DNA from: Sporanaerobium hydrogeniformans | GTDB lineage: Bacteria; Bacillota; Clostridia; Lachnospirales; Cellulosilyticaceae | Direction: 5' to 3' | NCBI RefSeq assembly: GCF_002735925.1 | Contig: NZ_PEDL01000018.1 | Span: 1 to 60,473, forward strand | DNA length: 60,473 nucleotides | Part shown: piece after piece, positions 1-60,473 of the stretch | Layout: every line of letters starts with the position of its first letter | Numbering within the stretch: position 1 is the first letter of the stretch | Made by a program: the position numbers and the translations under genes | Notes under the pieces: model-generated | Seen by the model: the letters and a program-made list of their open reading frames with translations, nothing else | Told to the model about the DNA's origin: nothing | Databases searched by the model: none

Positions 1-1
1 C

Positions 2-85
2 ATGGATGAAATATTCTTACCATACATGCTTAACAAGCAAGGACAGACTTTCTTCCAAGCATACCAACAAAAATTACTAGAATAA
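2..85 (+). CDS. C-terminal end of an unidentified phage protein (5' part outside the window)
   Basis: An open frame runs from the window edge to TAA at 83-85 and codes for about 27 residues ending in QAYQQKLLE. An ATG sits at position 2, but no ribosome site can be judged because the sequence starts here. It most likely is the tail of an early or middle phage gene upstream of the antirepressor. I do not recognise the family. Confidence 0.35.
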   Translation: MDEIFLPYMLNKQGQTFFQAYQQKLLE

Positions 86-110
86 TAAAATCTGATTTTT
101 AAATTACACA

Positions 111-137
111 GGGTGGCTGAATTTTAGGCTACCCTTT
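111..137 (+). terminator. Possible hairpin terminator before the antirepressor
   Basis: GGGT-G-GC (from 111) can pair with the arm ending ACCC (131-134), with one G-U pair and a small AT-rich loop, followed by only three T residues. It may separate the upstream gene from the antirepressor, whose ribosome site begins directly after it. Confidence 0.3.
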
Positions 138-151
138 AGGAGGTGCTAAAT

Positions 152-730
152 ATGTACGAGTTATTAAACATTGAGGTTAAAGATGGTAAGCAGCTAATTA
201 GTGGTAGAGAGTTACATGAAAAATTAAAGGTACAACAAGATTTTAGTGATTGGATGAAAAAACAACTTGAATTAGTAGATGCGGAAGAAAATATTGATTA
301 TACTCGCTTCCCTTTTAAAAGGGCAGGGAATAATGCAACATTGATAGAGTATTCACTAACCGTTGATATTGCTAAAGAAATATGTATGGTTGTTGGTGCT
401 TCTCCTAGGACTAATGAGGAGACTAGAATATTAAGTAAGAAAATTAGAAAGTATTTCATAGGATGCGAGAAATTAGCTAAGCAACTTACTACTTACTATG
501 ATGAAAAATTTGCAATTATCTCCGACAGGTTGGATCGTACGGAGAAGCTCATAGGGCTTAGAAGTAAATCTGTATTCAATTATGGAAGGTACATAAAAAA
601 TAAGATGGGTATTAACAGAGCTACCAAGGACTATGACAATGTTAAGATGGTTCTTTTCGCTGAACTTGGTGTGAATATGTGGGAGCAAATTGACTACTCT
701 TTAGATGTTATCGCCAAGAGAGAGTATTAA
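152..730 (+). CDS. Phage antirepressor, AntA/AntB-domain protein
   Basis: A 192-residue protein. Residues about 2-105 match the AntA/AntB antirepressor domain: the start SGRELHEKLKVQQDFSDWM, then an EYSLTVDIAKEICMV segment followed by a basic helix. Such proteins bind or displace the phage repressor or act as DNA-binding regulators; the precise target here is unknown. The C-terminal half (about 110-192) is divergent and may be a different DNA-binding or effector domain. I start at ATG 152 because AGGAGGT lies 7 bases upstream; an upstream in-frame GTG (143) would sit inside that site. The next open frame overlaps its last codons. Confidence 0.75.
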   Translation: MYELLNIEVKDGKQLISGRELHEKLKVQQDFSDWMKKQLELVDAEENIDYTRFPFKRAGNNATLIEYSLTVDIAKEICMVVGASPRTNEETRILSKKIRKYFIGCEKLAKQLTTYYDEKFAIISDRLDRTEKLIGLRSKSVFNYGRYIKNKMGINRATKDYDNVKMVLFAELGVNMWEQIDYSLDVIAKREY

Positions 731-1073
731 ATTGCATATGAGTGTTAAGCAGCCAGGGGAAGCATTTTGGCAGAGTAAATATGGACCGGCTAAAAGCACA
801 CAAACTTTAAGAGGTTGGGTAGGAGATATGTGTAAGATACTTAAGAAGTTAGATCCAAACGCACCACATTTCACACCTCATTCATTTAGGCATAGTTTCT
901 TAGAGAACACAACAAATGGAACACATTATTTATGTGAAGAAATAGGAAGGCCATTAACTATGGAAGAGGCCCAGCTATTAGCACATCACAAGTCAATCGA
1001 CATGACCAAGTCTTACTTAAAGCCAAAGGATAATGAGTTGATTTTCGGACTATTTGGCATAAAAATAGCATAG
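705..1073 (+). CDS. Truncated tyrosine-recombinase-like protein (catalytic C-terminal part only)
   Basis: A 122-residue frame with the C-terminal catalytic boxes of tyrosine recombinases: HSFRHSF (HxxR box, about residues 63-69), then LAHHKSIDMTKSYLK (second His region and a Tyr that fits the nucleophile). The N-terminal core-binding domain and the first catalytic Arg are missing, so recombinase activity is doubtful. Starts are possible at ATG 705 (inside the antirepressor), TTG 732 or ATG 738; none has a strong ribosome site, which also fits a remnant. Its place between antirepressor and late regulator is not the usual integrase position next to an attachment site. Confidence 0.55.
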   Translation: MLSPRESIKLHMSVKQPGEAFWQSKYGPAKSTQTLRGWVGDMCKILKKLDPNAPHFTPHSFRHSFLENTTNGTHYLCEEIGRPLTMEEAQLLAHHKSIDMTKSYLKPKDNELIFGLFGIKIA

Positions 1074-1080
1074 TAAACGA

Positions 1081-1133
1081 GTTTATGTATGCAATAACTC
1101 TTACTAGTATGGGTTTATGTATGCAATAACTCT
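1081..1133 (+). repeat. Two direct 21-bp repeats, 32 bp apart
   Basis: The 21 bases at 1081-1101 recur exactly at 1113-1133 with an 11-base spacer, giving a period of 32 bp, about three helical turns. They lie just after the recombinase-like frame and about 160 bp before the late-regulator start. Identical, same-facing sites on one helix face suggest a regulator-binding pair, but no protein can be assigned. Confidence 0.8.
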
Positions 1134-1293
1134 GTTCAAATGGCTTTAAATACACTTTTGTACTACAGAAACACCCAAAGTATAGTAAAGTAAATAAAAG
1201 TATAGTATAGAAAAGTAAAGGAAAGAAGAAATAAAATAAACCAAAACCGTGTTGTTGTCAAGACCTTTTTTGAAAAGTTTGGAGGGATACACA

Positions 1294-1707
1294 TTGGACA
1301 TTATTAAGACTCTTAAGGATATCAAATATATAAAAATGGAAGCTGATTATACAAAGGATAAACTAGAAGAGATAAGAGAGAGAAGAAAAAGTATTAAATC
1401 ATCTAGCAATAGTAATATAGCACCAGGTAGTCACGTTTCCACACCAAATAGTAGCATGATAGATTCTATCGTAAGTATTGAAGAACTAGAAAAGATGCTA
1501 GATGCTAAATTATCTCATATGTATAAATTAGAAAATGAAGTTGTAGAGAAATTAGAAGTACTAGAACCTAAAGAAAGAGTGGTTATTAAACTCCATTATT
1601 TTGAAGGAGAAACATTAGAACATATTTGTGGAGTTATAAAATATAGTTGGAGACACACTATGAGGATTTACAAAGGAGCTATGGAAAAACTTAAAAAGAT
1701 GGCATAG
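1294..1707 (+). CDS. Sigma-70 region-4-like late transcription regulator (ArpU/RinA-type position)
   Basis: A 137-residue, highly charged protein. Residues about 90-137 read as a helix-turn-helix of sigma region-4 type: LEPKERVVIKLHYFEGETLEHICGV..., ending in a basic helix. The first half is predicted helical. Proteins of this kind directly before HNH and terminase genes in Firmicute phages switch on late structural genes. I use TTG 1294 because GGAGGG (1281-1286) lies 7 bases upstream; the longer frame from 1249 lacks a site. The direct repeats at 1081-1133 lie just upstream. The function is assigned from the motif and place. Confidence 0.65.
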   Translation: MDIIKTLKDIKYIKMEADYTKDKLEEIRERRKSIKSSSNSNIAPGSHVSTPNSSMIDSIVSIEELEKMLDAKLSHMYKLENEVVEKLEVLEPKERVVIKLHYFEGETLEHICGVIKYSWRHTMRIYKGAMEKLKKMA

Positions 1708-1820
1708 AATGTCATATAGAAAATGTGATATTGTTAAAATGTGCTTATTAAATAAATGGTAAATCGTTGCTACCTGAAGAACAGTAGGATGCAACAAAAA
1801 CAAAACGGAATATATTACAT

Positions 1821-1876
1821 AAAGAGAGTATGGGTTAGCCTTGTAGTGGTGTGCAGCTTCCATACTCTTTTTGTTT
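1821..1876 (+). terminator. Long-stem hairpin with T-rich tail before the HNH gene
   Basis: AGAGTATGG (1825-1833) pairs with CCATACTCT (1860-1868), extended outward by one G-U and three A-T pairs. The loop is 26 bases and TTGTTTT follows. It could end transcription of the regulator or act as a processing site just upstream of the HNH ribosome site at 1881-1886. Confidence 0.4.
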
Positions 1877-1895
1877 TAGAAAGGAGAGTGGCATT

Positions 1896-2249
1896 ATGGC
1901 AAAGGAGTTTAGTAAAAGATTCTACAACTCTAAACACTGGAAAAGATGTAGAGAGAGCTATATAAATAAAACCATAGATAAGCTTTGTGAAAGATGTGGA
2001 GAGCCAGGCGTAGAAGTGCACCACAAGATACATTTAACACCTAAAAATATCAATGACACAAACATAAAACTTAGCCACAATAACTTAGAGTTACTTTGTT
2101 ATGACTGCCATCAAAACGAGCACTACAGAAAGAGCGATGTTAAAAGTGATGATGTTATGTTTGATGGTAACGGAGACTTAGTGTATAGTCCCCCCATAAA
2201 ACAATTGTATGGTCAAATTCACAAGACCGAGAGTTCGAGCTTCAAATAA
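1896..2249 (+). CDS. HNH endonuclease, packaging-associated
   Basis: A 117-residue HNH protein. CxxC at residues 31-34 and CxxC at 68-71 frame a structural zinc site. The catalytic segment EVHHKIHLTP holds the HH pair (42-43), followed by HNNLELLC and CHQNEH. In HK97-like phages an HNH protein next to the terminase stimulates TerL cutting at cos sites. The start at ATG 1896 has AAGGAG 9 bases upstream. A C-rich stretch within and after its 3' end (2189-2280) may contain the cos site. It is followed at once by the small terminase gene. Confidence 0.88.
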   Translation: MAKEFSKRFYNSKHWKRCRESYINKTIDKLCERCGEPGVEVHHKIHLTPKNINDTNIKLSHNNLELLCYDCHQNEHYRKSDVKSDDVMFDGNGDLVYSPPIKQLYGQIHKTESSSFK

Positions 2250-2280
2250 CACACAGGAAATTTTCATATAACCCCACCCC
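2186..2280 (+). other. Candidate cos (DNA packaging) region
   Basis: The HNH 3' end and the short gap before the small terminase contain two C-tracts in otherwise AT-rich DNA: a run near 2189-2195 and a CCCCACCCC tract at 2272-2280. HNH-encoding phages of this class often have cos at exactly this point. No overhang can be read from one integrated copy. Confidence 0.3.
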
Positions 2281-2298
2281 ATGAAAGGAGATGAATTT

Positions 2299-2646
2299 AT
2301 GGGAACTTCAATAAACAAAGATTATATTTCAAAAGAGAATAAGAGACTTACTAAGATTTTCAAGGACATTGACCCAAAAAAGAAACAGACAGTACAAGGG
2401 CTCATAGAGGAAGCTGCTTTTATGCGTGGAACTATGAATGCGCTCAAGGAAGATTTGCTGGAAGAAGGCCCTATTGATGAAATGTGCCAAGGAGAGTATA
2501 CAATACTTAGAGAGCACCCTAGCGCAAAGCTCTACAACACAACCATACAGCGCTACACAGCCATTATAGACAAGCTAACTAACTTGCTCCCAAAAGATGT
2601 GCCAAAGAATACAGATGATGGTTTTGACGGATTTATGGGTGGATAA
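2299..2646 (+). CDS. Phage terminase small subunit
   Basis: A 115-residue protein, mostly helical, lying between the HNH gene and the large terminase. The central part (AAFMRGTMNALKEDLLEEGPIDE, then HPSAKLYNTTIQRYTAIIDKL) matches the P27-like small terminases of Firmicute phages, which recognise packaging DNA as oligomeric rings and recruit TerL. ATG 2299 is preferred over ATG 2281 because AAAGGAG (2284-2290) lies just upstream of it. The acidic, glycine-rich tail is typical. TerL begins two bases after its stop. Confidence 0.8.
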   Translation: MGTSINKDYISKENKRLTKIFKDIDPKKKQTVQGLIEEAAFMRGTMNALKEDLLEEGPIDEMCQGEYTILREHPSAKLYNTTIQRYTAIIDKLTNLLPKDVPKNTDDGFDGFMGG

Positions 2647-2648
2647 GT

Positions 2649-4358
2649 ATGGCTAAAATAATCCAAAAGAAACTTAAAATCATCTATGAGTTAACTTACA
2701 ATCCAATCTTTGAATATTGGGAGCAGATAAAAAACAAAGAGGTTGTTGTAAGCATTAAGGTTTATAAAGTCTACAAAGAGATTGTAAGGTTTTTGAATGA
2801 TCCAGAGTCAGAATGGGAGTACGACAATAAAAAAGCTAACCATGCTTTAGAGTTTATAGAGAACTTCTGCAAGCATAGCAAGGGTAAGCTGGGCGGCAAG
2901 CCATTTATTATGGAACTGTGGCAAAAAGCTTTAGTTGGCGCAGCTTTTGGGATAGTACACAAGATAGATGGACTTAGAAAATACCAAGAAGTCTTACTTA
3001 TTGTGGCACGTAAAAATGGCAAATCTACTTTAGCAGCAGCAATAGGTTTATATCTACAAATTGCAGATGGAGAGCCAGGTGCAGAAATTTATGCAGCAGC
3101 TACCAAGAAAGATCAAGCTAAAATTATTTGGCTAGAAGCTAAGAGAATGGTTAAGAAATCTCCTGTTCTATCTAAGAGAATAAAGGGGCTTGTTGCAGAA
3201 CTTGTTAGTGACTATAACGACAGCGCTTTTAAACCATTAGGTAGTGATAGCGATACACTAGACGGTCTAAATGTCCATGGTGCCCTACTAGACGAGATAC
3301 ACGCATGGAAAGATAAAAATCTATATGACGTTATAGTTGACGGTTGCACAGCAAGAGAGCAACCTTTAATATTTATAACCACAACAGCAGGAACCATACG
3401 AGAGTGTGTATATGATATCAAGTATGATGAAGCTGAAATGGTTATAAATGGCTATGGTCAAGAAGATGGATACAAAAACGAGCGCATGCTTCCAATAATT
3501 TATGAATTAGACAGCAGGGAAGAATGGACAGATGAAAATTGTTGGCAAAAAGCTAATCCAGGGCTAGGCACTATCAAAAAAATAAGTCAACTATCAGACA
3601 AAGTAAATAAGGCCATTGCAAACAATAAGCTAGTCAAAAACCTATTGTGTAAAGATTTTAATATACGAGAAACAAGCACAGAAGCATGGCTGAGCTTTGA
3701 ACAAATAAACAATACAGCAAGATTTGATATAACTGAACTAAAACCAAGATATGGCATAGGTGGTATAGACTTGTCTAAAACAACAGACTTAACTTGCGCA
3801 ACAGTTTTGTTTATGGTTCCAGGAGATACAAATATATATGTAAATCAGATGTACTGGATACCAGAAGACCTTCTAGAACAACGAGCAAAAGAGGACAAGG
3901 TGCCTTATGTTTTATGGCACGATCAAGGATTGCTTAGAACCTGCCAAGGTAGAGACATAAACCCTAAAGATGTATCAGATTGGTTTATGGAAATGCAAAT
4001 AGAACATGACATATACCTTTACGATATCGGATATGATGCATGGTCTACTAAGTATTTTATAAATGATATGGAAAGCAGGTTTGGAAAAATACTTAATCCT
4101 GTTATACAAGGAAAGAAAACTCTTAGCGGACCTATGTATCAACTTGAAGCAGATCTAACAGCTAAGAAGATTATATATAACAACAATCCTATACTTAAAT
4201 GGTGTCTAACTAATACAGCGATAGAAAAGGACAAGAACTTAAACATACAACCATGTAAAACTAATAACGAACGAAGGCGAATAGATGGAATGGCGAGTCT
4301 ATTAGATGCCTATGTAAGATTAAGAGAGAAGTACGAGGAATACCAGTGTGTTATCTAA
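2649..4358 (+). CDS. Phage terminase large subunit (DNA packaging ATPase/nuclease)
   Basis: A full-length TerL of 569 residues. The N-terminal packaging ATPase has Walker A ARKNGKST (residues 120-127) and Walker B LLDEIH (213-218), followed by the ITTTAG coupling motif. The C-terminal RNase H-like nuclease is marked by GGIDLSKTTD and later DIGYDAW, both with expected metal-binding acids. It cuts concatemeric phage DNA and pumps it through the portal. The ATG lies two bases after the small-subunit stop with only a weak ribosome site, suggesting translational coupling. Confidence 0.95.
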   Translation: MAKIIQKKLKIIYELTYNPIFEYWEQIKNKEVVVSIKVYKVYKEIVRFLNDPESEWEYDNKKANHALEFIENFCKHSKGKLGGKPFIMELWQKALVGAAFGIVHKIDGLRKYQEVLLIVARKNGKSTLAAAIGLYLQIADGEPGAEIYAAATKKDQAKIIWLEAKRMVKKSPVLSKRIKGLVAELVSDYNDSAFKPLGSDSDTLDGLNVHGALLDEIHAWKDKNLYDVIVDGCTAREQPLIFITTTAGTIRECVYDIKYDEAEMVINGYGQEDGYKNERMLPIIYELDSREEWTDENCWQKANPGLGTIKKISQLSDKVNKAIANNKLVKNLLCKDFNIRETSTEAWLSFEQINNTARFDITELKPRYGIGGIDLSKTTDLTCATVLFMVPGDTNIYVNQMYWIPEDLLEQRAKEDKVPYVLWHDQGLLRTCQGRDINPKDVSDWFMEMQIEHDIYLYDIGYDAWSTKYFINDMESRFGKILNPVIQGKKTLSGPMYQLEADLTAKKIIYNNNPILKWCLTNTAIEKDKNLNIQPCKTNNERRRIDGMASLLDAYVRLREKYEEYQCVI

Positions 4359-4486
4359 CTGTAAATCTATAGCCGAAAGAAACCTTTAGGAGTGTGGAGT
4401 AAGTTACTACAGTTATTATACAGTCTTTAAGCAACAGACTTTAAACAGGCTTTATTTTTATGCTTAAGGAAAGGAGGAAATATAGT

Positions 4487-5641
4487 TTGAACCCTTTTAA
4501 CAGATTTTTTAACAAGAATCCAACAGGAACAAGATTAAAAATGGTTACACAGCATGGTGCAAGTTTCTACGCTTGGAATGGCAAAATGTATGATAGTGAT
4601 ATTGTTAGATCATGTATAAGACCTTTTTACAAAGCAATAGGTAAATTAGTAGCTAAACACATCATTGACAATGGTAAAGAACTTAAAGTCAACATAGAGC
4701 CATATATTAAGATACTATTAGAAGATCCTAACCCTTATATGACAGGTCAGATGCTACAAGAGAAGCTCGCTATACAACTCAAGCTTAATAATAATGCCTT
4801 TGCTTATATCAACCGAGACGATAACGGATATGCAAATGAGATTTATCCTATACCTGCGACGTTTGCAGAAGCTGTCCATTTACCTAGTGGATACCTAGAT
4901 ATTAAATTCACACTTAAAAATGGGAATATTCTTCAATTTCCGTATGAAGATATTATTCATATCAGACAAGATTTTAATGAGGATGATATTTTTGGAACTA
5001 GTCAAATCAAGGCCATATCTAGTTTGATGAATATTGTAACCACAACAGACCAAGGTATTGTAAATGCAATCAAAAATAGCGCAGTTATTAGGTGGCTATT
5101 AAAATTTAGTAGTTCGCTTAGGCCAGAAGACTTGGAGAAGAATGCAAAAGATTTCGCTGACAGCTTTTTAAGCACAGAATCCAACGGAACAGGAGTTGCA
5201 GCAGTAGATGTTAAAGCAGATGCGCAGCAAATAAAGCAAGATGATTATGTTCCTAACTCTAGCCAGATGGATAGAACAACAGTAAGACTTTATAACCTAT
5301 TCGGCACTAATGAAAAGATTGTACAGAGCAAATACAACGAGGATGAGTGGAATGCTTATTATGAAAGTGAAATTGAACCTATAGCTATACAGTTAGCCAA
5401 TGAGTATTCGCGTAAGATTTTTTCGCGTAGGGAGCGTGCTTTTGGAAATAAAATTGTATTTGAAAGCAGTAGCTTGCAATACGCTGCAATGTCTACAAAG
5501 CTACAACTTATGCAAATGGTAGATAGAGGAGCTATGACACCTAACGAGTGGAGAAAGGTAATGAACCTAGGGCCTATAGAGGGCGGTGAAAAGGCAATAA
5601 GAAGGTTAGACACAGCAGTTGTCAAGGAAGGAGGTAAGTAA
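4487..5641 (+). CDS. Phage portal protein, HK97 family
   Basis: A 384-residue protein in the canonical slot between TerL and the head protease. It has the HK97 portal layout: an N-terminal segment RSCIRPFYKAIGKL, the clip/stem region with EDIIHIRQDF, and a C-terminal stretch GAMTPNEWRKVMNL that closely fits family portals. Twelve copies form the DNA channel. The start is most likely TTG 4487, since AAGGAGG (4471-4477) lies 9 bases before it; ATG 4460 has no site. The stop overlaps the protease start by one base (TAATG). Confidence 0.93.
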   Translation: MNPFNRFFNKNPTGTRLKMVTQHGASFYAWNGKMYDSDIVRSCIRPFYKAIGKLVAKHIIDNGKELKVNIEPYIKILLEDPNPYMTGQMLQEKLAIQLKLNNNAFAYINRDDNGYANEIYPIPATFAEAVHLPSGYLDIKFTLKNGNILQFPYEDIIHIRQDFNEDDIFGTSQIKAISSLMNIVTTTDQGIVNAIKNSAVIRWLLKFSSSLRPEDLEKNAKDFADSFLSTESNGTGVAAVDVKADAQQIKQDDYVPNSSQMDRTTVRLYNLFGTNEKIVQSKYNEDEWNAYYESEIEPIAIQLANEYSRKIFSRRERAFGNKIVFESSSLQYAAMSTKLQLMQMVDRGAMTPNEWRKVMNLGPIEGGEKAIRRLDTAVVKEGGK

Positions 5642-6318
5642 TGGCAAAAGTAAAAATTAAGGGGGCTATTATAAACAATAGCCAAAAGTGGATTTACGAT
5701 TGGTTTGAAATGGATAGCACATGCCCTAATGATGTGGTAAAAGCCCTAGCTATGGACAACGAAGATGTAGAAGTAGAAATTAATAGTGGCGGAGGCGATA
5801 TTTTTGCAGGTAGTGAAATTTACACCATACTAAGAGCAGAAAAACGTTCTAAAAAATGCTATATAGTTGGTTTAGCAGCAAGTGCAGCAAGTGTAATAGC
5901 TATGGCTTGTGAAACATACATGAGTCCAACATCTATGATGATGGTACATAATGTATCGACTTATGCGGATGGTGATTGCAACGTCATGCAACATACAGCA
6001 GACACGTTAAAAAGTGCCAATCAATCCATAGCGCAATCTTATGTTGACAAAACAGGGATGAGTATGGAAGATGCACTTGAAATGATGAATAAAGAAACAT
6101 GGCTAACAGCACAGCAAGCAAAAGAAAAAAAATTAGTAGACGGTATCATGTTTGAAAACAGTCAACCAGCAAGTTTGGTAGCTAGTTTTGAAAACGGAAT
6201 GATACCTTTTTCTATTATTAAAAAAATGCAAAATGAAAGACTAGATAATTTCACAACAGAGAAGAGACAGAAGTTAAACAACAAATACAAATTCCTAAAA
6301 ATGAAAGGGGAAATATAA
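5641..6318 (+). CDS. ClpP-like phage head maturation protease
   Basis: A 225-residue serine protease of the ClpP fold. The glycine-rich INSGGGD loop, GLAASAAS with nucleophile Ser81, MVHN with His103 and KKLVDGI with Asp167 give the full catalytic triad. It digests the scaffold or delta domain during capsid maturation. The ribosome site GGAGG ends the portal gene and the start overlaps the portal stop by one base. The C-terminal 50 residues are basic and may tether the enzyme to the procapsid. Confidence 0.93.
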   Translation: MAKVKIKGAIINNSQKWIYDWFEMDSTCPNDVVKALAMDNEDVEVEINSGGGDIFAGSEIYTILRAEKRSKKCYIVGLAASAASVIAMACETYMSPTSMMMVHNVSTYADGDCNVMQHTADTLKSANQSIAQSYVDKTGMSMEDALEMMNKETWLTAQQAKEKKLVDGIMFENSQPASLVASFENGMIPFSIIKKMQNERLDNFTTEKRQKLNNKYKFLKMKGEI

Positions 6319-6319
6319 A

Positions 6320-7540
6320 ATGCAATTTAAAAATAAAGAAGATTACCAAAACCAAAGAACACAGTTATTGGCAAATGTGAAAGAACTCATTGATGCTGAA
6401 AAGCATGGTGATGCAGAAGTGAAAATGAATGAAGTTGAAACACTTGACAGCAAGTGGGCAGAAGATGCTAAGGAATTAGCCAATAAAGCAGCTCTCGAAG
6501 ACCGCTTTAAAGCATTAAGTTTAGAGAATAAATCTCAAGCTAGAACAGGAGTAACAGTAGGAACATTAGATAACACTTTTGAGAGCGATATCTACAACAG
6601 CAAAGAGTATCGTGTAGCATTTATGAACTATGTTACAAAAGGCGTATCTATTCCATCACAATTCCAAAATGCAGATGCTAATACAAAAACAACAGATGTT
6701 GGAGCTATGATCCCATCTACTGTACTTGAGAAAATTGTTGAAAAGATGGAAGCAACAGGGATGATACTTCCACTTGTTACTCGTACATCAATCAAGGGCG
6801 GTGTAACAGTTCCAATTTCTAATGTTAAACCTGTTGCAACATGGGTAGCAGAAGGCTCAGGAAGCGATAAGCAAAAGAAAACAACAGGCACAATCACATT
6901 TGCTTACCACAAATTAAGATGTGCTGTATCTGTATCTTTAGAAACAGATACTATGGCGCTTCAAATTTTCGAAACTACACTTATCAGCAATGTTGCAGAA
7001 GCTATGGTTAAAGCTATTGAGCAATCAATTTTAACAGGTACAGGCATTGGACAACCAAAAGGAATTTTGAAAGAAACAGTAGTTGCAGGACAAAACATAG
7101 ACATTGCCAAAGCAGGCTCTATTGAATATGCAACGCTTGTTGCAGCAGAAGCAGCTCTGCCACTTGCTTATGAAGCTGATGCAGTATGGTTGATGACTAA
7201 AAAGACATTTATGCAGTTTATCGGTATGGTAGATGCTCAAAAGCAACCTATTGCTAGAGTAAACTACGGTATTAGTGGTAAACCAGAAAGAATATTACTT
7301 GGAAGAACTGTAATTTGCAACGATTACATGGAAAGCTATGTAGCAGCACCAGCAGCAGATTCTGTCGTAGCAGCGTTATTCAACATGAAAGATTATGCAC
7401 TTAACACCAACTTGGACATGACAATTAAACGCTATGAGGACAATGATACAGATGATCAAGTAACAAAAGCGATTATGCTCGTGGATGGTAAAGTGCTAGA
7501 TGTTAACTCTCTTGTTACAGTAACTAAGAAAAGTGCTTAA
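6320..7540 (+). CDS. Major capsid protein, HK97 gp5 fold
   Basis: A 406-residue protein directly after the protease. Residues 1 to about 95 are charged and helical, as expected for the delta domain that the protease removes. After DVGAMIPSTVLEKIVEKME the typical HK97 order follows: N-arm, E-loop with SIKGGVTVPI, then AVSVSLETD and EQSILTGTGIGQPKG before the A-domain. It should form the icosahedral shell. A ribosome site (GGGGA) lies 8 bases before ATG 6320. A hairpin terminator follows the stop. Confidence 0.95.
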   Translation: MQFKNKEDYQNQRTQLLANVKELIDAEKHGDAEVKMNEVETLDSKWAEDAKELANKAALEDRFKALSLENKSQARTGVTVGTLDNTFESDIYNSKEYRVAFMNYVTKGVSIPSQFQNADANTKTTDVGAMIPSTVLEKIVEKMEATGMILPLVTRTSIKGGVTVPISNVKPVATWVAEGSGSDKQKKTTGTITFAYHKLRCAVSVSLETDTMALQIFETTLISNVAEAMVKAIEQSILTGTGIGQPKGILKETVVAGQNIDIAKAGSIEYATLVAAEAALPLAYEADAVWLMTKKTFMQFIGMVDAQKQPIARVNYGISGKPERILLGRTVICNDYMESYVAAPAADSVVAALFNMKDYALNTNLDMTIKRYEDNDTDDQVTKAIMLVDGKVLDVNSLVTVTKKSA

Positions 7541-7542
7541 TT

Positions 7543-7567
7543 AAGGGCGGTCACAGCACCGCCTTTT
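7543..7567 (+). terminator. Hairpin terminator after the capsid gene
   Basis: GGCGGT (7546-7551) pairs with ACCGCC (7558-7563), extended by G-T and two A-T pairs to 7566, with a 6-base loop. The T-run is short (TTTT), so it probably lowers rather than stops readthrough, keeping capsid expression above the connector genes. Confidence 0.6.
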
Positions 7568-7591
7568 AAATTTATGAAGGGTGGTGAGAAT

Positions 7592-7903
7592 ATGCCAGAA
7601 GAACAAAGTGCACTGCTTATAAAATGCAAAATGTATGTCCGCAAGTTTAAAAAGGATGTGCTAGACGAGGAGATACAAGATCTTATTGACTCCGCAAAGG
7701 CTGACTTAAAACTAAGTGGAGTAATTAATCAAGATGAAACTGACCCTCTAATAATACGTGCTATAACTTGCTACTGTAAGGCTAACTTTGGTTATGAAAA
7801 TAAAGAAGCAGAACGCTTTGACAAGTCCTATGAAATGCTCAAGCAGCACCTAAGCCTATGTGAAGAATATACTAAGCCAAAGGTGGTGAGTGATAATGGG
7901 TGA
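7592..7903 (+). CDS. Head-tail connector protein, gp6-like
   Basis: A 103-residue, all-helical protein directly after the capsid. DEEIQDLIDSAKADLKLSGV and DPLIIRAITCYCKANFGYEN are the hallmark helices of gp6-type connectors, which add a ring beneath the portal. ATG 7592 is chosen over 7574 because GGTGGTGAG lies upstream at the right distance. The gene overlaps the next start by 8 bases. Confidence 0.82.
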   Translation: MPEEQSALLIKCKMYVRKFKKDVLDEEIQDLIDSAKADLKLSGVINQDETDPLIIRAITCYCKANFGYENKEAERFDKSYEMLKQHLSLCEEYTKPKVVSDNG

Positions 7904-8177
7904 TTTTATTACACTAATAACTACAATAGAAAGTGATGGGCCATTTGGAGAAAAAACGATAGAAAGTGAGCCTATATATGCAGAAATAAGGTCTATTGGT
8001 ATGCAGGAATTTTACCAGGCGAAAGGACAAGATATTAAAGTTGATATTAAGCTTGTTTTATATGCTAACGAGTATCAAAATCAAGATAAGCTAAAATACA
8101 ATAATGAAACATACAGAATTGTAAGGACATACAGAACTGGATTAGATAAAATCGAGTTAGTATGTGCAAGGGCTTAA
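7896..8177 (+). CDS. Head closure / head-tail adaptor protein, SPP1 gp16-like
   Basis: A 93-residue beta-rich protein in the head-closure position. The segment SIGMQEFYQAKGQDIKVDIKLVLY and the ending NNETYRIVRTYRTGLDKIELVC match small head-closure proteins of Firmicute phages. ATG 7896 has AGGTGGTGA 6 bases upstream. It overlaps the connector gene by 8 bases, pointing to coupled translation. Confidence 0.8.
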   Translation: MGDFITLITTIESDGPFGEKTIESEPIYAEIRSIGMQEFYQAKGQDIKVDIKLVLYANEYQNQDKLKYNNETYRIVRTYRTGLDKIELVCARA

Positions 8178-8179
8178 TT

Positions 8180-8560
8180 ATGAGTATGAAGATGACCGTA
8201 AGCAATGATGAAATAGATTTAAAGGTTATCATAAATGACAGCAAAATTGCAGGAGATAATATCTTAAAAGCCTGTGGCAAAATACTTAAGGCTAGAGTTG
8301 TAGGTAATCTCAATGCGATAAGAACAAATATCGAACACAGGCACATGGCTGATGATGTACAGTCTAGAATCGTAAAGGATAAGTTTGGTTATGATGTGCT
8401 TAAAGTTGGTGGGGGAAGTGCTACAGGCACCAAGTGGCATATTGTTAATGATGGGAACTACGGAAACCAAGGCACACACTTTATGGACAGGGCCATTGAA
8501 CGTAGTCAGCCAGAAATAGAGGAATTGATTGATGAAGAACTTCGGAAGGCAGGTTTTTAA
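8180..8560 (+). CDS. HK97 gp10-like neck/minor tail protein
   Basis: A 126-residue protein in the gp10 slot. The pattern KACGKILKARVVGNLNAIRTNIEHR, then GTKWHIVNDGNYGNQGTHFMDRAI, follows the gp10 family, where a central glycine-rich strand is followed by a helix near the C-terminus. It likely joins the neck. I use ATG 8180 with an AAGGG site just upstream; the alternative ATG 8162 lies inside the preceding gene. Confidence 0.75.
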   Translation: MSMKMTVSNDEIDLKVIINDSKIAGDNILKACGKILKARVVGNLNAIRTNIEHRHMADDVQSRIVKDKFGYDVLKVGGGSATGTKWHIVNDGNYGNQGTHFMDRAIERSQPEIEELIDEELRKAGF

Positions 8561-8776
8561 ATGTATGCAATTATAAACACCAAAACTAAAAAATTTGTAA
8601 GTGGAACTGACTACAGAGGAAGACCATTCAAGCAAATAACATCATATGAAAAAGCTTTAACATATGAGCACTTAGAAGTGGTGGAATGTGAGTTTAAAAC
8701 TAGAGAGTGTGGCAAAAAATATAAGATAGTAAATGTTAAGCTTGTCGTTTTGGGGGATGATTGCAATGATAAATAA
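8561..8776 (+). CDS. Small phage protein of unknown function in the neck module
   Basis: A 71-residue protein starting right at the stop of the gp10-like gene, with GGAAGGCAGG upstream. It begins MYAIINTKTKKFVSGTDYRGRP, a short beta-rich pattern seen in small phage proteins without an assigned role. It has three Cys-rich turns near residues 42-50 (EC...REC) and ends acidic. It overlaps the next gene by 11 bases. I cannot name a function; the position suggests a structural accessory or a passenger gene. Confidence 0.6.
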   Translation: MYAIINTKTKKFVSGTDYRGRPFKQITSYEKALTYEHLEVVECEFKTRECGKKYKIVNVKLVVLGDDCNDK

Positions 8777-9125
8777 AGTATATGAAATGCTTCAGGCTTG
8801 TAATGTACCATTATCGTACATTAGCAGGCCTTCTTTTAATGAGAAAGGAATAGTAATTTCTTATCACTTCTTTGGAGAAGGTGGAGAAGTGTTTGAGGAA
8901 GGAGAAGAAGTTGAAACAAGTGGAACTTTGCAAATAGACCTGTTTGCAAAAGAGAATGTTGATTTTACAACTATTAAGAAACAGATTAAAGAATTGTTAA
9001 AAATAAATGGATTTTTAGGCCCTTCAAGTTATGATACACAAGAAAATACAGACGGTATAGGACTTATTAATCATTTAGTAATCACGTCAAACTATTTAGA
9101 AAGTGAGGCATTAGGAAATGGGTAA
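8766..9125 (+). CDS. Tail completion / tail terminator-like protein
   Basis: A 119-residue protein between the neck genes and the major tail protein, where tail-terminator proteins (gp17/DUF3168-like) are encoded. It starts with a helix (INKVYEMLQACNVPLSYI), then a strand with TLQIDLFAKENVDFTTIKKQIKELL, a pattern typical of these proteins, which cap the tail tube at the head-proximal end. ATG 8766 fits the GGGGG ribosome site; ATG 8757 would lie inside it. It overlaps the tail protein gene by 8 bases. Confidence 0.7.
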   Translation: MINKVYEMLQACNVPLSYISRPSFNEKGIVISYHFFGEGGEVFEEGEEVETSGTLQIDLFAKENVDFTTIKKQIKELLKINGFLGPSSYDTQENTDGIGLINHLVITSNYLESEALGNG

Positions 9126-9702
9126 AAGTATAAATGTAAAGAATTACTACCTAGCAGAAATCACAGAAGATGAATCTGGGGTTATTACGCATGGGGTACC
9201 AGAGAAGGTTTACGGTCTTATGAAAGCAAGTAGAGTTCCTCAAGCAGCAAGTGGAGAACTATACGAAGAAGGGGTTTTATCTGAGCAGTTAGATGAACTT
9301 GTGAGTCATAATTTAGCATTTGATTTCGGTAATTTGCCTCAGAAATGGAGAGCATGGATGAATGGATACAAAGTTGAAACTGGTGTTATGGCTGATGAAG
9401 GGCCATGTAGTCCGAAACCATTTGCGGTAGGATGGGAAGTTATTGGTACTAAAGGCAGAAGGCAAATGATGTGGTACATATATTGCAAGGCTAAACCTAT
9501 TGAGGACAATGATGAGCAACGCACAAAAGATATTAAAATTAGTAATGATACAATTAATGTTGTAGCATTTAAAAAAGAACAGTTCTCATATAAAGGATTT
9601 GTACTTATTGATAGTGCAAATTCTGATGTAACTGAAACTATGTTGGATGATTTTTTTAAGAAAGTACAAACGACATACACAATAGAATCGCCAACACCAT
9701 AA
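9118..9702 (+). CDS. Major tail tube protein, phi13 type
   Basis: A 194-residue protein with the phi13-type tail-tube pattern: ASGELYEEGVLSEQLDELVSHNLAFDFGNLP, then GPCSPKPFAVGWEVIGTKGRRQMMWYIYCKAKP, then TINVVAF and a long C-terminal strand. It polymerises into the tail tube. It begins within the end of the preceding gene. A strong hairpin terminator lies immediately after its stop, as is common after this highly expressed gene. Confidence 0.9.
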   Translation: MGKSINVKNYYLAEITEDESGVITHGVPEKVYGLMKASRVPQAASGELYEEGVLSEQLDELVSHNLAFDFGNLPQKWRAWMNGYKVETGVMADEGPCSPKPFAVGWEVIGTKGRRQMMWYIYCKAKPIEDNDEQRTKDIKISNDTINVVAFKKEQFSYKGFVLIDSANSDVTETMLDDFFKKVQTTYTIESPTP

Positions 9703-9731
9703 AGTCCCTAGGAATAGGGGCTTTTATTTTT
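9703..9731 (+). terminator. Terminator after the major tail gene
   Basis: AGTCCCTA (9703-9710) pairs with TAGGGGCT (9715-9722), with one G-U pair, around a GGAA tetraloop of the GNRA type. TTTATTTTT follows. Confidence 0.8.
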
Positions 9732-9753
9732 GTATTAGAAAGGAGATTGCAAT

Positions 9754-10122
9754 ATGTCTATTGTAAAATGTATGCCAGTAGAACCTATTGTTTTGAAATT
9801 TAATGATGGTACAATCCTTAAATGCTATATAAACATAAAAGCAATAGGATTGCTTATAGCAGAATTTGGTGATTTTGAAAATGTAGTTAAACAAGCAGAA
9901 GAGGAGCCTTTTACATTCTATGCAAAGCTTTTATATGCTGGCATAAAGGTAAATAAAACTAGTTTTACACTAGAAGAAGCTGAGTCAATAATCTGCTCAA
10001 ATTGTGGGAATCTAATTGAGGAATTGACAGATGCTTACATACGTTGTTGTGGAGATGTAGGTGGAGAAGATTTCTCAAAAAAATATATAGCCAAGATAGA
10101 GGAATATCTAGCAGAAAAGTAG
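9754..10122 (+). CDS. Tail assembly chaperone, short (gpG-like) form
   Basis: A 122-residue helical protein starting 11 bases after AAAGGAG. It sits between tail tube and tape measure, where long-tailed phages encode the chaperone that keeps the tape measure soluble. The N-terminal half is mixed strand/helix (EPIVLKFNDGTILKCYINIKAIGLLIAEFG); the C-terminal part is acidic. An in-frame A AAA AAA heptamer at 10077-10083, with a long hairpin after it, allows part of the ribosomes to shift into the -1 frame and make a longer gpGT-like form. Confidence 0.85.
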   Translation: MSIVKCMPVEPIVLKFNDGTILKCYINIKAIGLLIAEFGDFENVVKQAEEEPFTFYAKLLYAGIKVNKTSFTLEEAESIICSNCGNLIEELTDAYIRCCGDVGGEDFSKKYIAKIEEYLAEK

Positions 10123-10154
10123 ATTTCAATCTAGATACTCTATTCTTTGGCTAT
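10077..10154 (+). promoter_or_regulatory. Programmed -1 frameshift signal: slippery heptamer plus long hairpin
   Basis: A AAA AAA (10077-10083) is in the correct zero-frame register (TCA AAA AAA TAT). Three bases later an extended stem begins: ATAGCCAA (10087-10094) with TTGGCTAT (10147-10154), GATAGAG (10095-10101) with CTCTATT (10138-10144), and TATCTAG (10105-10111) with CTAGATA (10131-10137). Only two small bulges interrupt 22 pairs. The zero-frame stop TAG (10120-10122) lies in the terminal loop. Confidence 0.85.
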
Positions 10155-10301
10155 TGCATAATGTTAAAAAGACCAGTGGATGAATTTTTCAAATCAACCC
10201 TATCACACGTTTACAATGTGCTTGAACAATATAAAAACTTAATGTGTGGTGATGAAGAAACAGAAACGCAATGTGAAGATATGATAGATTTCCTAGCGTA
10301 G
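10083..10301 (+). CDS. -1 frame extension of the tail chaperone (gpT-like part of the fusion)
   Basis: The -1 frame stays open from the slippery heptamer to TAG/TAA at 10301 and encodes 72 residues after the shift (IYSQDRG...FFKSTLSHVYNVLEQYKNLM...DMIDFLA). Joined to residues 1-110 of the short form this gives a 182-residue fusion. The extension has no ribosome site or convincing start of its own; its internal ATG codons are poorly placed. The frame relation (zero frame minus one) matches the heptamer exactly. This is standard biology for the tail genes of long-tailed phages, here inferred from sequence. Confidence 0.82.
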   Translation: MYSQDRGISSRKVDFNLDTLFFGYCIMLKRPVDEFFKSTLSHVYNVLEQYKNLMCGDEETETQCEDMIDFLA

Positions 10302-10315
10302 AGAAAGGAGGAAAT

Positions 10316-12361
10316 ATGAGTAACTACAAAGGGTACAAGCGTACCATACAGCTGGATTTCAATTATGACAAGGTAAAAGAAGGAGTGTCAAAGGTTAATC
10401 AACAAATGGCACTCCTTAATGCCGAGTTTAGAAAGACTAGTGCACAAGTAGAAGCCTCTGGGAATAGCTTTGATAAATTAGGAATTAAGCAAGAACTATC
10501 CGCTAATAAAGTGAAAATACAAAAAGATAAAATATCAGAACTTGAAAGAGAACTCGAAAAACTTAACACAGCAGAAAACAAAAACGAAAAGGCTATTGCT
10601 AGTAAAACTATTGAATTGAAAAATGCACAGGCGCAATTAATGAAGATGGAAAAGGAACTCAAAAATGTAAATGAAGAAGTTGCAGCTCAAACTAGCAAGT
10701 TAGGAATTGTAAGTACAAAGTGGTCTGATTTCAAATCAAACATGAATGATGCAGGAATTAACATGGAAGAGCTTGGAGTCAACCTGACAAAAGTAGGTTT
10801 AGCTATGGCGAGCGTTGGTGCCATAGGTACAACAATGAGCATCAATTTCGACCAAAGCATTGTTAAGTCTAGGACTATTATGGATGAGACACAAGTAAGT
10901 TATGAGAATCTTAGAAAAGGTGCACTTAGAGTAAGTAGTGATGTAAATATGGCAGCTAATGATGTTGCTAATGGTCTTTATGATATTATAAGCTCAAACA
11001 TTGAAACTAAAGATAGTTTAGTTGTTTTAGAAGCAAGTGCAAAGAATGCTAAAGCAGGGTTTACAGATGTAGCAACAAGTGCTGATCTACTTACGACTAT
11101 GCTTAACGCTTATAAGAAAGAGGCTAAAGATGCAACAATGTATTCGGATCAGCTTGTTATTACTCAAAAATTAGCTAAGGCTACTATTGGAGATTTAGGT
11201 AAGGACTTTGGTAAGGTAGCTGGATTGGCAGCTACAGCTAAAGTAGAATTTGCGCAGGTAGGAGCAGCTGTTGCAGTACTTACTACAAATGGTATTAAGA
11301 GTAATGAGGCAATAACAGGATTAAAGGCTGTATTAAGCGCTGTTGTAAAACCAAGTGCAGAGGCTAAGAAAGCAGCAGAAGAAATGGGATTAAAATTTAA
11401 TATTACTAACTTGCAAGCTAAAGGATTGGCTGATTTTTTAGGAGAAGTACAAAATAAGTGCAAAGGTAATACAGAGGAAATGGCTAAATTATTTGGTAGT
11501 GTAGAAGCTTTAAATGCTGTATTAGTGCTTACAAATAAAGAAGGAATGTCACAATTTAATAGTAACTTACAAACCATAAATAATAGTAGTGGTGCCACAG
11601 AAGAAGCTCTAAGTAAGTTAAAAACACCAGGAGAGGAACTAAGCAAGTCATTCAATAACCTTAAAAACACAATGATAGAAGTTGGAGATAGCTTTGCACC
11701 TGTAGTTACTTTAGTTGCTGGATTCTTTAGCATATTGGGACAGGTTCCTCCTGGTGTGCTTGTTACTATAGCTGTGTTAGGTACAATGATAGCAACTATA
11801 GGCGGTGTTATAACAGCTATAAATTCTACAATGACAGCAGTAAGTAATGTATCTACCATAGCAGCTAAGGTAAGTGGTGGGTTAAGCCCTATGGAATCTA
11901 AAATATTAAAAATAGGTGCAGCAGTAATGGTTGTTGTTTTGGCATTAACAGCATTATTAGCTATATGGGCTGTAATAAGGGGAAGAAGCAATGAAGTAAA
12001 GTCTACAATGGACAGTATTGGTAATAGCTTTAGTAATATGAATAGTAATGTAGATGAAATAAAAAGAAGTGCATATTCTTCAAATTCTAGAGGTTTTGCA
12101 ACAGGTACAAACTTTGTTAAAGAAAATGGGATGTATCGTGTAAACGAATATGGCCAAGAAGAAATATATCTACCAAGGGGAAGCAAGGTTAAAAACGCAA
12201 GCCAAACTAGGAGTGAAATGCAAAATACTGACATGAGCGAAACAAACTCTCTTTTGAAAACACTTATAGCCAAAGTAGACAGCTTTGAAAGAACAACAGC
12301 TAATTTGCCTCGAACAGCCAATTATCTTAATCGTGGTACACCTATAGGAGGTGCTATGTAA
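10316..12361 (+). CDS. Tail tape measure protein
   Basis: A 681-residue protein that sets tail length and later reaches the cell envelope. Residues about 65-125 form a coiled coil (KDKISELERELEKLNT...). Residues about 180-430 resemble the TP901-type tape-measure core, rich in Ala/Lys helices. Two hydrophobic segments follow, near 470-505 and 535-560. The tail ends with ATGTNFVKENGMYRVNEYGQ and YLPRGSKV, the usual C-terminal signature of this family. AAAGGAGG precedes the ATG. With the known relation of about 0.15 nm per residue the tail would be about 100 nm. Its stop overlaps the next start. Confidence 0.93.
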   Translation: MSNYKGYKRTIQLDFNYDKVKEGVSKVNQQMALLNAEFRKTSAQVEASGNSFDKLGIKQELSANKVKIQKDKISELERELEKLNTAENKNEKAIASKTIELKNAQAQLMKMEKELKNVNEEVAAQTSKLGIVSTKWSDFKSNMNDAGINMEELGVNLTKVGLAMASVGAIGTTMSINFDQSIVKSRTIMDETQVSYENLRKGALRVSSDVNMAANDVANGLYDIISSNIETKDSLVVLEASAKNAKAGFTDVATSADLLTTMLNAYKKEAKDATMYSDQLVITQKLAKATIGDLGKDFGKVAGLAATAKVEFAQVGAAVAVLTTNGIKSNEAITGLKAVLSAVVKPSAEAKKAAEEMGLKFNITNLQAKGLADFLGEVQNKCKGNTEEMAKLFGSVEALNAVLVLTNKEGMSQFNSNLQTINNSSGATEEALSKLKTPGEELSKSFNNLKNTMIEVGDSFAPVVTLVAGFFSILGQVPPGVLVTIAVLGTMIATIGGVITAINSTMTAVSNVSTIAAKVSGGLSPMESKILKIGAAVMVVVLALTALLAIWAVIRGRSNEVKSTMDSIGNSFSNMNSNVDEIKRSAYSSNSRGFATGTNFVKENGMYRVNEYGQEEIYLPRGSKVKNASQTRSEMQNTDMSETNSLLKTLIAKVDSFERTTANLPRTANYLNRGTPIGGAM

Positions 12362-14397
12362 TGGCAAATGTGATAAGTATAATAGCCAGTAAAGCATGTT
12401 CAACAAATAGGCAGGACACTAGTAAATCAACGAACTTTTTGGCGGTAAACAATAGAGTGCTAAATTATAAGTGGTATGATTACGAAACTGCACTATTTTG
12501 GGATAATAGCAACATTGAGGACGATATAACTTATAATTTAAAGTATTATATTGAATCAGTATCATACGGAAGTTATATGCCAAGTGGTGAGGATAGATAT
12601 ATATCTTTAGGATGCTACACAACAGGAAAAACGTACGATACAGTTGCTTGGGATGATGCTAGAACGTATATTGGTCAGATTAAGCAGCCGAAGGTTGGGC
12701 AACAAACTATACAAGTTACAGGAGCACAAATAAAAAAAGGATTAGTATTGTACACAGAACGGTCTCAGCAAAATAGCATTTGGGAATTAGGTGCAGATTT
12801 AGGTAGGATTACACAAGGTGAGCCTTATGCGCCACGTTTAGAGTTTGTCATAGAAGATGCTACAGTATCTAATCTAGTTTTAGATCAATTAGACACAGAC
12901 AAAAACATAGTTTGCTCCTGGAGCAGCACAAATCAAAAGTATCTTGAATTACAAGCTTTGCAAGGTAGTAATGTGGTATACAGCATAAATGGTACAACAG
13001 TAAATAGTGTATCAATACCTTATAATACTCTACCAGCAGGAGAGGTAAAATTTAGGGTACGTGTAGGGAATGGTTTTGGAAGTAATATATATTGGTCTAA
13101 CTGGATAGAGACTACAAAAACACTTATTAAAAAGACTCCAAGCGTACCTTTACTAGAACCAGATAGGATACAAGTTAGGAGAGAAATACCTATAAGTGTT
13201 ACAGCTACTGCTAGTAACGTTACAAATTGGATTTATGAATGCATACAGAATGGTATAACTAAATTTACAGATAGTGGCACAGCAGCCATAGCAACTACCA
13301 TACCTTCCAATGTATTAAGCAATGGCACTGCAAAAAATAGGATTATAGCAACATATATTCCAGAATGGGCCACAAGTAGTGCAGATTATAGAACAGCAGT
13401 GAAAGAAACAGAGTTTACAGTATACGGAAAACCTTCCAATCCAATCTTACAATTAGATACTACTTACAGCACACCTTATCCGCTATTTAGATGGGCTAAT
13501 GCTACAGAGCAAATAAGTTATAGGCTTAAAATAAAAGATGGTGCTGCAGTTATTTTGGATAGCTCGGAAGTCTTTGGTGCAAGTGTAAGAGAGCACAAGT
13601 TTACAAATACATTGCCCAATAAAAAGACTTACACTGCTGAATTGCAAATTAAAAATCAATATGGTCTATGGAGCGATGTTGTAACAGCTACTTTTAAAGT
13701 AGATTTTGCAGAACTTGCACAGCCTACATTTAACGTCTATGCTGATCCAACAAATGCATCTATAGTAATAAACCTAGAATCCGTTGAGGATGCAAATTTC
13801 CACTTCCATGAAATACACCGGAGGGAAATTAACGGTACATGGATTAGGATGGCAATAGACCTTCAGTTGATTGACGAATATAAGGATTATGGTGTTGCCA
13901 GTGGAGTGGAATATGAGTATAAGGTTAGAGCTGTAGATGCCAATACAGCCTACACAGACAGCGTTATTAAACCATGTAAGGTAAGTTTTAATAAGACCAT
14001 TCTAAGCGTGCCCTTTTCAGACGCAGTTTTTTCTGTACGCTATAATCTTAAAAAATCTATAGATAATGCAGAAGATAAGACGTTTGTGCTCTATAGTGGC
14101 TTGAATAAACCCAAAATGATAGAAGGCACAGCAGATTATAAAATTATTGGTCTTAGTTGTAGTTTTAAAAGCCCTGTAGAGTTGGAAGAATTTAAAGCTA
14201 TTGCAAGACAGAGAGTTTTGCTTCTTAGAGATGGAAGAGGACTTAAACTGTATGGAAATATACACAGCATAAAAGATACATACGAGGATCCTAATTATTA
14301 TAATGTAAGCTTTACATTTACTGAAACTTATTACAAGGAGGGAGATTGGATTGAAGCTGAACAGTTACCTCTTAGATTTGTTGACTCAGAGTGGTAG
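12361..14397 (+). CDS. Large tail-tip/baseplate protein with fibronectin-III-like repeats
   Basis: A 678-residue, beta-rich protein starting at the tape-measure stop (TAATG). After a globular N-terminal part, at least three segments read as FnIII-like strands (WSSTNQKYLELQA..., RWANATEQISYRLKI..., and VEDANFHFHEIHRRE...YEYKVRAVD). The C-terminal part (about 565-678) resembles the tube-binding domain of distal tail proteins. The place directly after the tape measure fits a distal-tail/adsorption protein. The exact name (Dit-like or minor tail) is uncertain. Its last 47 bases overlap the next gene. Confidence 0.7.
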   Translation: MANVISIIASKACSTNRQDTSKSTNFLAVNNRVLNYKWYDYETALFWDNSNIEDDITYNLKYYIESVSYGSYMPSGEDRYISLGCYTTGKTYDTVAWDDARTYIGQIKQPKVGQQTIQVTGAQIKKGLVLYTERSQQNSIWELGADLGRITQGEPYAPRLEFVIEDATVSNLVLDQLDTDKNIVCSWSSTNQKYLELQALQGSNVVYSINGTTVNSVSIPYNTLPAGEVKFRVRVGNGFGSNIYWSNWIETTKTLIKKTPSVPLLEPDRIQVRREIPISVTATASNVTNWIYECIQNGITKFTDSGTAAIATTIPSNVLSNGTAKNRIIATYIPEWATSSADYRTAVKETEFTVYGKPSNPILQLDTTYSTPYPLFRWANATEQISYRLKIKDGAAVILDSSEVFGASVREHKFTNTLPNKKTYTAELQIKNQYGLWSDVVTATFKVDFAELAQPTFNVYADPTNASIVINLESVEDANFHFHEIHRREINGTWIRMAIDLQLIDEYKDYGVASGVEYEYKVRAVDANTAYTDSVIKPCKVSFNKTILSVPFSDAVFSVRYNLKKSIDNAEDKTFVLYSGLNKPKMIEGTADYKIIGLSCSFKSPVELEEFKAIARQRVLLLRDGRGLKLYGNIHSIKDTYEDPNYYNVSFTFTETYYKEGDWIEAEQLPLRFVDSEW

Positions 14398-15433
14398 GAA
14401 GGAATCCTATATCTTTGAGTTACTTGACTATCAAGATAATCATAAAACCTACCTCAAAAACTGTAGGAGTTTTAAGTTAGATTACAGTTCGCTAGATAGT
14501 ATTAAGGGAAAGGCTAGTATTACTATGACGGATGATAGTCAAATTAATTTTTTAACGGATAGAATAAAAATAACAATGCAAATAGACACCATGGGAATGA
14601 GATTTTTATTTCCTTTAGGTGTCTTTCTTATGTCTAGTCCTAGTGCTAATCGTAATGGCGATACAAAAGAATTAAGCACAGATGTGCGTGATGTACAGAT
14701 GTATGACAAGCTATATATCCTATATAATGATCCAGTGCTAGATGAACATATAATAATTAATGGGACTAGCATAGACAACGAAATAGCTAGACTACTAGGT
14801 ACACATTTATACAATATACCAACAAGTGGTAGGTTTACTACAATAGATAAGGTCTTTCCGGTAGGTACTAGAAAGCTAGAGATTATCAATTATTTACTTG
14901 ATGTAATTAATTATCATAGTCTTTGCGTAGATGGTGATGGAATGTACTATGCCTACCCTTATATAAGACCAGATGAACGTTCTATAGATATTGAGTATCT
15001 TAGTACAAAAAACAACGCTTTAGAGGTACAATTTCAAGACGAACTAGATATATTCAACATCCCTAATATTTTCTTTTTTACCACCAATAACGCAGATGGC
15101 ACAAACTACAGTTATGTCTATACTAATAGCAACCCTGATAGCCCTACAAGTACCGTAAGCAGACACATGAATATAGGCAGCGAAGTGCAGACAGTAGATG
15201 ATTGTAATAGCCTAGACGACCTTATCACTAAGGCTAAGAATTATGCTAGCGGAGTAACAACTAAGTATAGGCATATTAAGATTAATACAATGATAATGCC
15301 TATACATGGATATCTTAACTGCGTACTGGTTCAAAATGAAAAATATAATGGCAAGACAATAGAGACAAGCTGGGGCATAGATAGTCAGGCTAAAAGTATG
15401 TACCACAACTTAAGAGAGGCGGTGGCTATATAG
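14351..15433 (+). CDS. Tail-tip/baseplate hub-like protein (Tal N-terminal type)
   Basis: A 360-residue protein in the position of the tail-associated hub. It begins LLTQSGRKESYIFELLDY and contains NCRSFKLDYSSLDSIKGKASITMTDD and DLYVR-like hub strands, with a long C-terminal beta region. No peptidase or lysozyme domain is visible, so the enzymatic part may be absent or replaced by the SGNH hydrolase downstream. TTG 14351 is chosen because AAGGAGGGA lies 6 bases upstream. It overlaps the previous gene by 47 bases and the next by one (TAGTG). Confidence 0.65.
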   Translation: MKLNSYLLDLLTQSGRKESYIFELLDYQDNHKTYLKNCRSFKLDYSSLDSIKGKASITMTDDSQINFLTDRIKITMQIDTMGMRFLFPLGVFLMSSPSANRNGDTKELSTDVRDVQMYDKLYILYNDPVLDEHIIINGTSIDNEIARLLGTHLYNIPTSGRFTTIDKVFPVGTRKLEIINYLLDVINYHSLCVDGDGMYYAYPYIRPDERSIDIEYLSTKNNALEVQFQDELDIFNIPNIFFFTTNNADGTNYSYVYTNSNPDSPTSTVSRHMNIGSEVQTVDDCNSLDDLITKAKNYASGVTTKYRHIKINTMIMPIHGYLNCVLVQNEKYNGKTIETSWGIDSQAKSMYHNLREAVAI

Positions 15434-15624
15434 TGGTAATTGGAGAAATTAGATTTGGTAAGGCAACAGAGGTCGCATCTAGTGGTGTTAAGGTTATATT
15501 TCCAACGCAAACACTACCTAGTAATATATATTATAAAAAGTATAAGCATGTTACTGTTAATGTAAATGATACAGTAGCGATGAAATGGACTGGAAACACC
15601 TATATATGCGAGGGGGTGATATAG
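15433..15624 (+). CDS. Small tail-module protein of unknown function
   Basis: A 63-residue, beta-rich protein (MVIGEIRFGKATEVASSGVKVIFP...NVNDTVAMKW) between the hub gene and the SGNH hydrolase. Start GTG and stop TAG each overlap the neighbours by one base, so it is a genuine member of the operon. The pattern recalls a small OB- or knot-like tail accessory, but I do not recognise it. It may help attach the hydrolase to the hub. Confidence 0.65.
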   Translation: MVIGEIRFGKATEVASSGVKVIFPTQTLPSNIYYKKYKHVTVNVNDTVAMKWTGNTYICEGVI

Positions 15625-16835
15625 TGGGTTTAAAACAATATTTTGGAGATATATTGCTCCATAAAATACTTAAGGTAAATTTGCCTACAGGTAGAGTAGC
15701 AGGAGATCATTTATACTTTACTAAGGACTCTAATAGTAAATATAGTATGTATGTTACAGATCAAGATGGTAGCTTAAAAGAATGTACATATAATAGTGAG
15801 TTAGATGATAAAATCAATATTTTAAACAATAAAAATTTATTAGCTAAAGCACTACTTAAAATTAATACTGGACAGATGTGTAAAATTTGTTGCTACGGAG
15901 ATAGTGTTACTCATGGGTATAATGCAACAACACCTTATACTACAGTATTACAAGAGAAATACAGAAAAATAACACACAATGACAATATTACAGTAGTAAA
16001 CTGTGGACACGATAACTGGACTAGCAATAATGGGCTTATTGGAATAGATGAAGTAATGGAGCATAGTCCCGAAGTTTGTATTTTGATGTTTGGTATAAAT
16101 GATGCTAATACTAACATTTCATTAGATACTTATTATAGTAATGTGTCAAAAATGTGCGACATATTAAACGGATTGGGCGTGGCAGTAATATTAATGACTT
16201 CTAATCCTATATTTAAACTCAATCTATCATTTAAACTTAAAGCCTATGTGGATTGCATAAGAGAAATTGCTTTAAAAAAATCGCTATGTTTAATAGATAT
16301 AAATGAAATTTTTAACGATTTATTTATGAGAAAAATAGCAATTCCTCTTGCTTTGATTCCAGACGAAATACATCCCAACAATCTAGGACTTAGTTATATT
16401 GCAGATAATGCTATAGCTACCATGCAATCACTTTTGAAAGTTAGAGAGGCATCATATTTTGCTTTTTATAACAACTCAGATGTAAAAACAGACATTACAA
16501 ATAACTATTCCGATACTGGCATGACTTGTCTTAAAAACTATTACTATATGCCGTCATATGGTACATATTTTGTATTTCCGTTTTTTATAGATAAATTAAC
16601 ATCAATTCTAAGTTTAGAAACATTAAAATTTACAAATTGTGCATCTTACAATGTTAGAATTGATGGAGAAATCGTTAAAGAAGTAAATGGCTATAGTGCG
16701 AACTTGACAAAAAACGTACAAGAACAAATTGCTACAGTTGGCTATGGTTTGCATTTTCTAGAAGTATTGCAAAATGATAAAACTACAACATCTACAGGAA
16801 CTAATTTTCATTTGTGTGCATTGATGACAAATTGA
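15624..16835 (+). CDS. Tail-associated SGNH/GDSL-family hydrolase (probable surface-glycan esterase)
   Basis: A 403-residue protein with all SGNH blocks: GDS with nucleophile Ser94, Gly128 in the NCGHDN block, GIND with Asn159, and DEIH with Asp247/His250. Residues 1-85 form a separate N-terminal part with TGRVAGDHLYFT, a common attachment motif of phage tail fibres. Residues about 275-403 are beta-rich and could bind glycan. SGNH enzymes remove acetyl or acyl groups; on a tail they would trim host wall polymers during adsorption. GTG 15624 is preferred because GAGGGGGTG lies upstream. The substrate is unknown. Confidence 0.85.
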   Translation: MGLKQYFGDILLHKILKVNLPTGRVAGDHLYFTKDSNSKYSMYVTDQDGSLKECTYNSELDDKINILNNKNLLAKALLKINTGQMCKICCYGDSVTHGYNATTPYTTVLQEKYRKITHNDNITVVNCGHDNWTSNNGLIGIDEVMEHSPEVCILMFGINDANTNISLDTYYSNVSKMCDILNGLGVAVILMTSNPIFKLNLSFKLKAYVDCIREIALKKSLCLIDINEIFNDLFMRKIAIPLALIPDEIHPNNLGLSYIADNAIATMQSLLKVREASYFAFYNNSDVKTDITNNYSDTGMTCLKNYYYMPSYGTYFVFPFFIDKLTSILSLETLKFTNCASYNVRIDGEIVKEVNGYSANLTKNVQEQIATVGYGLHFLEVLQNDKTTTSTGTNFHLCALMTN

Positions 16836-16989
16836 CGATTCGCAACAACAAACGAAGATTTTATCTAAATCGAATGAGGAGCTTACAGCAGAGAATGAAC
16901 TGCTAAAAGCACAGGTAGAAGCTCTTAGTACTCAATCAACATTTCTAGAAGATTGTTTACTAGAAGTAGGTCAGATAGTCTATGCTTAA
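16831..16989 (+). pseudogene. Small coiled-coil phage gene without a usable start
   Basis: The frame from 16831 to TAA 16987-16989 encodes 52 residues in coiled-coil style (SNEELTAENELLKAQVEAL...FLEDCLLEVGQIVYA). This is the usual small protein found between tail fibre and lysis genes in Clostridia phages. There is no ATG, GTG or TTG in this frame; only ATT 16831 overlaps the hydrolase stop. A TTG at 16832 is one base out of frame. The simplest reading is a one-base indel just after the start, or else an unusual ATT start. Confidence 0.55.
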
Positions 16990-17038
16990 AGCCATAAAGC
17001 ATTTACTAATAAAAATTATAATCAAAGGAGATGATGGG

Positions 17039-17194
17039 ATGATGGCTATGTTATTTGCAAGTAAGGTTATATTAGGAAGTATTACATGGGAGCAGGTACC
17101 AAGGCTACTTAAACAACCAGTAGCTGATATTCTTATTGAGAATGGTTGTGAGTTTTTAATTACAGAGGAAGAATACTTACCACAGCAAGCATAA
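17039..17194 (+). CDS. Small phage protein, CD1375-like
   Basis: A 51-residue protein: MAMLFASKVILGSITWEQVPRLL... ending in EEEYLPQQA. Short proteins with a hydrophobic start, a 'VP.LL' helix and a conserved ILI tail occupy this position in many Firmicute phages, between tail fibre and holin; they resemble the CD1375-type family. No function is known. AAGGAG (17025-17030) lies 8 bases before ATG 17039. Confidence 0.7.
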   Translation: MMAMLFASKVILGSITWEQVPRLLKQPVADILIENGCEFLITEEEYLPQQA

Positions 17195-17204
17195 TAATTA
17201 AAGC

Positions 17205-17248
17205 AAGGCATAGGAGAGCAGCTTAATAGGCTGTATTTTTTATGCCTT
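17205..17248 (+). terminator. Possible terminator between tail and lysis genes
   Basis: AAGGCATA (17205-17212) can pair with TATGCCTT (17241-17248). Inside, CAGC (17219-17222) can pair with GCTG (17230-17233), followed by a T-run. The two foldings compete, so the effect is uncertain. Confidence 0.4.
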
Positions 17249-17290
17249 ATTTTATTAACAAACTAATTAAAATCCAAGGAGGAAACAAAA

Positions 17291-17545
17291 ATGAGTTATG
17301 GATATTTAGATAAATACGGTATTTTACATGTGGTAAGCGACGAGGGAACAGCAAAGACCTACGCTAAGAATGGTAAGTATGTAAAGACGGATGTAGCAAA
17401 TAGAGGCGGATATCCTTGCTTGCTCAAAGAGGTTGTAGTTTATTCACAGTCTGAAGCGTACATAGAAGGCAATAGGGGTGATGGAAAGAAAATAAGGCTA
17501 TCAGAGTGCAAGGATATTGAAGCCTTATACAAACAATTAATATAG
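17291..17545 (+). CDS. Hypothetical phage protein upstream of the holin
   Basis: An 84-residue soluble protein with AAGGAGG well placed before the ATG. It begins MSYGYLDKYGILHVVSDEGTAKTYAKNGKYVKTD and is mostly beta/turn with many Tyr, Gly and Lys residues. It lies between the CD1375-like gene and the holin, so it could be a lysis accessory or a late passenger gene. I do not recognise a family. Confidence 0.6.
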   Translation: MSYGYLDKYGILHVVSDEGTAKTYAKNGKYVKTDVANRGGYPCLLKEVVVYSQSEAYIEGNRGDGKKIRLSECKDIEALYKQLI

Positions 17546-17556
17546 GAGGTGTGAGC

Positions 17557-17988
17557 ATGGAAAAATATTTTAATAATTTTTCGTTGGTACTAGGTGCTAT
17601 TGGTGGATTTTCTGCAGGAATGTTGGGAGGGTGGGACATACTCTTAAAAACAATGATTATTTTAATTATTTTAGATTATGTCACTGGGATTTTAAAAGGT
17701 ATATATAATAAAGAGTTGTCTAGTGCAGTAGGTTATAAGGGTATTATAAAAAAGGTAATGATTCTTATTTTAATAGCCCTTGCCTATGCCCTACAAAGTA
17801 GCATAGATACGTCTTTACCACTTAGAGAGATTGTTAATACCTTCTTTATAGCAAATGAAGGTATTAGCATCTTAGAAAACGCTGTAGGTTGTGGGTTGCC
17901 TATTCCGGCGAAACTCAAAGAATTACTAATACAGCTAAGAGGAGATGATGAAGATGCAGATACAGCAAGCATTGCTAACCATAAATAA
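17557..17988 (+). CDS. Phage holin (toxin-secretion/phage-lysis holin family)
   Basis: A 143-residue membrane protein. Hydrophobic segments at about 8-27, 28-48, 63-80 and possibly 83-105 (FSLVLGAIGGFSAGMLGG; TMIILIILDYVTGILKGI; KVMILILIALAYAL) fit the holin-4/TcdE-like family, with the diagnostic LDYVTGI motif. It forms the membrane lesion that releases the amidase. ATG 17557 lies 6 bases from AGGAGGT; the GTG at 17551 touches that site. Its last 35 bases overlap the amidase gene, as usual for lysis cassettes. Confidence 0.9.
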   Translation: MEKYFNNFSLVLGAIGGFSAGMLGGWDILLKTMIILIILDYVTGILKGIYNKELSSAVGYKGIIKKVMILILIALAYALQSSIDTSLPLREIVNTFFIANEGISILENAVGCGLPIPAKLKELLIQLRGDDEDADTASIANHK

Positions 17989-18724
17989 ATACAGTAGACC
18001 AGGTACAAAAATAGGACCTATAAAAAATATTGTGGTGCACTGGGTAGGAAATGCTGGTAGTAAGGGGATAAGTAATAGAAACTATTTTGAGAGCCTTAAA
18101 GATAAAAAGACATATGCTAGTAGTCACTATATCGTAGGGCTAGACGGTGAGGTTATACTTTGTGTGCCTGAGACAGAGATAGCCTACCATGCTACAGTGG
18201 CAAATAGTAGAGCAATAGGCATAGAGTGTTGCCACCCTGATTGGGAAGGTCAGTTTAATCACAAAACCTATACTAGCCTTATAGAGTTACTAGCAGATTT
18301 ATGTAAGAGATATAATCTTAATCCTCAAATAGATATCTTACGACATTACGATATAACAGGTAAAGAGTGTCCAAAGTACTATGTAAAAAATAATCTAGCA
18401 TGGACAAAGCTAAAAAATGATGTAGCTGTAGAACTAAAAAAACTAGATGTAGATCAAGAACTCATATCTGCTATAAATAAACTTATAGCAGAAGGTGTAA
18501 TGATGAACGCTTGCAACTGGAACTCTATAGATAAGATGGATTTAAGGTATGCAGAAACACTCATACTTCGTATAGGAGCATTGTTTGGCTTTAGTGACTA
18601 TAAAGCTACCATAGATTACTTACAAGGCAAGGAAGTCATTACAGACCGTACGTTATGGGATAGGAAAGAGTTTGTGCCTAAGTACATTAGAACAATATTA
18701 ATAAGAGTATCAAAATTAGTTTAG
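17954..18724 (+). CDS. Endolysin: N-acetylmuramoyl-L-alanine amidase (Amidase_2 family)
   Basis: A 256-residue lysin. The N-terminal zinc amidase domain (about 1-160) has His29 in IVVHWVG, His131 in LRHYDITGKECP, catalytic Lys137 and zinc ligand Cys139; the spacing matches T7 lysozyme (H122, K128, C130). The C-terminal region (about 165-256) is a distinct helical part, probably for wall binding. It cuts the lactyl-amide bond of peptidoglycan after holin opening. ATG 17954 is preferred since AGAGGAG ends 9 bases before it. It overlaps the holin gene and is followed by a terminator. Confidence 0.92.
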   Translation: MQIQQALLTINKYSRPGTKIGPIKNIVVHWVGNAGSKGISNRNYFESLKDKKTYASSHYIVGLDGEVILCVPETEIAYHATVANSRAIGIECCHPDWEGQFNHKTYTSLIELLADLCKRYNLNPQIDILRHYDITGKECPKYYVKNNLAWTKLKNDVAVELKKLDVDQELISAINKLIAEGVMMNACNWNSIDKMDLRYAETLILRIGALFGFSDYKATIDYLQGKEVITDRTLWDRKEFVPKYIRTILIRVSKLV

Positions 18725-18752
18725 GTAGGGCTTAGGCTCTACCTATTTTTTT
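18722..18752 (+). terminator. Terminator after the lysis genes
   Basis: TAGGTAG (18722-18728) pairs with CTACCTA (18739-18745), then a seven-base T-run. It ends the late operon and isolates the cargo genes that follow. Confidence 0.85.
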
Positions 18753-18804
18753 ATGCCCAAAATGCAGATTTGATTGTAGAGAGGTGTTAAGATACTGATT
18801 TTAG

Positions 18805-18832
18805 TTGTCTTAATAATCTGATATACTATAAT
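18805..18832 (+). promoter_or_regulatory. Promoter of the HEPN-like cargo gene
   Basis: TTGTCT (18805-18810), a 16-base spacer and TATAAT (18827-18832). The start of the 285-residue protein is 34 bases downstream, with GGGGAA before a GTG. Because the late operon ends just before, expression in the lysogen is likely. Confidence 0.7.
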
Positions 18833-18866
18833 ATAGATTAAATTATAAAGATAGGCAGGGGAAAAT

Positions 18867-19724
18867 GTGAAGAATGAATTTTTGGATTATAACAGAAAGA
18901 TTTTAGAAAAAAGCAATTTATCTCTAGAATATACAGAAGCGAAAGAAAAAGAGGAAATAAGGTTAAAGGATGGAATAGAGAGAGTATATAAGACAAAGTA
19001 TTTAACGCTTCATGATAGAATAGGTGTGCAGCCTATAGATTTACAGTCGAATCCAATACTCGCTAATTTATGCGTATTTAGTATGTTTGATATGAATATT
19101 GATATAATCTATCCTACTGCTGAAGGGAAAAGCTTTAAAGCGAAGTATGATTTAATTGAATGTGATGATAATATTGGGATTATCACAAAAGCATTTTATC
19201 GTATTTTTAAAGTAATCAGGAATGCAATGACACATAGCATAGATAGTATAAAAATGGAGCAAGGCAATAATATAATAGATTATACATTTAAGGGAACAAA
19301 ATTTTATTTAGAAATAAGTGATAAGTCTCTGGTAGAATTATACACAGCAACTATAATCTTATTAGATTCTAAGATTTCAGAAAAAAGGGGGTCTAAATTT
19401 AAAGAAGGAATATTATCATATTATTACAATCAGATAATAGAGAACATAACAATAAAAGATGATATTTCTCAAAGCAATGGTTTTACCCAACTAATATATG
19501 AGTTAGATCCAAGAAGAGAGATAGTTGTAAATGCTGTATACAGTATTGAAGGTAATAAAATAAAGATAAAAAATGCAGAGTTAGACAATACAGAAAAAAG
19601 AGATTTTGTAATAAAATATAATGATAAATGTTATATTATACCATTAGAAGTATTAGAGGAAAATTGTATAAACATAGGTAATTTACTAGAGTGGGAAGCT
19701 GATAATAGTTATTTAACAATTTAA
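18867..19724 (+). CDS. Prophage cargo protein of unknown function with a HEPN-like RNxxxH motif
   Basis: A 285-residue protein placed in the lysis-to-attachment slot that temperate phages often use for lysogenic-conversion or defence genes. Residues 105-160 are helical and contain RNAMTH (Arg118 to His123), the RNxxxH form of the catalytic motif of HEPN ribonucleases, followed by a short beta hairpin and another helix (VELYTATIILL). Residues about 215-285 form a second, beta-rich region. It has its own promoter and terminator. No full family match is recognised; the motif alone is suggestive. An RNA-targeting defence or toxin role is an inference. Confidence 0.75.
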   Translation: MKNEFLDYNRKILEKSNLSLEYTEAKEKEEIRLKDGIERVYKTKYLTLHDRIGVQPIDLQSNPILANLCVFSMFDMNIDIIYPTAEGKSFKAKYDLIECDDNIGIITKAFYRIFKVIRNAMTHSIDSIKMEQGNNIIDYTFKGTKFYLEISDKSLVELYTATIILLDSKISEKRGSKFKEGILSYYYNQIIENITIKDDISQSNGFTQLIYELDPRREIVVNAVYSIEGNKIKIKNAELDNTEKRDFVIKYNDKCYIIPLEVLEENCINIGNLLEWEADNSYLTI

Positions 19725-19756
19725 TAAAAATATCGTTTGTTTATAATGTAGAATTT

Positions 19757-19792
19757 AAGGCTATACTCCTAAAAAGGAGCGTGGCCTATTTT
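19757..19792 (+). terminator. Terminator after the cargo gene
   Basis: AGGCTATACTCCT pairs with AGGAGCGTGGCCT with two G-U pairs and one mismatch around an AAAA loop; TATTTT follows. It separates the two cargo genes. Confidence 0.75.
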
Positions 19793-19894
19793 GGTTAAGT
19801 GTAGTGGAGATTGCAAAAACTATTGGTGGATCTGGACTTGTATTTTAAAGCTGCCTATATTGGATTAACAATTAATATTTATCCCCTTCATTTG

Positions 19895-19923
19895 TTGCAA
19901 TAATATATTATTTTCTGTATATT
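19895..19923 (+). promoter_or_regulatory. Promoter of the membrane cargo gene
   Basis: TTGCAA (19895-19900), a 17-base spacer and TATATT (19918-19923). The coding start is 22 bases further with GAGAGGG before it, so the leader is very short. Confidence 0.65.
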
Positions 19924-19945
19924 ATTAACTAGAGAGGGTGATCGA

Positions 19946-20419
19946 ATGAATGAAATTAATATTGATGGGAAAAAGCAAAAGAAAGTTGCCATAAATTTAA
20001 TTATATTTTTTATACTTCCTATCATCTTGTTGCTATTTGGTATTATATATGTAATAATAGAATCAAATTTTATAACAACTAAAGTAGTTAAAAATACAGT
20101 ATTTGATTGTTTTAATGTGGGTAAACCTTATTATCCTATTAATGGGATTAATGATGCAGGTGATGGATATTTAATGATAAGTGCTAATGCAGATAATCAG
20201 ATAGTAGCTATGGAGCAACTCAAAAATGTATATCATAAGCTTAGTAAAAAGATATCTATCGGAAAGATTGACAAAGTATCTATAACAATATATGCACCAG
20301 ACAAGCAAACAATATTACTTACATCAGATATATGGATAAAAGATTTAAAAGCTACAAATTGGCTTGCTATAAATAAATATGATGATTTCATTGACAAAGC
20401 TGATATAATATTAAAATAA
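19946..20419 (+). CDS. Membrane-anchored prophage cargo protein of unknown function
   Basis: A 157-residue protein with a lysine-rich start, one strong membrane helix (about residues 15-37, NLIIFFILPIILLLFGIIYVII) and an outer domain of about 115 residues with regular strand and helix pattern. No lipobox or catalytic motif is visible. It has its own promoter and lies next to the attachment site. The topology would fit a surface modifier, superinfection-exclusion or immunity protein, but nothing in the sequence decides between these. Confidence 0.65.
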   Translation: MNEINIDGKKQKKVAINLIIFFILPIILLLFGIIYVIIESNFITTKVVKNTVFDCFNVGKPYYPINGINDAGDGYLMISANADNQIVAMEQLKNVYHKLSKKISIGKIDKVSITIYAPDKQTILLTSDIWIKDLKATNWLAINKYDDFIDKADIILK

Positions 20420-20495
20420 ATTACTCCTAGCTAATTGCTATGGCCTTTTTTATACATAAAATTGTAAGCTGTAGTAATTGATAAGTATATCCAAA

Positions 20496-20518
20496 AATAT
20501 ACGTAAGAATATACGTAA
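20496..20518 (+). repeat. Tandem 11-bp repeats near the attachment site
   Basis: AATATACGTAA occurs at 20496-20506 and again at 20508-20518, about 125 bp before the tRNA-Thr fragment. Short direct repeats at this distance from a core site are typical arm-type sites bound by phage integrases. Confidence 0.6.
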
Positions 20519-20640
20519 ACTAGACGTTCTTGATGCTATATTTAATATGAGATAGTGCGAATAAAAATGAAGCGTATCTCTTGATATACAAAGAAAATTT
20601 TATATATATCAATGATTTCGAAATTACTAAAATTAGAGTA

Positions 20641-20687
20641 GCTCATTCGTAATGAGCAAGTCAGGGGTTCGAGCCCCCTTATCGGCT
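20641..20687 (+). tRNA. 3' half of tRNA-Thr(CGT): prophage attachment site (attR)
   Basis: The sequence folds as the anticodon arm (stem GCTCA/TGAGC, loop TTCGTAA, anticodon CGT at 20648-20650), variable loop, T-arm AGGGG-TTCGAGC-CCCCT, and 3' acceptor strand ending CGGC. The 5' half (acceptor, D-arm) is absent; AT-rich phage DNA takes its place. It is therefore a truncated copy made by integration into a tRNA gene. The intact gene should be rebuilt at the other prophage end, outside the window. Confidence 0.9.
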
Positions 20688-20715
20688 TATTAAAGTTTGG
20701 TAATACCAAAAGATG

Positions 20716-20741
20716 GACGCTAAAGTAAGCGTCTATTTTTT
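20716..20741 (+). terminator. Terminator of the original tRNA-Thr unit
   Basis: GACGCT (20716-20721) pairs with AGCGTC (20728-20733), a 6-base loop, then a long T-run. It follows the tRNA fragment and would have ended the host tRNA transcript before phage integration. Confidence 0.85.
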
Positions 20742-20925
20742 TGGTTTATATAGGCAAGTAGTTCCATTAAAAACATTAAATTTAAACAAACCCTCATTTA
20801 GGAATAGGTATATAAAAAGACATTTAGCCATAAAAAATAATTCATGTGGTAGAAAGGAGGAGATGGGGTTTTCTAGAAAAAGCATTGTAAAAGGATAAAT
20901 CATTGTAAATTAAGGAGAAGATCAT

Positions 20926-22947
20926 ATGAAGAAGAACGGAAAAAATGAAAAGAAAGGCATAACAAGTATTAAATTTAAATTAATAGCCCTTATTATCCCA
21001 CTTGTAATTTTAACTATAAGCATATTGTTAAATATAACTTACAAAAAATCAAGAGAGATGATAGTTAATTATGCACAGCAATTAGTACAAGCCCTTACAG
21101 TATCTAATGAGCATGAGATTGAAACTTGGTCACAGGATATTATATCAGGTTTAAATCAGATAAAAAATACTATTGATGCTATGGAATTAAAGGATGATGA
21201 ATTACTCGGTTATTTAAAAACAACAATGAATAAAAATGATAGTTATAAGAACGGTGTGTACATAGGAGAAGCAAATAATAAAATAGTTGATCCTTCAGGT
21301 TGGATTCCAGATAAGAATTATGTTGTGACAGAAAGGGATTGGTATAAAGAAGGATTACAAAATGAAGAAAAATTTAATTTTGGAAAAGCCTACTTAGATG
21401 AAGATACTGGTGAATACGTCATAAGTGCAACTGCTAAGCTTAAATCAATAGAAGGAATAAGTCGTGTGGCAGGAGCAGATGTTTCTTTAAAAACAATTTC
21501 TGATATTGTGGGTTCAAAAAGCATATTAAATACAGGCCGATTATTTCTTGTAGATAGTGCAAATAATAAAATTATTGCAATAGGAGAAGAAGAACTTATT
21601 CATACAGAATTTAATGATAACAATCAAAATGAACTAATTAGGGATATTGCAAAGCACACAAGTATGAGTGAAAAGGGTATTTTAGAAGTAACATCAGGAG
21701 GAGATACCTATTCAATATGTGTTCAAACTATTAATCATACACCATGGAAATTAATAGGTTACATATCCTATGAAGAAGTACTTGCTTCTCTTAAGGGATT
21801 TCAAAAAGCTGTATTAGGTATTTTTATTTTAACCTTAATTCTATTAATAGTATTAATAGAAAGGACTATTCATCATATAATAAAGCCTATAAAAAGCTTA
21901 AACCATACAATTCATAGAATTACAGAGGGAGACTTTACTAGTGAGGTTAAAGTCAAGGGAAATGATGAAATAGCAACAATAGGTAGAAGTATGAAAAGAT
22001 TCATTGAAACCATGCGTGAAATCATCCGTGAGGTAAATAAAATGTCAGATAAGCTTGAACAGCAAGCAGAAAATAGTAGCCATGTGGCAATAGAATTATA
22101 TGAATCAGCAGAAGTGCAGTCTACTTCGATGTCGGAACTAAATCAGACAGTGGATGAATTAGCTCGGGCAGTTACAGAGGTAGCTGAGAATACCTCCACA
22201 CTTTCTATGGTAGTTGCAGAAACAGATCAAAGTGGTCAAGAGGCAAGTGAAAAAATGAAGAATACAGTATCCTTATCTGAAAAGGGAAAAGCAGATATGG
22301 GACAAGTCTCCTTAGCAGTAAAAAATCTTGATGAAACAGTAGAAAAGCTTATAGAGTCTGTTGAAGAGGTAGATAACTCCAGTGAAAAGATTAATGGTAT
22401 TGTAGAATTAATTGGAAATATTGCGAACCAGACAAATTTATTAGCTTTAAACGCTGCAATAGAGGCAGCAAGGGCAGGAGAAGCAGGAAGAGGCTTTTCA
22501 GTAGTAGCAGAAGAAATAAGAAAGTTAGCAGAGACAAGTCAACAATCTGTGAAAAGTATTACTCATCTTACCAGTAATATTAAAAACCTAGTGAATAATA
22601 CCATTGATAAATCACAGCAAAGTGCCAAAAGTATTAAGCAAAGTATAGAGTTAGTAGCTACAGCAGAAGATACTTATGGAGTTATTTATAGCATGTTAAA
22701 TGAAACAAATGCCATTGTTCAAGAAATGATTCAAAAGGTAAGTAAAGTAGATGAGGTAGCCAGTTCCGTAGCAGCAATTACACAAGAACAGTCAGCCGCG
22801 GCGGAACAAATACTTGCAACATCAGAGAATCTCTCCAATCATGCAAAAAAAGTTACTAATAATAGTTATAGAGTAGAAAAAGATGCAGCTGAATTATCAG
22901 AAACAGCAGAAAATCTAAACAATCAAATGAAACTCTTTAAGATTTAA
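20926..22947 (+). CDS. Methyl-accepting chemotaxis protein with dCache sensor
   Basis: A 673-residue transmembrane chemoreceptor. Membrane helices lie at about 17-38 and 294-314; the outer part (about 40-290) is a double Cache domain with the ERDWYKEG...[18 protein letters not shown] pattern that often binds amino acids or small acids. A HAMP domain (about 315-370) and the signalling domain follow, with the conserved hairpin [33 protein letters not shown]. It would talk to CheW/CheA. AAGGAG precedes the ATG. It is the first intact host gene after the prophage and is monocistronic, with a strong terminator. Confidence 0.93.
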
Positions 22948-22963
22948 TAGAATACAAAAGTTA

Positions 22964-23016
22964 AACCTTTATAGACAAGAGAACTTATTTAAATTCTTGT
23001 TTATAAAGGTTTTTTA
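22964..23016 (+). terminator. Terminator of the chemoreceptor gene
   Basis: A 17-bp stem (22964-22980 with 22995-23011, one G-U pair) is followed by TTTTTAG. Confidence 0.88.
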
Positions 23017-23132
23017 GTTTATTGTATAAAGTGCAATAGGGAACTATTTATATAAATCTATGAATAGTTATATTTTACAATATAAAATTTTAAAAAGTTA
23101 AAAATATACTATGAATATTAAAAATGTACGGT

Positions 23133-23160
23133 TTGTTTTGTATAAAACATCTAGTATAAT
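23133..23160 (+). promoter_or_regulatory. Promoter of the TRAP transporter operon
   Basis: TTGTTT (23133-23138), a 16-base spacer and TATAAT (23155-23160). A small inverted repeat, GTCGT-AAGT-ACGAC (23172-23185), lies about 12-25 bases after the -10 box and could be an operator or a 5' hairpin. The linked two-component system is the obvious candidate regulator. Confidence 0.65.
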
Positions 23161-23218
23161 AAATACATGAAGTCGTAAGTACGACGAGTAGTGTGTAATC
23201 AAATAGGAGGGAAAAAAG

Positions 23219-24304
23219 ATGAATAAAAAAATAGTAGCAACACTTTTAAGCGCATTAATGGTGGCTTCCATGTCAGGTTGTGGATTAAAATCTCCAGAGG
23301 CACCAGCAGCACCAGCTGCATCAACTGCACCAGCAAAGGAAGAGGCAAAAGCAGAAGAACCAAAGAAGGAAGATACAGCAGCAACACCAGAGGTTACTCT
23401 TGTATATGCAGAAGTTAACCCACTAGATACCATTGTTGGGCAAACAGGTACTGCATTTAAAGAAAAAGTTGAAGAACTTTCAGGTGGAAAAATTAAAATT
23501 GATGTTCAAGCAAGTGGTGTATTAGGTTCAGAAAATGATGTACTTGATACCATGCTTGGTGGTGGCGGAACTATTGATATGTCTCGTATCTCCGCATTTG
23601 CTCTTACAAGCTATGGCGGAGCAAAATCAAAGCTTCTTTCCATCCCTTATACATTCGTAAGTCGTGATCATTTTTGGAATTTTGCAACATCAGACTTAGC
23701 TCCAGAATTCCTTCTTGAACCACATGAAAATGGCAGTGGTGTAAGAGGTTTATTCTATGGGGAAGAAGGATTCCGTCACTTCTTTACAGTTAAACCAGTT
23801 AACACAATGGAAGATTTAAAAGGTATGAAGATTCGTGTATCCAATGACCCTGTTATGAATGGTATGGTAGAAGGACTTGGTGCTTCTCCAACAGTTGTAT
23901 CTTTTGGTGAACTTTACTCAGCATTACAAACAGGTGTTGTAGATGGTGCTGAACAACCTATTGCTAACTACAAATCAAATGCATTTCCAGAAGTTGCTCC
24001 AAACTTAATTCTTGATGGTCATACACTTGGGGCTATTCAAGTTATTATTACAGATGAAGCTTGGGATAAACTTACAGAAGAACAACAAAATATCCTTGTA
24101 GAAGCTGGTAAATATGCTTCAGAATTTAATAGAAAGATTTCACAAGAAGCTGAAAACAAAGTGCTTGAAGAGTTAAAAGCAGATGGAGTAAATGTAGTAG
24201 AAGTTAAAGATATCACACCATGGCAAGAAGCATGTAAAGATGTTATTACTTCTTCAACAGCAGATAATGCTGAACTTTATCAACAAATTCTTGATATGAA
24301 GTAA
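23219..24304 (+). CDS. dctP: TRAP transporter solute-binding lipoprotein DctP
   Basis: A 361-residue lipoprotein: signal peptide with lipobox MSGC (Cys21), an Ala/Pro/Glu-rich linker (about 25-58), then the DctP fold. Key family features are Arg206 in LKGMKIRVSNDPVMNGMVEGLGASP, which usually binds the substrate carboxylate, and ALQTGVVDGAEQPIANY. It captures an organic acid outside the membrane and hands it to DctQM. Likely ligand: C4-dicarboxylate or a sugar acid; not decided by the sequence. Ribosome site AGGAGG. A hairpin after the stop probably keeps DctP in excess over the membrane subunits. Confidence 0.93.
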   Translation: MNKKIVATLLSALMVASMSGCGLKSPEAPAAPAASTAPAKEEAKAEEPKKEDTAATPEVTLVYAEVNPLDTIVGQTGTAFKEKVEELSGGKIKIDVQASGVLGSENDVLDTMLGGGGTIDMSRISAFALTSYGGAKSKLLSIPYTFVSRDHFWNFATSDLAPEFLLEPHENGSGVRGLFYGEEGFRHFFTVKPVNTMEDLKGMKIRVSNDPVMNGMVEGLGASPTVVSFGELYSALQTGVVDGAEQPIANYKSNAFPEVAPNLILDGHTLGAIQVIITDEAWDKLTEEQQNILVEAGKYASEFNRKISQEAENKVLEELKADGVNVVEVKDITPWQEACKDVITSSTADNAELYQQILDMK

Positions 24305-24359
24305 GAATTTTATAAAAACGAATAAATTGACTAAGTATAAATAAATTGATATGTTTAAA

Positions 24360-24401
24360 AGGTACAGAGGAGGAGTTTAACCTCTGTACCTATAACTTTT
24401 T
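24360..24401 (+). terminator. Intercistronic hairpin between dctP and dctQ
   Basis: AGGTACAGAGG (24360-24370) pairs perfectly with CCTCTGTACCT (24381-24391); loop of 10 bases, then ATAACTTTTT. It can act as a partial terminator or as a 3' stabiliser of dctP mRNA. Confidence 0.75.
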
Positions 24402-24414
24402 AAGGAGGTAAAAA

Positions 24415-24942
24415 ATGCCTAAGATTTTTGAAGCAATTGATAAAATAAAACCGGCATATGATGTAGCTTACAAATTTGTACTTTTTGTATGTAAGATACT
24501 TCTAGTGATTGATATTTTAATCACTACTATGGCTGTAGCAGGTAGATACATAGCTTTTATTCCTGACCCAGCATGGAGTGAAGAAATTGTTTTAACATGT
24601 ATGGCGTATATGGCGGTTTTATCTGCAGCTTTAGCTATTAGAAGAAATGCCCATATTCGTATGACCGCATTTGATAAATATTTACCTAAGAAATTCGTAA
24701 AAACTTTAGACATTATTGCAGACGTAGCTGTTCTAGCACTAGCAGTAGTGATGCTGGTAGTAGGCTGGAACTATGCAATGCAAATTGGTGCAAAGGGAAG
24801 CTATGTAAGTATGCCAAGTGTTTCTCGGTTTTGGATGTATTTCCCTGTTCCAGTTGCAGGTATGGCAATGATAATTTTTGAAATAGAATCTATCTATAAT
24901 CACATAAAGGCATTTTTTATAGAGGAGGGGGATAACGCATGA
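24415..24942 (+). CDS. dctQ: TRAP transporter small membrane subunit DctQ
   Basis: A 175-residue protein with four hydrophobic segments (about 20-42, 52-74, 96-118, 138-158). The WSEEIVLTCMAYMAVLSAALAIRRNAHIRM segment is typical of DctQ. It couples the sodium-driven DctM to DctP. A clear AAGGAGG lies before the ATG. The end overlaps dctM by 4 bases (ATGA). Confidence 0.92.
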   Translation: MPKIFEAIDKIKPAYDVAYKFVLFVCKILLVIDILITTMAVAGRYIAFIPDPAWSEEIVLTCMAYMAVLSAALAIRRNAHIRMTAFDKYLPKKFVKTLDIIADVAVLALAVVMLVVGWNYAMQIGAKGSYVSMPSVSRFWMYFPVPVAGMAMIIFEIESIYNHIKAFFIEEGDNA

Positions 24943-26231
24943 GTGCTGAGAGTTTAGCGATATTAGTTTTGCTAGGTAGCTTTTTTATAATGATATTTTT
25001 AAGATTTCCTATTGCTTATGCAGTAGCTCTTTCATCTTTATTTTGTCTTTTGTACCAAGGACTTCCACTTACAACTATTTGTCAACAGATGGTAAAAGGA
25101 ATTAGTTCTTTTAGTCTTATGGCAGTACCTTTCTTTATTACCATGGGATGTTTAATGGGTTCAGGTGGTATCTCTGAAAAGCTCATTGCATTAGCTAATG
25201 CATGTGTTGGTTGGATGCGTGGAGGAATGGCAATGGTTAATATCGTTGCATCTTATTTCTTTGGAGGTATTTCTGGTTCTGCTTCTGCAGATACCGCTTC
25301 TCTTGGTACTATTTTAATTCCTATGATGGTAGAACAAGGTTATGATGATGATTTTTCAACAGCTGTTACCATTACTTCATCTTGTGAAGGACTTTTAGTT
25401 CCTCCTAGTCATAATATGGTTATTTATGCGACAACAGCAGGTGGTATTTCAGTAGGCAGTCTTTTCCTTGCAGGCTATATACCTGGTGCATTACTTGCAT
25501 TAAGTTTAATGATTGGTTCTTATATTATTTCTGTTAAGAGAAATTATCCAAAAGGTGAGAAATTTAGTCTTAAAAACTTATTAAAACAATTAAGTATATC
25601 TTTCTGGGCACTTGCAGCAGTTTTAATTGTTGTATTCGGTGTAGTTGGTGGGGTATTTACAGCTACAGAGTCGGCAGCTATTGCAGTTATTTATAGTTTG
25701 ATTGTTAGTGTATTTATTTATAAAGGGCTTGATTGGAAAGGTGTTTGGAGAGTGTTGGGAGATTGTGTGGACACACTTTCTATTGTATTGATCCTTATCT
25801 CAACCTCAAGTATTTTTGGTTATTGTTTAACCCGTTTACACGTACCTGAGTTAGCAGCTAATTGGATTATTGGTGTAACAGATAACCCAATTCTTTTAGC
25901 ATTACTCTTAAACCTTATTCTTTTAGTACTTGGTTGTATTATGGATATGGCTCCTATTATCTTGATTGCCACACCTATTTTACTTCCAATTGCAACCTCA
26001 ATTGGTATTGATCCTATTCAATTTGGAATCATGGTTGTATTAAACTGTGGTATTGGTCTTTTAACACCACCGGTTGGAGCCGTACTCTTTATAGGTTCCG
26101 CCATTGCTAAAGTACCAATGGAACGTGTTGTAAAAGCTACATTGCCATTCTATGTTTGTATGATTATTACACTTCTACTGATTACCTTTATTCCAGCTAT
26201 TAGTTTATGGCTTCCAGCAGTGCTGGGGTAA
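24939..26231 (+). CDS. dctM: TRAP transporter large membrane subunit DctM
   Basis: A 430-residue, very hydrophobic protein with about 12 predicted membrane helices and typical DctM segments: FFGGISGSASADTASLG, TSSCEGLLVPPSHNM, and GIGLLTPPVGAVLF. It carries the solute with sodium ions across the inner membrane. Start overlaps dctQ. The YcxB-like gene starts eight bases after its stop. Confidence 0.94.
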   Translation: MSAESLAILVLLGSFFIMIFLRFPIAYAVALSSLFCLLYQGLPLTTICQQMVKGISSFSLMAVPFFITMGCLMGSGGISEKLIALANACVGWMRGGMAMVNIVASYFFGGISGSASADTASLGTILIPMMVEQGYDDDFSTAVTITSSCEGLLVPPSHNMVIYATTAGGISVGSLFLAGYIPGALLALSLMIGSYIISVKRNYPKGEKFSLKNLLKQLSISFWALAAVLIVVFGVVGGVFTATESAAIAVIYSLIVSVFIYKGLDWKGVWRVLGDCVDTLSIVLILISTSSIFGYCLTRLHVPELAANWIIGVTDNPILLALLLNLILLVLGCIMDMAPIILIATPILLPIATSIGIDPIQFGIMVVLNCGIGLLTPPVGAVLFIGSAIAKVPMERVVKATLPFYVCMIITLLLITFIPAISLWLPAVLG

Positions 26232-26239
26232 GAAGTGAT

Positions 26240-26710
26240 ATGAAATATAAATTTTCTTATCAAACAACTCCTTTTGATTTCTGGCAGCTGTCTATGTACT
26301 ATACTTATGGTTCTATAGTAGGTGTGTGTAATATTCTGTTTACCGTGGCGATGTTTATACTTACTCTAAAATTTTGGAGTAATGTAAATGATTTTGTAAA
26401 AATACTTTTAATTATCGCATGTAGTTTATTTACAGTTATTCAACCTTTAGTGGTTTATAGAAAAGCCAAAAAACAGGTAGCAACTCTTCCAAAAGATATG
26501 GAAATAGGCTTTGATGAACGAGGGATTCATGTAAAAGCAGGAAATCAAAGCTCTTATTTAAAATGGAATACTATAAAGCGTATATCGAAGAAGCCTAGTA
26601 TGCTTGTAATCTTTTCTAATACCACACATGGTTTTATTTTAACAAATAAAACATTGGGAAAGCAAAAAGAAGAATTTTATACTTATGTAGTTTCAAAAAT
26701 GAAAAAATAA
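26240..26710 (+). CDS. YcxB-like membrane protein
   Basis: A 156-residue protein with two membrane helices (about 35-55 and 60-80) and a C-terminal domain typical of the YcxB-like family: EIGFDERGIHVKAGNQSSYLKWNTIKRISKKPSMLVIFSN. Function of the family is unknown. It follows dctM after eight bases and precedes the operon terminator, so it is probably co-transcribed. ATG 26240 is used because the longer frame from 26207 lies inside dctM; its ribosome site (TAAGAAG) is weak. Confidence 0.75.
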   Translation: MKYKFSYQTTPFDFWQLSMYYTYGSIVGVCNILFTVAMFILTLKFWSNVNDFVKILLIIACSLFTVIQPLVVYRKAKKQVATLPKDMEIGFDERGIHVKAGNQSSYLKWNTIKRISKKPSMLVIFSNTTHGFILTNKTLGKQKEEFYTYVVSKMKK

Positions 26711-26732
26711 TATTTAATTATTAATAGAAAAT

Positions 26733-26776
26733 AAAGTTGTATTTACATAACATGTACTTACAGCTTTATTTTTTTT
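26733..26776 (+). terminator. Terminator of the TRAP operon
   Basis: AAAGTTGTA (26733-26741) pairs with TACAGCTTT (26759-26767, one G-U), followed by ATTTTTTTT. It separates the transporter genes from the sensor promoter directly after. Confidence 0.8.
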
Positions 26777-26804
26777 GTGAAAAAGTACTGAAATATGTTA
26801 TAAT
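26775..26804 (+). promoter_or_regulatory. Promoter of the sensor-regulator operon
   Basis: TTGTGA (26775-26780), an 18-base spacer and TATAAT (26799-26804); the kinase start is 32 bases downstream. It begins where the TRAP terminator ends. Confidence 0.6.
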
Positions 26805-26835
26805 TAATAAGAGTATTTACGGAAGGAAGAAGTAC

Positions 26836-28338
26836 ATGAAAAAAAAGACTTGGAGATATAAGTGGCATGATACATGGCTGTCTTTAACCATTAAGAAAAA
26901 AATTAGTTTTTTTACAGGTGTTGTATTTCTTATTATTTTATTATCAGTAATGTTTGATGTTTGGGTAGTAAACTTTTCTTTAAATGATTTTAGGGTTATT
27001 TTAGAAGATAATGCAAGAAGTAATGATTTTATGGAAGCAATAGAAAATGAAAGTAATTGCTTTGAAGTCTATGTAAAAAACCCCATGGATGAGAACCTAG
27101 AAAAATTAGAAGAAGCCTATAAAGAAACGCGTTTAGCTATTTCAAGACTACCTTATGACTCATCTATAGGAGCTTATCGGTATGCAAAAACATGGTCTAT
27201 CCGAAATAGCTACACAGTCTATGAGGAGAAAAGAGATCTTCTCTTAAAAATGGATGAAGAAAATCCAGGTTATATTCAAGAACTATATAAAGTTTATAAT
27301 ATGCAGAGCTTTTTACAGGATTATGCAAGAGCACTTATGCGCTATACCCTTGAAGAAGGAACGGAAACCTATATTAAAAAGATACCTAATTTAAGAAGGG
27401 TTCCTATAGTAGTTTTCATTTTTGGTGTTTTATTACTTTGGGGAATTATTAGTTTAGCACGCCTGATGAATAAAACAATTATTTTGCCCATTGTCAATTT
27501 AGTAAGTGCATCCAAGAGGATTGCCACAAATGATTTCTTTGTAGAAGATGTAAAGGTTGAAAACAAGGATGAAATGGGAGAATTAGTAACAGCTTTTAAT
27601 AAAATGAAATATGCGACAGGGCAGTATATTATGGCGCTAGAAGAAAAAAGAGAAATGCTTCATTTACTCCATAAAGAAGAGCTAGAAAAACTAGAGGTAG
27701 AAAAGCGTCTAGAAGCTACAAATTTAGAGCTATTAAAGAATCAAATCAATCCTCATTTTTTATTTAATACATTGAATGTAATAGGTGGTATGGCAAATTT
27801 AGAGGAAGCAAAAATAACTGAAAAGATGACAAAGGCGCTAAGTTCTTTGTTTCGTTATAATTTAAAAACTCCAGAGGCTGAAGTAGTGCTAGCACAAGAA
27901 CTTAAGATTGCAAGAGATTATATGTATTTGCAACAAATGCGCTTTGGCAGTCGTATTCGTTATGAAATACAATGTAAATTAGATACAGATAAAGTAAAAG
28001 TCCCCACTTTTTCTTTTCAACCCTTAATAGAAAATGCTGTTATACACGGATTATCTAAAAAAGAAGAGGGAGGAAAGGTGAGTATACGTATTTGGCGGCA
28101 AGGATACTATGTGATGATTACTGTTGTGGATACTGGTGTGGGAATGACTCAAGAGGAATTAGAAAAGCTAAGGAGTGCCTTTAAAGAAGGTGCTACTGAA
28201 CGGATTGGGATTGGCTTAGGGAATATTTATAAAAGGGTACATGGTATGTACCAAGATGGGGAAGTGGAAGTTTTTAGTAAGAAAAATAAAGGAACAGCTG
28301 TACGAGTAAAAATTCCATATAGAGAGCAGGAGGAATAA
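26836..28338 (+). CDS. Membrane sensor histidine kinase, YesM type
   Basis: A 500-residue kinase with membrane helices at about 22-46 and 188-207, an outer domain of about 140 residues without a recognised fold, a HAMP domain (about 208-262), a coiled coil, and the His_kinase domain with NPHFLFN (His307). The C-terminal ATPase has QPLIENAVIHG (N box), DTGVGM (G1) and GIGLGNIYKR (G2). It would phosphorylate the response regulator encoded one base after its stop. ATG 26836 fits GGAAGG upstream. The neighbours suggest it senses the solute of the TRAP system. Confidence 0.92.
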   Translation: MKKKTWRYKWHDTWLSLTIKKKISFFTGVVFLIILLSVMFDVWVVNFSLNDFRVILEDNARSNDFMEAIENESNCFEVYVKNPMDENLEKLEEAYKETRLAISRLPYDSSIGAYRYAKTWSIRNSYTVYEEKRDLLLKMDEENPGYIQELYKVYNMQSFLQDYARALMRYTLEEGTETYIKKIPNLRRVPIVVFIFGVLLLWGIISLARLMNKTIILPIVNLVSASKRIATNDFFVEDVKVENKDEMGELVTAFNKMKYATGQYIMALEEKREMLHLLHKEELEKLEVEKRLEATNLELLKNQINPHFLFNTLNVIGGMANLEEAKITEKMTKALSSLFRYNLKTPEAEVVLAQELKIARDYMYLQQMRFGSRIRYEIQCKLDTDKVKVPTFSFQPLIENAVIHGLSKKEEGGKVSIRIWRQGYYVMITVVDTGVGMTQEELEKLRSAFKEGATERIGIGLGNIYKRVHGMYQDGEVEVFSKKNKGTAVRVKIPYREQEE

Positions 28339-28339
28339 G

Positions 28340-29122
28340 ATGTATCGCGTATTAATTGCAGATGATGAACCAATAGAAAGGGTAGTGGTAAGTAGGACGC
28401 TTCACAAGTATTTTCAAGATCAACTAGAAATTATTCAAGCAGTAAACGGAAGGGAAGCTATTGAGAAATGTCAGGAGCAAAGATGCCAAATTGTGATTTT
28501 GGACGTTGAAATGCCTGGTATCAATGGCTTGGAGGCAGCAGAGCAAATAAGGCGATATGACAAAGAGTGTAGCATTATTTTTTTAACAGCCTTTGATTAT
28601 TTTACATATGCAAAAAAAGCAATTACCGTAAGGGCACTGGATTATTTATTAAAACCAAGTTCGGAAGAAGAACTTATAGCTGTAGTAGAGGAAGGTATGC
28701 GATTGGCTGATGCACAGAAGGAAGATGGTGTTTCAGAAATAGCTGTGGCCAATGAAGCTTTTGTAACAGAAGGTGAAAAAATAGAATGTATTCGTATGAA
28801 TATAGTACAAGAAAAGATTCTTGATTTTATTCAAAATCACTATACAGAAGATATTTCCCTACAAGATGTTGCAAGAGCAATGAATTATTCGGATGCCTAT
28901 TTCTGTAAGCTATTTAAACAATGCTTTGAAAAAAGCTTTACCACTTATCTTTCTGAATTCAGAATAGAGAAAGCGAAGCAATTACTAGTTGATGTGACAA
29001 TTAATGTAAAGGAAATTAGTGATAAGGTGGGGTATAGGGATTCCAATTATTTTGCTAAAGTATTTAAACGAAGAGAAGGAGTTACTCCAAGTGAATACCG
29101 CATCCTAGCTTTAGGAAAATAA
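28340..29122 (+). CDS. AraC-type response regulator, YesN type
   Basis: A 260-residue protein: receiver domain (1-120) with DD at 8-9, phospho-acceptor Asp55 in VILDVEMPG, Thr and Lys106-like residues (LLKPSS), and an AraC helix-turn-helix domain (about 160-258; SDAYFCKLFKQ...YRDSNYFAKVFKRREGVTPSEYR). It is encoded with the kinase and should control dctPQM. GCAGGAGG precedes the ATG. Confidence 0.93.
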   Translation: MYRVLIADDEPIERVVVSRTLHKYFQDQLEIIQAVNGREAIEKCQEQRCQIVILDVEMPGINGLEAAEQIRRYDKECSIIFLTAFDYFTYAKKAITVRALDYLLKPSSEEELIAVVEEGMRLADAQKEDGVSEIAVANEAFVTEGEKIECIRMNIVQEKILDFIQNHYTEDISLQDVARAMNYSDAYFCKLFKQCFEKSFTTYLSEFRIEKAKQLLVDVTINVKEISDKVGYRDSNYFAKVFKRREGVTPSEYRILALGK

Positions 29123-29160
29123 TAGAAGCTCAATCATTCAGAAAGTGGCAAGGTGATTAG

Positions 29161-30168
29161 ATGAAAAAGGGAATAATAAGACTAATAGTATGTCTTTCTA
29201 TAGTTGGATTATTTGTAAGTTGTGTTGGAAAAAAACAAGCAGGAGTTAAAGCACCTGAATTTGTGTTTTTCTATGCAGAGAATCAACCAGAGGATTATCC
29301 TACTACGTTAGGAGCCTATAAGTTTGCAGAACTAGTAGAAGAAAGAACAGAGGGGCGCATAAAAATTATTGTACAAGCTGAAAGTGCTTTAGGCTATGAA
29401 AAAGATGTTATTAAACAGCTTCAGTTTGGTGGAATTGATTTTGCACGTATTTCTTTATCTCAATTAGCAGAGGTGGTTCAGCTATTTAATGTATTACAAA
29501 TGCCCTATTTGTATAGGAACTCCAAGCATATGTGGGAAGTACTAGATGGTGAGATTGGGGAAGATTTTTTGGATGCTGCAGAAGCGTTTGATATGGTAGG
29601 GCTCTCTTGGTATGATGCCGGTGCTCGAAACTTTTATAACTCTGTAAGGCCAATTACTTCATTAGAGGATATAAAGGGATTAAAAATCCGTGTACAAGAA
29701 TCAGAAGTAATGGCACACATGGTAGAAGCATTAGGCGCAACAGCAGTACCACTTGATTATAGTGATGTTTATTCAGGTTTGCAACAAAGGAGTATTGATG
29801 GTGCAGAGAATAACTGGCCGTCCTATGAATCCATGGATCATTATGAAGTGGCTAAATATTATACAATAGATGAACATACGCGTGTACCAGAATTGCAGTT
29901 ATGTGCGAAAGCAACATGGGATAAACTTTCGCTAGAAGATCAAAAAATTATCCGTGAATGCGCCAAGGAATCTGCTTTATATGAAAGAAAACTGTGGGTA
30001 GAAAGAGAAAAGCAATCCGAAAAAATTGCTATTGCAAATGGTACGCAGGTTACAGTTTTATCAGCAGAAGAAAAGGCAAAATTTCAGGCTGCTGTAGCAA
30101 AGGTATATGAGAAATACTGCATCGAATATATGGATATTATAGAGGCCATTATTGCAACAGGGAAATGA
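29161..30168 (+). CDS. Orphan DctP-like solute-binding lipoprotein in the sensor operon
   Basis: A 335-residue lipoprotein (lipobox FVSC, Cys21) with the DctP fold and the carboxylate-binding Arg177 in IKGLKIRVQESEVMAHMVEALGA, plus GLQQRSIDGAENNWPSYES. No second set of DctQM genes follows. Encoded 38 bases after the regulator, it is in the position of a ligand-binding co-receptor for the kinase, as known for several systems where a solute-binding protein activates a sensor. It could also be a second binding protein for the upstream transporter. It differs clearly from the upstream DctP, including lack of the Ala/Pro linker. Confidence 0.9.
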   Translation: MKKGIIRLIVCLSIVGLFVSCVGKKQAGVKAPEFVFFYAENQPEDYPTTLGAYKFAELVEERTEGRIKIIVQAESALGYEKDVIKQLQFGGIDFARISLSQLAEVVQLFNVLQMPYLYRNSKHMWEVLDGEIGEDFLDAAEAFDMVGLSWYDAGARNFYNSVRPITSLEDIKGLKIRVQESEVMAHMVEALGATAVPLDYSDVYSGLQQRSIDGAENNWPSYESMDHYEVAKYYTIDEHTRVPELQLCAKATWDKLSLEDQKIIRECAKESALYERKLWVEREKQSEKIAIANGTQVTVLSAEEKAKFQAAVAKVYEKYCIEYMDIIEAIIATGK

Positions 30169-30201
30169 GAAGTATTTAATAGAATTTCCTTTTAAAAAAA
30201 C

Positions 30202-30230
30202 TTGTAGATAGAAGACGTTTCATATAGAAT
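30202..30230 (+). promoter_or_regulatory. Possible promoter of the penicillin-binding protein gene
   Basis: TTGTAG (30202-30207), a 17-base spacer and TAGAAT (30225-30230). Right after it AAGGAG and an ATG (30243) open a four-codon frame (M-D-I-K-stop), before the long frame begins at 30302. Confidence 0.45.
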
Positions 30231-30301
30231 AATAAGGAGAAAATGGATATTAAGTAGTTTAGGATGGAAAAGTAATTTTTTGCACATTTTATCAATAAAC
30301 T

Positions 30302-33300
30302 ATGGGGATAATAAGTAAAAAGATAAAAGGAAATAAGAGAAAAATAATGACACTAAAAAAAATTAATCAAAAGGGATTTAAGATACTGCAAGATAGAATC
30401 CTATTTATGGCGGTTGTAATAGGAGCTATGTTTGCTGTGCTTTTTTTGAAATTTTATAAATTACAAATTCTAGATCATGATAAATATGCAGGAGACTTAA
30501 GAGCAAGTGTAGAACGTACGGTAGAAATTCCTTCAACACGTGGCATGATTTATGACCGTTATGGTAAACCATTAGCGATTAATAAACCTGTCTATGTACT
30601 TAAAATAGATCAACAAGCTGTGATGAAGAAAAAAGATCTCAATGCCCTTTTACTCAAGGTAATACAGCTCCTTGAAAAGAATGGGGATACATATAAGGAC
30701 ATGATTCCTCTTTCTAAGACAGAGCCTTTTAGCTTTACAGAAAGTGAAACAGCTGTAAGGTCATTTATTACGAATTATTTGCCATATAATGGAATAGAAC
30801 ATCGTGATGAGTTAGCGGCTTTAAGTGCAGAGGAGCTCTTTCATTATTTGAGGGGAGAGGATGTTTTTCAAATTGATCCAGCTATTAGCAATGAGGATGC
30901 ACGCAAGATTATGGCTCTTCGTGTAGAAATGTATCAATACAGTTATCAAAAGTATAAAAAAGTAATTTTAGCAGAAAACATTTCAGAGAAAACCTTAGCA
31001 ACAATTGATGAAAACCAAAATGAATATCCAAGTATTTTAGCAGAAGTAGATGCTAAACGCTATTATCCTTATGGGAAAGAATTTGGAAATGTACTAGGCT
31101 ATACACGTGCCATCACAGCCAATCAGTATGAAAGTATGAAGGAAAAAGGCTATGATAAAGATGATATCATTGGACAAATGGGTATAGAACTTAGTATGGA
31201 GGAAGAGTTAAAAGGTCAAAAGGGTATAGAACTTATTGAAGTAGATAATGTTGGACGGAAAGTATTTACACTGGATAAAACAGATGCAGTACAGGGAAAC
31301 AATGTCTTTCTAACAATTGATGCAGATTTGCAACTCTCTGCCTACCAAGCTATTGAAAAACGTTTAAGCGAAGCCATTGTTCAGCGTATTAAAGGAGGCA
31401 TGCGTAATGTGCAGCCTTTAACAGGACGAGAAATTCTGGTTTCTATGGTTCGAACCAATCAGCTTAATCTAAAAACCATGGAAAAAGCACCTAAAGAGCA
31501 TATGCAAAGGCAGCTTTATGAAAAAATAAAGGCAAGCTATGATGAAACAATAAAGAGTTTGCCAAAGACCACTGTAAATGAAGAGGGAGAAGAGGTAGAA
31601 GTTAAAATCCCAACACTTAAAGAACATTTTGTAACCTTATTAGAAGCAGATCAGTCAGTGATCACTAATAGAGAACTTTTACTTGCTTTATCGGAGCAAG
31701 GAAGCTTAAAGCTAGATGAGAATTTAGTTGAAAAAATATGGAATAATGCCTATCCAAGCCTGGAAAGTATCTTAATTCAAGAATTAGAATCAGGTGATTT
31801 AAAGCCAGACCAGCTCTGTGTGGATCCTTTTAGCGCATCAGCAGTAGTAGTAGATGTTAAGACGGGAGAAGTATTAACCCTTGTAGGTTATCCGTCTTAT
31901 GATAGTAATGAGATGACTAATAACTTTAATAGCTACTATACGCAGTTACAAGATGAGTTAGATAAAAGACATTTACTTACCAATAGAGCCCTTCGAGCAG
32001 CTGATGCACCAGGCTCTACATTTAAAATGATAGTGGCTCTTGCAGGACTAGAAGAAGGAGTTATTACTGCTAATACTCAAATAAATGATACGGGTATTTA
32101 TACAAAAGCAGGTACGCCTTACCCAAAATGTTGGATTCAAACTAATAGTGGACATGGACATGGCTTGGTGGATTTAAAACGAGCTTTAGAAGTTTCCTGT
32201 AACTTTTATTTCTATGATGTAGCTTACCGTTTAGGCCTTAAAAGTAGTGACATCTATGGTGGTATTGATGCATTAACCAAATATGCTTTAATGTTTGGCT
32301 TGGATCAAAAAACAGGGATTGAATTAGAGGAAATGGCACCGAACATTTCTCATCCGAGTAGTATTGTAAAGACGAATATGGCAAGGGCTATTAATATTAT
32401 TAAAGATACAAGTGATGAGCGTAAAAAAGAGCTTCGTGAGCGTATTGGAAATGCTTTAGAGAAAGGCTTTTATCCTTATGGAAGTTCTAAAGCAACAGAT
32501 ATAGAGGGAAGAATTGATTATCTTACACAATATGAGATGAAGTTATTCATTGATAGTGCACTTCAAGAAGTATTAAGTGATAATATTGAAGTGATATGGG
32601 AGAAGATGTTGGAGGACTTTCAAAAAGAGATAGGTAAAGATAGCCAGGGAATTACGAATCAGCTCATTGAGCAAGTATTAAATGATACTTCAGATAGTTC
32701 TCTAAAAAGCAAATCTCAAATTTATTTAAATGAAAAGCTTCTTGCTATGGTGTCTTCTTCTACAAATAAATTAATTACAAAAAGCATCAATAATTTGCCA
32801 AAGGAAACGGTAGAAGACGCTTATTATAAGGTCTATAGCAACGCTATAAGACGTAATCAAAACAAGGAAAATGAAAAGCAGTATGTGGAGGAAATGGAAA
32901 GACGCTTACAGGAAATTGAAGCAGGTACTTTTGATGCCAATGAGCGATTAGTGGCTAAAGTAAAGGAATCCCTTATGGATATTTTACTTGCTTATTTATT
33001 TGAAAATATTGATATGACATGGAATACAGGCATTACAGTTCGTACAGCCATAGGTCAAGGTCAAAATGCTTTTACCCCTGTGCAAATGGCACGTTATATA
33101 GCGGGTCTAGCCAATGGTGAGGAGGTTTACGATTTAAGAGTTGTAAATGGCATATTTGATAACAAAGAAACAGGCGCTTATGAAGCGACTACACCTAAAA
33201 TTTATAATACACTTCATTTTAAAAAAGAACATTTAGAGGCAGTTTATCAAGGCATGTACAATGTAGCTAAAGGAAGAGAGGGAACTGCACGTACTCACTT

Positions 33301-33544
33301 TACAGATTATCCTATTGAGATTGGTGCCAAAACAGGAACGGTCCAAAAAAATAATACAGAAAATGCTTTTTTTGTAGGATTTGCTCCTTATGATAATCCT
33401 CAAATTGCCGTTGTGACGAATATGTATGTAGCAGATGGCCTGGGAACCTATAATACACAATTAGCAAAAGATATTTTATCAGCATACTTCAAATTAAATC
33501 AAGAACCACAAAATACGACTATAGATAATCAATTAGTACCTTAA
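30302..33544 (+). CDS. Class B penicillin-binding protein (PBP2/MrdA type) with large insertions
   Basis: A 1080-residue transpeptidase, several hundred residues longer than ordinary PBP2. A membrane helix lies at about 33-50, then the pedestal domain with STRGMIYDRYG (78-88). The catalytic motifs are STFK (572-575), SCN (632-634) and KTG (1010-1012). Two inserts stand out: a helical segment at about 360-505 and another of about 220 residues at 685-905, between SCN and the GQGQNAFTPVQMA block. It cross-links peptidoglycan, probably in elongation. Start is uncertain: ATG 30302 and ATG 30347 both lack a good ribosome site. A bidirectional terminator follows. Confidence 0.92.
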   Translation: MGIISKKIKGNKRKIMTLKKINQKGFKILQDRILFMAVVIGAMFAVLFLKFYKLQILDHDKYAGDLRASVERTVEIPSTRGMIYDRYGKPLAINKPVYVLKIDQQAVMKKKDLNALLLKVIQLLEKNGDTYKDMIPLSKTEPFSFTESETAVRSFITNYLPYNGIEHRDELAALSAEELFHYLRGEDVFQIDPAISNEDARKIMALRVEMYQYSYQKYKKVILAENISEKTLATIDENQNEYPSILAEVDAKRYYPYGKEFGNVLGYTRAITANQYESMKEKGYDKDDIIGQMGIELSMEEELKGQKGIELIEVDNVGRKVFTLDKTDAVQGNNVFLTIDADLQLSAYQAIEKRLSEAIVQRIKGGMRNVQPLTGREILVSMVRTNQLNLKTMEKAPKEHMQRQLYEKIKASYDETIKSLPKTTVNEEGEEVEVKIPTLKEHFVTLLEADQSVITNRELLLALSEQGSLKLDENLVEKIWNNAYPSLESILIQELESGDLKPDQLCVDPFSASAVVVDVKTGEVLTLVGYPSYDSNEMTNNFNSYYTQLQDELDKRHLLTNRALRAADAPGSTFKMIVALAGLEEGVITANTQINDTGIYTKAGTPYPKCWIQTNSGHGHGLVDLKRALEVSCNFYFYDVAYRLGLKSSDIYGGIDALTKYALMFGLDQKTGIELEEMAPNISHPSSIVKTNMARAINIIKDTSDERKKELRERIGNALEKGFYPYGSSKATDIEGRIDYLTQYEMKLFIDSALQEVLSDNIEVIWEKMLEDFQKEIGKDSQGITNQLIEQVLNDTSDSSLKSKSQIYLNEKLLAMVSSSTNKLITKSINNLPKETVEDAYYKVYSNAIRRNQNKENEKQYVEEMERRLQEIEAGTFDANERLVAKVKESLMDILLAYLFENIDMTWNTGITVRTAIGQGQNAFTPVQMARYIAGLANGEEVYDLRVVNGIFDNKETGAYEATTPKIYNTLHFKKEHLEAVYQGMYNVAKGREGTARTHFTDYPIEIGAKTGTVQKNNTENAFFVGFAPYDNPQIAVVTNMYVADGLGTYNTQLAKDILSAYFKLNQEPQNTTIDNQLVP

Positions 33545-33550
33545 TAAAAG

Positions 33551-33579
33551 GCTGGCTCTGTTTATGAGCCAGCTTTTTT
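33551..33579. terminator. Bidirectional terminator between convergent genes
   Basis: GCTGGCTC (33551-33558) pairs with GAGCCAGC (33566-33573), with AAAA before and TTTTTT after, so it can serve both the penicillin-binding protein gene and the leftward amidase gene. Confidence 0.9.
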
Positions 33580-33583
33580 GAGG

Positions 33584-34084
33584 TTAAGGTGTACGAATAC
33601 CTTCAATATGGATAAAGCGTGCAAAGAAATAGTCATAGGTAGCTAATGGGCGATAATCAGAGTCGAGAGTATGAGTGGCAATAAGAAGGTTAGAAGGAGA
33701 AGGGGACCCTAAAACAGCAACAATAAGAAGGGAATGATAAAAGGTGTTTTCAGCATTAGCTAGTTGAATAATATCTCCAGGTAGAACTTCATCTATGGTA
33801 ACTTCTTTACCAAAGGGACCGATGCCTTCATTTTGTGTTAAGAATTTATGAAGAAATTTCACACCCGTCCAAGAAGCTGTACGCTGAGAAGGCGACCAAT
33901 AATACCAGCCATAAACAGGTGTGGGATTCATGATTTCACAACCTGCATAGAGGCACTGAGAAATAAAGTTCGTACAATCTCCTCCTAAAAGAGAAAAGTC
34001 CATATAATTAGGATTACGAAAATAACTCCAAGCATGGGCATAACGTAAAGCATTTTTACGATTATAAGGTTTTAGATTAAACAT
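33584..34084 (-). CDS. Amidase-domain protein (Amidase_6 / NlpC-P60-related)
   Basis: A 166-residue protein that is one catalytic domain. YNRKNALRYAHAWSYFRNPNYMDFSLLGGDCTNFISQCLYAG contains the nucleophile Cys in GGDCTNFISQ; YHSLLIVAV supplies the His. These match the putative amidase domain of Firmicutes, related to CHAP/NlpC enzymes. There is no signal peptide, so it may act inside the cell, in the spore, or leave by another route. The start at 34084 is preferred because GGAGG lies 5 bases before it on this strand; the ATG at 34096 overlaps that site. Confidence 0.8.
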   Translation of the reverse strand: MFNLKPYNRKNALRYAHAWSYFRNPNYMDFSLLGGDCTNFISQCLYAGCEIMNPTPVYGWYYWSPSQRTASWTGVKFLHKFLTQNEGIGPFGKEVTIDEVLPGDIIQLANAENTFYHSLLIVAVLGSPSPSNLLIATHTLDSDYRPLATYDYFFARFIHIEGIRTP

Positions 34085-34222
34085 GCTATCCTCCATCTTT
34101 CTAATTACTCTATAGATATTAGTAATAAGAAGGACTTTATAACTATTTTTTAAAATTTGTCATAAAGTGGACAGGTTTTAAATAGATTGTAAAGAATATA
34201 TTTTTAAAAGGGGGATAAAAGC

Positions 34223-34387
34223 ATGGGGAAATCAAAAAGAGGTAAAGCCATTAAAGGAATTGTTAATTGGAGAGGTACATGTCCAGTTTGCAATAGACCT
34301 CGCGTAAAGTTAGTATGGCAAAAGGGTCCAGGGAAGGATGCTATTAAAATATGCAAGGCTTGTTATGGGAATATAAATAGAAAATAG
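34223..34387 (+). CDS. Small zinc-ribbon protein
   Basis: A 54-residue basic protein missed by length cut-offs: MGKSKRGKAIKGIVNWRG, then CPVC (20-23) and CKAC (44-47), which would hold one zinc ion. AAAAGGGGG lies 7 bases before the ATG. Such small ribbon proteins often bind nucleic acid, but no target can be named. It is separated from deoD by about 130 bases. Confidence 0.7.
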   Translation: MGKSKRGKAIKGIVNWRGTCPVCNRPRVKLVWQKGPGKDAIKICKACYGNINRK

Positions 34388-34519
34388 CTTAAAAGTTTTA
34401 GGTAATTCTTAGGAAAATATGATATAATATAAAGAAATAAGGCTTTTAATTCATAACAGAATAAAAATAGGACATTCTATACATAAAGGCTTTTAATTAT
34501 TTTTCTAGGAGGAACAAAT

Positions 34520-35221
34520 ATGGCAACACCACATAATGCAGCAAAACCAGGAGATATTGCAGAAACAATACTTTTACCAGGTGACCCTTTACGTGCCAAA
34601 TTTATTGCAGATAACTTTTTAGAAGATGTTAAAGAGTATAATACCGTTAGGAATATGTTTGGTTATACAGGAACTTATAAAGGTAAAAAAGTTTCTGTAC
34701 AAGGGACAGGTATGGGGATGCCCTCTATTGGAATTTATGCACATGAGCTGATTCACTTCTATGGCTGCAAAAATCTTATCCGTATTGGCTCAGCAGGAAG
34801 CATGCGTGAGGATTTACCATTACGTCATATTGTATTTGGGATGGGGGCTTGTACAAATTCTAATTTTGCAAGTCAATTTAATTTACCAGGTACTTATGCA
34901 CCCATTGCAAGCTATGAATTATTAGAAAAAGCAGTGGCAGCAGCTAAATCACATGGAGCAGACTATCGTGTAGGAAATATTCTTTCTTCTGATATTTTCT
35001 ATAATGCAGATCCAACTGTAACAGAGAAGTGGTCTAAGATGAATGTCTTGGCTGTAGAAATGGAAGCAGCGGCACTTTATATGGAAGCAGCAGCAGCAGG
35101 TGTAAATGCCCTTGCTATGGTAACCATTTCAGATAACCTGATTACAGGGGAAGAAACAACAGCAGAAGAAAGACAAAACACTTTCACGAAAATGATGGAA
35201 GTAGCATTAGAACTCGCATAA
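34520..35221 (+). CDS. deoD: Purine-nucleoside phosphorylase, DeoD type
   Basis: A 233-residue hexameric-type phosphorylase. Features: PHN near the start (His5), [12 protein letters not shown] (phosphate loop), [16 protein letters not shown], and SDN with the catalytic Asp205. It splits purine (deoxy)nucleosides with phosphate for salvage. Length and motifs match the E. coli enzyme. Ribosome site AGGAGG; a likely -10 box (TATAAT, 34423-34428) lies upstream with a poor -35. A long structured RNA follows the stop. Confidence 0.96.
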
Positions 35222-35227
35222 AGTAGG

Positions 35228-35323
35228 AGGACTTTTGCAAAGAACTCAATTTGCTAGCTAGTAGAGTAGTTAAAGCTCTACAGGTGGATTAAGCAGTATT
35301 GAGACTTGCAAAGGTCCTTTTTA
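35228..35323 (+). ncRNA. Long structured 3' element after deoD (terminator or small RNA)
   Basis: AGGACTTTTGCAA (35228-35240) pairs with TTGCAAAGGTCCT (35306-35318, one G-U); inside it CTCAAT/ATTGAG (35245-35250 / 35298-35303), TGCT/AGCA (35252-35255 / 35292-35295) and GTAGAG/CTCTAC (35261-35266 / 35276-35281). The 3' side ends in a T-run. The size and nested stems exceed a simple terminator. Confidence 0.55.
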
Positions 35324-35427
35324 TATCTTCTCAATCAAATAAATAGAAGGTTTAATGGATTTATTCTCGTGATGCGACAGTAATTTTGCTAGAATAGATT
35401 TATGACATGAACAAAAGGAGAATTTAG

Positions 35428-36369
35428 ATGAATAACTTAATGTTTGCTATTAATGTTATTATCCCCCTATTTTTAATGATTGTGTTAGGGTATGGATTAA
35501 CCCAGTTTAAAATATGGGATAAAGCATTTGTTTTAAAAACAAATAAAATATGCTTTCGTATATTTTTACCGATTTTATTATTTAACAACATTTATCAAAC
35601 AGACATGTATGCTATTTTAAATACTAAACTATTACTAACTACTGTGATAGGAATTCTTTCAGTTATTTTAGTTGCTAGCAGTATTATTATAAGAATCGTA
35701 AAAGAAGATACTCGTAAAGGTGTACTTATTCAAGCTATATTTCGGTCTAACTTTGTACTTTTTGGGATTCCCATGGTAGAGAATATATTTGGTAATCAAG
35801 GCACAGGTGTGGCGTCTACTCTTATTGCTATAGTCATTCCTATTTTTAATTTTGCAGCTGTGTTTGTATTAGAACTTTTTACAAATAGTAAAAAAACATC
35901 TTTACTTCAAGTGGGAAAGGCGATTATTCATAATCCACTTATTATTGCATCTCTTTTAGCCATTACTGTAAGTTTGTTGCATGTTCATTTCCCAATAGCT
36001 ATTGAGAAAAGTTTGAAAGATCTAGCAGGAGTTGCTACACCTCTTTCATTGATGATGTTGGGTGCGCAATTTGAGTTAAAAGGAACAAGAAAAAATATCA
36101 AGCCTATCTTAATAGGGGTTATAGGTAAGTTATTTGTTGTGCCAGCTATTGTTTTACCTATTTTTATGCAAATGTCTTTTAATGCTTATGAAATGGTAGC
36201 TTTATTAGCTGCATTTGCTGCACCTACAGCTGTTAACTCATTTATTATGGCACAGGAAGCAGGGGCAGATGGAGAGTTGGCAGGGCAAATTGTAGTTATA
36301 GGTACAGTATTATCACCTCTTAGTCTATGCTTATTTATTTACCTATATAAGGTGTTTGAAATTATATAA
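35428..36369 (+). CDS. AEC-family (auxin efflux carrier-like) transporter
   Basis: A 313-residue protein with about ten membrane helices arranged as two five-helix halves. MEKILxxG-like features of the family are seen: IPLFLMIVLGYGLTQFKIW at the start, FGIPMVENIFG in the middle, and LAAFAAPTAVNSFIMAQEAGADGELAGQIV near the end. Members export or import organic acids such as malate. AAAGGAG precedes the ATG. A second, different AEC carrier is at 51077-52003. The substrate is not evident. Confidence 0.9.
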   Translation: MNNLMFAINVIIPLFLMIVLGYGLTQFKIWDKAFVLKTNKICFRIFLPILLFNNIYQTDMYAILNTKLLLTTVIGILSVILVASSIIIRIVKEDTRKGVLIQAIFRSNFVLFGIPMVENIFGNQGTGVASTLIAIVIPIFNFAAVFVLELFTNSKKTSLLQVGKAIIHNPLIIASLLAITVSLLHVHFPIAIEKSLKDLAGVATPLSLMMLGAQFELKGTRKNIKPILIGVIGKLFVVPAIVLPIFMQMSFNAYEMVALLAAFAAPTAVNSFIMAQEAGADGELAGQIVVIGTVLSPLSLCLFIYLYKVFEII

Positions 36370-36497
36370 GAACATTCTTGAAAATCATTGTAAATAAATA
36401 CTAAATGTTTTATAAACTTCAAAAATTTAACTATAAATACAGGTAGAAAAAGGTTATAATAAAAGTAGGACTCTTGCAGTCAAAGGGAGGGATTAAT

Positions 36498-37301
36498 GTG
36501 TTAAAGAATAGAAAGCTCAGAGATGGACATATCCATTCACCTTATTGTCCACATGGAACAGCCGATGCAATGGAGCTTTATGTAAAGAAGGCCATTGAAC
36601 TTGGACTAAGAGAAATGACTTTTACAGAACATATGCCGCTACCAAACACTTTACAAAAATTTGATTTACCTCAAGATGCAGCCATAAGTCTAGAGCAAGT
36701 TAAACCCTATTTAAATGAAATTGAGCAGTTAAAAGAGAAGTATAAAAAAAAGATAAAAATTTATAAAGGCTTTGAAGTAGATTACATAGAAGGTCTTGAA
36801 GAGGAAACAAAGAAGCTTTTAGAGCAATATGGTGGGGAAATAGAGGATAGTATTTTGTCTGTGCACTTTCTTAAGTTAGGTGAGGAATATGTATGCGTAG
36901 ATTGGAGTCCTAATAAGTTTGGTGAAATCATTACTAAATGTGGAGGAATTGATAAGGTATATGATCTTTATTTTGAAACACTGTTAAAATCCATTAAGGC
37001 AAATTTAGGTGAGTATAAACCAAGACGAATAGGTCATCCGACTTTAGTAAAAATTTTTCAATTACGGTATCCTTATACCTACAAAAATCATAAATTATTA
37101 GATAAAATTGTAAAGGAGATAAAGACAAGAGGATATGAAGTAGACTATAATACGGCTGGTTTTAGGAAGCCTCTTTGTAGAACTTCCTACCCTTCAAGTT
37201 ACTTATTAGATTTGCTAAAGCATCATCATGTGAAGCTTGTTCTAGGTTCAGATGCACATACAGCTACAGATGTGGGAAGAGATTTTAACAAAGTTTATTG
37301 A
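36498..37301 (+). CDS. PHP-domain phosphatase, histidinol-phosphatase (HisJ/HisK) type
   Basis: A 267-residue PHP protein. Metal sites: DGHIHSPYCPHG (His11, His13), TEHMPLP, GFEVDYIEG, LSVHFLK, GHPTL and GSDAHT near the end. These are the PHP motifs of HisK-type histidinol-phosphate phosphatase, which makes histidinol in histidine synthesis. No his genes are next to it, so another phosphate ester could be the substrate. GTG 36498 is chosen because GGGAGG lies 8 bases upstream; a longer frame from ATG 36474 would have no site. Confidence 0.85.
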   Translation: MLKNRKLRDGHIHSPYCPHGTADAMELYVKKAIELGLREMTFTEHMPLPNTLQKFDLPQDAAISLEQVKPYLNEIEQLKEKYKKKIKIYKGFEVDYIEGLEEETKKLLEQYGGEIEDSILSVHFLKLGEEYVCVDWSPNKFGEIITKCGGIDKVYDLYFETLLKSIKANLGEYKPRRIGHPTLVKIFQLRYPYTYKNHKLLDKIVKEIKTRGYEVDYNTAGFRKPLCRTSYPSSYLLDLLKHHHVKLVLGSDAHTATDVGRDFNKVY

Positions 37302-37338
37302 TAAAGTAGAAGATATAAAAAATGGAGGAGGCATTTAA

Positions 37339-37707
37339 ATGAAAGGTGAGATAAAGCAAAAAAAGCATATTGGTAAGGCAATATTAGGGATTAGTTTAGG
37401 TTTATTGCCGCTTATAGGGGTAACAGTTGTTACTTTTTTGAATTTTAATTTAAGTATACTACCTTCTATTTTAATAGGGGTAGGAATTGGGATATTGATT
37501 ATTCCTTTCTTTTTAATTATGACGGCAAAAGAAGGTTGGAATAAAAAATGGTATATATGGGTAGAACTTATCTTTGTAGTTGTTCTACTCTTTGTCATTC
37601 CTTTCCTTAAACGAGGAGCAAATGAATCAATGGGCCCAGATAACCCTATGAATAGTATGCCTAAAGAGAGAGGCGGAGCTACAATATCAGTAGGGATGCT
37701 TGAATAA
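37339..37707 (+). CDS. Small membrane protein of unknown function
   Basis: A 122-residue protein with three hydrophobic segments (about 14-33, 38-57, 72-90) and a polar C-terminal tail containing MGPDNPMNSMPKERGG. Ribosome site GGAGG. It lies between the PHP gene and the tRNA cluster; no family is recognised. A ribosome site and regular codon use make it likely to be real. Confidence 0.65.
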   Translation: MKGEIKQKKHIGKAILGISLGLLPLIGVTVVTFLNFNLSILPSILIGVGIGILIIPFFLIMTAKEGWNKKWYIWVELIFVVVLLFVIPFLKRGANESMGPDNPMNSMPKERGGATISVGMLE

Positions 37708-37744
37708 GGAGTAGGGAGAAAGGATAAAAAATGTAAAAAAATCC

Positions 37745-37773
37745 TTGACGTTAGACAATAGTAAAGGTATACT
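37745..37773 (+). promoter_or_regulatory. tRNA operon promoter
   Basis: TTGACG (37745-37750), a 17-base spacer and TATACT (37768-37773), 16 bases before tRNA-Gly. This is a near-consensus vegetative promoter. Confidence 0.88.
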
Positions 37774-37788
37774 ATAAAAGTACTCTAT

Positions 37789-37861
37789 GCGCGAGTGGCT
37801 CAGTTGGTAGAGCATCTCCTTGCCAAGGAGAGGGTCGCGGGTTCGAGTCCCGTCTCGCGCT
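37789..37861 (+). tRNA. tRNA-Gly (GCC)
   Basis: A complete 73-base cloverleaf: acceptor GCGCGAG/CTCGCGC, D-arm GCTC...GAGC, anticodon stem TCTCC/GGAGA with loop TTGCCAA (anticodon GCC, 37822-37824), T-arm GCGGG-TTCGAGT-CCCGT. The CCA end is not encoded. Confidence 0.97.
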
Positions 37862-37879
37862 TTGTAGTACAACCTATAT

Positions 37880-37960
37880 GGGAGGATTCCCGAGTGGCCA
37901 AAGGGGGCAGACTGTAAATCTGTTGCGATAGCTTCAAAGGTTCGAATCCTTTTCCTCCCA
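37880..37960 (+). tRNA. tRNA-Tyr (GTA)
   Basis: An 81-base class II tRNA: acceptor GGGAGGA/TCCTCCC, long variable arm TTGCGATAGCTTCAA region, T-arm AAAGG-TTCGAAT-CCTTT, anticodon GTA at 37914-37916. CCA is not encoded. It shares the promoter and terminator with tRNA-Gly. Confidence 0.96.
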
Positions 37961-37966
37961 CTACTT

Positions 37967-38006
37967 AAAAAGCTAGTATAATGTGTAGTCATTATGCTAG
38001 CTTTTT
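37967..38006 (+). terminator. Terminator of the tRNA operon
   Basis: A 17-bp stem (37967-37983 with 37990-38006, one G-U) with a loop of only six bases, ending in a T-run. On the other strand it can serve the leftward TPR gene. Confidence 0.92.
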
Positions 38007-38034
38007 TGATATAAAAAATGATTTTATAGATTCG

Positions 38035-38955
38035 TTATGAAGACTTCATTTTACTTATTAATTTTTGTTTTTTGAGTTGTTTACGGATTTTTCGGTTATA
38101 ATGGTTAGATAAAAATTTACGGTTTTGAATACGGTAGGTATGAGAGAGGGAAAAAACTGTTTGAAGACTTTCAGGAAACCTTTTACGAACATCTTCTAGG
38201 TAGACTTGGGCCTCTTTATATTTTTTAGTACTGTAGTAGCATTCCGCTACATGAAGTGCATAGTCTAAGTTGTCTGGTTTTAAGACAGTAGCTTGAGTGA
38301 GATAATCAAGAGCTTCCTCTGACTGACCTAGTTCCATAAGAGCAAGACCGATTAGATTGCAAAGCATGGCATTAGGGGGATTTAACTGCAGAGCTTTCTT
38401 ATAACAACTGACTGCTTTAGGTAAATCATAGAGAAGATGATAGGCTGTCCCTTTAGAATAATAAATTTCTTCATAAGTAGGATGTACTTTTAGGACAAGG
38501 TCACAATAGGCAATGCATTCATCCAATGCATCATGAACCATGGTTTCTTCAATAAAAGGAATTAAAGAAGCTACTGATTGTGTTAATAAAGCACTATAAT
38601 GTTTACCAAGTATATTTGGAAGCTTTAAATGAGATAAAATGGAGTCTAAGGCTTCAGGTGTAGAGTGAGCTAGCTTAACATAGTAGTGGAGACTACGGCA
38701 AGTAATATAAAGAGAAGCATGGCGATAAAGAAAGTTCAGTTGGCTAAGGATATATTTTTCACACTGGAGGGGATTTATATGAACTAAAAATTTAATTTTT
38801 TGGTAGATATAAAAAGGACAATTAGAGCTAAATAAGATAGCTGAATCTATATATTGAAGAGCAAGCTGATTTTCACCTTGTTTCAATAAGGTCAAAGCCT
38901 TCTTAAAATAGCTAAAAGCCGATAATGTACAAGACGTTTTATGTGTAGCATCCAT
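38035..38955 (-). CDS. Tetratricopeptide-repeat protein
   Basis: A 306-residue all-helical protein. Clear TPR units begin at YSKGTAYHLLYDLPKAVSCYKKALQLNP, LIGLALMELGQSEEALDYLTQATVLKP and ALHVAECYYSTKKYKEAQVYLEDVRKRFP; weaker units fill the first half. The end is very basic (RKIRKQLKKQKLISKMKSS). TPRs bind other proteins. The start at 38955 is chosen since GGTGGGATG lies before it and a promoter (38996-39024) overlaps the longer frame. Confidence 0.85.
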   Translation of the reverse strand: MDATHKTSCTLSAFSYFKKALTLLKQGENQLALQYIDSAILFSSNCPFYIYQKIKFLVHINPLQCEKYILSQLNFLYRHASLYITCRSLHYYVKLAHSTPEALDSILSHLKLPNILGKHYSALLTQSVASLIPFIEETMVHDALDECIAYCDLVLKVHPTYEEIYYSKGTAYHLLYDLPKAVSCYKKALQLNPPNAMLCNLIGLALMELGQSEEALDYLTQATVLKPDNLDYALHVAECYYSTKKYKEAQVYLEDVRKRFPESLQTVFSLSHTYRIQNRKFLSNHYNRKIRKQLKKQKLISKMKSS

Positions 38956-38995
38956 TGGATCATCCCACCTATTCATCAGAGTTTCAATTATATCT

Positions 38996-39024
38996 ATTGT
39001 AATGCAAAATTCAAAAGTATACAA
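38996..39024 (-). promoter_or_regulatory. Promoter of the leftward TPR gene
   Basis: On the minus strand TTGTAT (39024-39019), a 17-base spacer and TACAAT (39001-38996). It lies inside the longer frame starting at 39024 and so supports the shorter start at 38955. Confidence 0.7.
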
Positions 39025-39068
39025 TATGAAGGAATAGGTTTATAAAGGGAAGCTAGAGGAGGAAAAAT

Positions 39069-39920
39069 GTGAGTTGGCAAGTAGAAGTATTACAATATTT
39101 AGAAAGCATACGAACAGATTTTTTAACCATGTTATTAACGACCATTACTATTTTAGCAGAGAAGTACTTTATGATTATGGTAATTGCTTTGCTTTATTGG
39201 TGCGTGGATAAAATAAAGAGTATACGTTTGGCTTGGTTTGTCTTAATAGGTGCAAGTATTACCGGTGTGATTAAAAATAGCGTACGTATGCCAAGACCTT
39301 TTCAAACAGGTGTAGTCATGCCTATTCGGGCAGAAACAGCTACTAGTTATTCTTTTCCCAGTGGACACACAGGTGTAGCGACTAGCTTCTGGGGAGGAAG
39401 TATGTTTATTTTTAAATCACCTGCTATGGTAGTAATAGGCCTTACCTTTATTATATTAACAGGCTTTTCGCGCATCTATTTAGGTGTTCACTGGCCTATC
39501 GATGTTTTAGGTGCCTTTTTATTTGGTGCAATTAGTGTGTATTTAGCAGATGTTTTGTTAGGGGAAAAGGCTATTATGACAAGATGGCATGTAATAGGTG
39601 TAAGTCTTTTTACATGTCTTATTATGCTTCTTCCTATAGACGGAGATTTGTATAAAATAACAGCAGCTTTATGGGGAACGACACTGGGTGTTTATATAGA
39701 GCAAAACTTTATTAATTTTGAGCCCAAGCAAAAAACAAACTATCAAGTAATAAAGATAATAGTAGGAATTATAGGCATTTTGTTCATTTATGGAGGTCTT
39801 AAAAAAGTATTACCTGATCAAAAACTATTTCATATGCTACGTTATGCCACTGTTCTTTTATGGATAAGTGCTGGGGCACCTTATGTATTTAAAAAATATC
39901 TCTCTAAAAAGAAGGCCTAA
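39069..39920 (+). CDS. PAP2-family membrane phosphatase
   Basis: A 283-residue protein with about seven membrane helices and all three PAP2 motifs: KNSVRMPRP (69-77), PSGH (97-100), and SRIYLGVHWPID (134-145; His141, Asp145). Enzymes of this kind hydrolyse lipid phosphates or undecaprenyl diphosphate. The region after about 165 is a longer, four-helix extension than the minimal domain. GTG 39069 has AGAGGAGG upstream. It runs divergently from the TPR gene. Confidence 0.9.
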   Translation: MSWQVEVLQYLESIRTDFLTMLLTTITILAEKYFMIMVIALLYWCVDKIKSIRLAWFVLIGASITGVIKNSVRMPRPFQTGVVMPIRAETATSYSFPSGHTGVATSFWGGSMFIFKSPAMVVIGLTFIILTGFSRIYLGVHWPIDVLGAFLFGAISVYLADVLLGEKAIMTRWHVIGVSLFTCLIMLLPIDGDLYKITAALWGTTLGVYIEQNFINFEPKQKTNYQVIKIIVGIIGILFIYGGLKKVLPDQKLFHMLRYATVLLWISAGAPYVFKKYLSKKKA

Positions 39921-39995
39921 TTTTTTAGAAAGTGTAAGGTATAAAACGGCTTAAACGTTACACACTAACTATAGGTTAAAAAGGAGTGGATCAAG

Positions 39996-40154
39996 ATGAA
40001 TATGAGTATTGAATGTTTGGTAACAGAATGCAAATATAATAATGGTACTGAGAAATATTGTACACTAAATCGTATCAAAATCATTAAACATGGTGAAGGC
40101 TTAGCAACAAGCAATGAAATCACTGATTGTGCAAGCTTTGAATGTAAAAATTAA
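39996..40154 (+). CDS. DUF1540 small cysteine protein
   Basis: A 52-residue protein with Cys7, Cys12, Cys22, Cys45 and Cys50 in the DUF1540 pattern (CLVTECKYNNGTEKYCTLNRIKI...TDCASFECK). It probably binds one metal; the family occurs in Clostridia, often in spore-formers, with unknown function. AAGGAG lies 10 bases before the ATG. It has its own terminator. Confidence 0.85.
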   Translation: MNMSIECLVTECKYNNGTEKYCTLNRIKIIKHGEGLATSNEITDCASFECKN

Positions 40155-40165
40155 ATTTTACCTAT

Positions 40166-40208
40166 AAAAAGGTTGCTTTCTCCTTAAGGGAGTAAAGGGA
40201 CCTTTTTT
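40166..40208 (+). terminator. Terminator of the DUF1540 gene
   Basis: An imperfect stem AAAAAGGTTGCTTTCTCC / GGAGTAAAGGGACCTTTTTTT with a TTAAG loop and a seven-base T-run. Confidence 0.75.
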
Positions 40209-40347
40209 TAGTACAGATTTAGATAGTTTCTAGGCATTTCACTAGGTTATTTAGATTAGGATATTTTTTAAAAGATGTGTACATTTTTCAAAAAAGAAGA
40301 TACATAAAGTAAGACGAGCCTTCATATATATCCAGTAGATAAATAGA

Positions 40348-40435
40348 ATTCTTATTTCAAGTGGAGCTTTTATCCTCTGTCATTAAGAAAAAAGAGTGAG
40401 AGGCAGAGTAACCGCTAATACTTCTTAAATAAGAG
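40348..40435 (+). ncRNA. Structured leader before the TcaA-like gene; class not recognised
   Basis: The outer stem 40350-40361 / 40424-40434 (11 pairs, one bulged C) encloses GTGG/CCGC (40361-40364 / 40412-40415, partly competing) and CCTCT/AGAGG (40374-40378 / 40399-40403). The conserved-looking AGTAACCGC stretch (40408-40415) lies inside. It lies about 50 bases before the gene. I compared it by eye with known riboswitch and T-box cores and found no match. The remaining 40209-40347 holds nothing I can identify. Confidence 0.4.
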
Positions 40436-40480
40436 GATGTATTACAGATAATAGTCATAGGACAAAGAGGGGGAGGCAAT

Positions 40481-41764
40481 ATGGAGCAAGGGCAATTAAG
40501 GAAACGTAAATGGAAAATAGGAATTTTTTTAATAGGAATCCTAGTTTTAGGAACAATTTTTTTAATTGGGGATTATTACTGGGGACCTAAAAATGTGTTA
40601 AATACTTATTTAGCGTATTTAAAAGAGAAAAAATATGATAGGTTATACGAACTACTAGATTTAAGTGAAATGGATAAGGCGTATGAGAAGGAAGATATTA
40701 TAGCATGTTATAAAAGACTTTACGAAAGAGAGGCTAAGCTTGTACAAGTACGTAAAGCTTCTTATGGAATAAATAAAGTATTAAATAAGGAGCAACAAGC
40801 TTATGTTTATATTGACTATATTTATGATGAAGAACAAAAAGTAGAAAAGTTAGAGCTCATTAAAGTGGGGAGACAATGGAAGGTCAAATGTCCATTTGTT
40901 TTAACCGATTTAAAAGTCTATGCTCCTATAGGCTCTAGAGTATTTATAGAGGGAAGAGAAGTGAAAGATTATACAGGAGATTATTATTATATGGAGCAAG
41001 CTCTTCCAGGTCAATATAGCGTAAAAATTGAATTTCCCAATCATATTTACTCTGATTATATAGGTATTATGGAAGTACCACAGCATGCAGAACTTTTTTT
41101 AGATTATACAGCCCTTACAGTGGAGATTAAAGCTTTAAAAGGAACTATTGTAGAGTTAGCAGGAGTAAAGCAGATCAATACAGGTGGACAAGTGGTATTT
41201 AAGAATATTTTAGAAGGGACCTATGATTTAAAAATTTATCATCCTAATGATGCTATTAAGCCGCTAACAGAAAAGATTGTTATTAATAAAGAAAATAGGT
41301 GCTTTGATTGGACAGGAGCCCAACTTTCTACTTCAGGGATGGAAAGTTTGAAGCATTATATAACTGACTTTTATCAAATATACATAGATGACATTAAAAA
41401 ACACTCTACCAATGGTATAAGTAATTACGTAGCTTTAGTAAATAAAGACAAGCTATTAAGTGATTTTAAAGAATGGTTTATTAACAATAAAGATGTGCTT
41501 GATGCAAGGATAGCAGTCCAACCAAAGGATATCAAGATAAATAAAGAAGGTCTACTAGAGATGAGTATTGTAGAAACTACTGAAGTAATCAATAAAGAGT
41601 ATGATGAATGGAGTAGAAAGGAAGTTGAGCGTTCTTATAAAATTTGGATTGAGTGGAAGACGCAAATAGATATGTCAGAAAAGAGATGGAAGATACTAGA
41701 TAGAGATATTATACAAAGTATGGTTTGTTATAAAGATGAAGAGGGGAGATGGATACAATATTAA
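40481..41764 (+). CDS. Membrane protein with TcaA/MecA_N-like outer domains
   Basis: A 427-residue protein: one membrane helix (about 12-31), then an NTF2-like region LNTYLAYLKEKKYDRLYELLDL...YKRLYEREAKLVQV (about 39-140) as in TcaA/YvbJ and in the N-terminal part of low-affinity PBPs. Two small beta domains follow (about 145-275; APIGSRVFIEGREV, LKGTIVELAGVK), and a second NTF2-like region to the end. TcaA proteins act at the cell envelope in glycopeptide response; the role here is inferred. GGGGGAGG precedes the ATG. Confidence 0.7.
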   Translation: MEQGQLRKRKWKIGIFLIGILVLGTIFLIGDYYWGPKNVLNTYLAYLKEKKYDRLYELLDLSEMDKAYEKEDIIACYKRLYEREAKLVQVRKASYGINKVLNKEQQAYVYIDYIYDEEQKVEKLELIKVGRQWKVKCPFVLTDLKVYAPIGSRVFIEGREVKDYTGDYYYMEQALPGQYSVKIEFPNHIYSDYIGIMEVPQHAELFLDYTALTVEIKALKGTIVELAGVKQINTGGQVVFKNILEGTYDLKIYHPNDAIKPLTEKIVINKENRCFDWTGAQLSTSGMESLKHYITDFYQIYIDDIKKHSTNGISNYVALVNKDKLLSDFKEWFINNKDVLDARIAVQPKDIKINKEGLLEMSIVETTEVINKEYDEWSRKEVERSYKIWIEWKTQIDMSEKRWKILDRDIIQSMVCYKDEEGRWIQY

Positions 41765-41803
41765 GAAAAACTATTGAAAGATACGTGAAATTTGCTAAAA
41801 TGG

Positions 41804-41813
41804 TTGTATACAA
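41804..41813. promoter_or_regulatory. GntR/FCD operator, perfect palindrome TTGTATACAA
   Basis: TTGTATACAA is a perfect 10-bp palindrome that fits the core site of FCD-type GntR regulators. It lies 38 bases before the GTG start of such a regulator, where it would overlap the promoter. It suggests autoregulation. Confidence 0.7.
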
Positions 41814-41851
41814 TAATACCAGTTTAAAATGTCACTATGAGGAGGATAATA

Positions 41852-42502
41852 GTGCTTGAACAATTAGATACATCCGACAAATCGTCATTAAGAGAGAAAG
41901 TTTTTGCTACTATGAGAGAATCTATTCTGGAGGGCAGGTATAAACCAGGAGAGGTTTTAAGGGAGACAGTTATTGCTGCTGAACTTCATGTAAGTCGTAC
42001 ACCTGTTAGAGAGGCCATTAGAAAGTTAGAGCTTGAAGGACTTGTACAATCCATACCAAACAAAGAAACGATTGTAACAGGGATTTCAGAAGAAGATGTA
42101 CAAGACATTTTTAAAATTCGTAATCGACTCGAAGGTTTAGCAGGAAGTATGGCAGCTGAACGTGTTACTAAGGAAGAGCTTGTGGAGATGGAAGAAATTT
42201 TAACGCTTACTGCCTTCTATATTGGAAAGGAGGACTGTAGTCATGTACTAGAGTTAGACCATCGTTTCCATGACTGTATTTATAAAGCAACGAAAAGTAA
42301 AATTCTAATGCATCTTTTATCTGATTACCACTCTTATATACAAAAAGTTCGTAAACAATCAGTAGAAATACCAGGACGTATGCAACGTCTTTTAGAAGAA
42401 CATACTGCAATCTATAAAGCCATTGAAGAAGGTGATGGGAAGAAGGCAGAAAATCTTATGAATAAGCATGTTCATAATGTAACAACTAATATTAAATTAT
42501 AA
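41852..42502 (+). CDS. GntR-family transcription regulator with FCD domain
   Basis: A 216-residue FadR-type regulator. The winged helix (about 10-75) has GRYKPGEVLRETVIAAELHVSRTPVREAIRKLELEGLV. The FCD ligand domain (about 85-210) has metal-binding residues in ELDHRFHD and later His in EEHTAIYKAIEEGDGKKAENLMNKHVHN. It would bind a small acid. GTG 41852 has GAGGAGG 6 bases before it. A palindrome of the right type lies in its promoter. No catabolic genes are adjacent, so the remote targets are unknown. Confidence 0.9.
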   Translation: MLEQLDTSDKSSLREKVFATMRESILEGRYKPGEVLRETVIAAELHVSRTPVREAIRKLELEGLVQSIPNKETIVTGISEEDVQDIFKIRNRLEGLAGSMAAERVTKEELVEMEEILTLTAFYIGKEDCSHVLELDHRFHDCIYKATKSKILMHLLSDYHSYIQKVRKQSVEIPGRMQRLLEEHTAIYKAIEEGDGKKAENLMNKHVHNVTTNIKL

Positions 42503-42504
42503 CT

Positions 42505-42555
42505 AAAAGTCCTTTTAGATCAGAAGAAAAACTTCAGAGGTAAAAGGACTTTTTA
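42505..42555. terminator. Bidirectional terminator
   Basis: AAAAGTCCTTTTA (42505-42517) pairs perfectly with TAAAAGGACTTTT (42541-42553); an inner GAAG/CTTC hairpin is possible. T-rich ends on both strands serve the regulator and the leftward ABC-F gene. Confidence 0.88.
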
Positions 42556-42557
42556 AT

Positions 42558-44477
42558 TTATTCTATCCGTAAGCTATCAAGTGTTTCAGATAATTCCTCC
42601 CACTTAGTATAATCTTCTTGAATAAGAAGAGTGAGATTTTCTTTTTCTTGCATTAAATCTTTAGAGCGTGTAAAGTCAGTATAGACTTCCTCAAGACAAA
42701 GGAGTTCATCAATTTCTATAAGGCGTGCCTCTTTTTCTTCAATACTATTTTCTAATTTATGCATATCATTCTCACATTTTTTAATTTTAGCCTGTTGCTC
42801 CTTTTGTTTTTTCCAATCATCTTTAGTAGGAGAAGTGATAGGAGTAGAAGAGAGAGAATGAAGAGGAGGTGTAGGAGCCTTTTCCTTTTTCTTTTCTACA
42901 TAGTAATCATAGTCACCTAAGTATTCGGCAGCTCCTAAAGCATTCATTTCAATAATTTTTGTAGCCGTTTGATTAATAAAGTAACGGTCGTGAGAAATAT
43001 AGAGTACAGTACCTTCATAGTTACATATGGCGCTTTCAAGTATTTCTTTAGAAAGGATATCTAAATGGTTAGTAGGCTCATCAAGGATAAGGAAGTTAGC
43101 TTTAGAAAGCATAATTTTAGCTAAGGCCACACGTCCCTTTTCCCCACCACTTAGAGTAGAAATAGACTTAAAGACATCATCTTCTGTAAATAAGAAAGCT
43201 GCTAAGACATTACGGATTTCCCCTATTTTAAGGTCAGGGAAAGCATCTTCAATTTCTGATAAAATAGTATTTTCAGGAGTAAGGTTCATATGCTCTTGGT
43301 CATAATAACCAATCACCACATTACTACCAAGTTGAGAGTTACCAAATGAAGCTTCGAGTTCTCCCATAATAATTTTGAATAAAGTCGTTTTACCTACACC
43401 ATTAGGACCAACTAGAGCTACCTTATCTTCTTTTTTTATTTGAAGATTAAAATTTTGGAAAAGAGGTAGTTGGTCAAAGGACTTACTTAAATCCTTTATG
43501 GTTAACACATCATTTCCACTGGTAATGCGAGGAACAAGGCGAAGCTGCATGGGTTTATTATCTAACATGGGTGCATCAAGGCGTTCTATTTTTTCAAGTT
43601 GTTTTTCACGGCTTCTAGCTCGCCTAAGAGATTTTTCACGATTAAACTGTTTAAGTTTTGCAATAACAGCTTGTTGTTTAGCGATTTCGCGTTGTTGTTT
43701 TTCAAAATGCTTCACAGCTACTTCATACTCTTTTTCACTTTTAATGACATAATCACTATAGTTGCCATTATACGTAAAGGCTCTACCAAATTCTAAATGA
43801 ATGACTTTGTTTACAATCTTGTCTAAAAAGTAACGGTCATGAGAAATGATAATAACAGCACCTTTATAAGCTTTTAAAAAACCTTCAAGCCATTCAATAG
43901 CTTCAATATCTAAATGATTAGTGGGCTCATCTAAAAGTAAAAGAGAAGGCTCTTCAAGAAGTAATTTACCAAGGGCTACACGATTTTTTTGCCCCCCAGA
44001 TAAAATAGAAAGAGGCTTATCATAAACACTTTTATCAAAACCTAGACCTTTTAGTACACCTTTTACAAGGCTGCGATATTCATAACCTTTATTATTTTCG
44101 AAGGTCATGCGTAAATTATCATAGGCATGTATCAGTTCAAGTGATGAGGTTTTAGCAATTTCTTCTTCCATTTCATGAAGTTTGTGCTCCATTGCAATGA
44201 CAGAATCAAAAACATGAAGGAGCTCTTCGTAAACGGTAGCACCTGATTCAAAATCCATTTCTTGCTTTAAATAACCGATGCTACTCTCTTTAGAGTAGGT
44301 AACAGCACCTTCATCAGCAGTTAGCTCACCTGTTAAAATTTTGAATAAAGTTGTTTTACCAGCTCCGTTATTGCCGATAAGAGCCACCTTTTCATATTCT
44401 TCTATATGAAAACTAATCGTATTTAGGATGGTTTTTTCATCAAAAGCTTTTTTTATATTACTACAAGAAATAATCAT
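42558..44477 (-). CDS. ABC-F family ATPase (ribosome-associated type)
   Basis: A 639-residue protein with two ABC domains and no membrane part. Domain 1: Walker A GNNGAGKTT (35-43), LSGGQKNRVALGK (159-171), DEPTNHLD. The linker (about 240-325) is charged and helical. Domain 2: Walker A GPNGVGKTT (357-365), LSGGEKGRVALAK and a second DEPTNHLD. A C-terminal coiled coil (about 560-639) makes it YdiF/Uup-like. ABC-F proteins act at the ribosome exit or tRNA sites, some giving antibiotic resistance; this member looks like a housekeeping one. AAGGAGG precedes the start. Confidence 0.93.
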   Translation of the reverse strand: MIISCSNIKKAFDEKTILNTISFHIEEYEKVALIGNNGAGKTTLFKILTGELTADEGAVTYSKESSIGYLKQEMDFESGATVYEELLHVFDSVIAMEHKLHEMEEEIAKTSSLELIHAYDNLRMTFENNKGYEYRSLVKGVLKGLGFDKSVYDKPLSILSGGQKNRVALGKLLLEEPSLLLLDEPTNHLDIEAIEWLEGFLKAYKGAVIIISHDRYFLDKIVNKVIHLEFGRAFTYNGNYSDYVIKSEKEYEVAVKHFEKQQREIAKQQAVIAKLKQFNREKSLRRARSREKQLEKIERLDAPMLDNKPMQLRLVPRITSGNDVLTIKDLSKSFDQLPLFQNFNLQIKKEDKVALVGPNGVGKTTLFKIIMGELEASFGNSQLGSNVVIGYYDQEHMNLTPENTILSEIEDAFPDLKIGEIRNVLAAFLFTEDDVFKSISTLSGGEKGRVALAKIMLSKANFLILDEPTNHLDILSKEILESAICNYEGTVLYISHDRYFINQTATKIIEMNALGAAEYLGDYDYYVEKKKEKAPTPPLHSLSSTPITSPTKDDWKKQKEQQAKIKKCENDMHKLENSIEEKEARLIEIDELLCLEEVYTDFTRSKDLMQEKENLTLLIQEDYTKWEELSETLDSLRIE

Positions 44478-44556
44478 ATCTATCCTCCTTATGGGTTACA
44501 CTTTAATAGTATCAAAAAAATAGCTAAAATAAAAGAAATACCTTAATTAGGAGAGA

Positions 44557-44586
44557 TTGACAATAAAAAAACTATAATGCTATACT
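44557..44586 (+). promoter_or_regulatory. Promoter of rex
   Basis: TTGACA (44557-44562), an 18-base spacer and TATACT (44581-44586). A Rex operator of the usual TTGTGAA...TTCACAA kind was not found here. Confidence 0.65.
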
Positions 44587-44619
44587 AGATAGAATAGAAA
44601 GAGTTAAGGAGATGAGAAG

Positions 44620-45258
44620 GTGACGGAAGAAAGAAAAATATCTATGGCTGTAATAAGAAGATTACCGCGTTACTATAGATACCTAGGGGAACTATTAGAA
44701 AAAGGGGTCGATAAGATCTCTTCTAGGGAGCTTAGTGAAAAAATGAATGTAACTGCTTCACAAATTCGTCAAGATCTTAATAATTTTGGTGGTTTTGGAC
44801 AACAAGGATATGGGTATAATGTTGAATATCTTCATTCTGAAATTGCAAAAATACTAGGTCTAGATCAAAATTATAAGATGATTATTGTAGGAGTAGGTAA
44901 TCTGGGACAAGCTCTTGCAAATTATGGGTCTTTTGAAAAAAGAGGTTTTCATCTGGTTGGTTTATTTGATGTTAATCCAAGGCTTATTGGCATGAGCATT
45001 CGTGGGATAGAAGTAAAAGATATTGATCAAATGGAGCAATTTGTAAAGGAAAACAAGATAGATATTGCTATACTTACTGTACCTAAAACAAGAGTAAAGG
45101 ATATTGCAGAGAACTTAGCTAGCTGGGGGATTAAAGGACTTTGGAATTTCTCACCTGTTGATTTGTTTTTACCTAGTGAAGTGCAGATAGAGAATGTGCA
45201 CCTTTCACATAGCCTGATGACGCTTGCATATAAGATCAACGAAGGTGATAATTTATAA
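44620..45258 (+). CDS. rex: Redox-sensing transcription repressor Rex
   Basis: A 212-residue protein: winged helix (about 1-80) with MAVIRRLPRYYRYLGEL and SQIRQDLNNFGGFGQQGYGYNV, then a Rossmann fold with GVGNLGQAL (91-99) for NADH, and a C-terminal swapped helix. It represses fermentation and respiration genes when NADH is low. GTG 44620 has AAGGAGA 7 bases before it. It is followed by a strong terminator, so it is monocistronic. Confidence 0.96.
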   Translation: MTEERKISMAVIRRLPRYYRYLGELLEKGVDKISSRELSEKMNVTASQIRQDLNNFGGFGQQGYGYNVEYLHSEIAKILGLDQNYKMIIVGVGNLGQALANYGSFEKRGFHLVGLFDVNPRLIGMSIRGIEVKDIDQMEQFVKENKIDIAILTVPKTRVKDIAENLASWGIKGLWNFSPVDLFLPSEVQIENVHLSHSLMTLAYKINEGDNL

Positions 45259-45270
45259 TATGTTTTTAGA

Positions 45271-45322
45271 AAAATGTTCATTTTTCTTAAGGGGAAATCT
45301 TAAGATAAATGAACATTTTTTT
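45271..45322 (+). terminator. Terminator of rex
   Basis: AAATGTTCATTT pairs with AAATGAACATTT; an inner TCTTAA/TTAAGA stem is closed by a short G-rich loop. TTTTTTT follows. Confidence 0.9.
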
Positions 45323-45439
45323 ATGATTTATATAATGCAATAGGATTTTTTTAGGGAATGAGCTATAATATAATAAAAGAAAAGATAAAAAATTGAAGTG
45401 GTAAAGGTCTAAATAGAGCCTATAAAAGGATGGGGAAAA

Positions 45440-46129
45440 ATGTTTGATTTTTTGAAAAAGCAACGAAAAATTATTTTAGAAGATCACGTAGAACATGAAG
45501 TTACTGTTTCAAATGAACAAATCGATACTAAAAAAATGTATATTAAAGAAATACTAGAGACTAAAAAATTGCCGATAGTACTACTTGATCCTCTGTGGCA
45601 TTCTATACGTGGACAAATTGTAAGTGACCTTATTGCAAAAAATGAGAGAAAGCTTCATGACCTTTTAAAGGAACAAGGAAAGCTTAATAATGATTATAAG
45701 GATTATAATGTAGTAAAACAAAATTTTTTAAAAGAGATTTTAGAACTCAGTGGGGCCTTACATACTGAAGATGATGTAGCTAAGATAGCTAAGCTCAATA
45801 AGCTTCATGAAAGTACTTTGGGTGCTAATCAAAAGTTAGAGGATATTGAAAAGCGTTTACAGGAAGTAGAATCAGAAATTGAACAAATTAACAAAGAAAT
45901 TATTGAAGAGATTGTAGCAGTAGGTTATGGGTATATTACTCTTTGTAAGGTCCAGGTTCAGACATTGGAAAGAGAAATAGATACCCTAAGACAAAAGGTT
46001 GTGGAAAAAACCAATGAAAAGAAAAAAAATGAGCATGTTTTAAAAGGTATTTATCAATACTTACATCATGTAATAGGTCAGCAGCAAATTGAAGTAATAG
46101 ATAAGGAATTGTGGGATAAAAAGAAATGA
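45440..46129 (+). CDS. Coiled-coil protein of unknown function
   Basis: A 229-residue protein, mostly charged helices. A heptad pattern covers about 115-155 (LNKLHESTLGANQKLEDIEKRLQEVESEIEQINKEI) and 165-215. No enzymatic motif is visible. It overlaps acpS by 4 bases (ATGA), so it is translated with it. TATAAT at 45364-45369 may be its -10 box. Possibly a cell-structure or chaperone-like protein; not identified. Confidence 0.75.
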   Translation: MFDFLKKQRKIILEDHVEHEVTVSNEQIDTKKMYIKEILETKKLPIVLLDPLWHSIRGQIVSDLIAKNERKLHDLLKEQGKLNNDYKDYNVVKQNFLKEILELSGALHTEDDVAKIAKLNKLHESTLGANQKLEDIEKRLQEVESEIEQINKEIIEEIVAVGYGYITLCKVQVQTLEREIDTLRQKVVEKTNEKKKNEHVLKGIYQYLHHVIGQQQIEVIDKELWDKKK

Positions 46130-46503
46130 TAATAGGAATTGGGACAGATATTATAGAAATAGCGCGTATACAAAAAGTAGCTCAAGGCACAACAAGCTTT
46201 TTAAATAAAGCATTTACAGAAAAAGAACAAGCTTATTTTTTTAAGAAACAGTATAAAGCAGAGACCATTGCTGGAATTTTTGCAGCTAAAGAAGCCATCA
46301 GTAAGGCCTTTGGGACAGGATTTAGAACCTTTTCACTTATAGACATTGAGATTTTACCCAATACATTAGGAAAACCAACAGCAACTGTTTATAATAATGC
46401 AAAGGAATTGCTTCAAGAACTTGGGGCTAAAGAGATTCAGGTGAGCATTTCACACTGTAAGGAGTATGCAGTTGCCTATGCTTTAATAGAAAGAAGTGAG
46501 TAA
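46126..46503 (+). CDS. acpS: Holo-[acyl-carrier-protein] synthase
   Basis: A 125-residue AcpS that moves 4'-phosphopantetheine from CoA to acyl carrier protein. Motifs: GIGTDIIEIARI (Asp8), FAAKEAISKAFGTG (Glu56, Lys60) and the SISHCKEYAVAYA strand. It forms a trimer in relatives. It overlaps the upstream gene by 4 bases, and nnr starts two bases after its stop. Confidence 0.95.
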   Translation: MIIGIGTDIIEIARIQKVAQGTTSFLNKAFTEKEQAYFFKKQYKAETIAGIFAAKEAISKAFGTGFRTFSLIDIEILPNTLGKPTATVYNNAKELLQELGAKEIQVSISHCKEYAVAYALIERSE

Positions 46504-46504
46504 A

Positions 46505-48043
46505 ATGAAAGTATTAGTTCCTCAGCAGATAAGAGAGTTAGATAAAAGAGCTATAGAGGAATATGCCATTCCAAGTGTTCTTTTGATGGAGCATGCAGCA
46601 CTCTGTGTGGTAGAGCGAATAAAAGCACTTGACTTTGCTAAGCGTATTGTTATTGTATGTGGTCCTGGAAATAACGGAGGAGATGGCCTAGCAATAGCTA
46701 GATTGCTGGCAGGTTTAGAAAACAGGAGAGTGGATGTTTTTTTAGTTGCCTCACCAGATAAATTATCGGCAGATGGTAAAATCTACTATGAAATAATAAA
46801 AAAACTAGGAGTTCATATTATTTCCCTTAATGAAGGAGCTGAAGTTTTATTAGAGGAATATCTTAATAAAGCAACACTTATTATAGATGCACTTTTTGGA
46901 ACAGGGTTAACACGTCCTATAGAGGGAAAATACAGGAAGGTAATAGAGAAAATAAATGAAGCAGATGCCTATGTAATGAGTGTAGATTGTCCGTCAGGTA
47001 TAGAAACAGAAGAAGGCAAGGTACTAGGGACAGCTGTTTTTGCAAATGAGACCATTACTTTTGTGGCACCTAAACTGGGACTTTTGCTTTATCCAGCTTT
47101 TGAATATACAGGTGAAGTTAGAGTAGTGGACATTGGTATTCCCAAGGCTTTATTGGAGGAAATAAAATCACCTTATTGGCATATAGATAGACTAGAAATG
47201 AGGAAGTACTTACCTAAAAGGTATAGTCGAAGTAATAAGGGTACTTATGGAAGAGTACTAGCAATAGGGGGGCAAATGGGGATGTCAGGAGCTATTGTCC
47301 TAGCTAGTCAAGCAGCTCTTAAAGTAGGAGCAGGTTTAGTTACAGCAGCCGTCCCTAATAGTATCCACCAAGTAATTGAGTGTAAGCTAACAGAAGTGAT
47401 GTCCTTACCTCTTGCAGATAAAGAAGGGCAGTTAAGTGAAGAAGCTATCCAAGTATTAAAACCACTTATACAAAAGCAAGATATTGTACTAATAGGTCCT
47501 GGAATGGGAAGAGGAACAGGAGCAGAAAAAGTAGTTTTCCAAGTCCTTATTAGTGATAAACCTTGTGTAATAGATGCAGATGCTCTTGTGCTTTTGAAAA
47601 ACAAGTTAGAATTACTTAAAAATCGTAAAGCGCCAACCATTTTGACCCCTCATCCAGGTGAGCTGGCAGCATTAACAGGCTTAACGATACAAGAAATAGT
47701 TGATAATCCAATAAAAATAACAAAAGATTTTGCAAGCAGGTATCACGTTACGATGGTATTAAAAACAGAAAGAACACTGGTAGTAGAACCTACAGGTAAT
47801 GTATATATTAATACAAGAGGGAATAGTGGTATGGCTAAAGGTGGCTCAGGTGATGTACTCTCAGGTGTTATAGCAGGTTTATTAGCACAAGGGCTATTGG
47901 CATCAGCAAGTGCACAATTAGGTGTCTATCTGCACAGCTATGCAGGGGATCGTGTAGCAGAGAGAAAAACAACCTATGCTTTTTTACCGACAGATTTGTT
48001 TGAAGGGATCGAACAGGCTTTTAAAGAACTTATTGGGTACTAA
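46505..48043 (+). CDS. nnr: Bifunctional NAD(P)HX epimerase/dehydratase
   Basis: A 512-residue repair enzyme. The N-terminal YjeF epimerase has GPGNNGGDGLAIARLL and DALFGTGL; the C-terminal ADP/ATP-dependent dehydratase has GGQMGMSGAIVLA, GPGMGRG, DADAL, LTPHPGE and NSGMAKGGSGDVLSG. It restores hydrated NAD(P)H. The acpS-nnr order is common in Firmicutes. ATG 46505 is preferred to GTG 46496, which lies inside acpS. Confidence 0.95.
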   Translation: MKVLVPQQIRELDKRAIEEYAIPSVLLMEHAALCVVERIKALDFAKRIVIVCGPGNNGGDGLAIARLLAGLENRRVDVFLVASPDKLSADGKIYYEIIKKLGVHIISLNEGAEVLLEEYLNKATLIIDALFGTGLTRPIEGKYRKVIEKINEADAYVMSVDCPSGIETEEGKVLGTAVFANETITFVAPKLGLLLYPAFEYTGEVRVVDIGIPKALLEEIKSPYWHIDRLEMRKYLPKRYSRSNKGTYGRVLAIGGQMGMSGAIVLASQAALKVGAGLVTAAVPNSIHQVIECKLTEVMSLPLADKEGQLSEEAIQVLKPLIQKQDIVLIGPGMGRGTGAEKVVFQVLISDKPCVIDADALVLLKNKLELLKNRKAPTILTPHPGELAALTGLTIQEIVDNPIKITKDFASRYHVTMVLKTERTLVVEPTGNVYINTRGNSGMAKGGSGDVLSGVIAGLLAQGLLASASAQLGVYLHSYAGDRVAERKTTYAFLPTDLFEGIEQAFKELIGY

Positions 48044-48067
48044 GTCAATTTAAAAGGGGAGAGGGCT

Positions 48068-48526
48068 ATGCAAGTAAAAGATATCATGAAAAGAGAAGTC
48101 ATCTCAGTGAGCGAAGAAGATTCATTGGTAGATGTTTTGATGGTATTACTAGAAAATAATATTAGTGGTGTTCCTGTACTCAATGAAAGACAAGAGGTAA
48201 TAGGTATTCTTACAGAACAAGATTTGATGACAAAAAGAAAAGTATTAAATATTCCATCATATCTTGAGTTTATTCAGAGTATATTATCTATAGATGGGGA
48301 GTTGCAGCAGGCTAAAAAAGACGCCATTCAAAAGTTATCTGCAAAAGACATTATGTCGTCGCCTGTTTATACAGTAGGAGAGAATCATTCTATTGAAGAA
48401 GTTGTTTGTATGATGGTAAATAGGCGAATCAATCATATACCAGTTGTAGATAAGAAAAGAAGTTTAGTAGGCATTATAGGCAGAGGAGATTTACTTCCCT
48501 TACTGATTAATCAATTAAGGAGGTAA
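48068..48526 (+). CDS. CBS-domain pair protein
   Basis: A 152-residue stand-alone tandem CBS protein: VKDIMKREVISVSEEDSLVDVLMVLLENNISGVPVLNERQEVIGILTE, then KDIMSSPVYTVGENHSIEEVVCMMVNRRINHIPVVDKKRSLVGIIGRGDLL. Such modules bind adenosine nucleotides or c-di-AMP and regulate partners. GGGGAGAGG precedes the ATG. The stop is two bases before the lipoprotein gene. Confidence 0.9.
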   Translation: MQVKDIMKREVISVSEEDSLVDVLMVLLENNISGVPVLNERQEVIGILTEQDLMTKRKVLNIPSYLEFIQSILSIDGELQQAKKDAIQKLSAKDIMSSPVYTVGENHSIEEVVCMMVNRRINHIPVVDKKRSLVGIIGRGDLLPLLINQLRR

Positions 48527-48527
48527 T

Positions 48528-49142
48528 ATGTTTAAGGTACGGAAGGTTGTATTATTCATTCTTTTACTAATGACTGCCTTCACCTTTTATGGGTGTAATA
48601 AAAAAATAGGAAAGATAAAAAATATAAGTTTACCAGAGTTTCTAAAAAGTATGAAAAGCTATGAAGCAAATGTAACCATTACTTTTTTAGCAGAAGGGCA
48701 AGAGAATGTAATGGAAATGTATCAAAAGGTAGAAATAGGTGGCAAATATCATTTAAAGATTGAAGCACCTCCTCACCTTAAAGGTTATATTCTTTATTTT
48801 GATGGAGAAAAAATAAAGGAATATAATCCCAATAGCCAAACAGAAACGTTAGCTAAAGCTAGTAACGCAAGAAATGAAACAATGCTTTCCTCTTTTTTAG
48901 AACGTTATGAAAAGATGAGTGAAATACAGACATCTAAAAGCACATTGGAGGGTAAAGAAGTCCTTGTAATAGAGATGGAGATACCTGGTAATTATAAGTA
49001 TTTAGCGAAACAGAATATCTATTTTATGGAGGAAACTTTTAAACCTATTAGAATGGAAATACTAGATGTTGAAGGGAAGAAGTCGATACAAGTTGATTAT
49101 AAAGATTTTAAGTATAACCCAGAGATAAAGTGGGATATTTAA
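48528..49142 (+). CDS. LolA-like lipoprotein, probable GerS family
   Basis: A 204-residue lipoprotein: signal peptide and lipobox FYGC (Cys23), then a half-barrel fold of LolA type (SYEANVTITFLAEGQENVMEMYQKVEIGGKYHLKIEAPPHLKGYILYFDG..., ending ...GKKSIQVDYKDFKYN). In Clostridioides difficile GerS, of the same fold, is encoded next to an alanine racemase and is needed for spore cortex hydrolysis. Here alr follows after 24 bases. GGAGG precedes the ATG. The role is inferred from context and fold. Confidence 0.75.
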   Translation: MFKVRKVVLFILLLMTAFTFYGCNKKIGKIKNISLPEFLKSMKSYEANVTITFLAEGQENVMEMYQKVEIGGKYHLKIEAPPHLKGYILYFDGEKIKEYNPNSQTETLAKASNARNETMLSSFLERYEKMSEIQTSKSTLEGKEVLVIEMEIPGNYKYLAKQNIYFMEETFKPIRMEILDVEGKKSIQVDYKDFKYNPEIKWDI

Positions 49143-49166
49143 TAGGATATTCCAAGGAGGTAGGAA

Positions 49167-50294
49167 ATGAATACTCTTAGACCACGTGTAGTCGCAGAAA
49201 TTAGCATAGAGGCTATTAAACATAATTATACACAGATTAGAAGTATTATACCTAAACATACAGAGATTATGGGAATCATTAAGGCAGATGGTTATGGTCA
49301 TGGAGCCATTGAGGTAGCTAAAATTCTTCAGGAGCAAGGAGTTAATCGTTTTGCAGTAGCCATTGCAAAAGAAGGAGAAGAGTTAAGAAAAGAAGGGATT
49401 ACTTCACCGATTTTAGTTTTAGGTTATACACCTAAGGCAGATATCAAAACGCTTATTGAAAATGATTTAACACAGACTGTTTTTTCACTAGAGATGGCAG
49501 GCTATATTTCTGATGAAGCCAAGAAGTTAAATAAAACAGTTAATATTCACTTAAAAGTAGATACAGGTATGGGTAGGATTGGCTTTCTCTCTTCTTCACA
49601 AAGCATTGAAGAGGTAAAAAAGATAGCAGAGCTTCCTCATATTAATATGGAAGGAATTTTTACACATTTTTCTACAGCTGATGAAGAAGATATAACCTAT
49701 ACAAAGAATCAATGGAGCATTTTTGAAGGTTTTTTAAAGGAATTAAATGAAGTAGGGATTGATTTGCCTGTTATTCATGCTGCTAACAGTGCTGCAACAA
49801 TGTGTCATCCTTACACCCATCTCAATATGGTAAGACCAGGTATTATTTTATACGGTTATTATCCTTCAAGTTACTTACAAAACAAAATACTTGATTTAAG
49901 ACCAGCTATGACACTTAAATCACAAGTGGTACATGTAAAGGAATTACCAGAAGGTCACTATGTTGGCTATGGAAGAAAGTTTTACACCAAACAAAAAACA
50001 AAGATTGCTACGATTCCCATTGGCTATGCAGATGGTTACTCCAGAAGACTTGCAGGAAAAGGAAAAGTCCTCATTCATGGACAATTTGCACCTATAGTGG
50101 GAAATATTTGTATGGATCAGTTTATGGTAGATGTGACACACATCAAGGGAGTAAAAGTAGAAGATGAAGTCGTTATTTTTGGAAAACAAGGTGATAAGAC
50201 TATTCCTATAGAAGAACTAGCGATAGCATTAGAGACTATTAATTATGAGATAATGTGTATGATTGGAAAACGTGTACCACGATTATATGTTTAA
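49167..50294 (+). CDS. alr: Alanine racemase
   Basis: A 375-residue PLP enzyme making D-alanine for peptidoglycan. The PLP lysine is Lys39 in IIKADGYGHGA; VDTGMGRIGF and HAANSAAT follow in the barrel; the second catalytic Tyr is in YVGYGRKF. IPIGYADGYSRR and GNICMDQFMVDVT complete the family signature. AAGGAGG precedes the ATG. The mazE-like gene starts about 106 bases after its stop. Confidence 0.96.
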   Translation: MNTLRPRVVAEISIEAIKHNYTQIRSIIPKHTEIMGIIKADGYGHGAIEVAKILQEQGVNRFAVAIAKEGEELRKEGITSPILVLGYTPKADIKTLIENDLTQTVFSLEMAGYISDEAKKLNKTVNIHLKVDTGMGRIGFLSSSQSIEEVKKIAELPHINMEGIFTHFSTADEEDITYTKNQWSIFEGFLKELNEVGIDLPVIHAANSAATMCHPYTHLNMVRPGIILYGYYPSSYLQNKILDLRPAMTLKSQVVHVKELPEGHYVGYGRKFYTKQKTKIATIPIGYADGYSRRLAGKGKVLIHGQFAPIVGNICMDQFMVDVTHIKGVKVEDEVVIFGKQGDKTIPIEELAIALETINYEIMCMIGKRVPRLYV

Positions 50295-50400
50295 AAGATT
50301 GAAAAAATTAAATAACATCGTATAGAGTTATGAAAAAATGGCAAAAATAGTAATAGCTAGAGTAGGAGTAAATCACGATGTTAGGTGGGAGTGATTTGCA

Positions 50401-50595
50401 ATGACTGAGTCAAGAGGTAATACAAAAGCCAACGGGTTAGAGAGCCTTAAAGGCACTGCTAGCAAAATTAAAGTAGGTACGATGAAAAAAGGATATCAAG
50501 AGATGGCAGATATCAATTTATCACTTTCAAAACTTTATTTTGAAGTAGAAAGAGAGGTCGAGTCTTATTACGATCGTATAGCGGAGTGTGAGTAA
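50401..50595 (+). CDS. MazE-like antitoxin with only the toxin-binding tail
   Basis: A 64-residue protein directly upstream of mazF. Residues 28-64 ([23 protein letters not shown]...) align by eye with the C-terminal, MazF-blocking tail of the B. subtilis antitoxin EndoAI (RRGYMEMAKINLNIS...). The first 27 residues ([27 protein letters not shown]) do not look like the ribbon-helix-helix DNA-binding part, and the frame has a stop (50392-50394) just before the ATG, so no longer form exists. GGTGGGAGTG precedes the start. Confidence 0.75.
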
Positions 50596-50597
50596 AA

Positions 50598-50945
50598 GTG
50601 CAAGTAAAACGTGGAGATATATTTTATGCAGATTTAAGTCCAGTAATTGGTTCAGAACAGGGCGGTATTCGCCCAGTCCTTGTAGTACAAAATGACGTTG
50701 GTAACAAATTTAGCCCTACAGTAATCTGTGCGGCGATTACTTCTAAGATTAATAAAGCAAAACTTCCTACCCATGTGGAGATTGATGCAGCAGAATATGA
50801 ACTTGTTAAAAATTCTGTTATCCTCCTTGAGCAAATACGAACGATTGATAAAAGAAGACTAAAAGAGAAGATCTGCCATTTAGATGATGAGCTTATGGCT
50901 CAAGTAGATAGGAGTATTAAAATTAGCTTTGCAATAAATACATAA
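50598..50945 (+). CDS. mazF: MazF/NdoA endoribonuclease toxin
   Basis: A 115-residue Maz[39 protein letters not shown] with catalytic Arg25, Thr48 in AAITSK, and ISFAIN at the end. It cuts mRNA at short sites under stress. GTG 50598 lies two bases after the antitoxin stop, so production is coupled. The alr-mazE-mazF order is common in Firmicutes. Confidence 0.95.
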
Positions 50946-50954
50946 AATGTATAA

Positions 50955-50982
50955 AGAGGCCTTATTAGTGCCTCTATTTTTT
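50955..50982 (+). terminator. Terminator of mazF
   Basis: AGAGGC (50955-50960) pairs with GCCTCT (50970-50975), then ATTTTTTT. Confidence 0.85.
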
Positions 50983-51076
50983 TACTCCAGTACCATTAAT
51001 AATATCTCCTTTCTTAGTTCAAAACCCAAATGAAGTATGATAGAATAGAACAATGCACATAGGGAGGGGAGACTTC

Positions 51077-52003
51077 ATGGAATTACAAAATGTTTATATT
51101 CAATTAGGGATTTTATTTTTATTGCTTATTTTTGGTTATTTATTAGGCAAACTGCAAGTGATTACAGAGGAGGGGACACAAGAATTCTCTAGCTTTGTCA
51201 TTAAAGTCTGTATGCCAGCACTTATGATTTCAGGAATGCTTATTCCTGCTACCCCTGAAAAATTATATAGAGGCATGTTATTATTAGGAGTAGCTACAGT
51301 AAGCTATGCTTTAGCAGTTATAGTAGGAACTATAACTGCACATTTTCTTACAAAAGATAAGGCTAAAAAGGGAATTTATAGTTATGTTATTACTTTTTCA
51401 AACTGTGGATTTATGGGTATTCCTGTTTTACAGGCTATTTTTGGCAAAGAAATTATATTTTATGTGGTGATACATAATATAATTTTTAATGTTTTGGTCT
51501 ATACTCTAGGTGTGAAATTGTTAAGTGGTCATTTAGAAGGGAAAAAAGCTTTTAAGTTAAACGCACTTATTAATCCAGGGACAGTGGCAAGTATAGTAGG
51601 ACTCATACTTTTCATGCTCAATTTGCCATTACCAAGGTTTGTGACAGGCGCAGTAGATGCAGTAGGTGGACTTTGTACGCCTTTATCAATGATTGTCATT
51701 GGTGCTATGCTAAGTGAGCTTCCTCTTTCACAAATGTTTAATAATAACAAAGCCTATATACTTGTAGCCATACGTCTTATTATTTTACCGTTGTTAACAC
51801 TTATTTTAATCAAATATATTCTTCGTGTAGAAGACCTCTTTTTATTAAGTATTCCTGTTATTATAGCGGGTATGCCAGTAGCTACTAATGCGGGACTAAT
51901 GGCTAAGGAATATGGAAGTGATGCGCTATTAGCGTCACAGCTTATTTTTATTTCTACGTTGTTTAGCTGTATCTCTATCCCACTCTTGACACGAATCATT
52001 TAA
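51077..52003 (+). CDS. AEC-family transporter (second copy)
   Basis: A 308-residue protein with about ten membrane helices. Family segments include FGYLLGKLQVITEEGTQEFSSFVIKVCMPALMISGM, SNCGFMGIPVLQAIFG, GGLCTPLSMIVIGAML and AGMPVATNAGLMAKEYGSDALLASQLIF. It differs clearly from the carrier at 35428-36369, so it is not a recent duplicate. ATG 51077 has GGGAGGGG upstream; ATG 51053 does not. Probable organic-acid carrier, substrate unknown. Confidence 0.9.
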   Translation: MELQNVYIQLGILFLLLIFGYLLGKLQVITEEGTQEFSSFVIKVCMPALMISGMLIPATPEKLYRGMLLLGVATVSYALAVIVGTITAHFLTKDKAKKGIYSYVITFSNCGFMGIPVLQAIFGKEIIFYVVIHNIIFNVLVYTLGVKLLSGHLEGKKAFKLNALINPGTVASIVGLILFMLNLPLPRFVTGAVDAVGGLCTPLSMIVIGAMLSELPLSQMFNNNKAYILVAIRLIILPLLTLILIKYILRVEDLFLLSIPVIIAGMPVATNAGLMAKEYGSDALLASQLIFISTLFSCISIPLLTRII

Positions 52004-52085
52004 AGCATCATAAGGAATAGACTAGAAAAACATAAGGAATTTGACTATAATAAAGAAAATAGTAAATAGATAGGAGAGCGATACT

Positions 52086-52550
52086 ATGAAAGATATATTT
52101 ACTAAAATTGGAGAGAGTATTACAAGTACAGTAAAAGAAATGGGAGAGCAGACACAAAAATCTTTTGATCAAACCGTTTATCGCACCGAGCTCCTTGGAC
52201 TAAAAAATGATTTGAAAAAACTTTATCAAAAATTAGGTGAAGAACAGTATACAGCTTATATACAGGGAGATGAATCAAAAGTTCAGACGGTACTTTATAA
52301 CCAAATTACCAATCTTATTCATGAGATTGAAAAAAGAGAAAAGATTATTAATGATATAGTAAGTAATCAAAAGGACAGTTTTGATAGCTATAAAAGAGAT
52401 GTAAAAACAACTTGGGATGAAAATATGGCAGCAGCTCAAAAACCAGAAAAAAATAAAGAAGGTTTTGAAGTCATGAAAATCTGTGAAAATTGTAATACGG
52501 GCAATCATGTGGATGCGACCTATTGTATTTACTGTGGGGAAAAATTCTAA
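52086..52550 (+). CDS. Coiled-coil protein with C-terminal zinc ribbon
   Basis: A 154-residue protein: an amphipathic start (IFTKIGESITSTVKEMGEQTQKSFDQ), a long helical middle (about 30-110) and a zinc ribbon CENC...CIYCGEKF at the end. It lies 29 bases before clpC, where many Firmicutes have mcsA, another zinc-ribbon gene, but there is no UVR motif, so it is not McsA. GGAGAG precedes the ATG. Function unknown. Confidence 0.75.
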   Translation: MKDIFTKIGESITSTVKEMGEQTQKSFDQTVYRTELLGLKNDLKKLYQKLGEEQYTAYIQGDESKVQTVLYNQITNLIHEIEKREKIINDIVSNQKDSFDSYKRDVKTTWDENMAAAQKPEKNKEGFEVMKICENCNTGNHVDATYCIYCGEKF

Positions 52551-52579
52551 TAGACGATGCAAAAGGAGATGGACAATAG

Positions 52580-55027
52580 ATGGAAATTAGATTTACAAAA
52601 CAAGCTCAAATAGCCATTGAATATGCAGAACAAGTGATGACACAGTTTGGTCATGGGTATTTAGGTACAGAACATTTATTAGTTGGTCTGATTCATGCCA
52701 ATGATTCAGTTGCCCAAAAAGCAATTGAGGATTATGGCTTAACAGAAGAGGATTTGTTAGAGCGTATACGTGACGTCATAGGAATAGGGAGTGTTACTTT
52801 AGTACATGGTAGAGACTTTACCCCTCGTGTTAAACGTATTTTTGAGACCAGTGCTCAATTGGCACGTCAATTGGGAACTGCAGCAATAGGAACAGAATAT
52901 CTTCTTGTTTCTATTCTAAAGGAGAAAACCTGTGTAGCTGTAAAACTACTAGAATCTTTAGGCGTCAATACAACAAAGCTTTCCAATAGTCTTATTGAGA
53001 TGCTGATGGGTAACAGTCAAAAACCAGAAGCAAGCTTTTCAAGTACAAAACAAACCAATCAAGTAGGGAAATCGACAACACCTACTTTGGATAAGTACAG
53101 TAGGGATTTGACACAACTAGCAAGAGAGGAAAGATTTGATCCTATTATTGGAAGAGAGATGGAGATTGAACGTGTTATTCAAATCCTATCTCGTCGTACC
53201 AAGAATAATCCTTGTTTAGTAGGAGAGCCAGGTGTAGGTAAGACTGCTGTAGTAGAAGGACTAGCTCAAAAAATTGTAGCAGGAACGATTCCAGAACTTC
53301 TTAAAGATAGACGAGTAGTGTCCTTAGACCTTTCTAGCATGATTTCAGGTACGAAATACCGTGGTGAGTTTGAAGAACGTATCAATAAGGTACTAGATGA
53401 GGTGCGTGCTGCAAAGGATATTATTCTTTTTATTGATGAGCTTCATACAATTATTGGAGCTGGAGCGGCAGAAGGAGCCATGGATGCCTCTAATATTCTA
53501 AAGCCTTCTTTAGCTAGAGGGGAAATTCAACTAGTAGGAGCAACTACTTTAGATGAATACAGGAAGCACATTGAAAAGGATGCTGCCCTTGAAAGACGTT
53601 TCCAGCCGGTACAGGTAGAAGAGCCTTCAGAGGATGAAACCTTAGCTATCCTAAAGGGGATTAAAGACAAATATGAAGTACATCACCAAGTACAAATTAC
53701 AGAAGATGCCCTTGAAGCAGCTGTTAAACTTTCAAGTCGTTATATAGCTGATCGTTATTTACCTGATAAAGCTATTGATCTTCTAGATGAAGCGGCCTCT
53801 AAGGTACGATTAAGAGCTTATACATCACCTACAAATGTAAAAGAATTAGAAGCTGAACTTTTAAAATTAAATAAAGATAAAGAAGAAGCTATTATTAATG
53901 AAGAGTATGAAAAAGCTGGCCAAATTAAGCAAAAAGAAAATTTAGTAAAAGAAAAAATAGCTAATGCTAAAATGGAATGGGAAACGAAGCATACAAAAAG
54001 TAGTCAGATTGTATCTGAAGAAGAGATTGCAGATGTAGTTAGCACATGGACTCATATCCCAGTTAAACGTTTAGCAGAAGAAGAGTATGAACGTCTTCAA
54101 AACCTTGAAAAAATTCTTCATGAGAGAGTAATTGGTCAAGACGAAGCCATTAAAGCCGTATCTAAGGCAGTAAGAAGAGGACGTGTAGGACTTAAAGACC
54201 CTAACCGTCCAATTGGTTCTTTCTTATTCTTAGGTCCTACAGGGGTAGGTAAAACAGAGTTAACCAAAACACTTGCTGAGGCTATGTTTGGTGATGAAAA
54301 TACGATGATTCGTATTGATATGTCAGAGTATATGGAAAAACACACAGTCTCAAAACTCATTGGTTCACCTCCTGGATATGTAGGTTATGAAGAAGGAGGC
54401 CAACTTACTGAGAAAGTAAGGAGAAAACCTTATTCCGTTGTGCTCTTTGATGAAATAGAAAAGGCGCATTCAGATGTTTTTAATATTTTATTGCAAATAT
54501 TAGATGATGGGCATATTACGGATTCAAGAGGGCGAAAGATTAACTTTAAAAATACTATTATTATTATGACATCTAATATTGGCGCACGTAATATTATTGA
54601 ACCTAAAAAGTTAGGTTTCATATCAAATGAAGATGCAGAAAAGTCTTATCAAGATATGAAAAAAGGTGTGATGGAAGAGGTAAAACGCCTCTTTAGACCA
54701 GAATTCTTAAATCGTATTGATGAGCTTTTAGTATTCCATCCACTTACAACGGAGAATATTCGAAGTATTGCTGATGTCATGATTAAAAATCTTTTAAAAC
54801 GCATTAGTAAAAATATAGGGATAGAGCTTGAACTTACAGAAGAAGCTTTAGAGTTTTTAGCTAAAAAGGGTTATGATAAAACCTATGGTGCAAGACCTCT
54901 TCGTCGTACCATTCAAACCTATATCGAAGATAAGCTTTCAGACGAAATACTTGAAGGCAAGGTAAAAGAAGGAGATACTCTAAAGGTTAGTTTAGAAGGA
55001 GAAAATTTCCTATTTACTAGACAATAA
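52580..55027 (+). CDS. clpC: ClpC AAA+ chaperone-protease ATPase
   Basis: An 815-residue Clp ATPase with N-domain repeats (1-145), Walker A GEPGVGKT (215-222), a middle domain with a UVR-like segment (about 420-470), Walker A GPTGVGKT (552-559), and the C-terminal D2 domain. It unfolds substrates for ClpP. It is not preceded by ctsR, mcsA or mcsB in the usual order. AAAGGAG precedes the ATG. radA follows one gene later, as in the classical clpC-radA neighbourhood. Confidence 0.96.
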   Translation: MEIRFTKQAQIAIEYAEQVMTQFGHGYLGTEHLLVGLIHANDSVAQKAIEDYGLTEEDLLERIRDVIGIGSVTLVHGRDFTPRVKRIFETSAQLARQLGTAAIGTEYLLVSILKEKTCVAVKLLESLGVNTTKLSNSLIEMLMGNSQKPEASFSSTKQTNQVGKSTTPTLDKYSRDLTQLAREERFDPIIGREMEIERVIQILSRRTKNNPCLVGEPGVGKTAVVEGLAQKIVAGTIPELLKDRRVVSLDLSSMISGTKYRGEFEERINKVLDEVRAAKDIILFIDELHTIIGAGAAEGAMDASNILKPSLARGEIQLVGATTLDEYRKHIEKDAALERRFQPVQVEEPSEDETLAILKGIKDKYEVHHQVQITEDALEAAVKLSSRYIADRYLPDKAIDLLDEAASKVRLRAYTSPTNVKELEAELLKLNKDKEEAIINEEYEKAGQIKQKENLVKEKIANAKMEWETKHTKSSQIVSEEEIADVVSTWTHIPVKRLAEEEYERLQNLEKILHERVIGQDEAIKAVSKAVRRGRVGLKDPNRPIGSFLFLGPTGVGKTELTKTLAEAMFGDENTMIRIDMSEYMEKHTVSKLIGSPPGYVGYEEGGQLTEKVRRKPYSVVLFDEIEKAHSDVFNILLQILDDGHITDSRGRKINFKNTIIIMTSNIGARNIIEPKKLGFISNEDAEKSYQDMKKGVMEEVKRLFRPEFLNRIDELLVFHPLTTENIRSIADVMIKNLLKRISKNIGIELELTEEALEFLAKKGYDKTYGARPLRRTIQTYIEDKLSDEILEGKVKEGDTLKVSLEGENFLFTRQ

Positions 55028-55175
55028 GAATGTAGGCTATAGATAATATCTACTACAAATTGGCAAATGAATTTATTAAAGAATAAGCATATACTTTTTA
55101 GGACACTTCATGTATAATTGTAAGTAGTTAGAGCTTAAAAAGTGATTAAAGAGATAAATATTGGAGGATTTAGCA

Positions 55176-55586
55176 ATGGCTGTTGTAAGTGAAATTATTC
55201 GCGTGGAGCAAGATGGCACACTTAGCTTTGGAAATTATGAGCTTCCAGAAAAAACAAAGGTATTAGATTTTGAAGTAGAAGGTAGACTTTATAAAGCTAA
55301 AACTTTTTATGAAGTAACAAAGCTTAAAAGGGATGGAGAACTTGTTTATGAGTCTATGCCTGGTACAGCTGTGCATAACCTAAAAATTACAGATAAAGAA
55401 ATAAGCTTTTGTGTAGAAGGTAATGGTAACTCACAAATTACATTAGAGTTAGATTCCAATACAGAATATAAATTAGTTATTAGTGATATAATAGTGGGGA
55501 ATGTGAAATCAAGTGTGGGAGGAAAAGTGATTTTCTCTGTAGATTGTACAAAAGAACCACAAAACGTAATACTTAAAAGATTATAG
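55176..55586 (+). CDS. Small protein of the family often labelled 'endosialidase' in Clostridia
   Basis: A 136-residue beta-rich protein: MAVVSEIIRVEQDGTLSFGNYELPEKTKVLDFEVEGRLYKAKTFYEVTKLKRDG... The same layout is common in Lachnospiraceae genomes, where it carries the label endosialidase without evidence of activity; no catalytic residues are visible. ATG 55176 has GGAGG 8 bases before it, so the longer frame from 55161 is not used. It sits between clpC and radA. I would treat it as unknown. Confidence 0.7.
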   Translation: MAVVSEIIRVEQDGTLSFGNYELPEKTKVLDFEVEGRLYKAKTFYEVTKLKRDGELVYESMPGTAVHNLKITDKEISFCVEGNGNSQITLELDSNTEYKLVISDIIVGNVKSSVGGKVIFSVDCTKEPQNVILKRL

Positions 55587-55590
55587 TAAA

Positions 55591-55636
55591 ATAAAGCTGG
55601 TTAGGGAACACAAAAGGTTTCTTAATCAGCTTTTTG
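55591..55636 (+). terminator. Possible terminator before radA
   Basis: AAAGCTG (55594-55600) pairs with CAGCTTT, with an inner imperfect stem; TTTTTG follows. The radA start is about 16 bases further, so it may instead be a leader hairpin. Confidence 0.5.
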
Positions 55637-55651
55637 TTAAGGATGAGAAAA

Positions 55652-57049
55652 ATGAAGTTGAAAACAAACTATGTATGTAAAGAATGTGGACAAGTTTATT
55701 CGAAATGGCAAGGCAGGTGTGATGCATGCAAAGAGTGGAATACCATTATAGAACAAGAAACACCCTCTATTAAAAAAGCAGGAATAGTGAGTAAGATGAA
55801 GGGGACTAGCTTATCTAAAAGACTCATTGATGTAACAGGCAGCAGTTCAGAACGTATTATAACAGGTATAAGTGAGTTTAATCGTGTAATGGGAGGAGGT
55901 ATTGTAAAGGACTCTTTAACAATTATTACAGCAAGACCAGGAGCAGGCAAATCAACGCTTCTTTTACAGGTAGCACAAGATATAGCGGAAAAAGGAATGA
56001 ATGTGCTTTATGCATCAGGAGAAGAAAGTGAAAGTCAGATTAAAAATCGAGCAGAACGTATTTTTCAATCCATTAGCCCTAATATTTGGATTCATTCAGA
56101 TGTAAGTATGAATAATGTCTTAGCAACTATTCAGCAAGTTGAAGCGGACCTTATTATTATTGATAGTATACAAACATTTATTATGGAGGAATATCCTTCA
56201 CGTCCAGGAAGTCCTGTACAAACGATGGAGTGTGCAAATGCCCTCTTGCAGGTGGCTAAAAATGGGACTAGACCACGGGCAGTTATTATTGTAGGGCAGA
56301 TGACAAAGGATGACGAAATTGCTGGAGTAAGAGCTTTGGAGCATCTGGTGGACACCGTTCTTATTATAGAAGGTGAAAGTGGTGAAGAGTTAAGGGGAGT
56401 AATTGCCTCGAAAAATCGTTTTGGTTCAACAGGAGAAGCAGCATTTTTTGCTATGACAGAAGGCGGAATGAATCCTATCGAGAATCCTTCTGAATATTTT
56501 ATGACTCAAAGAGAAGCAAATGAGCAAATTTCTGGATGTGCGCTAACCGTAGTTAAAGAAGGAACAAGACCGATTATTGTAGAGATTGAGAGCTTAGTAA
56601 GCACTTCCTTTACTCCTTATCCTGCTCGGATCAGTGAGAATGTCAAAAGAGAGCAGCTTAACACACTTATTTCTATATTAGAACAACGTGGAAAAATACA
56701 GCTTTATGATAAAAATGTAGTGGTAAAAACAACGGGTGGCTTAAAGCTTAAAGAGCAGGCAGTTAATTTAGCAGTGGCTATGAGTATTGTTTCTTCTGAA
56801 AAAGGCAAGGCTATTCCAAGTCATACTTTATTTATAGCAGATGTTGGCCTAACTGGTGAGTTAAAAAGAGTTCCTACACTAGAAGCCCGATTAAAAGAAG
56901 CTGATCGAATGGGCTATAAAAGAGTTTATGTGGCACGAAGAGCAATGCAACGTGCTGTAAGTTTTGAGAATTTACAAGTCATTGAAAAAAATACATTAAG
57001 TGAAGTGATTTGGAGTGTTTTTGAAGAACGTTCAGATTTACCTTTTTGA
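55652..57049 (+). CDS. radA: DNA repair protein RadA (Sms)
   Basis: A 465-residue RadA: zinc finger C9-x2-C12...C23-x2-C26, RecA-like ATPase with Walker A ARPGAGKST (94-102), the KNRFG motif (SKNRFGSTGEAAFF) and a C-terminal Lon-like domain (HTLFIADVGLTGELKRVP). It drives branch migration in recombination repair. Relatives usually have G-D/E-P-G at the Walker A start; the ARPG variant here is unusual. ATG 55652 matches the length of relatives; AAGGATGAG lies before it. Terminator follows. Confidence 0.95.
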   Translation: MKLKTNYVCKECGQVYSKWQGRCDACKEWNTIIEQETPSIKKAGIVSKMKGTSLSKRLIDVTGSSSERIITGISEFNRVMGGGIVKDSLTIITARPGAGKSTLLLQVAQDIAEKGMNVLYASGEESESQIKNRAERIFQSISPNIWIHSDVSMNNVLATIQQVEADLIIIDSIQTFIMEEYPSRPGSPVQTMECANALLQVAKNGTRPRAVIIVGQMTKDDEIAGVRALEHLVDTVLIIEGESGEELRGVIASKNRFGSTGEAAFFAMTEGGMNPIENPSEYFMTQREANEQISGCALTVVKEGTRPIIVEIESLVSTSFTPYPARISENVKREQLNTLISILEQRGKIQLYDKNVVVKTTGGLKLKEQAVNLAVAMSIVSSEKGKAIPSHTLFIADVGLTGELKRVPTLEARLKEADRMGYKRVYVARRAMQRAVSFENLQVIEKNTLSEVIWSVFEERSDLPF

Positions 57050-57097
57050 ATTGTATAGATTAATTTAATAAATGAAAGAAAAATAGAGAACAAATGT

Positions 57098-57137
57098 AGT
57101 GACCTTTTACTTGTAATAAGTAAAAGGTCACTTTTTA
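57098..57137 (+). terminator. Terminator of radA
   Basis: AGTGACCTTTTACTT (57098-57112) pairs perfectly with AAGTAAAAGGTCACT (57118-57132); loop of five, then TTTT. Confidence 0.92.
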
Positions 57138-57188
57138 AGGTTAAAAGAGTAAAATAAAATGTTTACATAAATTTCTTGCAAGAGAATG

Positions 57189-57217
57189 TTGTATTAGCAT
57201 CAAAAACTTGATATACT
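57189..57217 (+). promoter_or_regulatory. Promoter of the AbgT-family gene
   Basis: TTGTAT (57189-57194), a 17-base spacer and TATACT (57212-57217); GTG start 52 bases downstream. Confidence 0.65.
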
Positions 57218-57269
57218 GTAGAAAAAACAAGTTAACATAATTTTAAAACGAGATAGATAGGAGGATAAT

Positions 57270-58817
57270 GTGAGAGAGAAAAATATGAAAAAACCATCTA
57301 TTATTGAGAAAATTGGAAAAAAAATACCTGATCCAGTTATCATATTTATGATTTTATATGCAGTAACGTTAATAATTACACTTTTCCTTGGAGAAATGAC
57401 TTTTAGTATGGTCGCAAAGGATGGTAGCATGATTACTTATGAAATTAAGAACATGTTTACCGCTGAAAATATCAGATGGATATTTGACAACGCACTTCTT
57501 AAAAATTGGTTATCTTATGGTGGAGGAGTATTAGGAACCATTTTAGTTGTTATGCTAGGTGTTGGACTTGCAGAGCAATCTGGACTTCTTTCTACATTAA
57601 TTAAAAAAGTAGGTATAAAAGTATCTGATCGTTTCCTACCATTTGTATTGGTATTTTTAGGGATTATGAGTAGTGTGGCAACAGATGCAGGTTATGTAAT
57701 TCTTATTCCACTTGCAGGTATTTTATATGCAGGACTTAAAAAGAACCCACTTATTGGTATGGCAGCAGCTTTTGCTGGTGTATCAGCAGGATTTAGTGCC
57801 AATCTCCTTCCTGCCACACCCAGTGATATTATTATTGGTTCAAATGCAAAGATTTTTGCCGAAGCACAGGGAATTCCCTTTTTAAATGCAGCAGGTAATC
57901 CACTTACACCTGCTACAATGCATTATTATTTTATTGCAGTATCTACAATTATTCTAACTTTTGTAGGTGGAGTTATTACTATTAAGTTTGTTAAACCAAG
58001 GCTTGAAAAACAGGAATATTGCATTCCTGAGGACATGCATTTAGATGACTTTACAGTAAAACCGGAAGAGAATAAAGCACTTAAATGGGCTGGACTTGGG
58101 CTGATTATAGGACTTATTATTGTAGCAATTCTCGGTTTTGGACCTTTAGCATCCTATACAATAGAGACAGAGGGGGTTGTTAAGGAGATAACACCCTTTA
58201 TAGATAATATTATTCTTATGATTACTTTTCTTTTCTTTATGCCAGGTTTATTTTATGGTATAAAAGTAGGGGCATTTAAAAAATCTATGGACGTTGTAAA
58301 AGCAATGTCAACTTCAATGAGTTCAATGGGTTATGTGATTGTATTAACCTTTTTTTCTTACAACTTTCTAGCACTTCTTAGTGAATCACAACTTGGTACC
58401 TATATCACTTATTTAGGTGCTACAGCACTTGAAAAAATGGGGCTTGCACAGTATCCTATTTTATTAATCATTGGATTTATCATTACAACAGCAATTATTA
58501 ATCTATTTGTAGGAGGACTAACCTCTAAATGGATGCTACTTGGACCTATCTTTATTCCTATGCTTTATCAGGTAAATAGTGCGATGACACCAGATATAGT
58601 AGCAGCAGCTTATCGTGTAGCAGATTCATCAACAAATATCATTACACCACTTATGTCTTATGCAGGACTTATTCTTGTGTTTATGAGAAAATATAAACCA
58701 GAGTATTCAGTTGGAGATTTAATTGGTTTAATGTTTCCTTATTCACTCGGATTTTTAGCAATTTGGTCAACTGTACTTATTGGTTTCTTTGCTTTGGGTA
58801 TACCATTAGGTTTTTAA
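57270..58817 (+). CDS. AbgT-family transporter
   Basis: A 515-residue membrane protein with about 11-13 helices. Family patterns: KIPDPVIIFMILYAVTL, GVGLAEQSGLLSTLIKKV, GIMSSVATDAGYVILIPLAGILY, SAGFSANLLPATPSDIIIG and ADSSTNIITPLMSYAGLILVFM. The family covers p-aminobenzoyl-glutamate uptake and export of sulfonamides; which one applies is not clear. No abgA/abgB peptidase genes are adjacent. GAGGAGG-type site (AGGAGG) lies before GTG 57270. Its terminator also serves the leftward NUDIX gene. Confidence 0.92.
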   Translation: MREKNMKKPSIIEKIGKKIPDPVIIFMILYAVTLIITLFLGEMTFSMVAKDGSMITYEIKNMFTAENIRWIFDNALLKNWLSYGGGVLGTILVVMLGVGLAEQSGLLSTLIKKVGIKVSDRFLPFVLVFLGIMSSVATDAGYVILIPLAGILYAGLKKNPLIGMAAAFAGVSAGFSANLLPATPSDIIIGSNAKIFAEAQGIPFLNAAGNPLTPATMHYYFIAVSTIILTFVGGVITIKFVKPRLEKQEYCIPEDMHLDDFTVKPEENKALKWAGLGLIIGLIIVAILGFGPLASYTIETEGVVKEITPFIDNIILMITFLFFMPGLFYGIKVGAFKKSMDVVKAMSTSMSSMGYVIVLTFFSYNFLALLSESQLGTYITYLGATALEKMGLAQYPILLIIGFIITTAIINLFVGGLTSKWMLLGPIFIPMLYQVNSAMTPDIVAAAYRVADSSTNIITPLMSYAGLILVFMRKYKPEYSVGDLIGLMFPYSLGFLAIWSTVLIGFFALGIPLGF

Positions 58818-58834
58818 AAGTAAATAATTGAAAT

Positions 58835-58884
58835 AAAAAGGTAGCACAGCCTACTCATAAAAAGAGTGGGTGTACTACCTTTTT
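58835..58884. terminator. Bidirectional terminator between abgT-like and NUDIX genes
   Basis: AAAAAGGTAG (58835-58844) pairs with CTACCTTTTT (58875-58884); inner CCTACTC / GAGTGGG pairs are also possible. Confidence 0.88.
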
Positions 58885-59368
58885 ATTCATTTTGATGGGA
58901 AACTTGTCCACGTTGGTAAACTTCATGATTACAAAAATTGTTTTCTAAATCTCTCCAGAATTGATCTTTAAAGACAGGTGGGAATATAGGGATTCCAGAA
59001 GCTTTGAGTTCTTTCTCGGAGATATAACGACATTCCTGAATATATTGTTCATCAACCTCAGGGTCAAAGCCTGGTTTTAACTCTTCAGGATTATCAATAG
59101 AAGTGAGAAAAAACATGCCTAAATGATGAGTATTAATGGAGTAGTCCACATATTCACTAAGATAAAGAAGCCTAAGAGGACGACAACGCACACTACATTC
59201 TTCTTCTACTTCACGAACAATGGTGTCAATGACACTTTCTTCTGGCTCCATGCCTCCTCCAGGTAATGTCCACCATTCAAAGCCTGTTTTAGGATGCTTT
59301 TGTTTAAGAACCAATAGTTCTTTTTTGTCATTTATAATAATAGCAGCTGCTCTGGGTCTTAAGTTCAT
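58883..59368 (-). CDS. NUDIX hydrolase
   Basis: A 161-residue enzyme. The Nudix box is PGGGMEPEESVIDTIVREVEEECSV; Ser replaces the usual Gly of the EExGU end, the rest is intact. NUDIX enzymes hydrolyse nucleoside diphosphates linked to another group; the substrate is unknown. The ATG at 59368 has AAGGAGG 6 bases upstream on this strand, so I do not use the longer frame from 59413. Confidence 0.88.
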   Translation of the reverse strand: MNLRPRAAAIIINDKKELLVLKQKHPKTGFEWWTLPGGGMEPEESVIDTIVREVEEECSVRCRPLRLLYLSEYVDYSINTHHLGMFFLTSIDNPEELKPGFDPEVDEQYIQECRYISEKELKASGIPIFPPVFKDQFWRDLENNFCNHEVYQRGQVSHQNE

Positions 59369-59505
59369 AGAATCCTCCTTAGTTTCATAAAAAAAATAAA
59401 ATAAAGTAAACAAATATTTTTTATTTTATGTTAGTATAACATATTTAATTAAAAATAGACCTCTTCTTATTTAAGAGATGAGAAGAGGCCTAAGAAAAAC
59501 CGATA

Positions 59506-59913
59506 TTATTTTAATGAATACTTACCTAACATTTCAGTACGGTATTTTTCTTTAGTTATAGCATCTGCTAAAGATATGTCAAAGGTATTAGCTATAGCAC
59601 CCAAATAAAAAAGAAGGCGGCCACATTCTTTTTCTAATAATTCCTGACATTCTTCACAAAGCTTACCGTTAACATGGGTACTCATTTGTTTTTTTAAAAT
59701 ATCGAGGGAGATATCTTCTGAGAGATTATAAGGCTGTTTATGGGCATCAATAGTAATACAACCACATGTTGTAGCAGATTTTGAAATGGTTCGACATAAG
59801 TGAGTACATGCATCTTGCAATTTAGTTGTTTGATCAAGGATACTTTTGTTTCGGATAAGAATAGCATCTATAAAATTTTGAAACTCTTGTAATTGAATAG
59901 GATCGTTAGGCAT
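59506..59913 (-). CDS. MazG-like helical protein, possibly inactive
   Basis: A 135-residue, all-helical protein. LCEECQELLEKECGRLLFYLGAIANTFDISLADAITKE follows the MazG layout EExxE...ExxD...LFYL...IDLEDA, but the ExxD acid is replaced by Arg (ECGR), so metal binding is doubtful. Several Cys residues (C36, C40, C50, C52, C86, C89) suggest a zinc site. AAAGGAG precedes the ATG on this strand. Function is unknown. Confidence 0.7.
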   Translation of the reverse strand: MPNDPIQLQEFQNFIDAILIRNKSILDQTTKLQDACTHLCRTISKSATTCGCITIDAHKQPYNLSEDISLDILKKQMSTHVNGKLCEECQELLEKECGRLLFYLGAIANTFDISLADAITKEKYRTEMLGKYSLK

Positions 59914-60068
59914 AAAGAACTCCTTTCTCTAACTTTTGAGAATATTATATCATATATAGGTGATAACATAAATGATAAAAAGTAATATTAAGAAATTTAT
60001 AAAATACTAACAATTAGGACTAGAAATAAAGGATGAAGTAAAATAATCATAAAAAGTTAAAAAAGTTG

Positions 60069-60097
60069 TTGACGTATGTAGGATTATACTGTAATAT
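60069..60097 (+). promoter_or_regulatory. Probable promoter of the 23S rRNA unit
   Basis: TTGACG (60069-60074), a 17-base spacer and TAATAT (60092-60097). The -35 box and spacing equal those of the tRNA promoter at 37745. A better-looking TATACT (60085-60090) has no matching -35. The leader to the 23S start is about 300 bases. Confidence 0.6.
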
Positions 60098-60139
60098 AAA
60101 TGAAGTCGGCGGTAATCAGTGATGATTAGGACGACAACT

Positions 60140-60154
60140 TGTACTTTGAAAACT
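60140..60154 (+). promoter_or_regulatory. boxA-like antitermination element
   Basis: TGTACTTTGAAAACT closely resembles the boxA of Firmicute rRNA leaders and spacers (TGTTCTTTGAAAACT in B. subtilis). It lies 43 bases after the -10 box, as expected for an rRNA transcript read by the NusB/NusE complex. Confidence 0.75.
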
Positions 60155-60407
60155 AAACACAATCAAATGATAGATTTAAACTTCAAATGCTCATTAAGTG
60201 AGCAAGCTAAAATTTATTTTAGCGCCTAATGATAACGCAAGTTGTCAGGGTAACAAACAGGTAATCTGTTGGTTTATATCTACAATTTAACCGATAAACA
60301 ATTGCATTAACACTTAACCGTGTTAAGCAAACATTCTTTGTATTCATCATTTATGATGATTAACAAGGCACAAAATGACAAACCGTCAACGTAAGTTGAA
60401 CGGATTA
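60155..60407 (+). other. Leader of the 23S rRNA unit
   Basis: This stretch holds no gene. It contains a GCTAAAATTTATTTTAGC hairpin (60208-60225), GTTGTCAGGG...and a CCGTCAAC-GTAA-GTTGAACGG hairpin (60383-60403) just before the mature 23S end, likely part of the processing stalk. No 16S rRNA or tRNA sequence occurs here. Confidence 0.6.
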
Positions 60408-60473
60408 GGTCAAGCTACTAAGAGCGTAGAGTGGATGCCTTGGCACCGAGAGCCGATGAAGGACGTGATAAGC
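60408..60473 (+). rRNA. 23S ribosomal RNA, 5' end (continues beyond the window)
   Basis: GGTCAAGCTACTAAGAGCGT, then GTGGATGCCTTGGCAC and GCCGATGAAGGACGTGATAAGC, match the first 65 bases of bacterial 23S rRNA, helices 1-5. The exact 5' end is placed by comparison with the known start GGTTAAG. The rest lies outside. Confidence 0.96.

Follow-up and report, generated by a model that had tools for sequence, protein, structure and literature searches.

Introduction

Solute sensing by a kinase together with an extracellular binding protein has been described in several bacteria, and the locus analysed here is of this known kind, as represented by XylFII-LytS, CuaDSR and the DctB-DctS pair of Bacillus subtilis. 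In the xylose sensor XylFII-LytS (LytR) of Clostridium beijerinckii, XylFII is reportedly a sugar-type (Peripla_BP) receptor linked to an ABC importer, and it is said to be a co-receptor that is needed for activation or improves it. XylFII is reported to dock on LytS and to serve as a dedicated extracellular binding protein of this kinase (PMC9769921). The window, by which we mean the whole stretch of 60,473 nucleotides of Sporanaerobium hydrogeniformans DNA that was analysed, resembles this system in having a LytS-family kinase with a related four-helix bundle. As in the XylFII-LytS type, a binding protein, here called DctPs, is encoded with the kinase and apart from the transport receptor. 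The difference is that the receptor here belongs to the TRAP DctP family and the importer is a TRAP transporter, replaced by an ABC importer in relatives.

The cellobiose system CuaDSR of Ruminiclostridium cellulolyticum likewise has a permease-less second receptor with a kinase and regulator beside an importer, organised as in the window in a separate sensor operon, and the outer part of its kinase binds the sensor receptor CuaD and not the transport receptor CuaA (PMC10384115). In contrast to the window, CuaDSR has an ABC-type receptor, and the published model of its kinase's outer part shows beta-sheet sandwiches carried by long helices instead of a simple four-helix bundle (PMC10384115).

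For B. subtilis, a match to PF03480 was returned in a control search, with the gene behind the match not displayed. We take its DctB to belong to the DctP family, and the DctB-DctS-DctR system reportedly concerns C4-dicarboxylates, with the carrier DctA and with a kinase and regulator of another class than those found here. An accessory co-receptor is reported to work with the kinase in this system (with DctA), as it would here (PMC6978683). Furthermore, in the citrate system BctC-BctE (BctD) of Bordetella pertussis, the receptor of a tripartite transporter reportedly binds to the kinase and increases the expression of the operon for that transporter; unlike what is proposed for DctPs, this single TctC-family receptor of a Gram-negative organism serves both transport and signalling (PMC5812351, PMC9602780). 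No TRAP-type co-sensor with a LytS-type kinase was found in the literature searched, most of it outside subscription journals. What is new in the present locus is a TRAP-class receptor joined to a LytS-type kinase and portable between transporter classes.

Organisation of the locus

The genes for kinase, regulator and DctPs lie on the + strand downstream of a complete dctPQM operon (ORF map), with the following features:

23097..23131, + strand: putative response-regulator operator, direct repeat TTAAAAATRTAC with a period of 20 bp, upstream of dctP
23219..24304, + strand: dctP, transport receptor, lipoprotein (DctPt); Pfam DctP, E 5e-64
24415..24942, + strand: dctQ, small TRAP permease subunit; Pfam DctQ, E 2e-29
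24939..26231, + strand: dctM, large TRAP permease subunit; Pfam DctM, E 2e-117
26240..26710, + strand: YcxB-like membrane protein; Pfam YcxB, E 5e-9
26726..26774, + strand: terminator-like A/T-rich hairpin between YcxB and kinase; RNA fold
26775..26804, + strand: candidate promoter of the sensor operon: TTGTGA-18-TATAAT, a TG preceding the second hexamer; consensus scan 10/12
26836..28338, + strand: sensor histidine kinase, 500 aa from the ATG at 26836; HAMP, His_kinase (PF06580) and HATPase_c (Pfam)
28340..29122, + strand: response regulator; Response_reg E 2e-26, AraC-type HTH E 7e-21 (Pfam)
29161..30168, + strand: DctPs, permease-less DctP-family receptor, proposed co-sensor; PF03480, E 8e-83

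Kinase and regulator genes are separated by 1 bp, regulator and DctPs genes by 38 bp, and a penicillin-binding protein gene follows next, at 30302. The genome holds eight DctP genes together with seven full-scoring DctM genes and one 26-bit match; seven of the eight DctP genes stand directly upstream of dctQ, DctPs being the sole exception. Open reading frames and Pfam matches thus agree with the earlier note, which had placed a second DctP lipoprotein without permease genes just behind kinase and regulator. The YcxB-like gene accompanies the transporter in many loci, as the loci maps show.

A promoter of its own probably drives the sensor operon. The segment 26708-26782 folds as RNA at -19.6 kcal/mol (z -5.3), and the 3' arm of the hairpin within it ends in a T run that is mostly paired with A; the consensus scan did not list this hairpin. 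The promoter-like site behind it is weak evidence, because 21 such sites occur in the region against 31.6 in shuffles.

The receptor and its candidate ligand

DctPs belongs to the DctP family by Pfam (278.5 bits against a cut-off of 23.4) and shares 34% identity with the transport DctP (96 of 279 aligned columns). Its structure model (pLDDT 93) finds TRAP receptors as best structural matches, with Z up to 40.7; the EFI structures 4x8r, 4n8y, 4p1l, 4pf8 and 4ovr were among the structures met in this search. Unlike a receptor of the XylFII type, DctPs gave no Peripla_BP match in the Pfam scan. At its N-terminus a hydrophobic stretch is followed by ...GLFVSC21, a lipobox that is acceptable but not textbook owing to the Phe at -3. 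A simple rule left the lipobox unrecognised in 18 of the 28 clade I sensors, and 17 of those 18 have a strongly hydrophobic start; the clade I receptor looks as if it may be turning into a fixed, membrane-tethered subunit of the kinase.

The glucuronate site of STM3169 includes N35, Q36, E74, R150, R170 and N210 (PMC7660916). Matched by spacing only, N41, Q42, E80, R156, R177 and N217 of DctPs correspond to it, and D237 of STM3169 is E244 in DctPs. These six residues are found in 27, 25, 27, 28, 27 and 27 of the 28 clade I sensors, respectively, and clade II sensors mostly differ from DctPs at positions 41 and 42. Among other DctP proteins, R156, R177 and N217 are common (40/40, 40/40 and 36/40), and N41, Q42 and E80 occur in 14/40, 18/40 and 21/40.

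UxaC or KduI/KduD genes stand beside five of 36 cassette loci, and uronate genes are also present at three non-cassette loci; UxaC is widespread in the order, occurring in 129 of 196 genomes. Pfam found no uronate gene among the 20 window proteins scanned, and the organism has two UxaC genes outside the window. From the pocket residues and some of these neighbours, a hexuronate such as D-glucuronate or D-galacturonate appears the favoured candidate for the DctPs signal, with a confidence slightly reduced by the lack of specificity at three of the six pocket positions. A hexuronate is also more probable than a C4-dicarboxylate on this sequence evidence.

The sensor domain of the kinase

The kinase carries a LytS-type four-helix-bundle sensor at about residues 37-190, N-terminal to HAMP. 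The single sensor sequence of the window gave no LytS match, its best PDB matches (E 0.002-0.003) being two uncharacterised chains. When 30 sensor domains were combined into a profile, 5xsj_L and 5xsd_L, both LytS chains, came up at E 4e-8, with the next PDB match at 0.1, and a profile of the 22 clade I sensor domains only found LytS at E 4e-5, with the next match at 0.11. The kinase model (pLDDT 82) superposes on 5xsj_L over 119 of 122 residues (rmsd 1.8, Z 14.9), but other four-helix bundles match it alike, 4k0d even higher (Z 16.0) and MCP2201 at 14.2, in a structural search that was dominated by the kinase core. Four-helix bundles readily match one another, and values of about 14 are attained even by helical models that have no clear counterpart. 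Profile and structural matches relate the sensor domain of the kinase to the one in LytS, on which XylFII docks, in agreement with the prediction that the kinase would have a sensor of the type known to dock binding proteins.

Co-evolution of receptor and kinase

Across 29 loci, mirror distances of the kinase core correlate with those of DctPs at r 0.935 and with those of DctPt at 0.439, whereas DctM is followed by DctPt (0.987) and less by DctPs (0.551). L046 was left out of this test because its DctM is cut, and the distant DctPs genes L141 and L142 were used for L123 and L124. The correlation of kinase core and DctPs given DctPt is 0.92, a value reached in 0 of 2000 permutations, against -0.15 for kinase core and DctPt given DctPs. 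Four loci of the same family (L043, L044, L045 and L048) have nearly identical transporters (distances 0.17-0.18 and 0.12) together with distant kinase sensors (2.2-2.9) and distant DctPs (0.93-0.99). Within clade I alone, the transport DctP tracks the kinase too (0.885 against 0.951 for DctPs), and the co-evolution may in part be linkage because DctPs adjoins the regulator in most loci. Given the kinase core, the sensor domain correlates with DctPs at 0.39 but with the receiver at 0.51, and in clade I at 0.45 with DctPs against 0.55 with the DNA-binding domain. When both regulator domains are also given, the values are 0.24 for DctPs (clade I 0.31) and 0.11 for DctPt (clade I 0.09).

A DctP tree, built by a quick method with SH-aLRT support, places DctPs inside a 28-row clade composed entirely of sensors, with no DctP directly upstream of dctQ inside it. 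Nine sensor labels were assigned by hand, the near-copies L128 and L139 were omitted, and L072 forms a very long branch. Mirror distances, tree and the loci and genomes without DctQM all assign the receptor to the kinase rather than to the permease, as had been predicted. It is the DctP at 23219, and not DctPs, that is encoded and evolves with its own DctQM in the manner of a TRAP receptor.

Distribution of the cassette

An order-wide scan that scored three candidates per genome found the kinase at E<=1e-70 in 29 of 392 genomes, covering 11 genera and 4 families. Loci will have been missed, since the order-wide and class-wide scans took few candidates per genome and drew part of the group. Stops flagged in the kinases of two genomes (G245 and G172) were dismissed, as the reading frames proved open with 506 and 505 aa. 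In 27 of the 29 loci the kinase has a DctPs-type gene at a distance of no more than about 9 kb; in the remaining two this distance is 35 and 42 kb. The cassette content is kept in those 27 loci through five gene orders and across 11 genera and 4 families.

Five related genomes carry the cassette of kinase, regulator and DctPs together with an ABC ATPase, a permease and a separate Peripla_BP_4 receptor. Full-scoring DctM is absent from all five; one of them (G143) has no match, and the four g74 genomes reach at most 32 bits. By these computations, kinase, regulator and DctPs have co-evolved and been co-transferred independently of the transporter. TRAP-class receptor, LytS-type kinase and AraC-type regulator likely make up, with the operator, a sensing cassette that is portable and has become linked to unrelated importers of the TRAP and ABC types. 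If so, a TRAP receptor survives in some genomes purely as a sensor, without a TRAP permease.

Predicted operator

The repeat upstream of dctP was first spotted by eye and was recovered by a mismatch-tolerant search; a standard repeat search did not report it. A TATAAT can be read at 23155-23160 behind it, and AraC-type activators sit next to weak -35 elements. The half-sites were picked by eye, and the matrix applied to each locus therefore excluded that locus and its nearest copies, while further members of genus g13 were retained. So scored, the window site reaches 32.2 bits (31.5 with the same-family L040 also left out), against 14.6 for the next site in the 60 kb and a maximum of 25.3 in 60 Markov-random 60-kb sequences. 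A pattern derived from these sites matched perfectly nowhere else in the genome. With at most one mismatch, TTAAAAATRTAC occurs at nine sites in the window against 3.7 expected, the mismatch-free ones being the two half-sites.

The scan, run without L072 and L126, placed the best site upstream of the transporter in all 22 clade I loci with a window-type TRAP operon and in all five ABC loci, L116 being tied with an opposite-strand site in the same gap. L136 scored 14.0 and L116 14.3 (half-sites poorly registered), and L115, L129 and L137 scored 12.7-15.0. L130, which has a clade I sensor and another transporter, lacks a site upstream of that transporter. In the eight clade II loci no score exceeded 14.3 bits, and dctP was preceded by a site in L044 alone, a weak one of 8.0. 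The conserved direct repeat is thus where a probable operator of the regulator had been predicted, upstream of dctPQM.

Proposed mechanism and alternative explanations

We consider it likely that the locus encodes a three-component solute sensor, with DctPs as the dedicated co-sensor of the membrane kinase, controlling dctPQM. DctPs, a membrane-anchored binding protein of the TRAP family, would capture an acidic sugar outside the cell and, by analogy with XylFII on LytS, would dock on the LytS/YesM-type kinase at its four-helix-bundle sensor domain. The kinase would phosphorylate the AraC-type regulator, and we infer that the latter turns dctPQM on by binding to the direct repeat at 23097-23131, through activation rather than release of inhibition. 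The separation of sensing from transport that the earlier note proposed gains support from the sensor-domain relation, the co-evolution, the ABC-linked cassettes and the operator.

Alternatively, DctPs might be a second receptor feeding the same DctQM, with another solute or affinity, and owe its place behind the regulator to operon packing. It does keep the DctP fold with a conserved pocket, and transport-competent cousins exist, as seen from the single DctP of similar type between regulator and DctQM in L049, L134 and L135. However, DctPs is kept together with the kinase in genomes that have an ABC transporter with its own receptor as importer and no full-scoring DctM, its distances follow the kinase and not DctM, and its clade is free of receptors adjoining dctQ. 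As a main role, this reading is rejected on the ABC-linked loci, distances and tree, and is very improbable. A chance neighbourhood of an unrelated two-component system and a stray dctP gene has a practically negligible probability: both kinds of gene are numerous in these genomes, but the conserved content and an operator that follows the cassette lead to its rejection.

The signal could also be of opposite sign, ligand-free DctPs holding the kinase off and ligand releasing it in a CpxP-like manner, so that a dctPs deletion would be constitutively on. The anatomy would be the same and the data are silent on the sign; moreover, kinase and regulator of CuaDSR are reported still to respond to cellobiose without the receptor (PMC10384115). 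Since the nearest precedents CuaD, DctB and BctC are described as co-receptors needed for or improving activation, we hold an opposite sign to be improbable. Less remote, though still doubtful, is cross-induction, in which DctPs would report a solute other than the DctPQM cargo, for instance free hexuronate signalling uronate polymers. All 27 rows of the transport clade differ from DctPs at pocket positions 41, 42 and 217, and at least 26 of them at 244 as well, so the transport DctP may not carry the solute sensed by DctPs. On the other side, the same transport clade stands beside KduI/KduD or UxaC in L043, L048, L117 and L118, and elsewhere an ABC importer with a sugar-type receptor takes the transporter's place.

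Significance

The co-sensor reading of DctPs makes this family of loci a natural experiment on how a transport receptor becomes a sensor, as related genomes show single receptors between regulator and permease, tandem pairs, fully separated sensors and sensors outliving their transporter class. Now that probable candidates for ligand class, operator and docking domain have been named, the sugar-acid sensing route becomes directly testable. The analysis also speaks for not labelling DctP genes as transporters when they lie next to a kinase and lack a permease.

Locus and gene content

The sensor operon lies behind a TRAP transporter operon on the forward strand, and a candidate operator precedes the first transporter gene.

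23098-23129: candidate operator TTAAAAATATAC-N8-TTAAAAATGTAC, upstream of dctP
23219-24304, +: dctP, transport receptor (DctPt)
24415-24942, +: dctQ
24939-26231, +: dctM
26240-26710, +: YcxB-like membrane protein gene
26836-28338, +: histidine kinase
28340-29122, +: response regulator, AraC type
29161-30168, +: second DctP-family gene, the proposed co-sensor (DctPs)

The earlier note had described a second DctP gene directly after kinase and regulator and lacking permease genes of its own, and the open reading frames of 26836-30168 bear this out. DctPs shares 34% identity with DctPt and is the sole exception among the eight DctP genes of the genome, the other seven standing directly before dctQ; DctM yields seven full-scoring matches and one weak match. 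A hairpin (z -5.3) and a promoter-like site between the YcxB-like gene and the kinase suggest separate transcription of the sensor operon. A chemoreceptor gene with a dCache_1 sensor adjoins the module (20926-22947), as one does nearby in two relatives (L041:6205-8004, L122:4077-5876), and is possibly part of the same response. The phage-type genes further upstream (about 4460-18721; portal, minor tail protein and also an amidase) are a prophage or its remains.

Recurrence and gene order

In an order-wide scan with three candidates scored per genome, the kinase was matched at E<=1e-70 in 29/392 genomes, representing 11 genera and four families. The distance from the kinase to a DctPs-type gene is at most about 9 kb in 27 of these 29 genomes, and 35 and 42 kb in G341 and G376. 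The YcxB-like gene accompanies the module, and forms a two-gene pair with the distant DctPs in G376 and G341 (L141:9278-9781; L142:9343-9828); none appears in the maps of the ABC loci.

Gene orders of the cassette of kinase (HK), regulator (RR) and DctPs; P-Q-M, dctP-dctQ-dctM; L, mapped loci; G, genomes
P-Q-M-(YcxB)-HK-RR-DctPs: window, L040, L041, L109-L114, L117-L122 (no YcxB gene found in the maps of L117 and L118)
HK-RR-P-Q-M-YcxB-DctPs: L115, L129, L136, L137
HK-RR-DctPs-P-Q-M(-YcxB): L042-L048, L131 (M gene cut off in L046)
DctPs-HK-RR-P-Q-M: L130
HK-RR-ABC-DctPs: G108, G195, G261, G334 (genus g74), G143

In the last group, the genes after kinase and regulator encode, in this order, an ABC ATPase, a BPD_transp_2 permease, a Peripla_BP_4 receptor and DctPs, as assigned by Pfam in L127 and L116 and by matching ORF sizes and order in L125, L128 and L143; L143 has two additional ORFs following its regulator gene. 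Searched across whole genomes, DctM had no match in G143 (92% complete), whereas each g74 genome (99% complete) gave one or two; these score <=32 bits, against 320-406 bits for strong matches in other genomes, and although counted as over the Pfam cut-off they are interpreted as belonging to the wider transporter superfamily. G143 has one DctP gene and each g74 genome two, the second (L138:8264-9370, between RecQ- and SbcD-like genes; L139:8302-9408; L140:8649-9794) residing in genomes without full-scoring DctM.

Three further loci (L049, L134, L135) carry kinase and regulator, then a single DctP of similar type with DctQM, perhaps a dual-use ancestor state. At L053:8800-10760 a DctP gene overlaps that of a 322-aa protein with HAMP as the only domain found, which may be a truncated kinase or some other partner.

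Co-evolution of sensor and kinase

A tree of 110 of the 112 mapped DctP proteins was built by a quick method with SH-aLRT support. The label 'sensor position' required two changes on it versus 30.5 in shuffles, nine sensor labels (ABC loci, distant genes, L009, L130, L072) having been set by hand in the tree. A 28-row clade composed of sensors only (clade I, support 99) includes the window's DctPs, eight further sensors form clade II (99), and DctPt belongs to a separate 27-row clade (100).

The earlier note's separation of sensing from transport is supported by pairwise distances over 29 loci, in which DctPs follows the kinase core (0.935; DctPt 0.439) and DctPt follows DctM (0.987; DctPs-DctPt 0.518), and by the cassette standing also beside an ABC importer. 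The sensor domain correlates with DctPs at 0.890. The partial correlation of kinase core and DctPs given DctPt is 0.92 (0/2000 permutations as high), that of kinase core and DctPt given DctPs -0.15. This contrast comes mainly from cassette exchange between clades, because within clade I (22 loci) the kinase core correlates with both DctPt (0.885) and DctPs (0.951). Such exchange is evident within the family to which the window belongs, where L043, L044, L045 and L048 differ from the window by 0.17-0.18 in DctPt and 0.12 in DctM, versus 0.93-0.99 in DctPs and 2.2-2.9 in the kinase sensor. Beyond kinase core and both regulator domains, the sensor domain retains a modest partial correlation with DctPs (0.24; clade I 0.31) and a lower one with DctPt (0.11; 0.09). 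Given the kinase core alone, it reaches 0.51 with the receiver versus 0.39 with DctPs in the whole set, and 0.55 with the DNA-binding domain versus 0.45 in clade I.

By a simple rule, rough in that it rejects L141 but accepts the near-identical L142, accepts L117 and L119 doubtfully and takes L129 from an internal start, a lipobox is found in 10/28 clade I and 7/8 clade II sensors and in 47/52 and 12/12 transport proteins. Of the 18 clade I sensors that lack it, 17 have a hydrophobic stretch at the N-terminus; DctPs of the window carries Cys21.

Candidate operator

With a matrix from other loci, the window's site scores 32.2 bits, the next best in 60 kb 14.6, and the top in 60 Markov-random 60-kb sequences 25.3 (mean 13.1). 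When the genome was searched with a pattern derived from these sites, the window's site alone matched perfectly, and one further site had three mismatches. The locus-best site lies upstream of the transporter in 22/22 clade I loci with the window-type TRAP operon (12.7-37.5 bits) and 5/5 ABC loci (14.3-26.6 bits; L116 tied). L130 is an exception, and the sites of the eight clade II loci do not exceed 14.3 bits. This distribution suggests that the predicted operator travels with the regulator, not with the transporter. TATAAT follows the repeat at 23155-23160, and a poor -35 hexamer, read by eye, adjoins the second repeat, which would fit an activator. A second operator-like site occurs on the minus strand near the dctM end in L109:7504 (19.7 bits) and L113:7554 (16.3 bits).

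Sensor domain and ligand

The kinase was modelled with a mean pLDDT of 82; its outer part forms a four-helix bundle (helices 19-81, 85-103, 113-138, 146-230), whose long helices run on into the membrane and HAMP parts. In structural comparison, Z reached 16.0 for 4k0d, 14.9 for LytS in the XylFII-LytS complex 5xsj (rmsd 1.8 over 119/122 residues) and 14.2 for the MCP2201 domain, values that helical models can attain by chance. Sequence profiles offer an independent test of the LytS relation: 30 sensor domains retrieved 5xsj_L and 5xsd_L at E 4e-8, and the 22 of clade I at E 4e-5, the next matches lying at about 0.1 in both. These chains were not found with the window's single sequence as query, and Pfam 4HB_MCP_1 was matched by 2/26 kinases (best E 1e-4). 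In LytS, the bundle helices to which XylFII binds are H3 and H4, as stated in a paper on GlnX (PMC9769921).

Among solved structures, those closest to DctPs belong to TRAP receptors, for the most part from the EFI series (4x8r, E 7e-87); the same entries lead for DctPt at lower scores (4x8r, E 1e-39). The D-glucuronate site of STM3169, as given in PMC7660916, includes N35, Q36, E74, R150, R170 and N210, matched at offsets of 6-7 by N41, Q42, E80, R156, R177 and N217 of DctPs. Each is conserved in 25-28 of the 28 clade I sensors. Among 40 other DctP proteins, R156 (40), R177 (40) and N217 (36) are common to most, and N41 (14), Q42 (18) and E80 (21) less so; clade II keeps E80, R156, R177 and N217 in 8/8, mostly without N41 and Q42, and transport-clade DctP has V, N, E, R, R, Q. 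Five of the 36 cassette loci have uronate genes as neighbours, namely KduI with KduD (L043, L048, L131) and UxaC plus a PfkB kinase and one other gene that the two loci share (L117, L118); KduI or UxaC is present at three other loci too (L054, L058, L071). UxaC was found in 14/14 cassette genomes tested and also in 129/196 genomes of the order. The ligand of DctPs is thus likely a hexuronate, but not firmly so, since the pocket residues are partly general and UxaC is common across the order.

Relation to known systems

Judging from the LytS-type domain and gene content, the cassette would work like XylFII-LytS and CuaDSR, being of the same functional kind but with a TRAP-class receptor, whose docking is putative. 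The principle of a co-sensing DctP-type receptor is not new, because DctB of B. subtilis, a binding protein of the DctP family, is an earlier example. As far as the literature searched shows, the new elements are that a TRAP-class receptor is paired with a sensor domain of the LytS type, that its pocket is of the hexuronate type, and that the cassette has been exchanged between importers of the TRAP and ABC classes.
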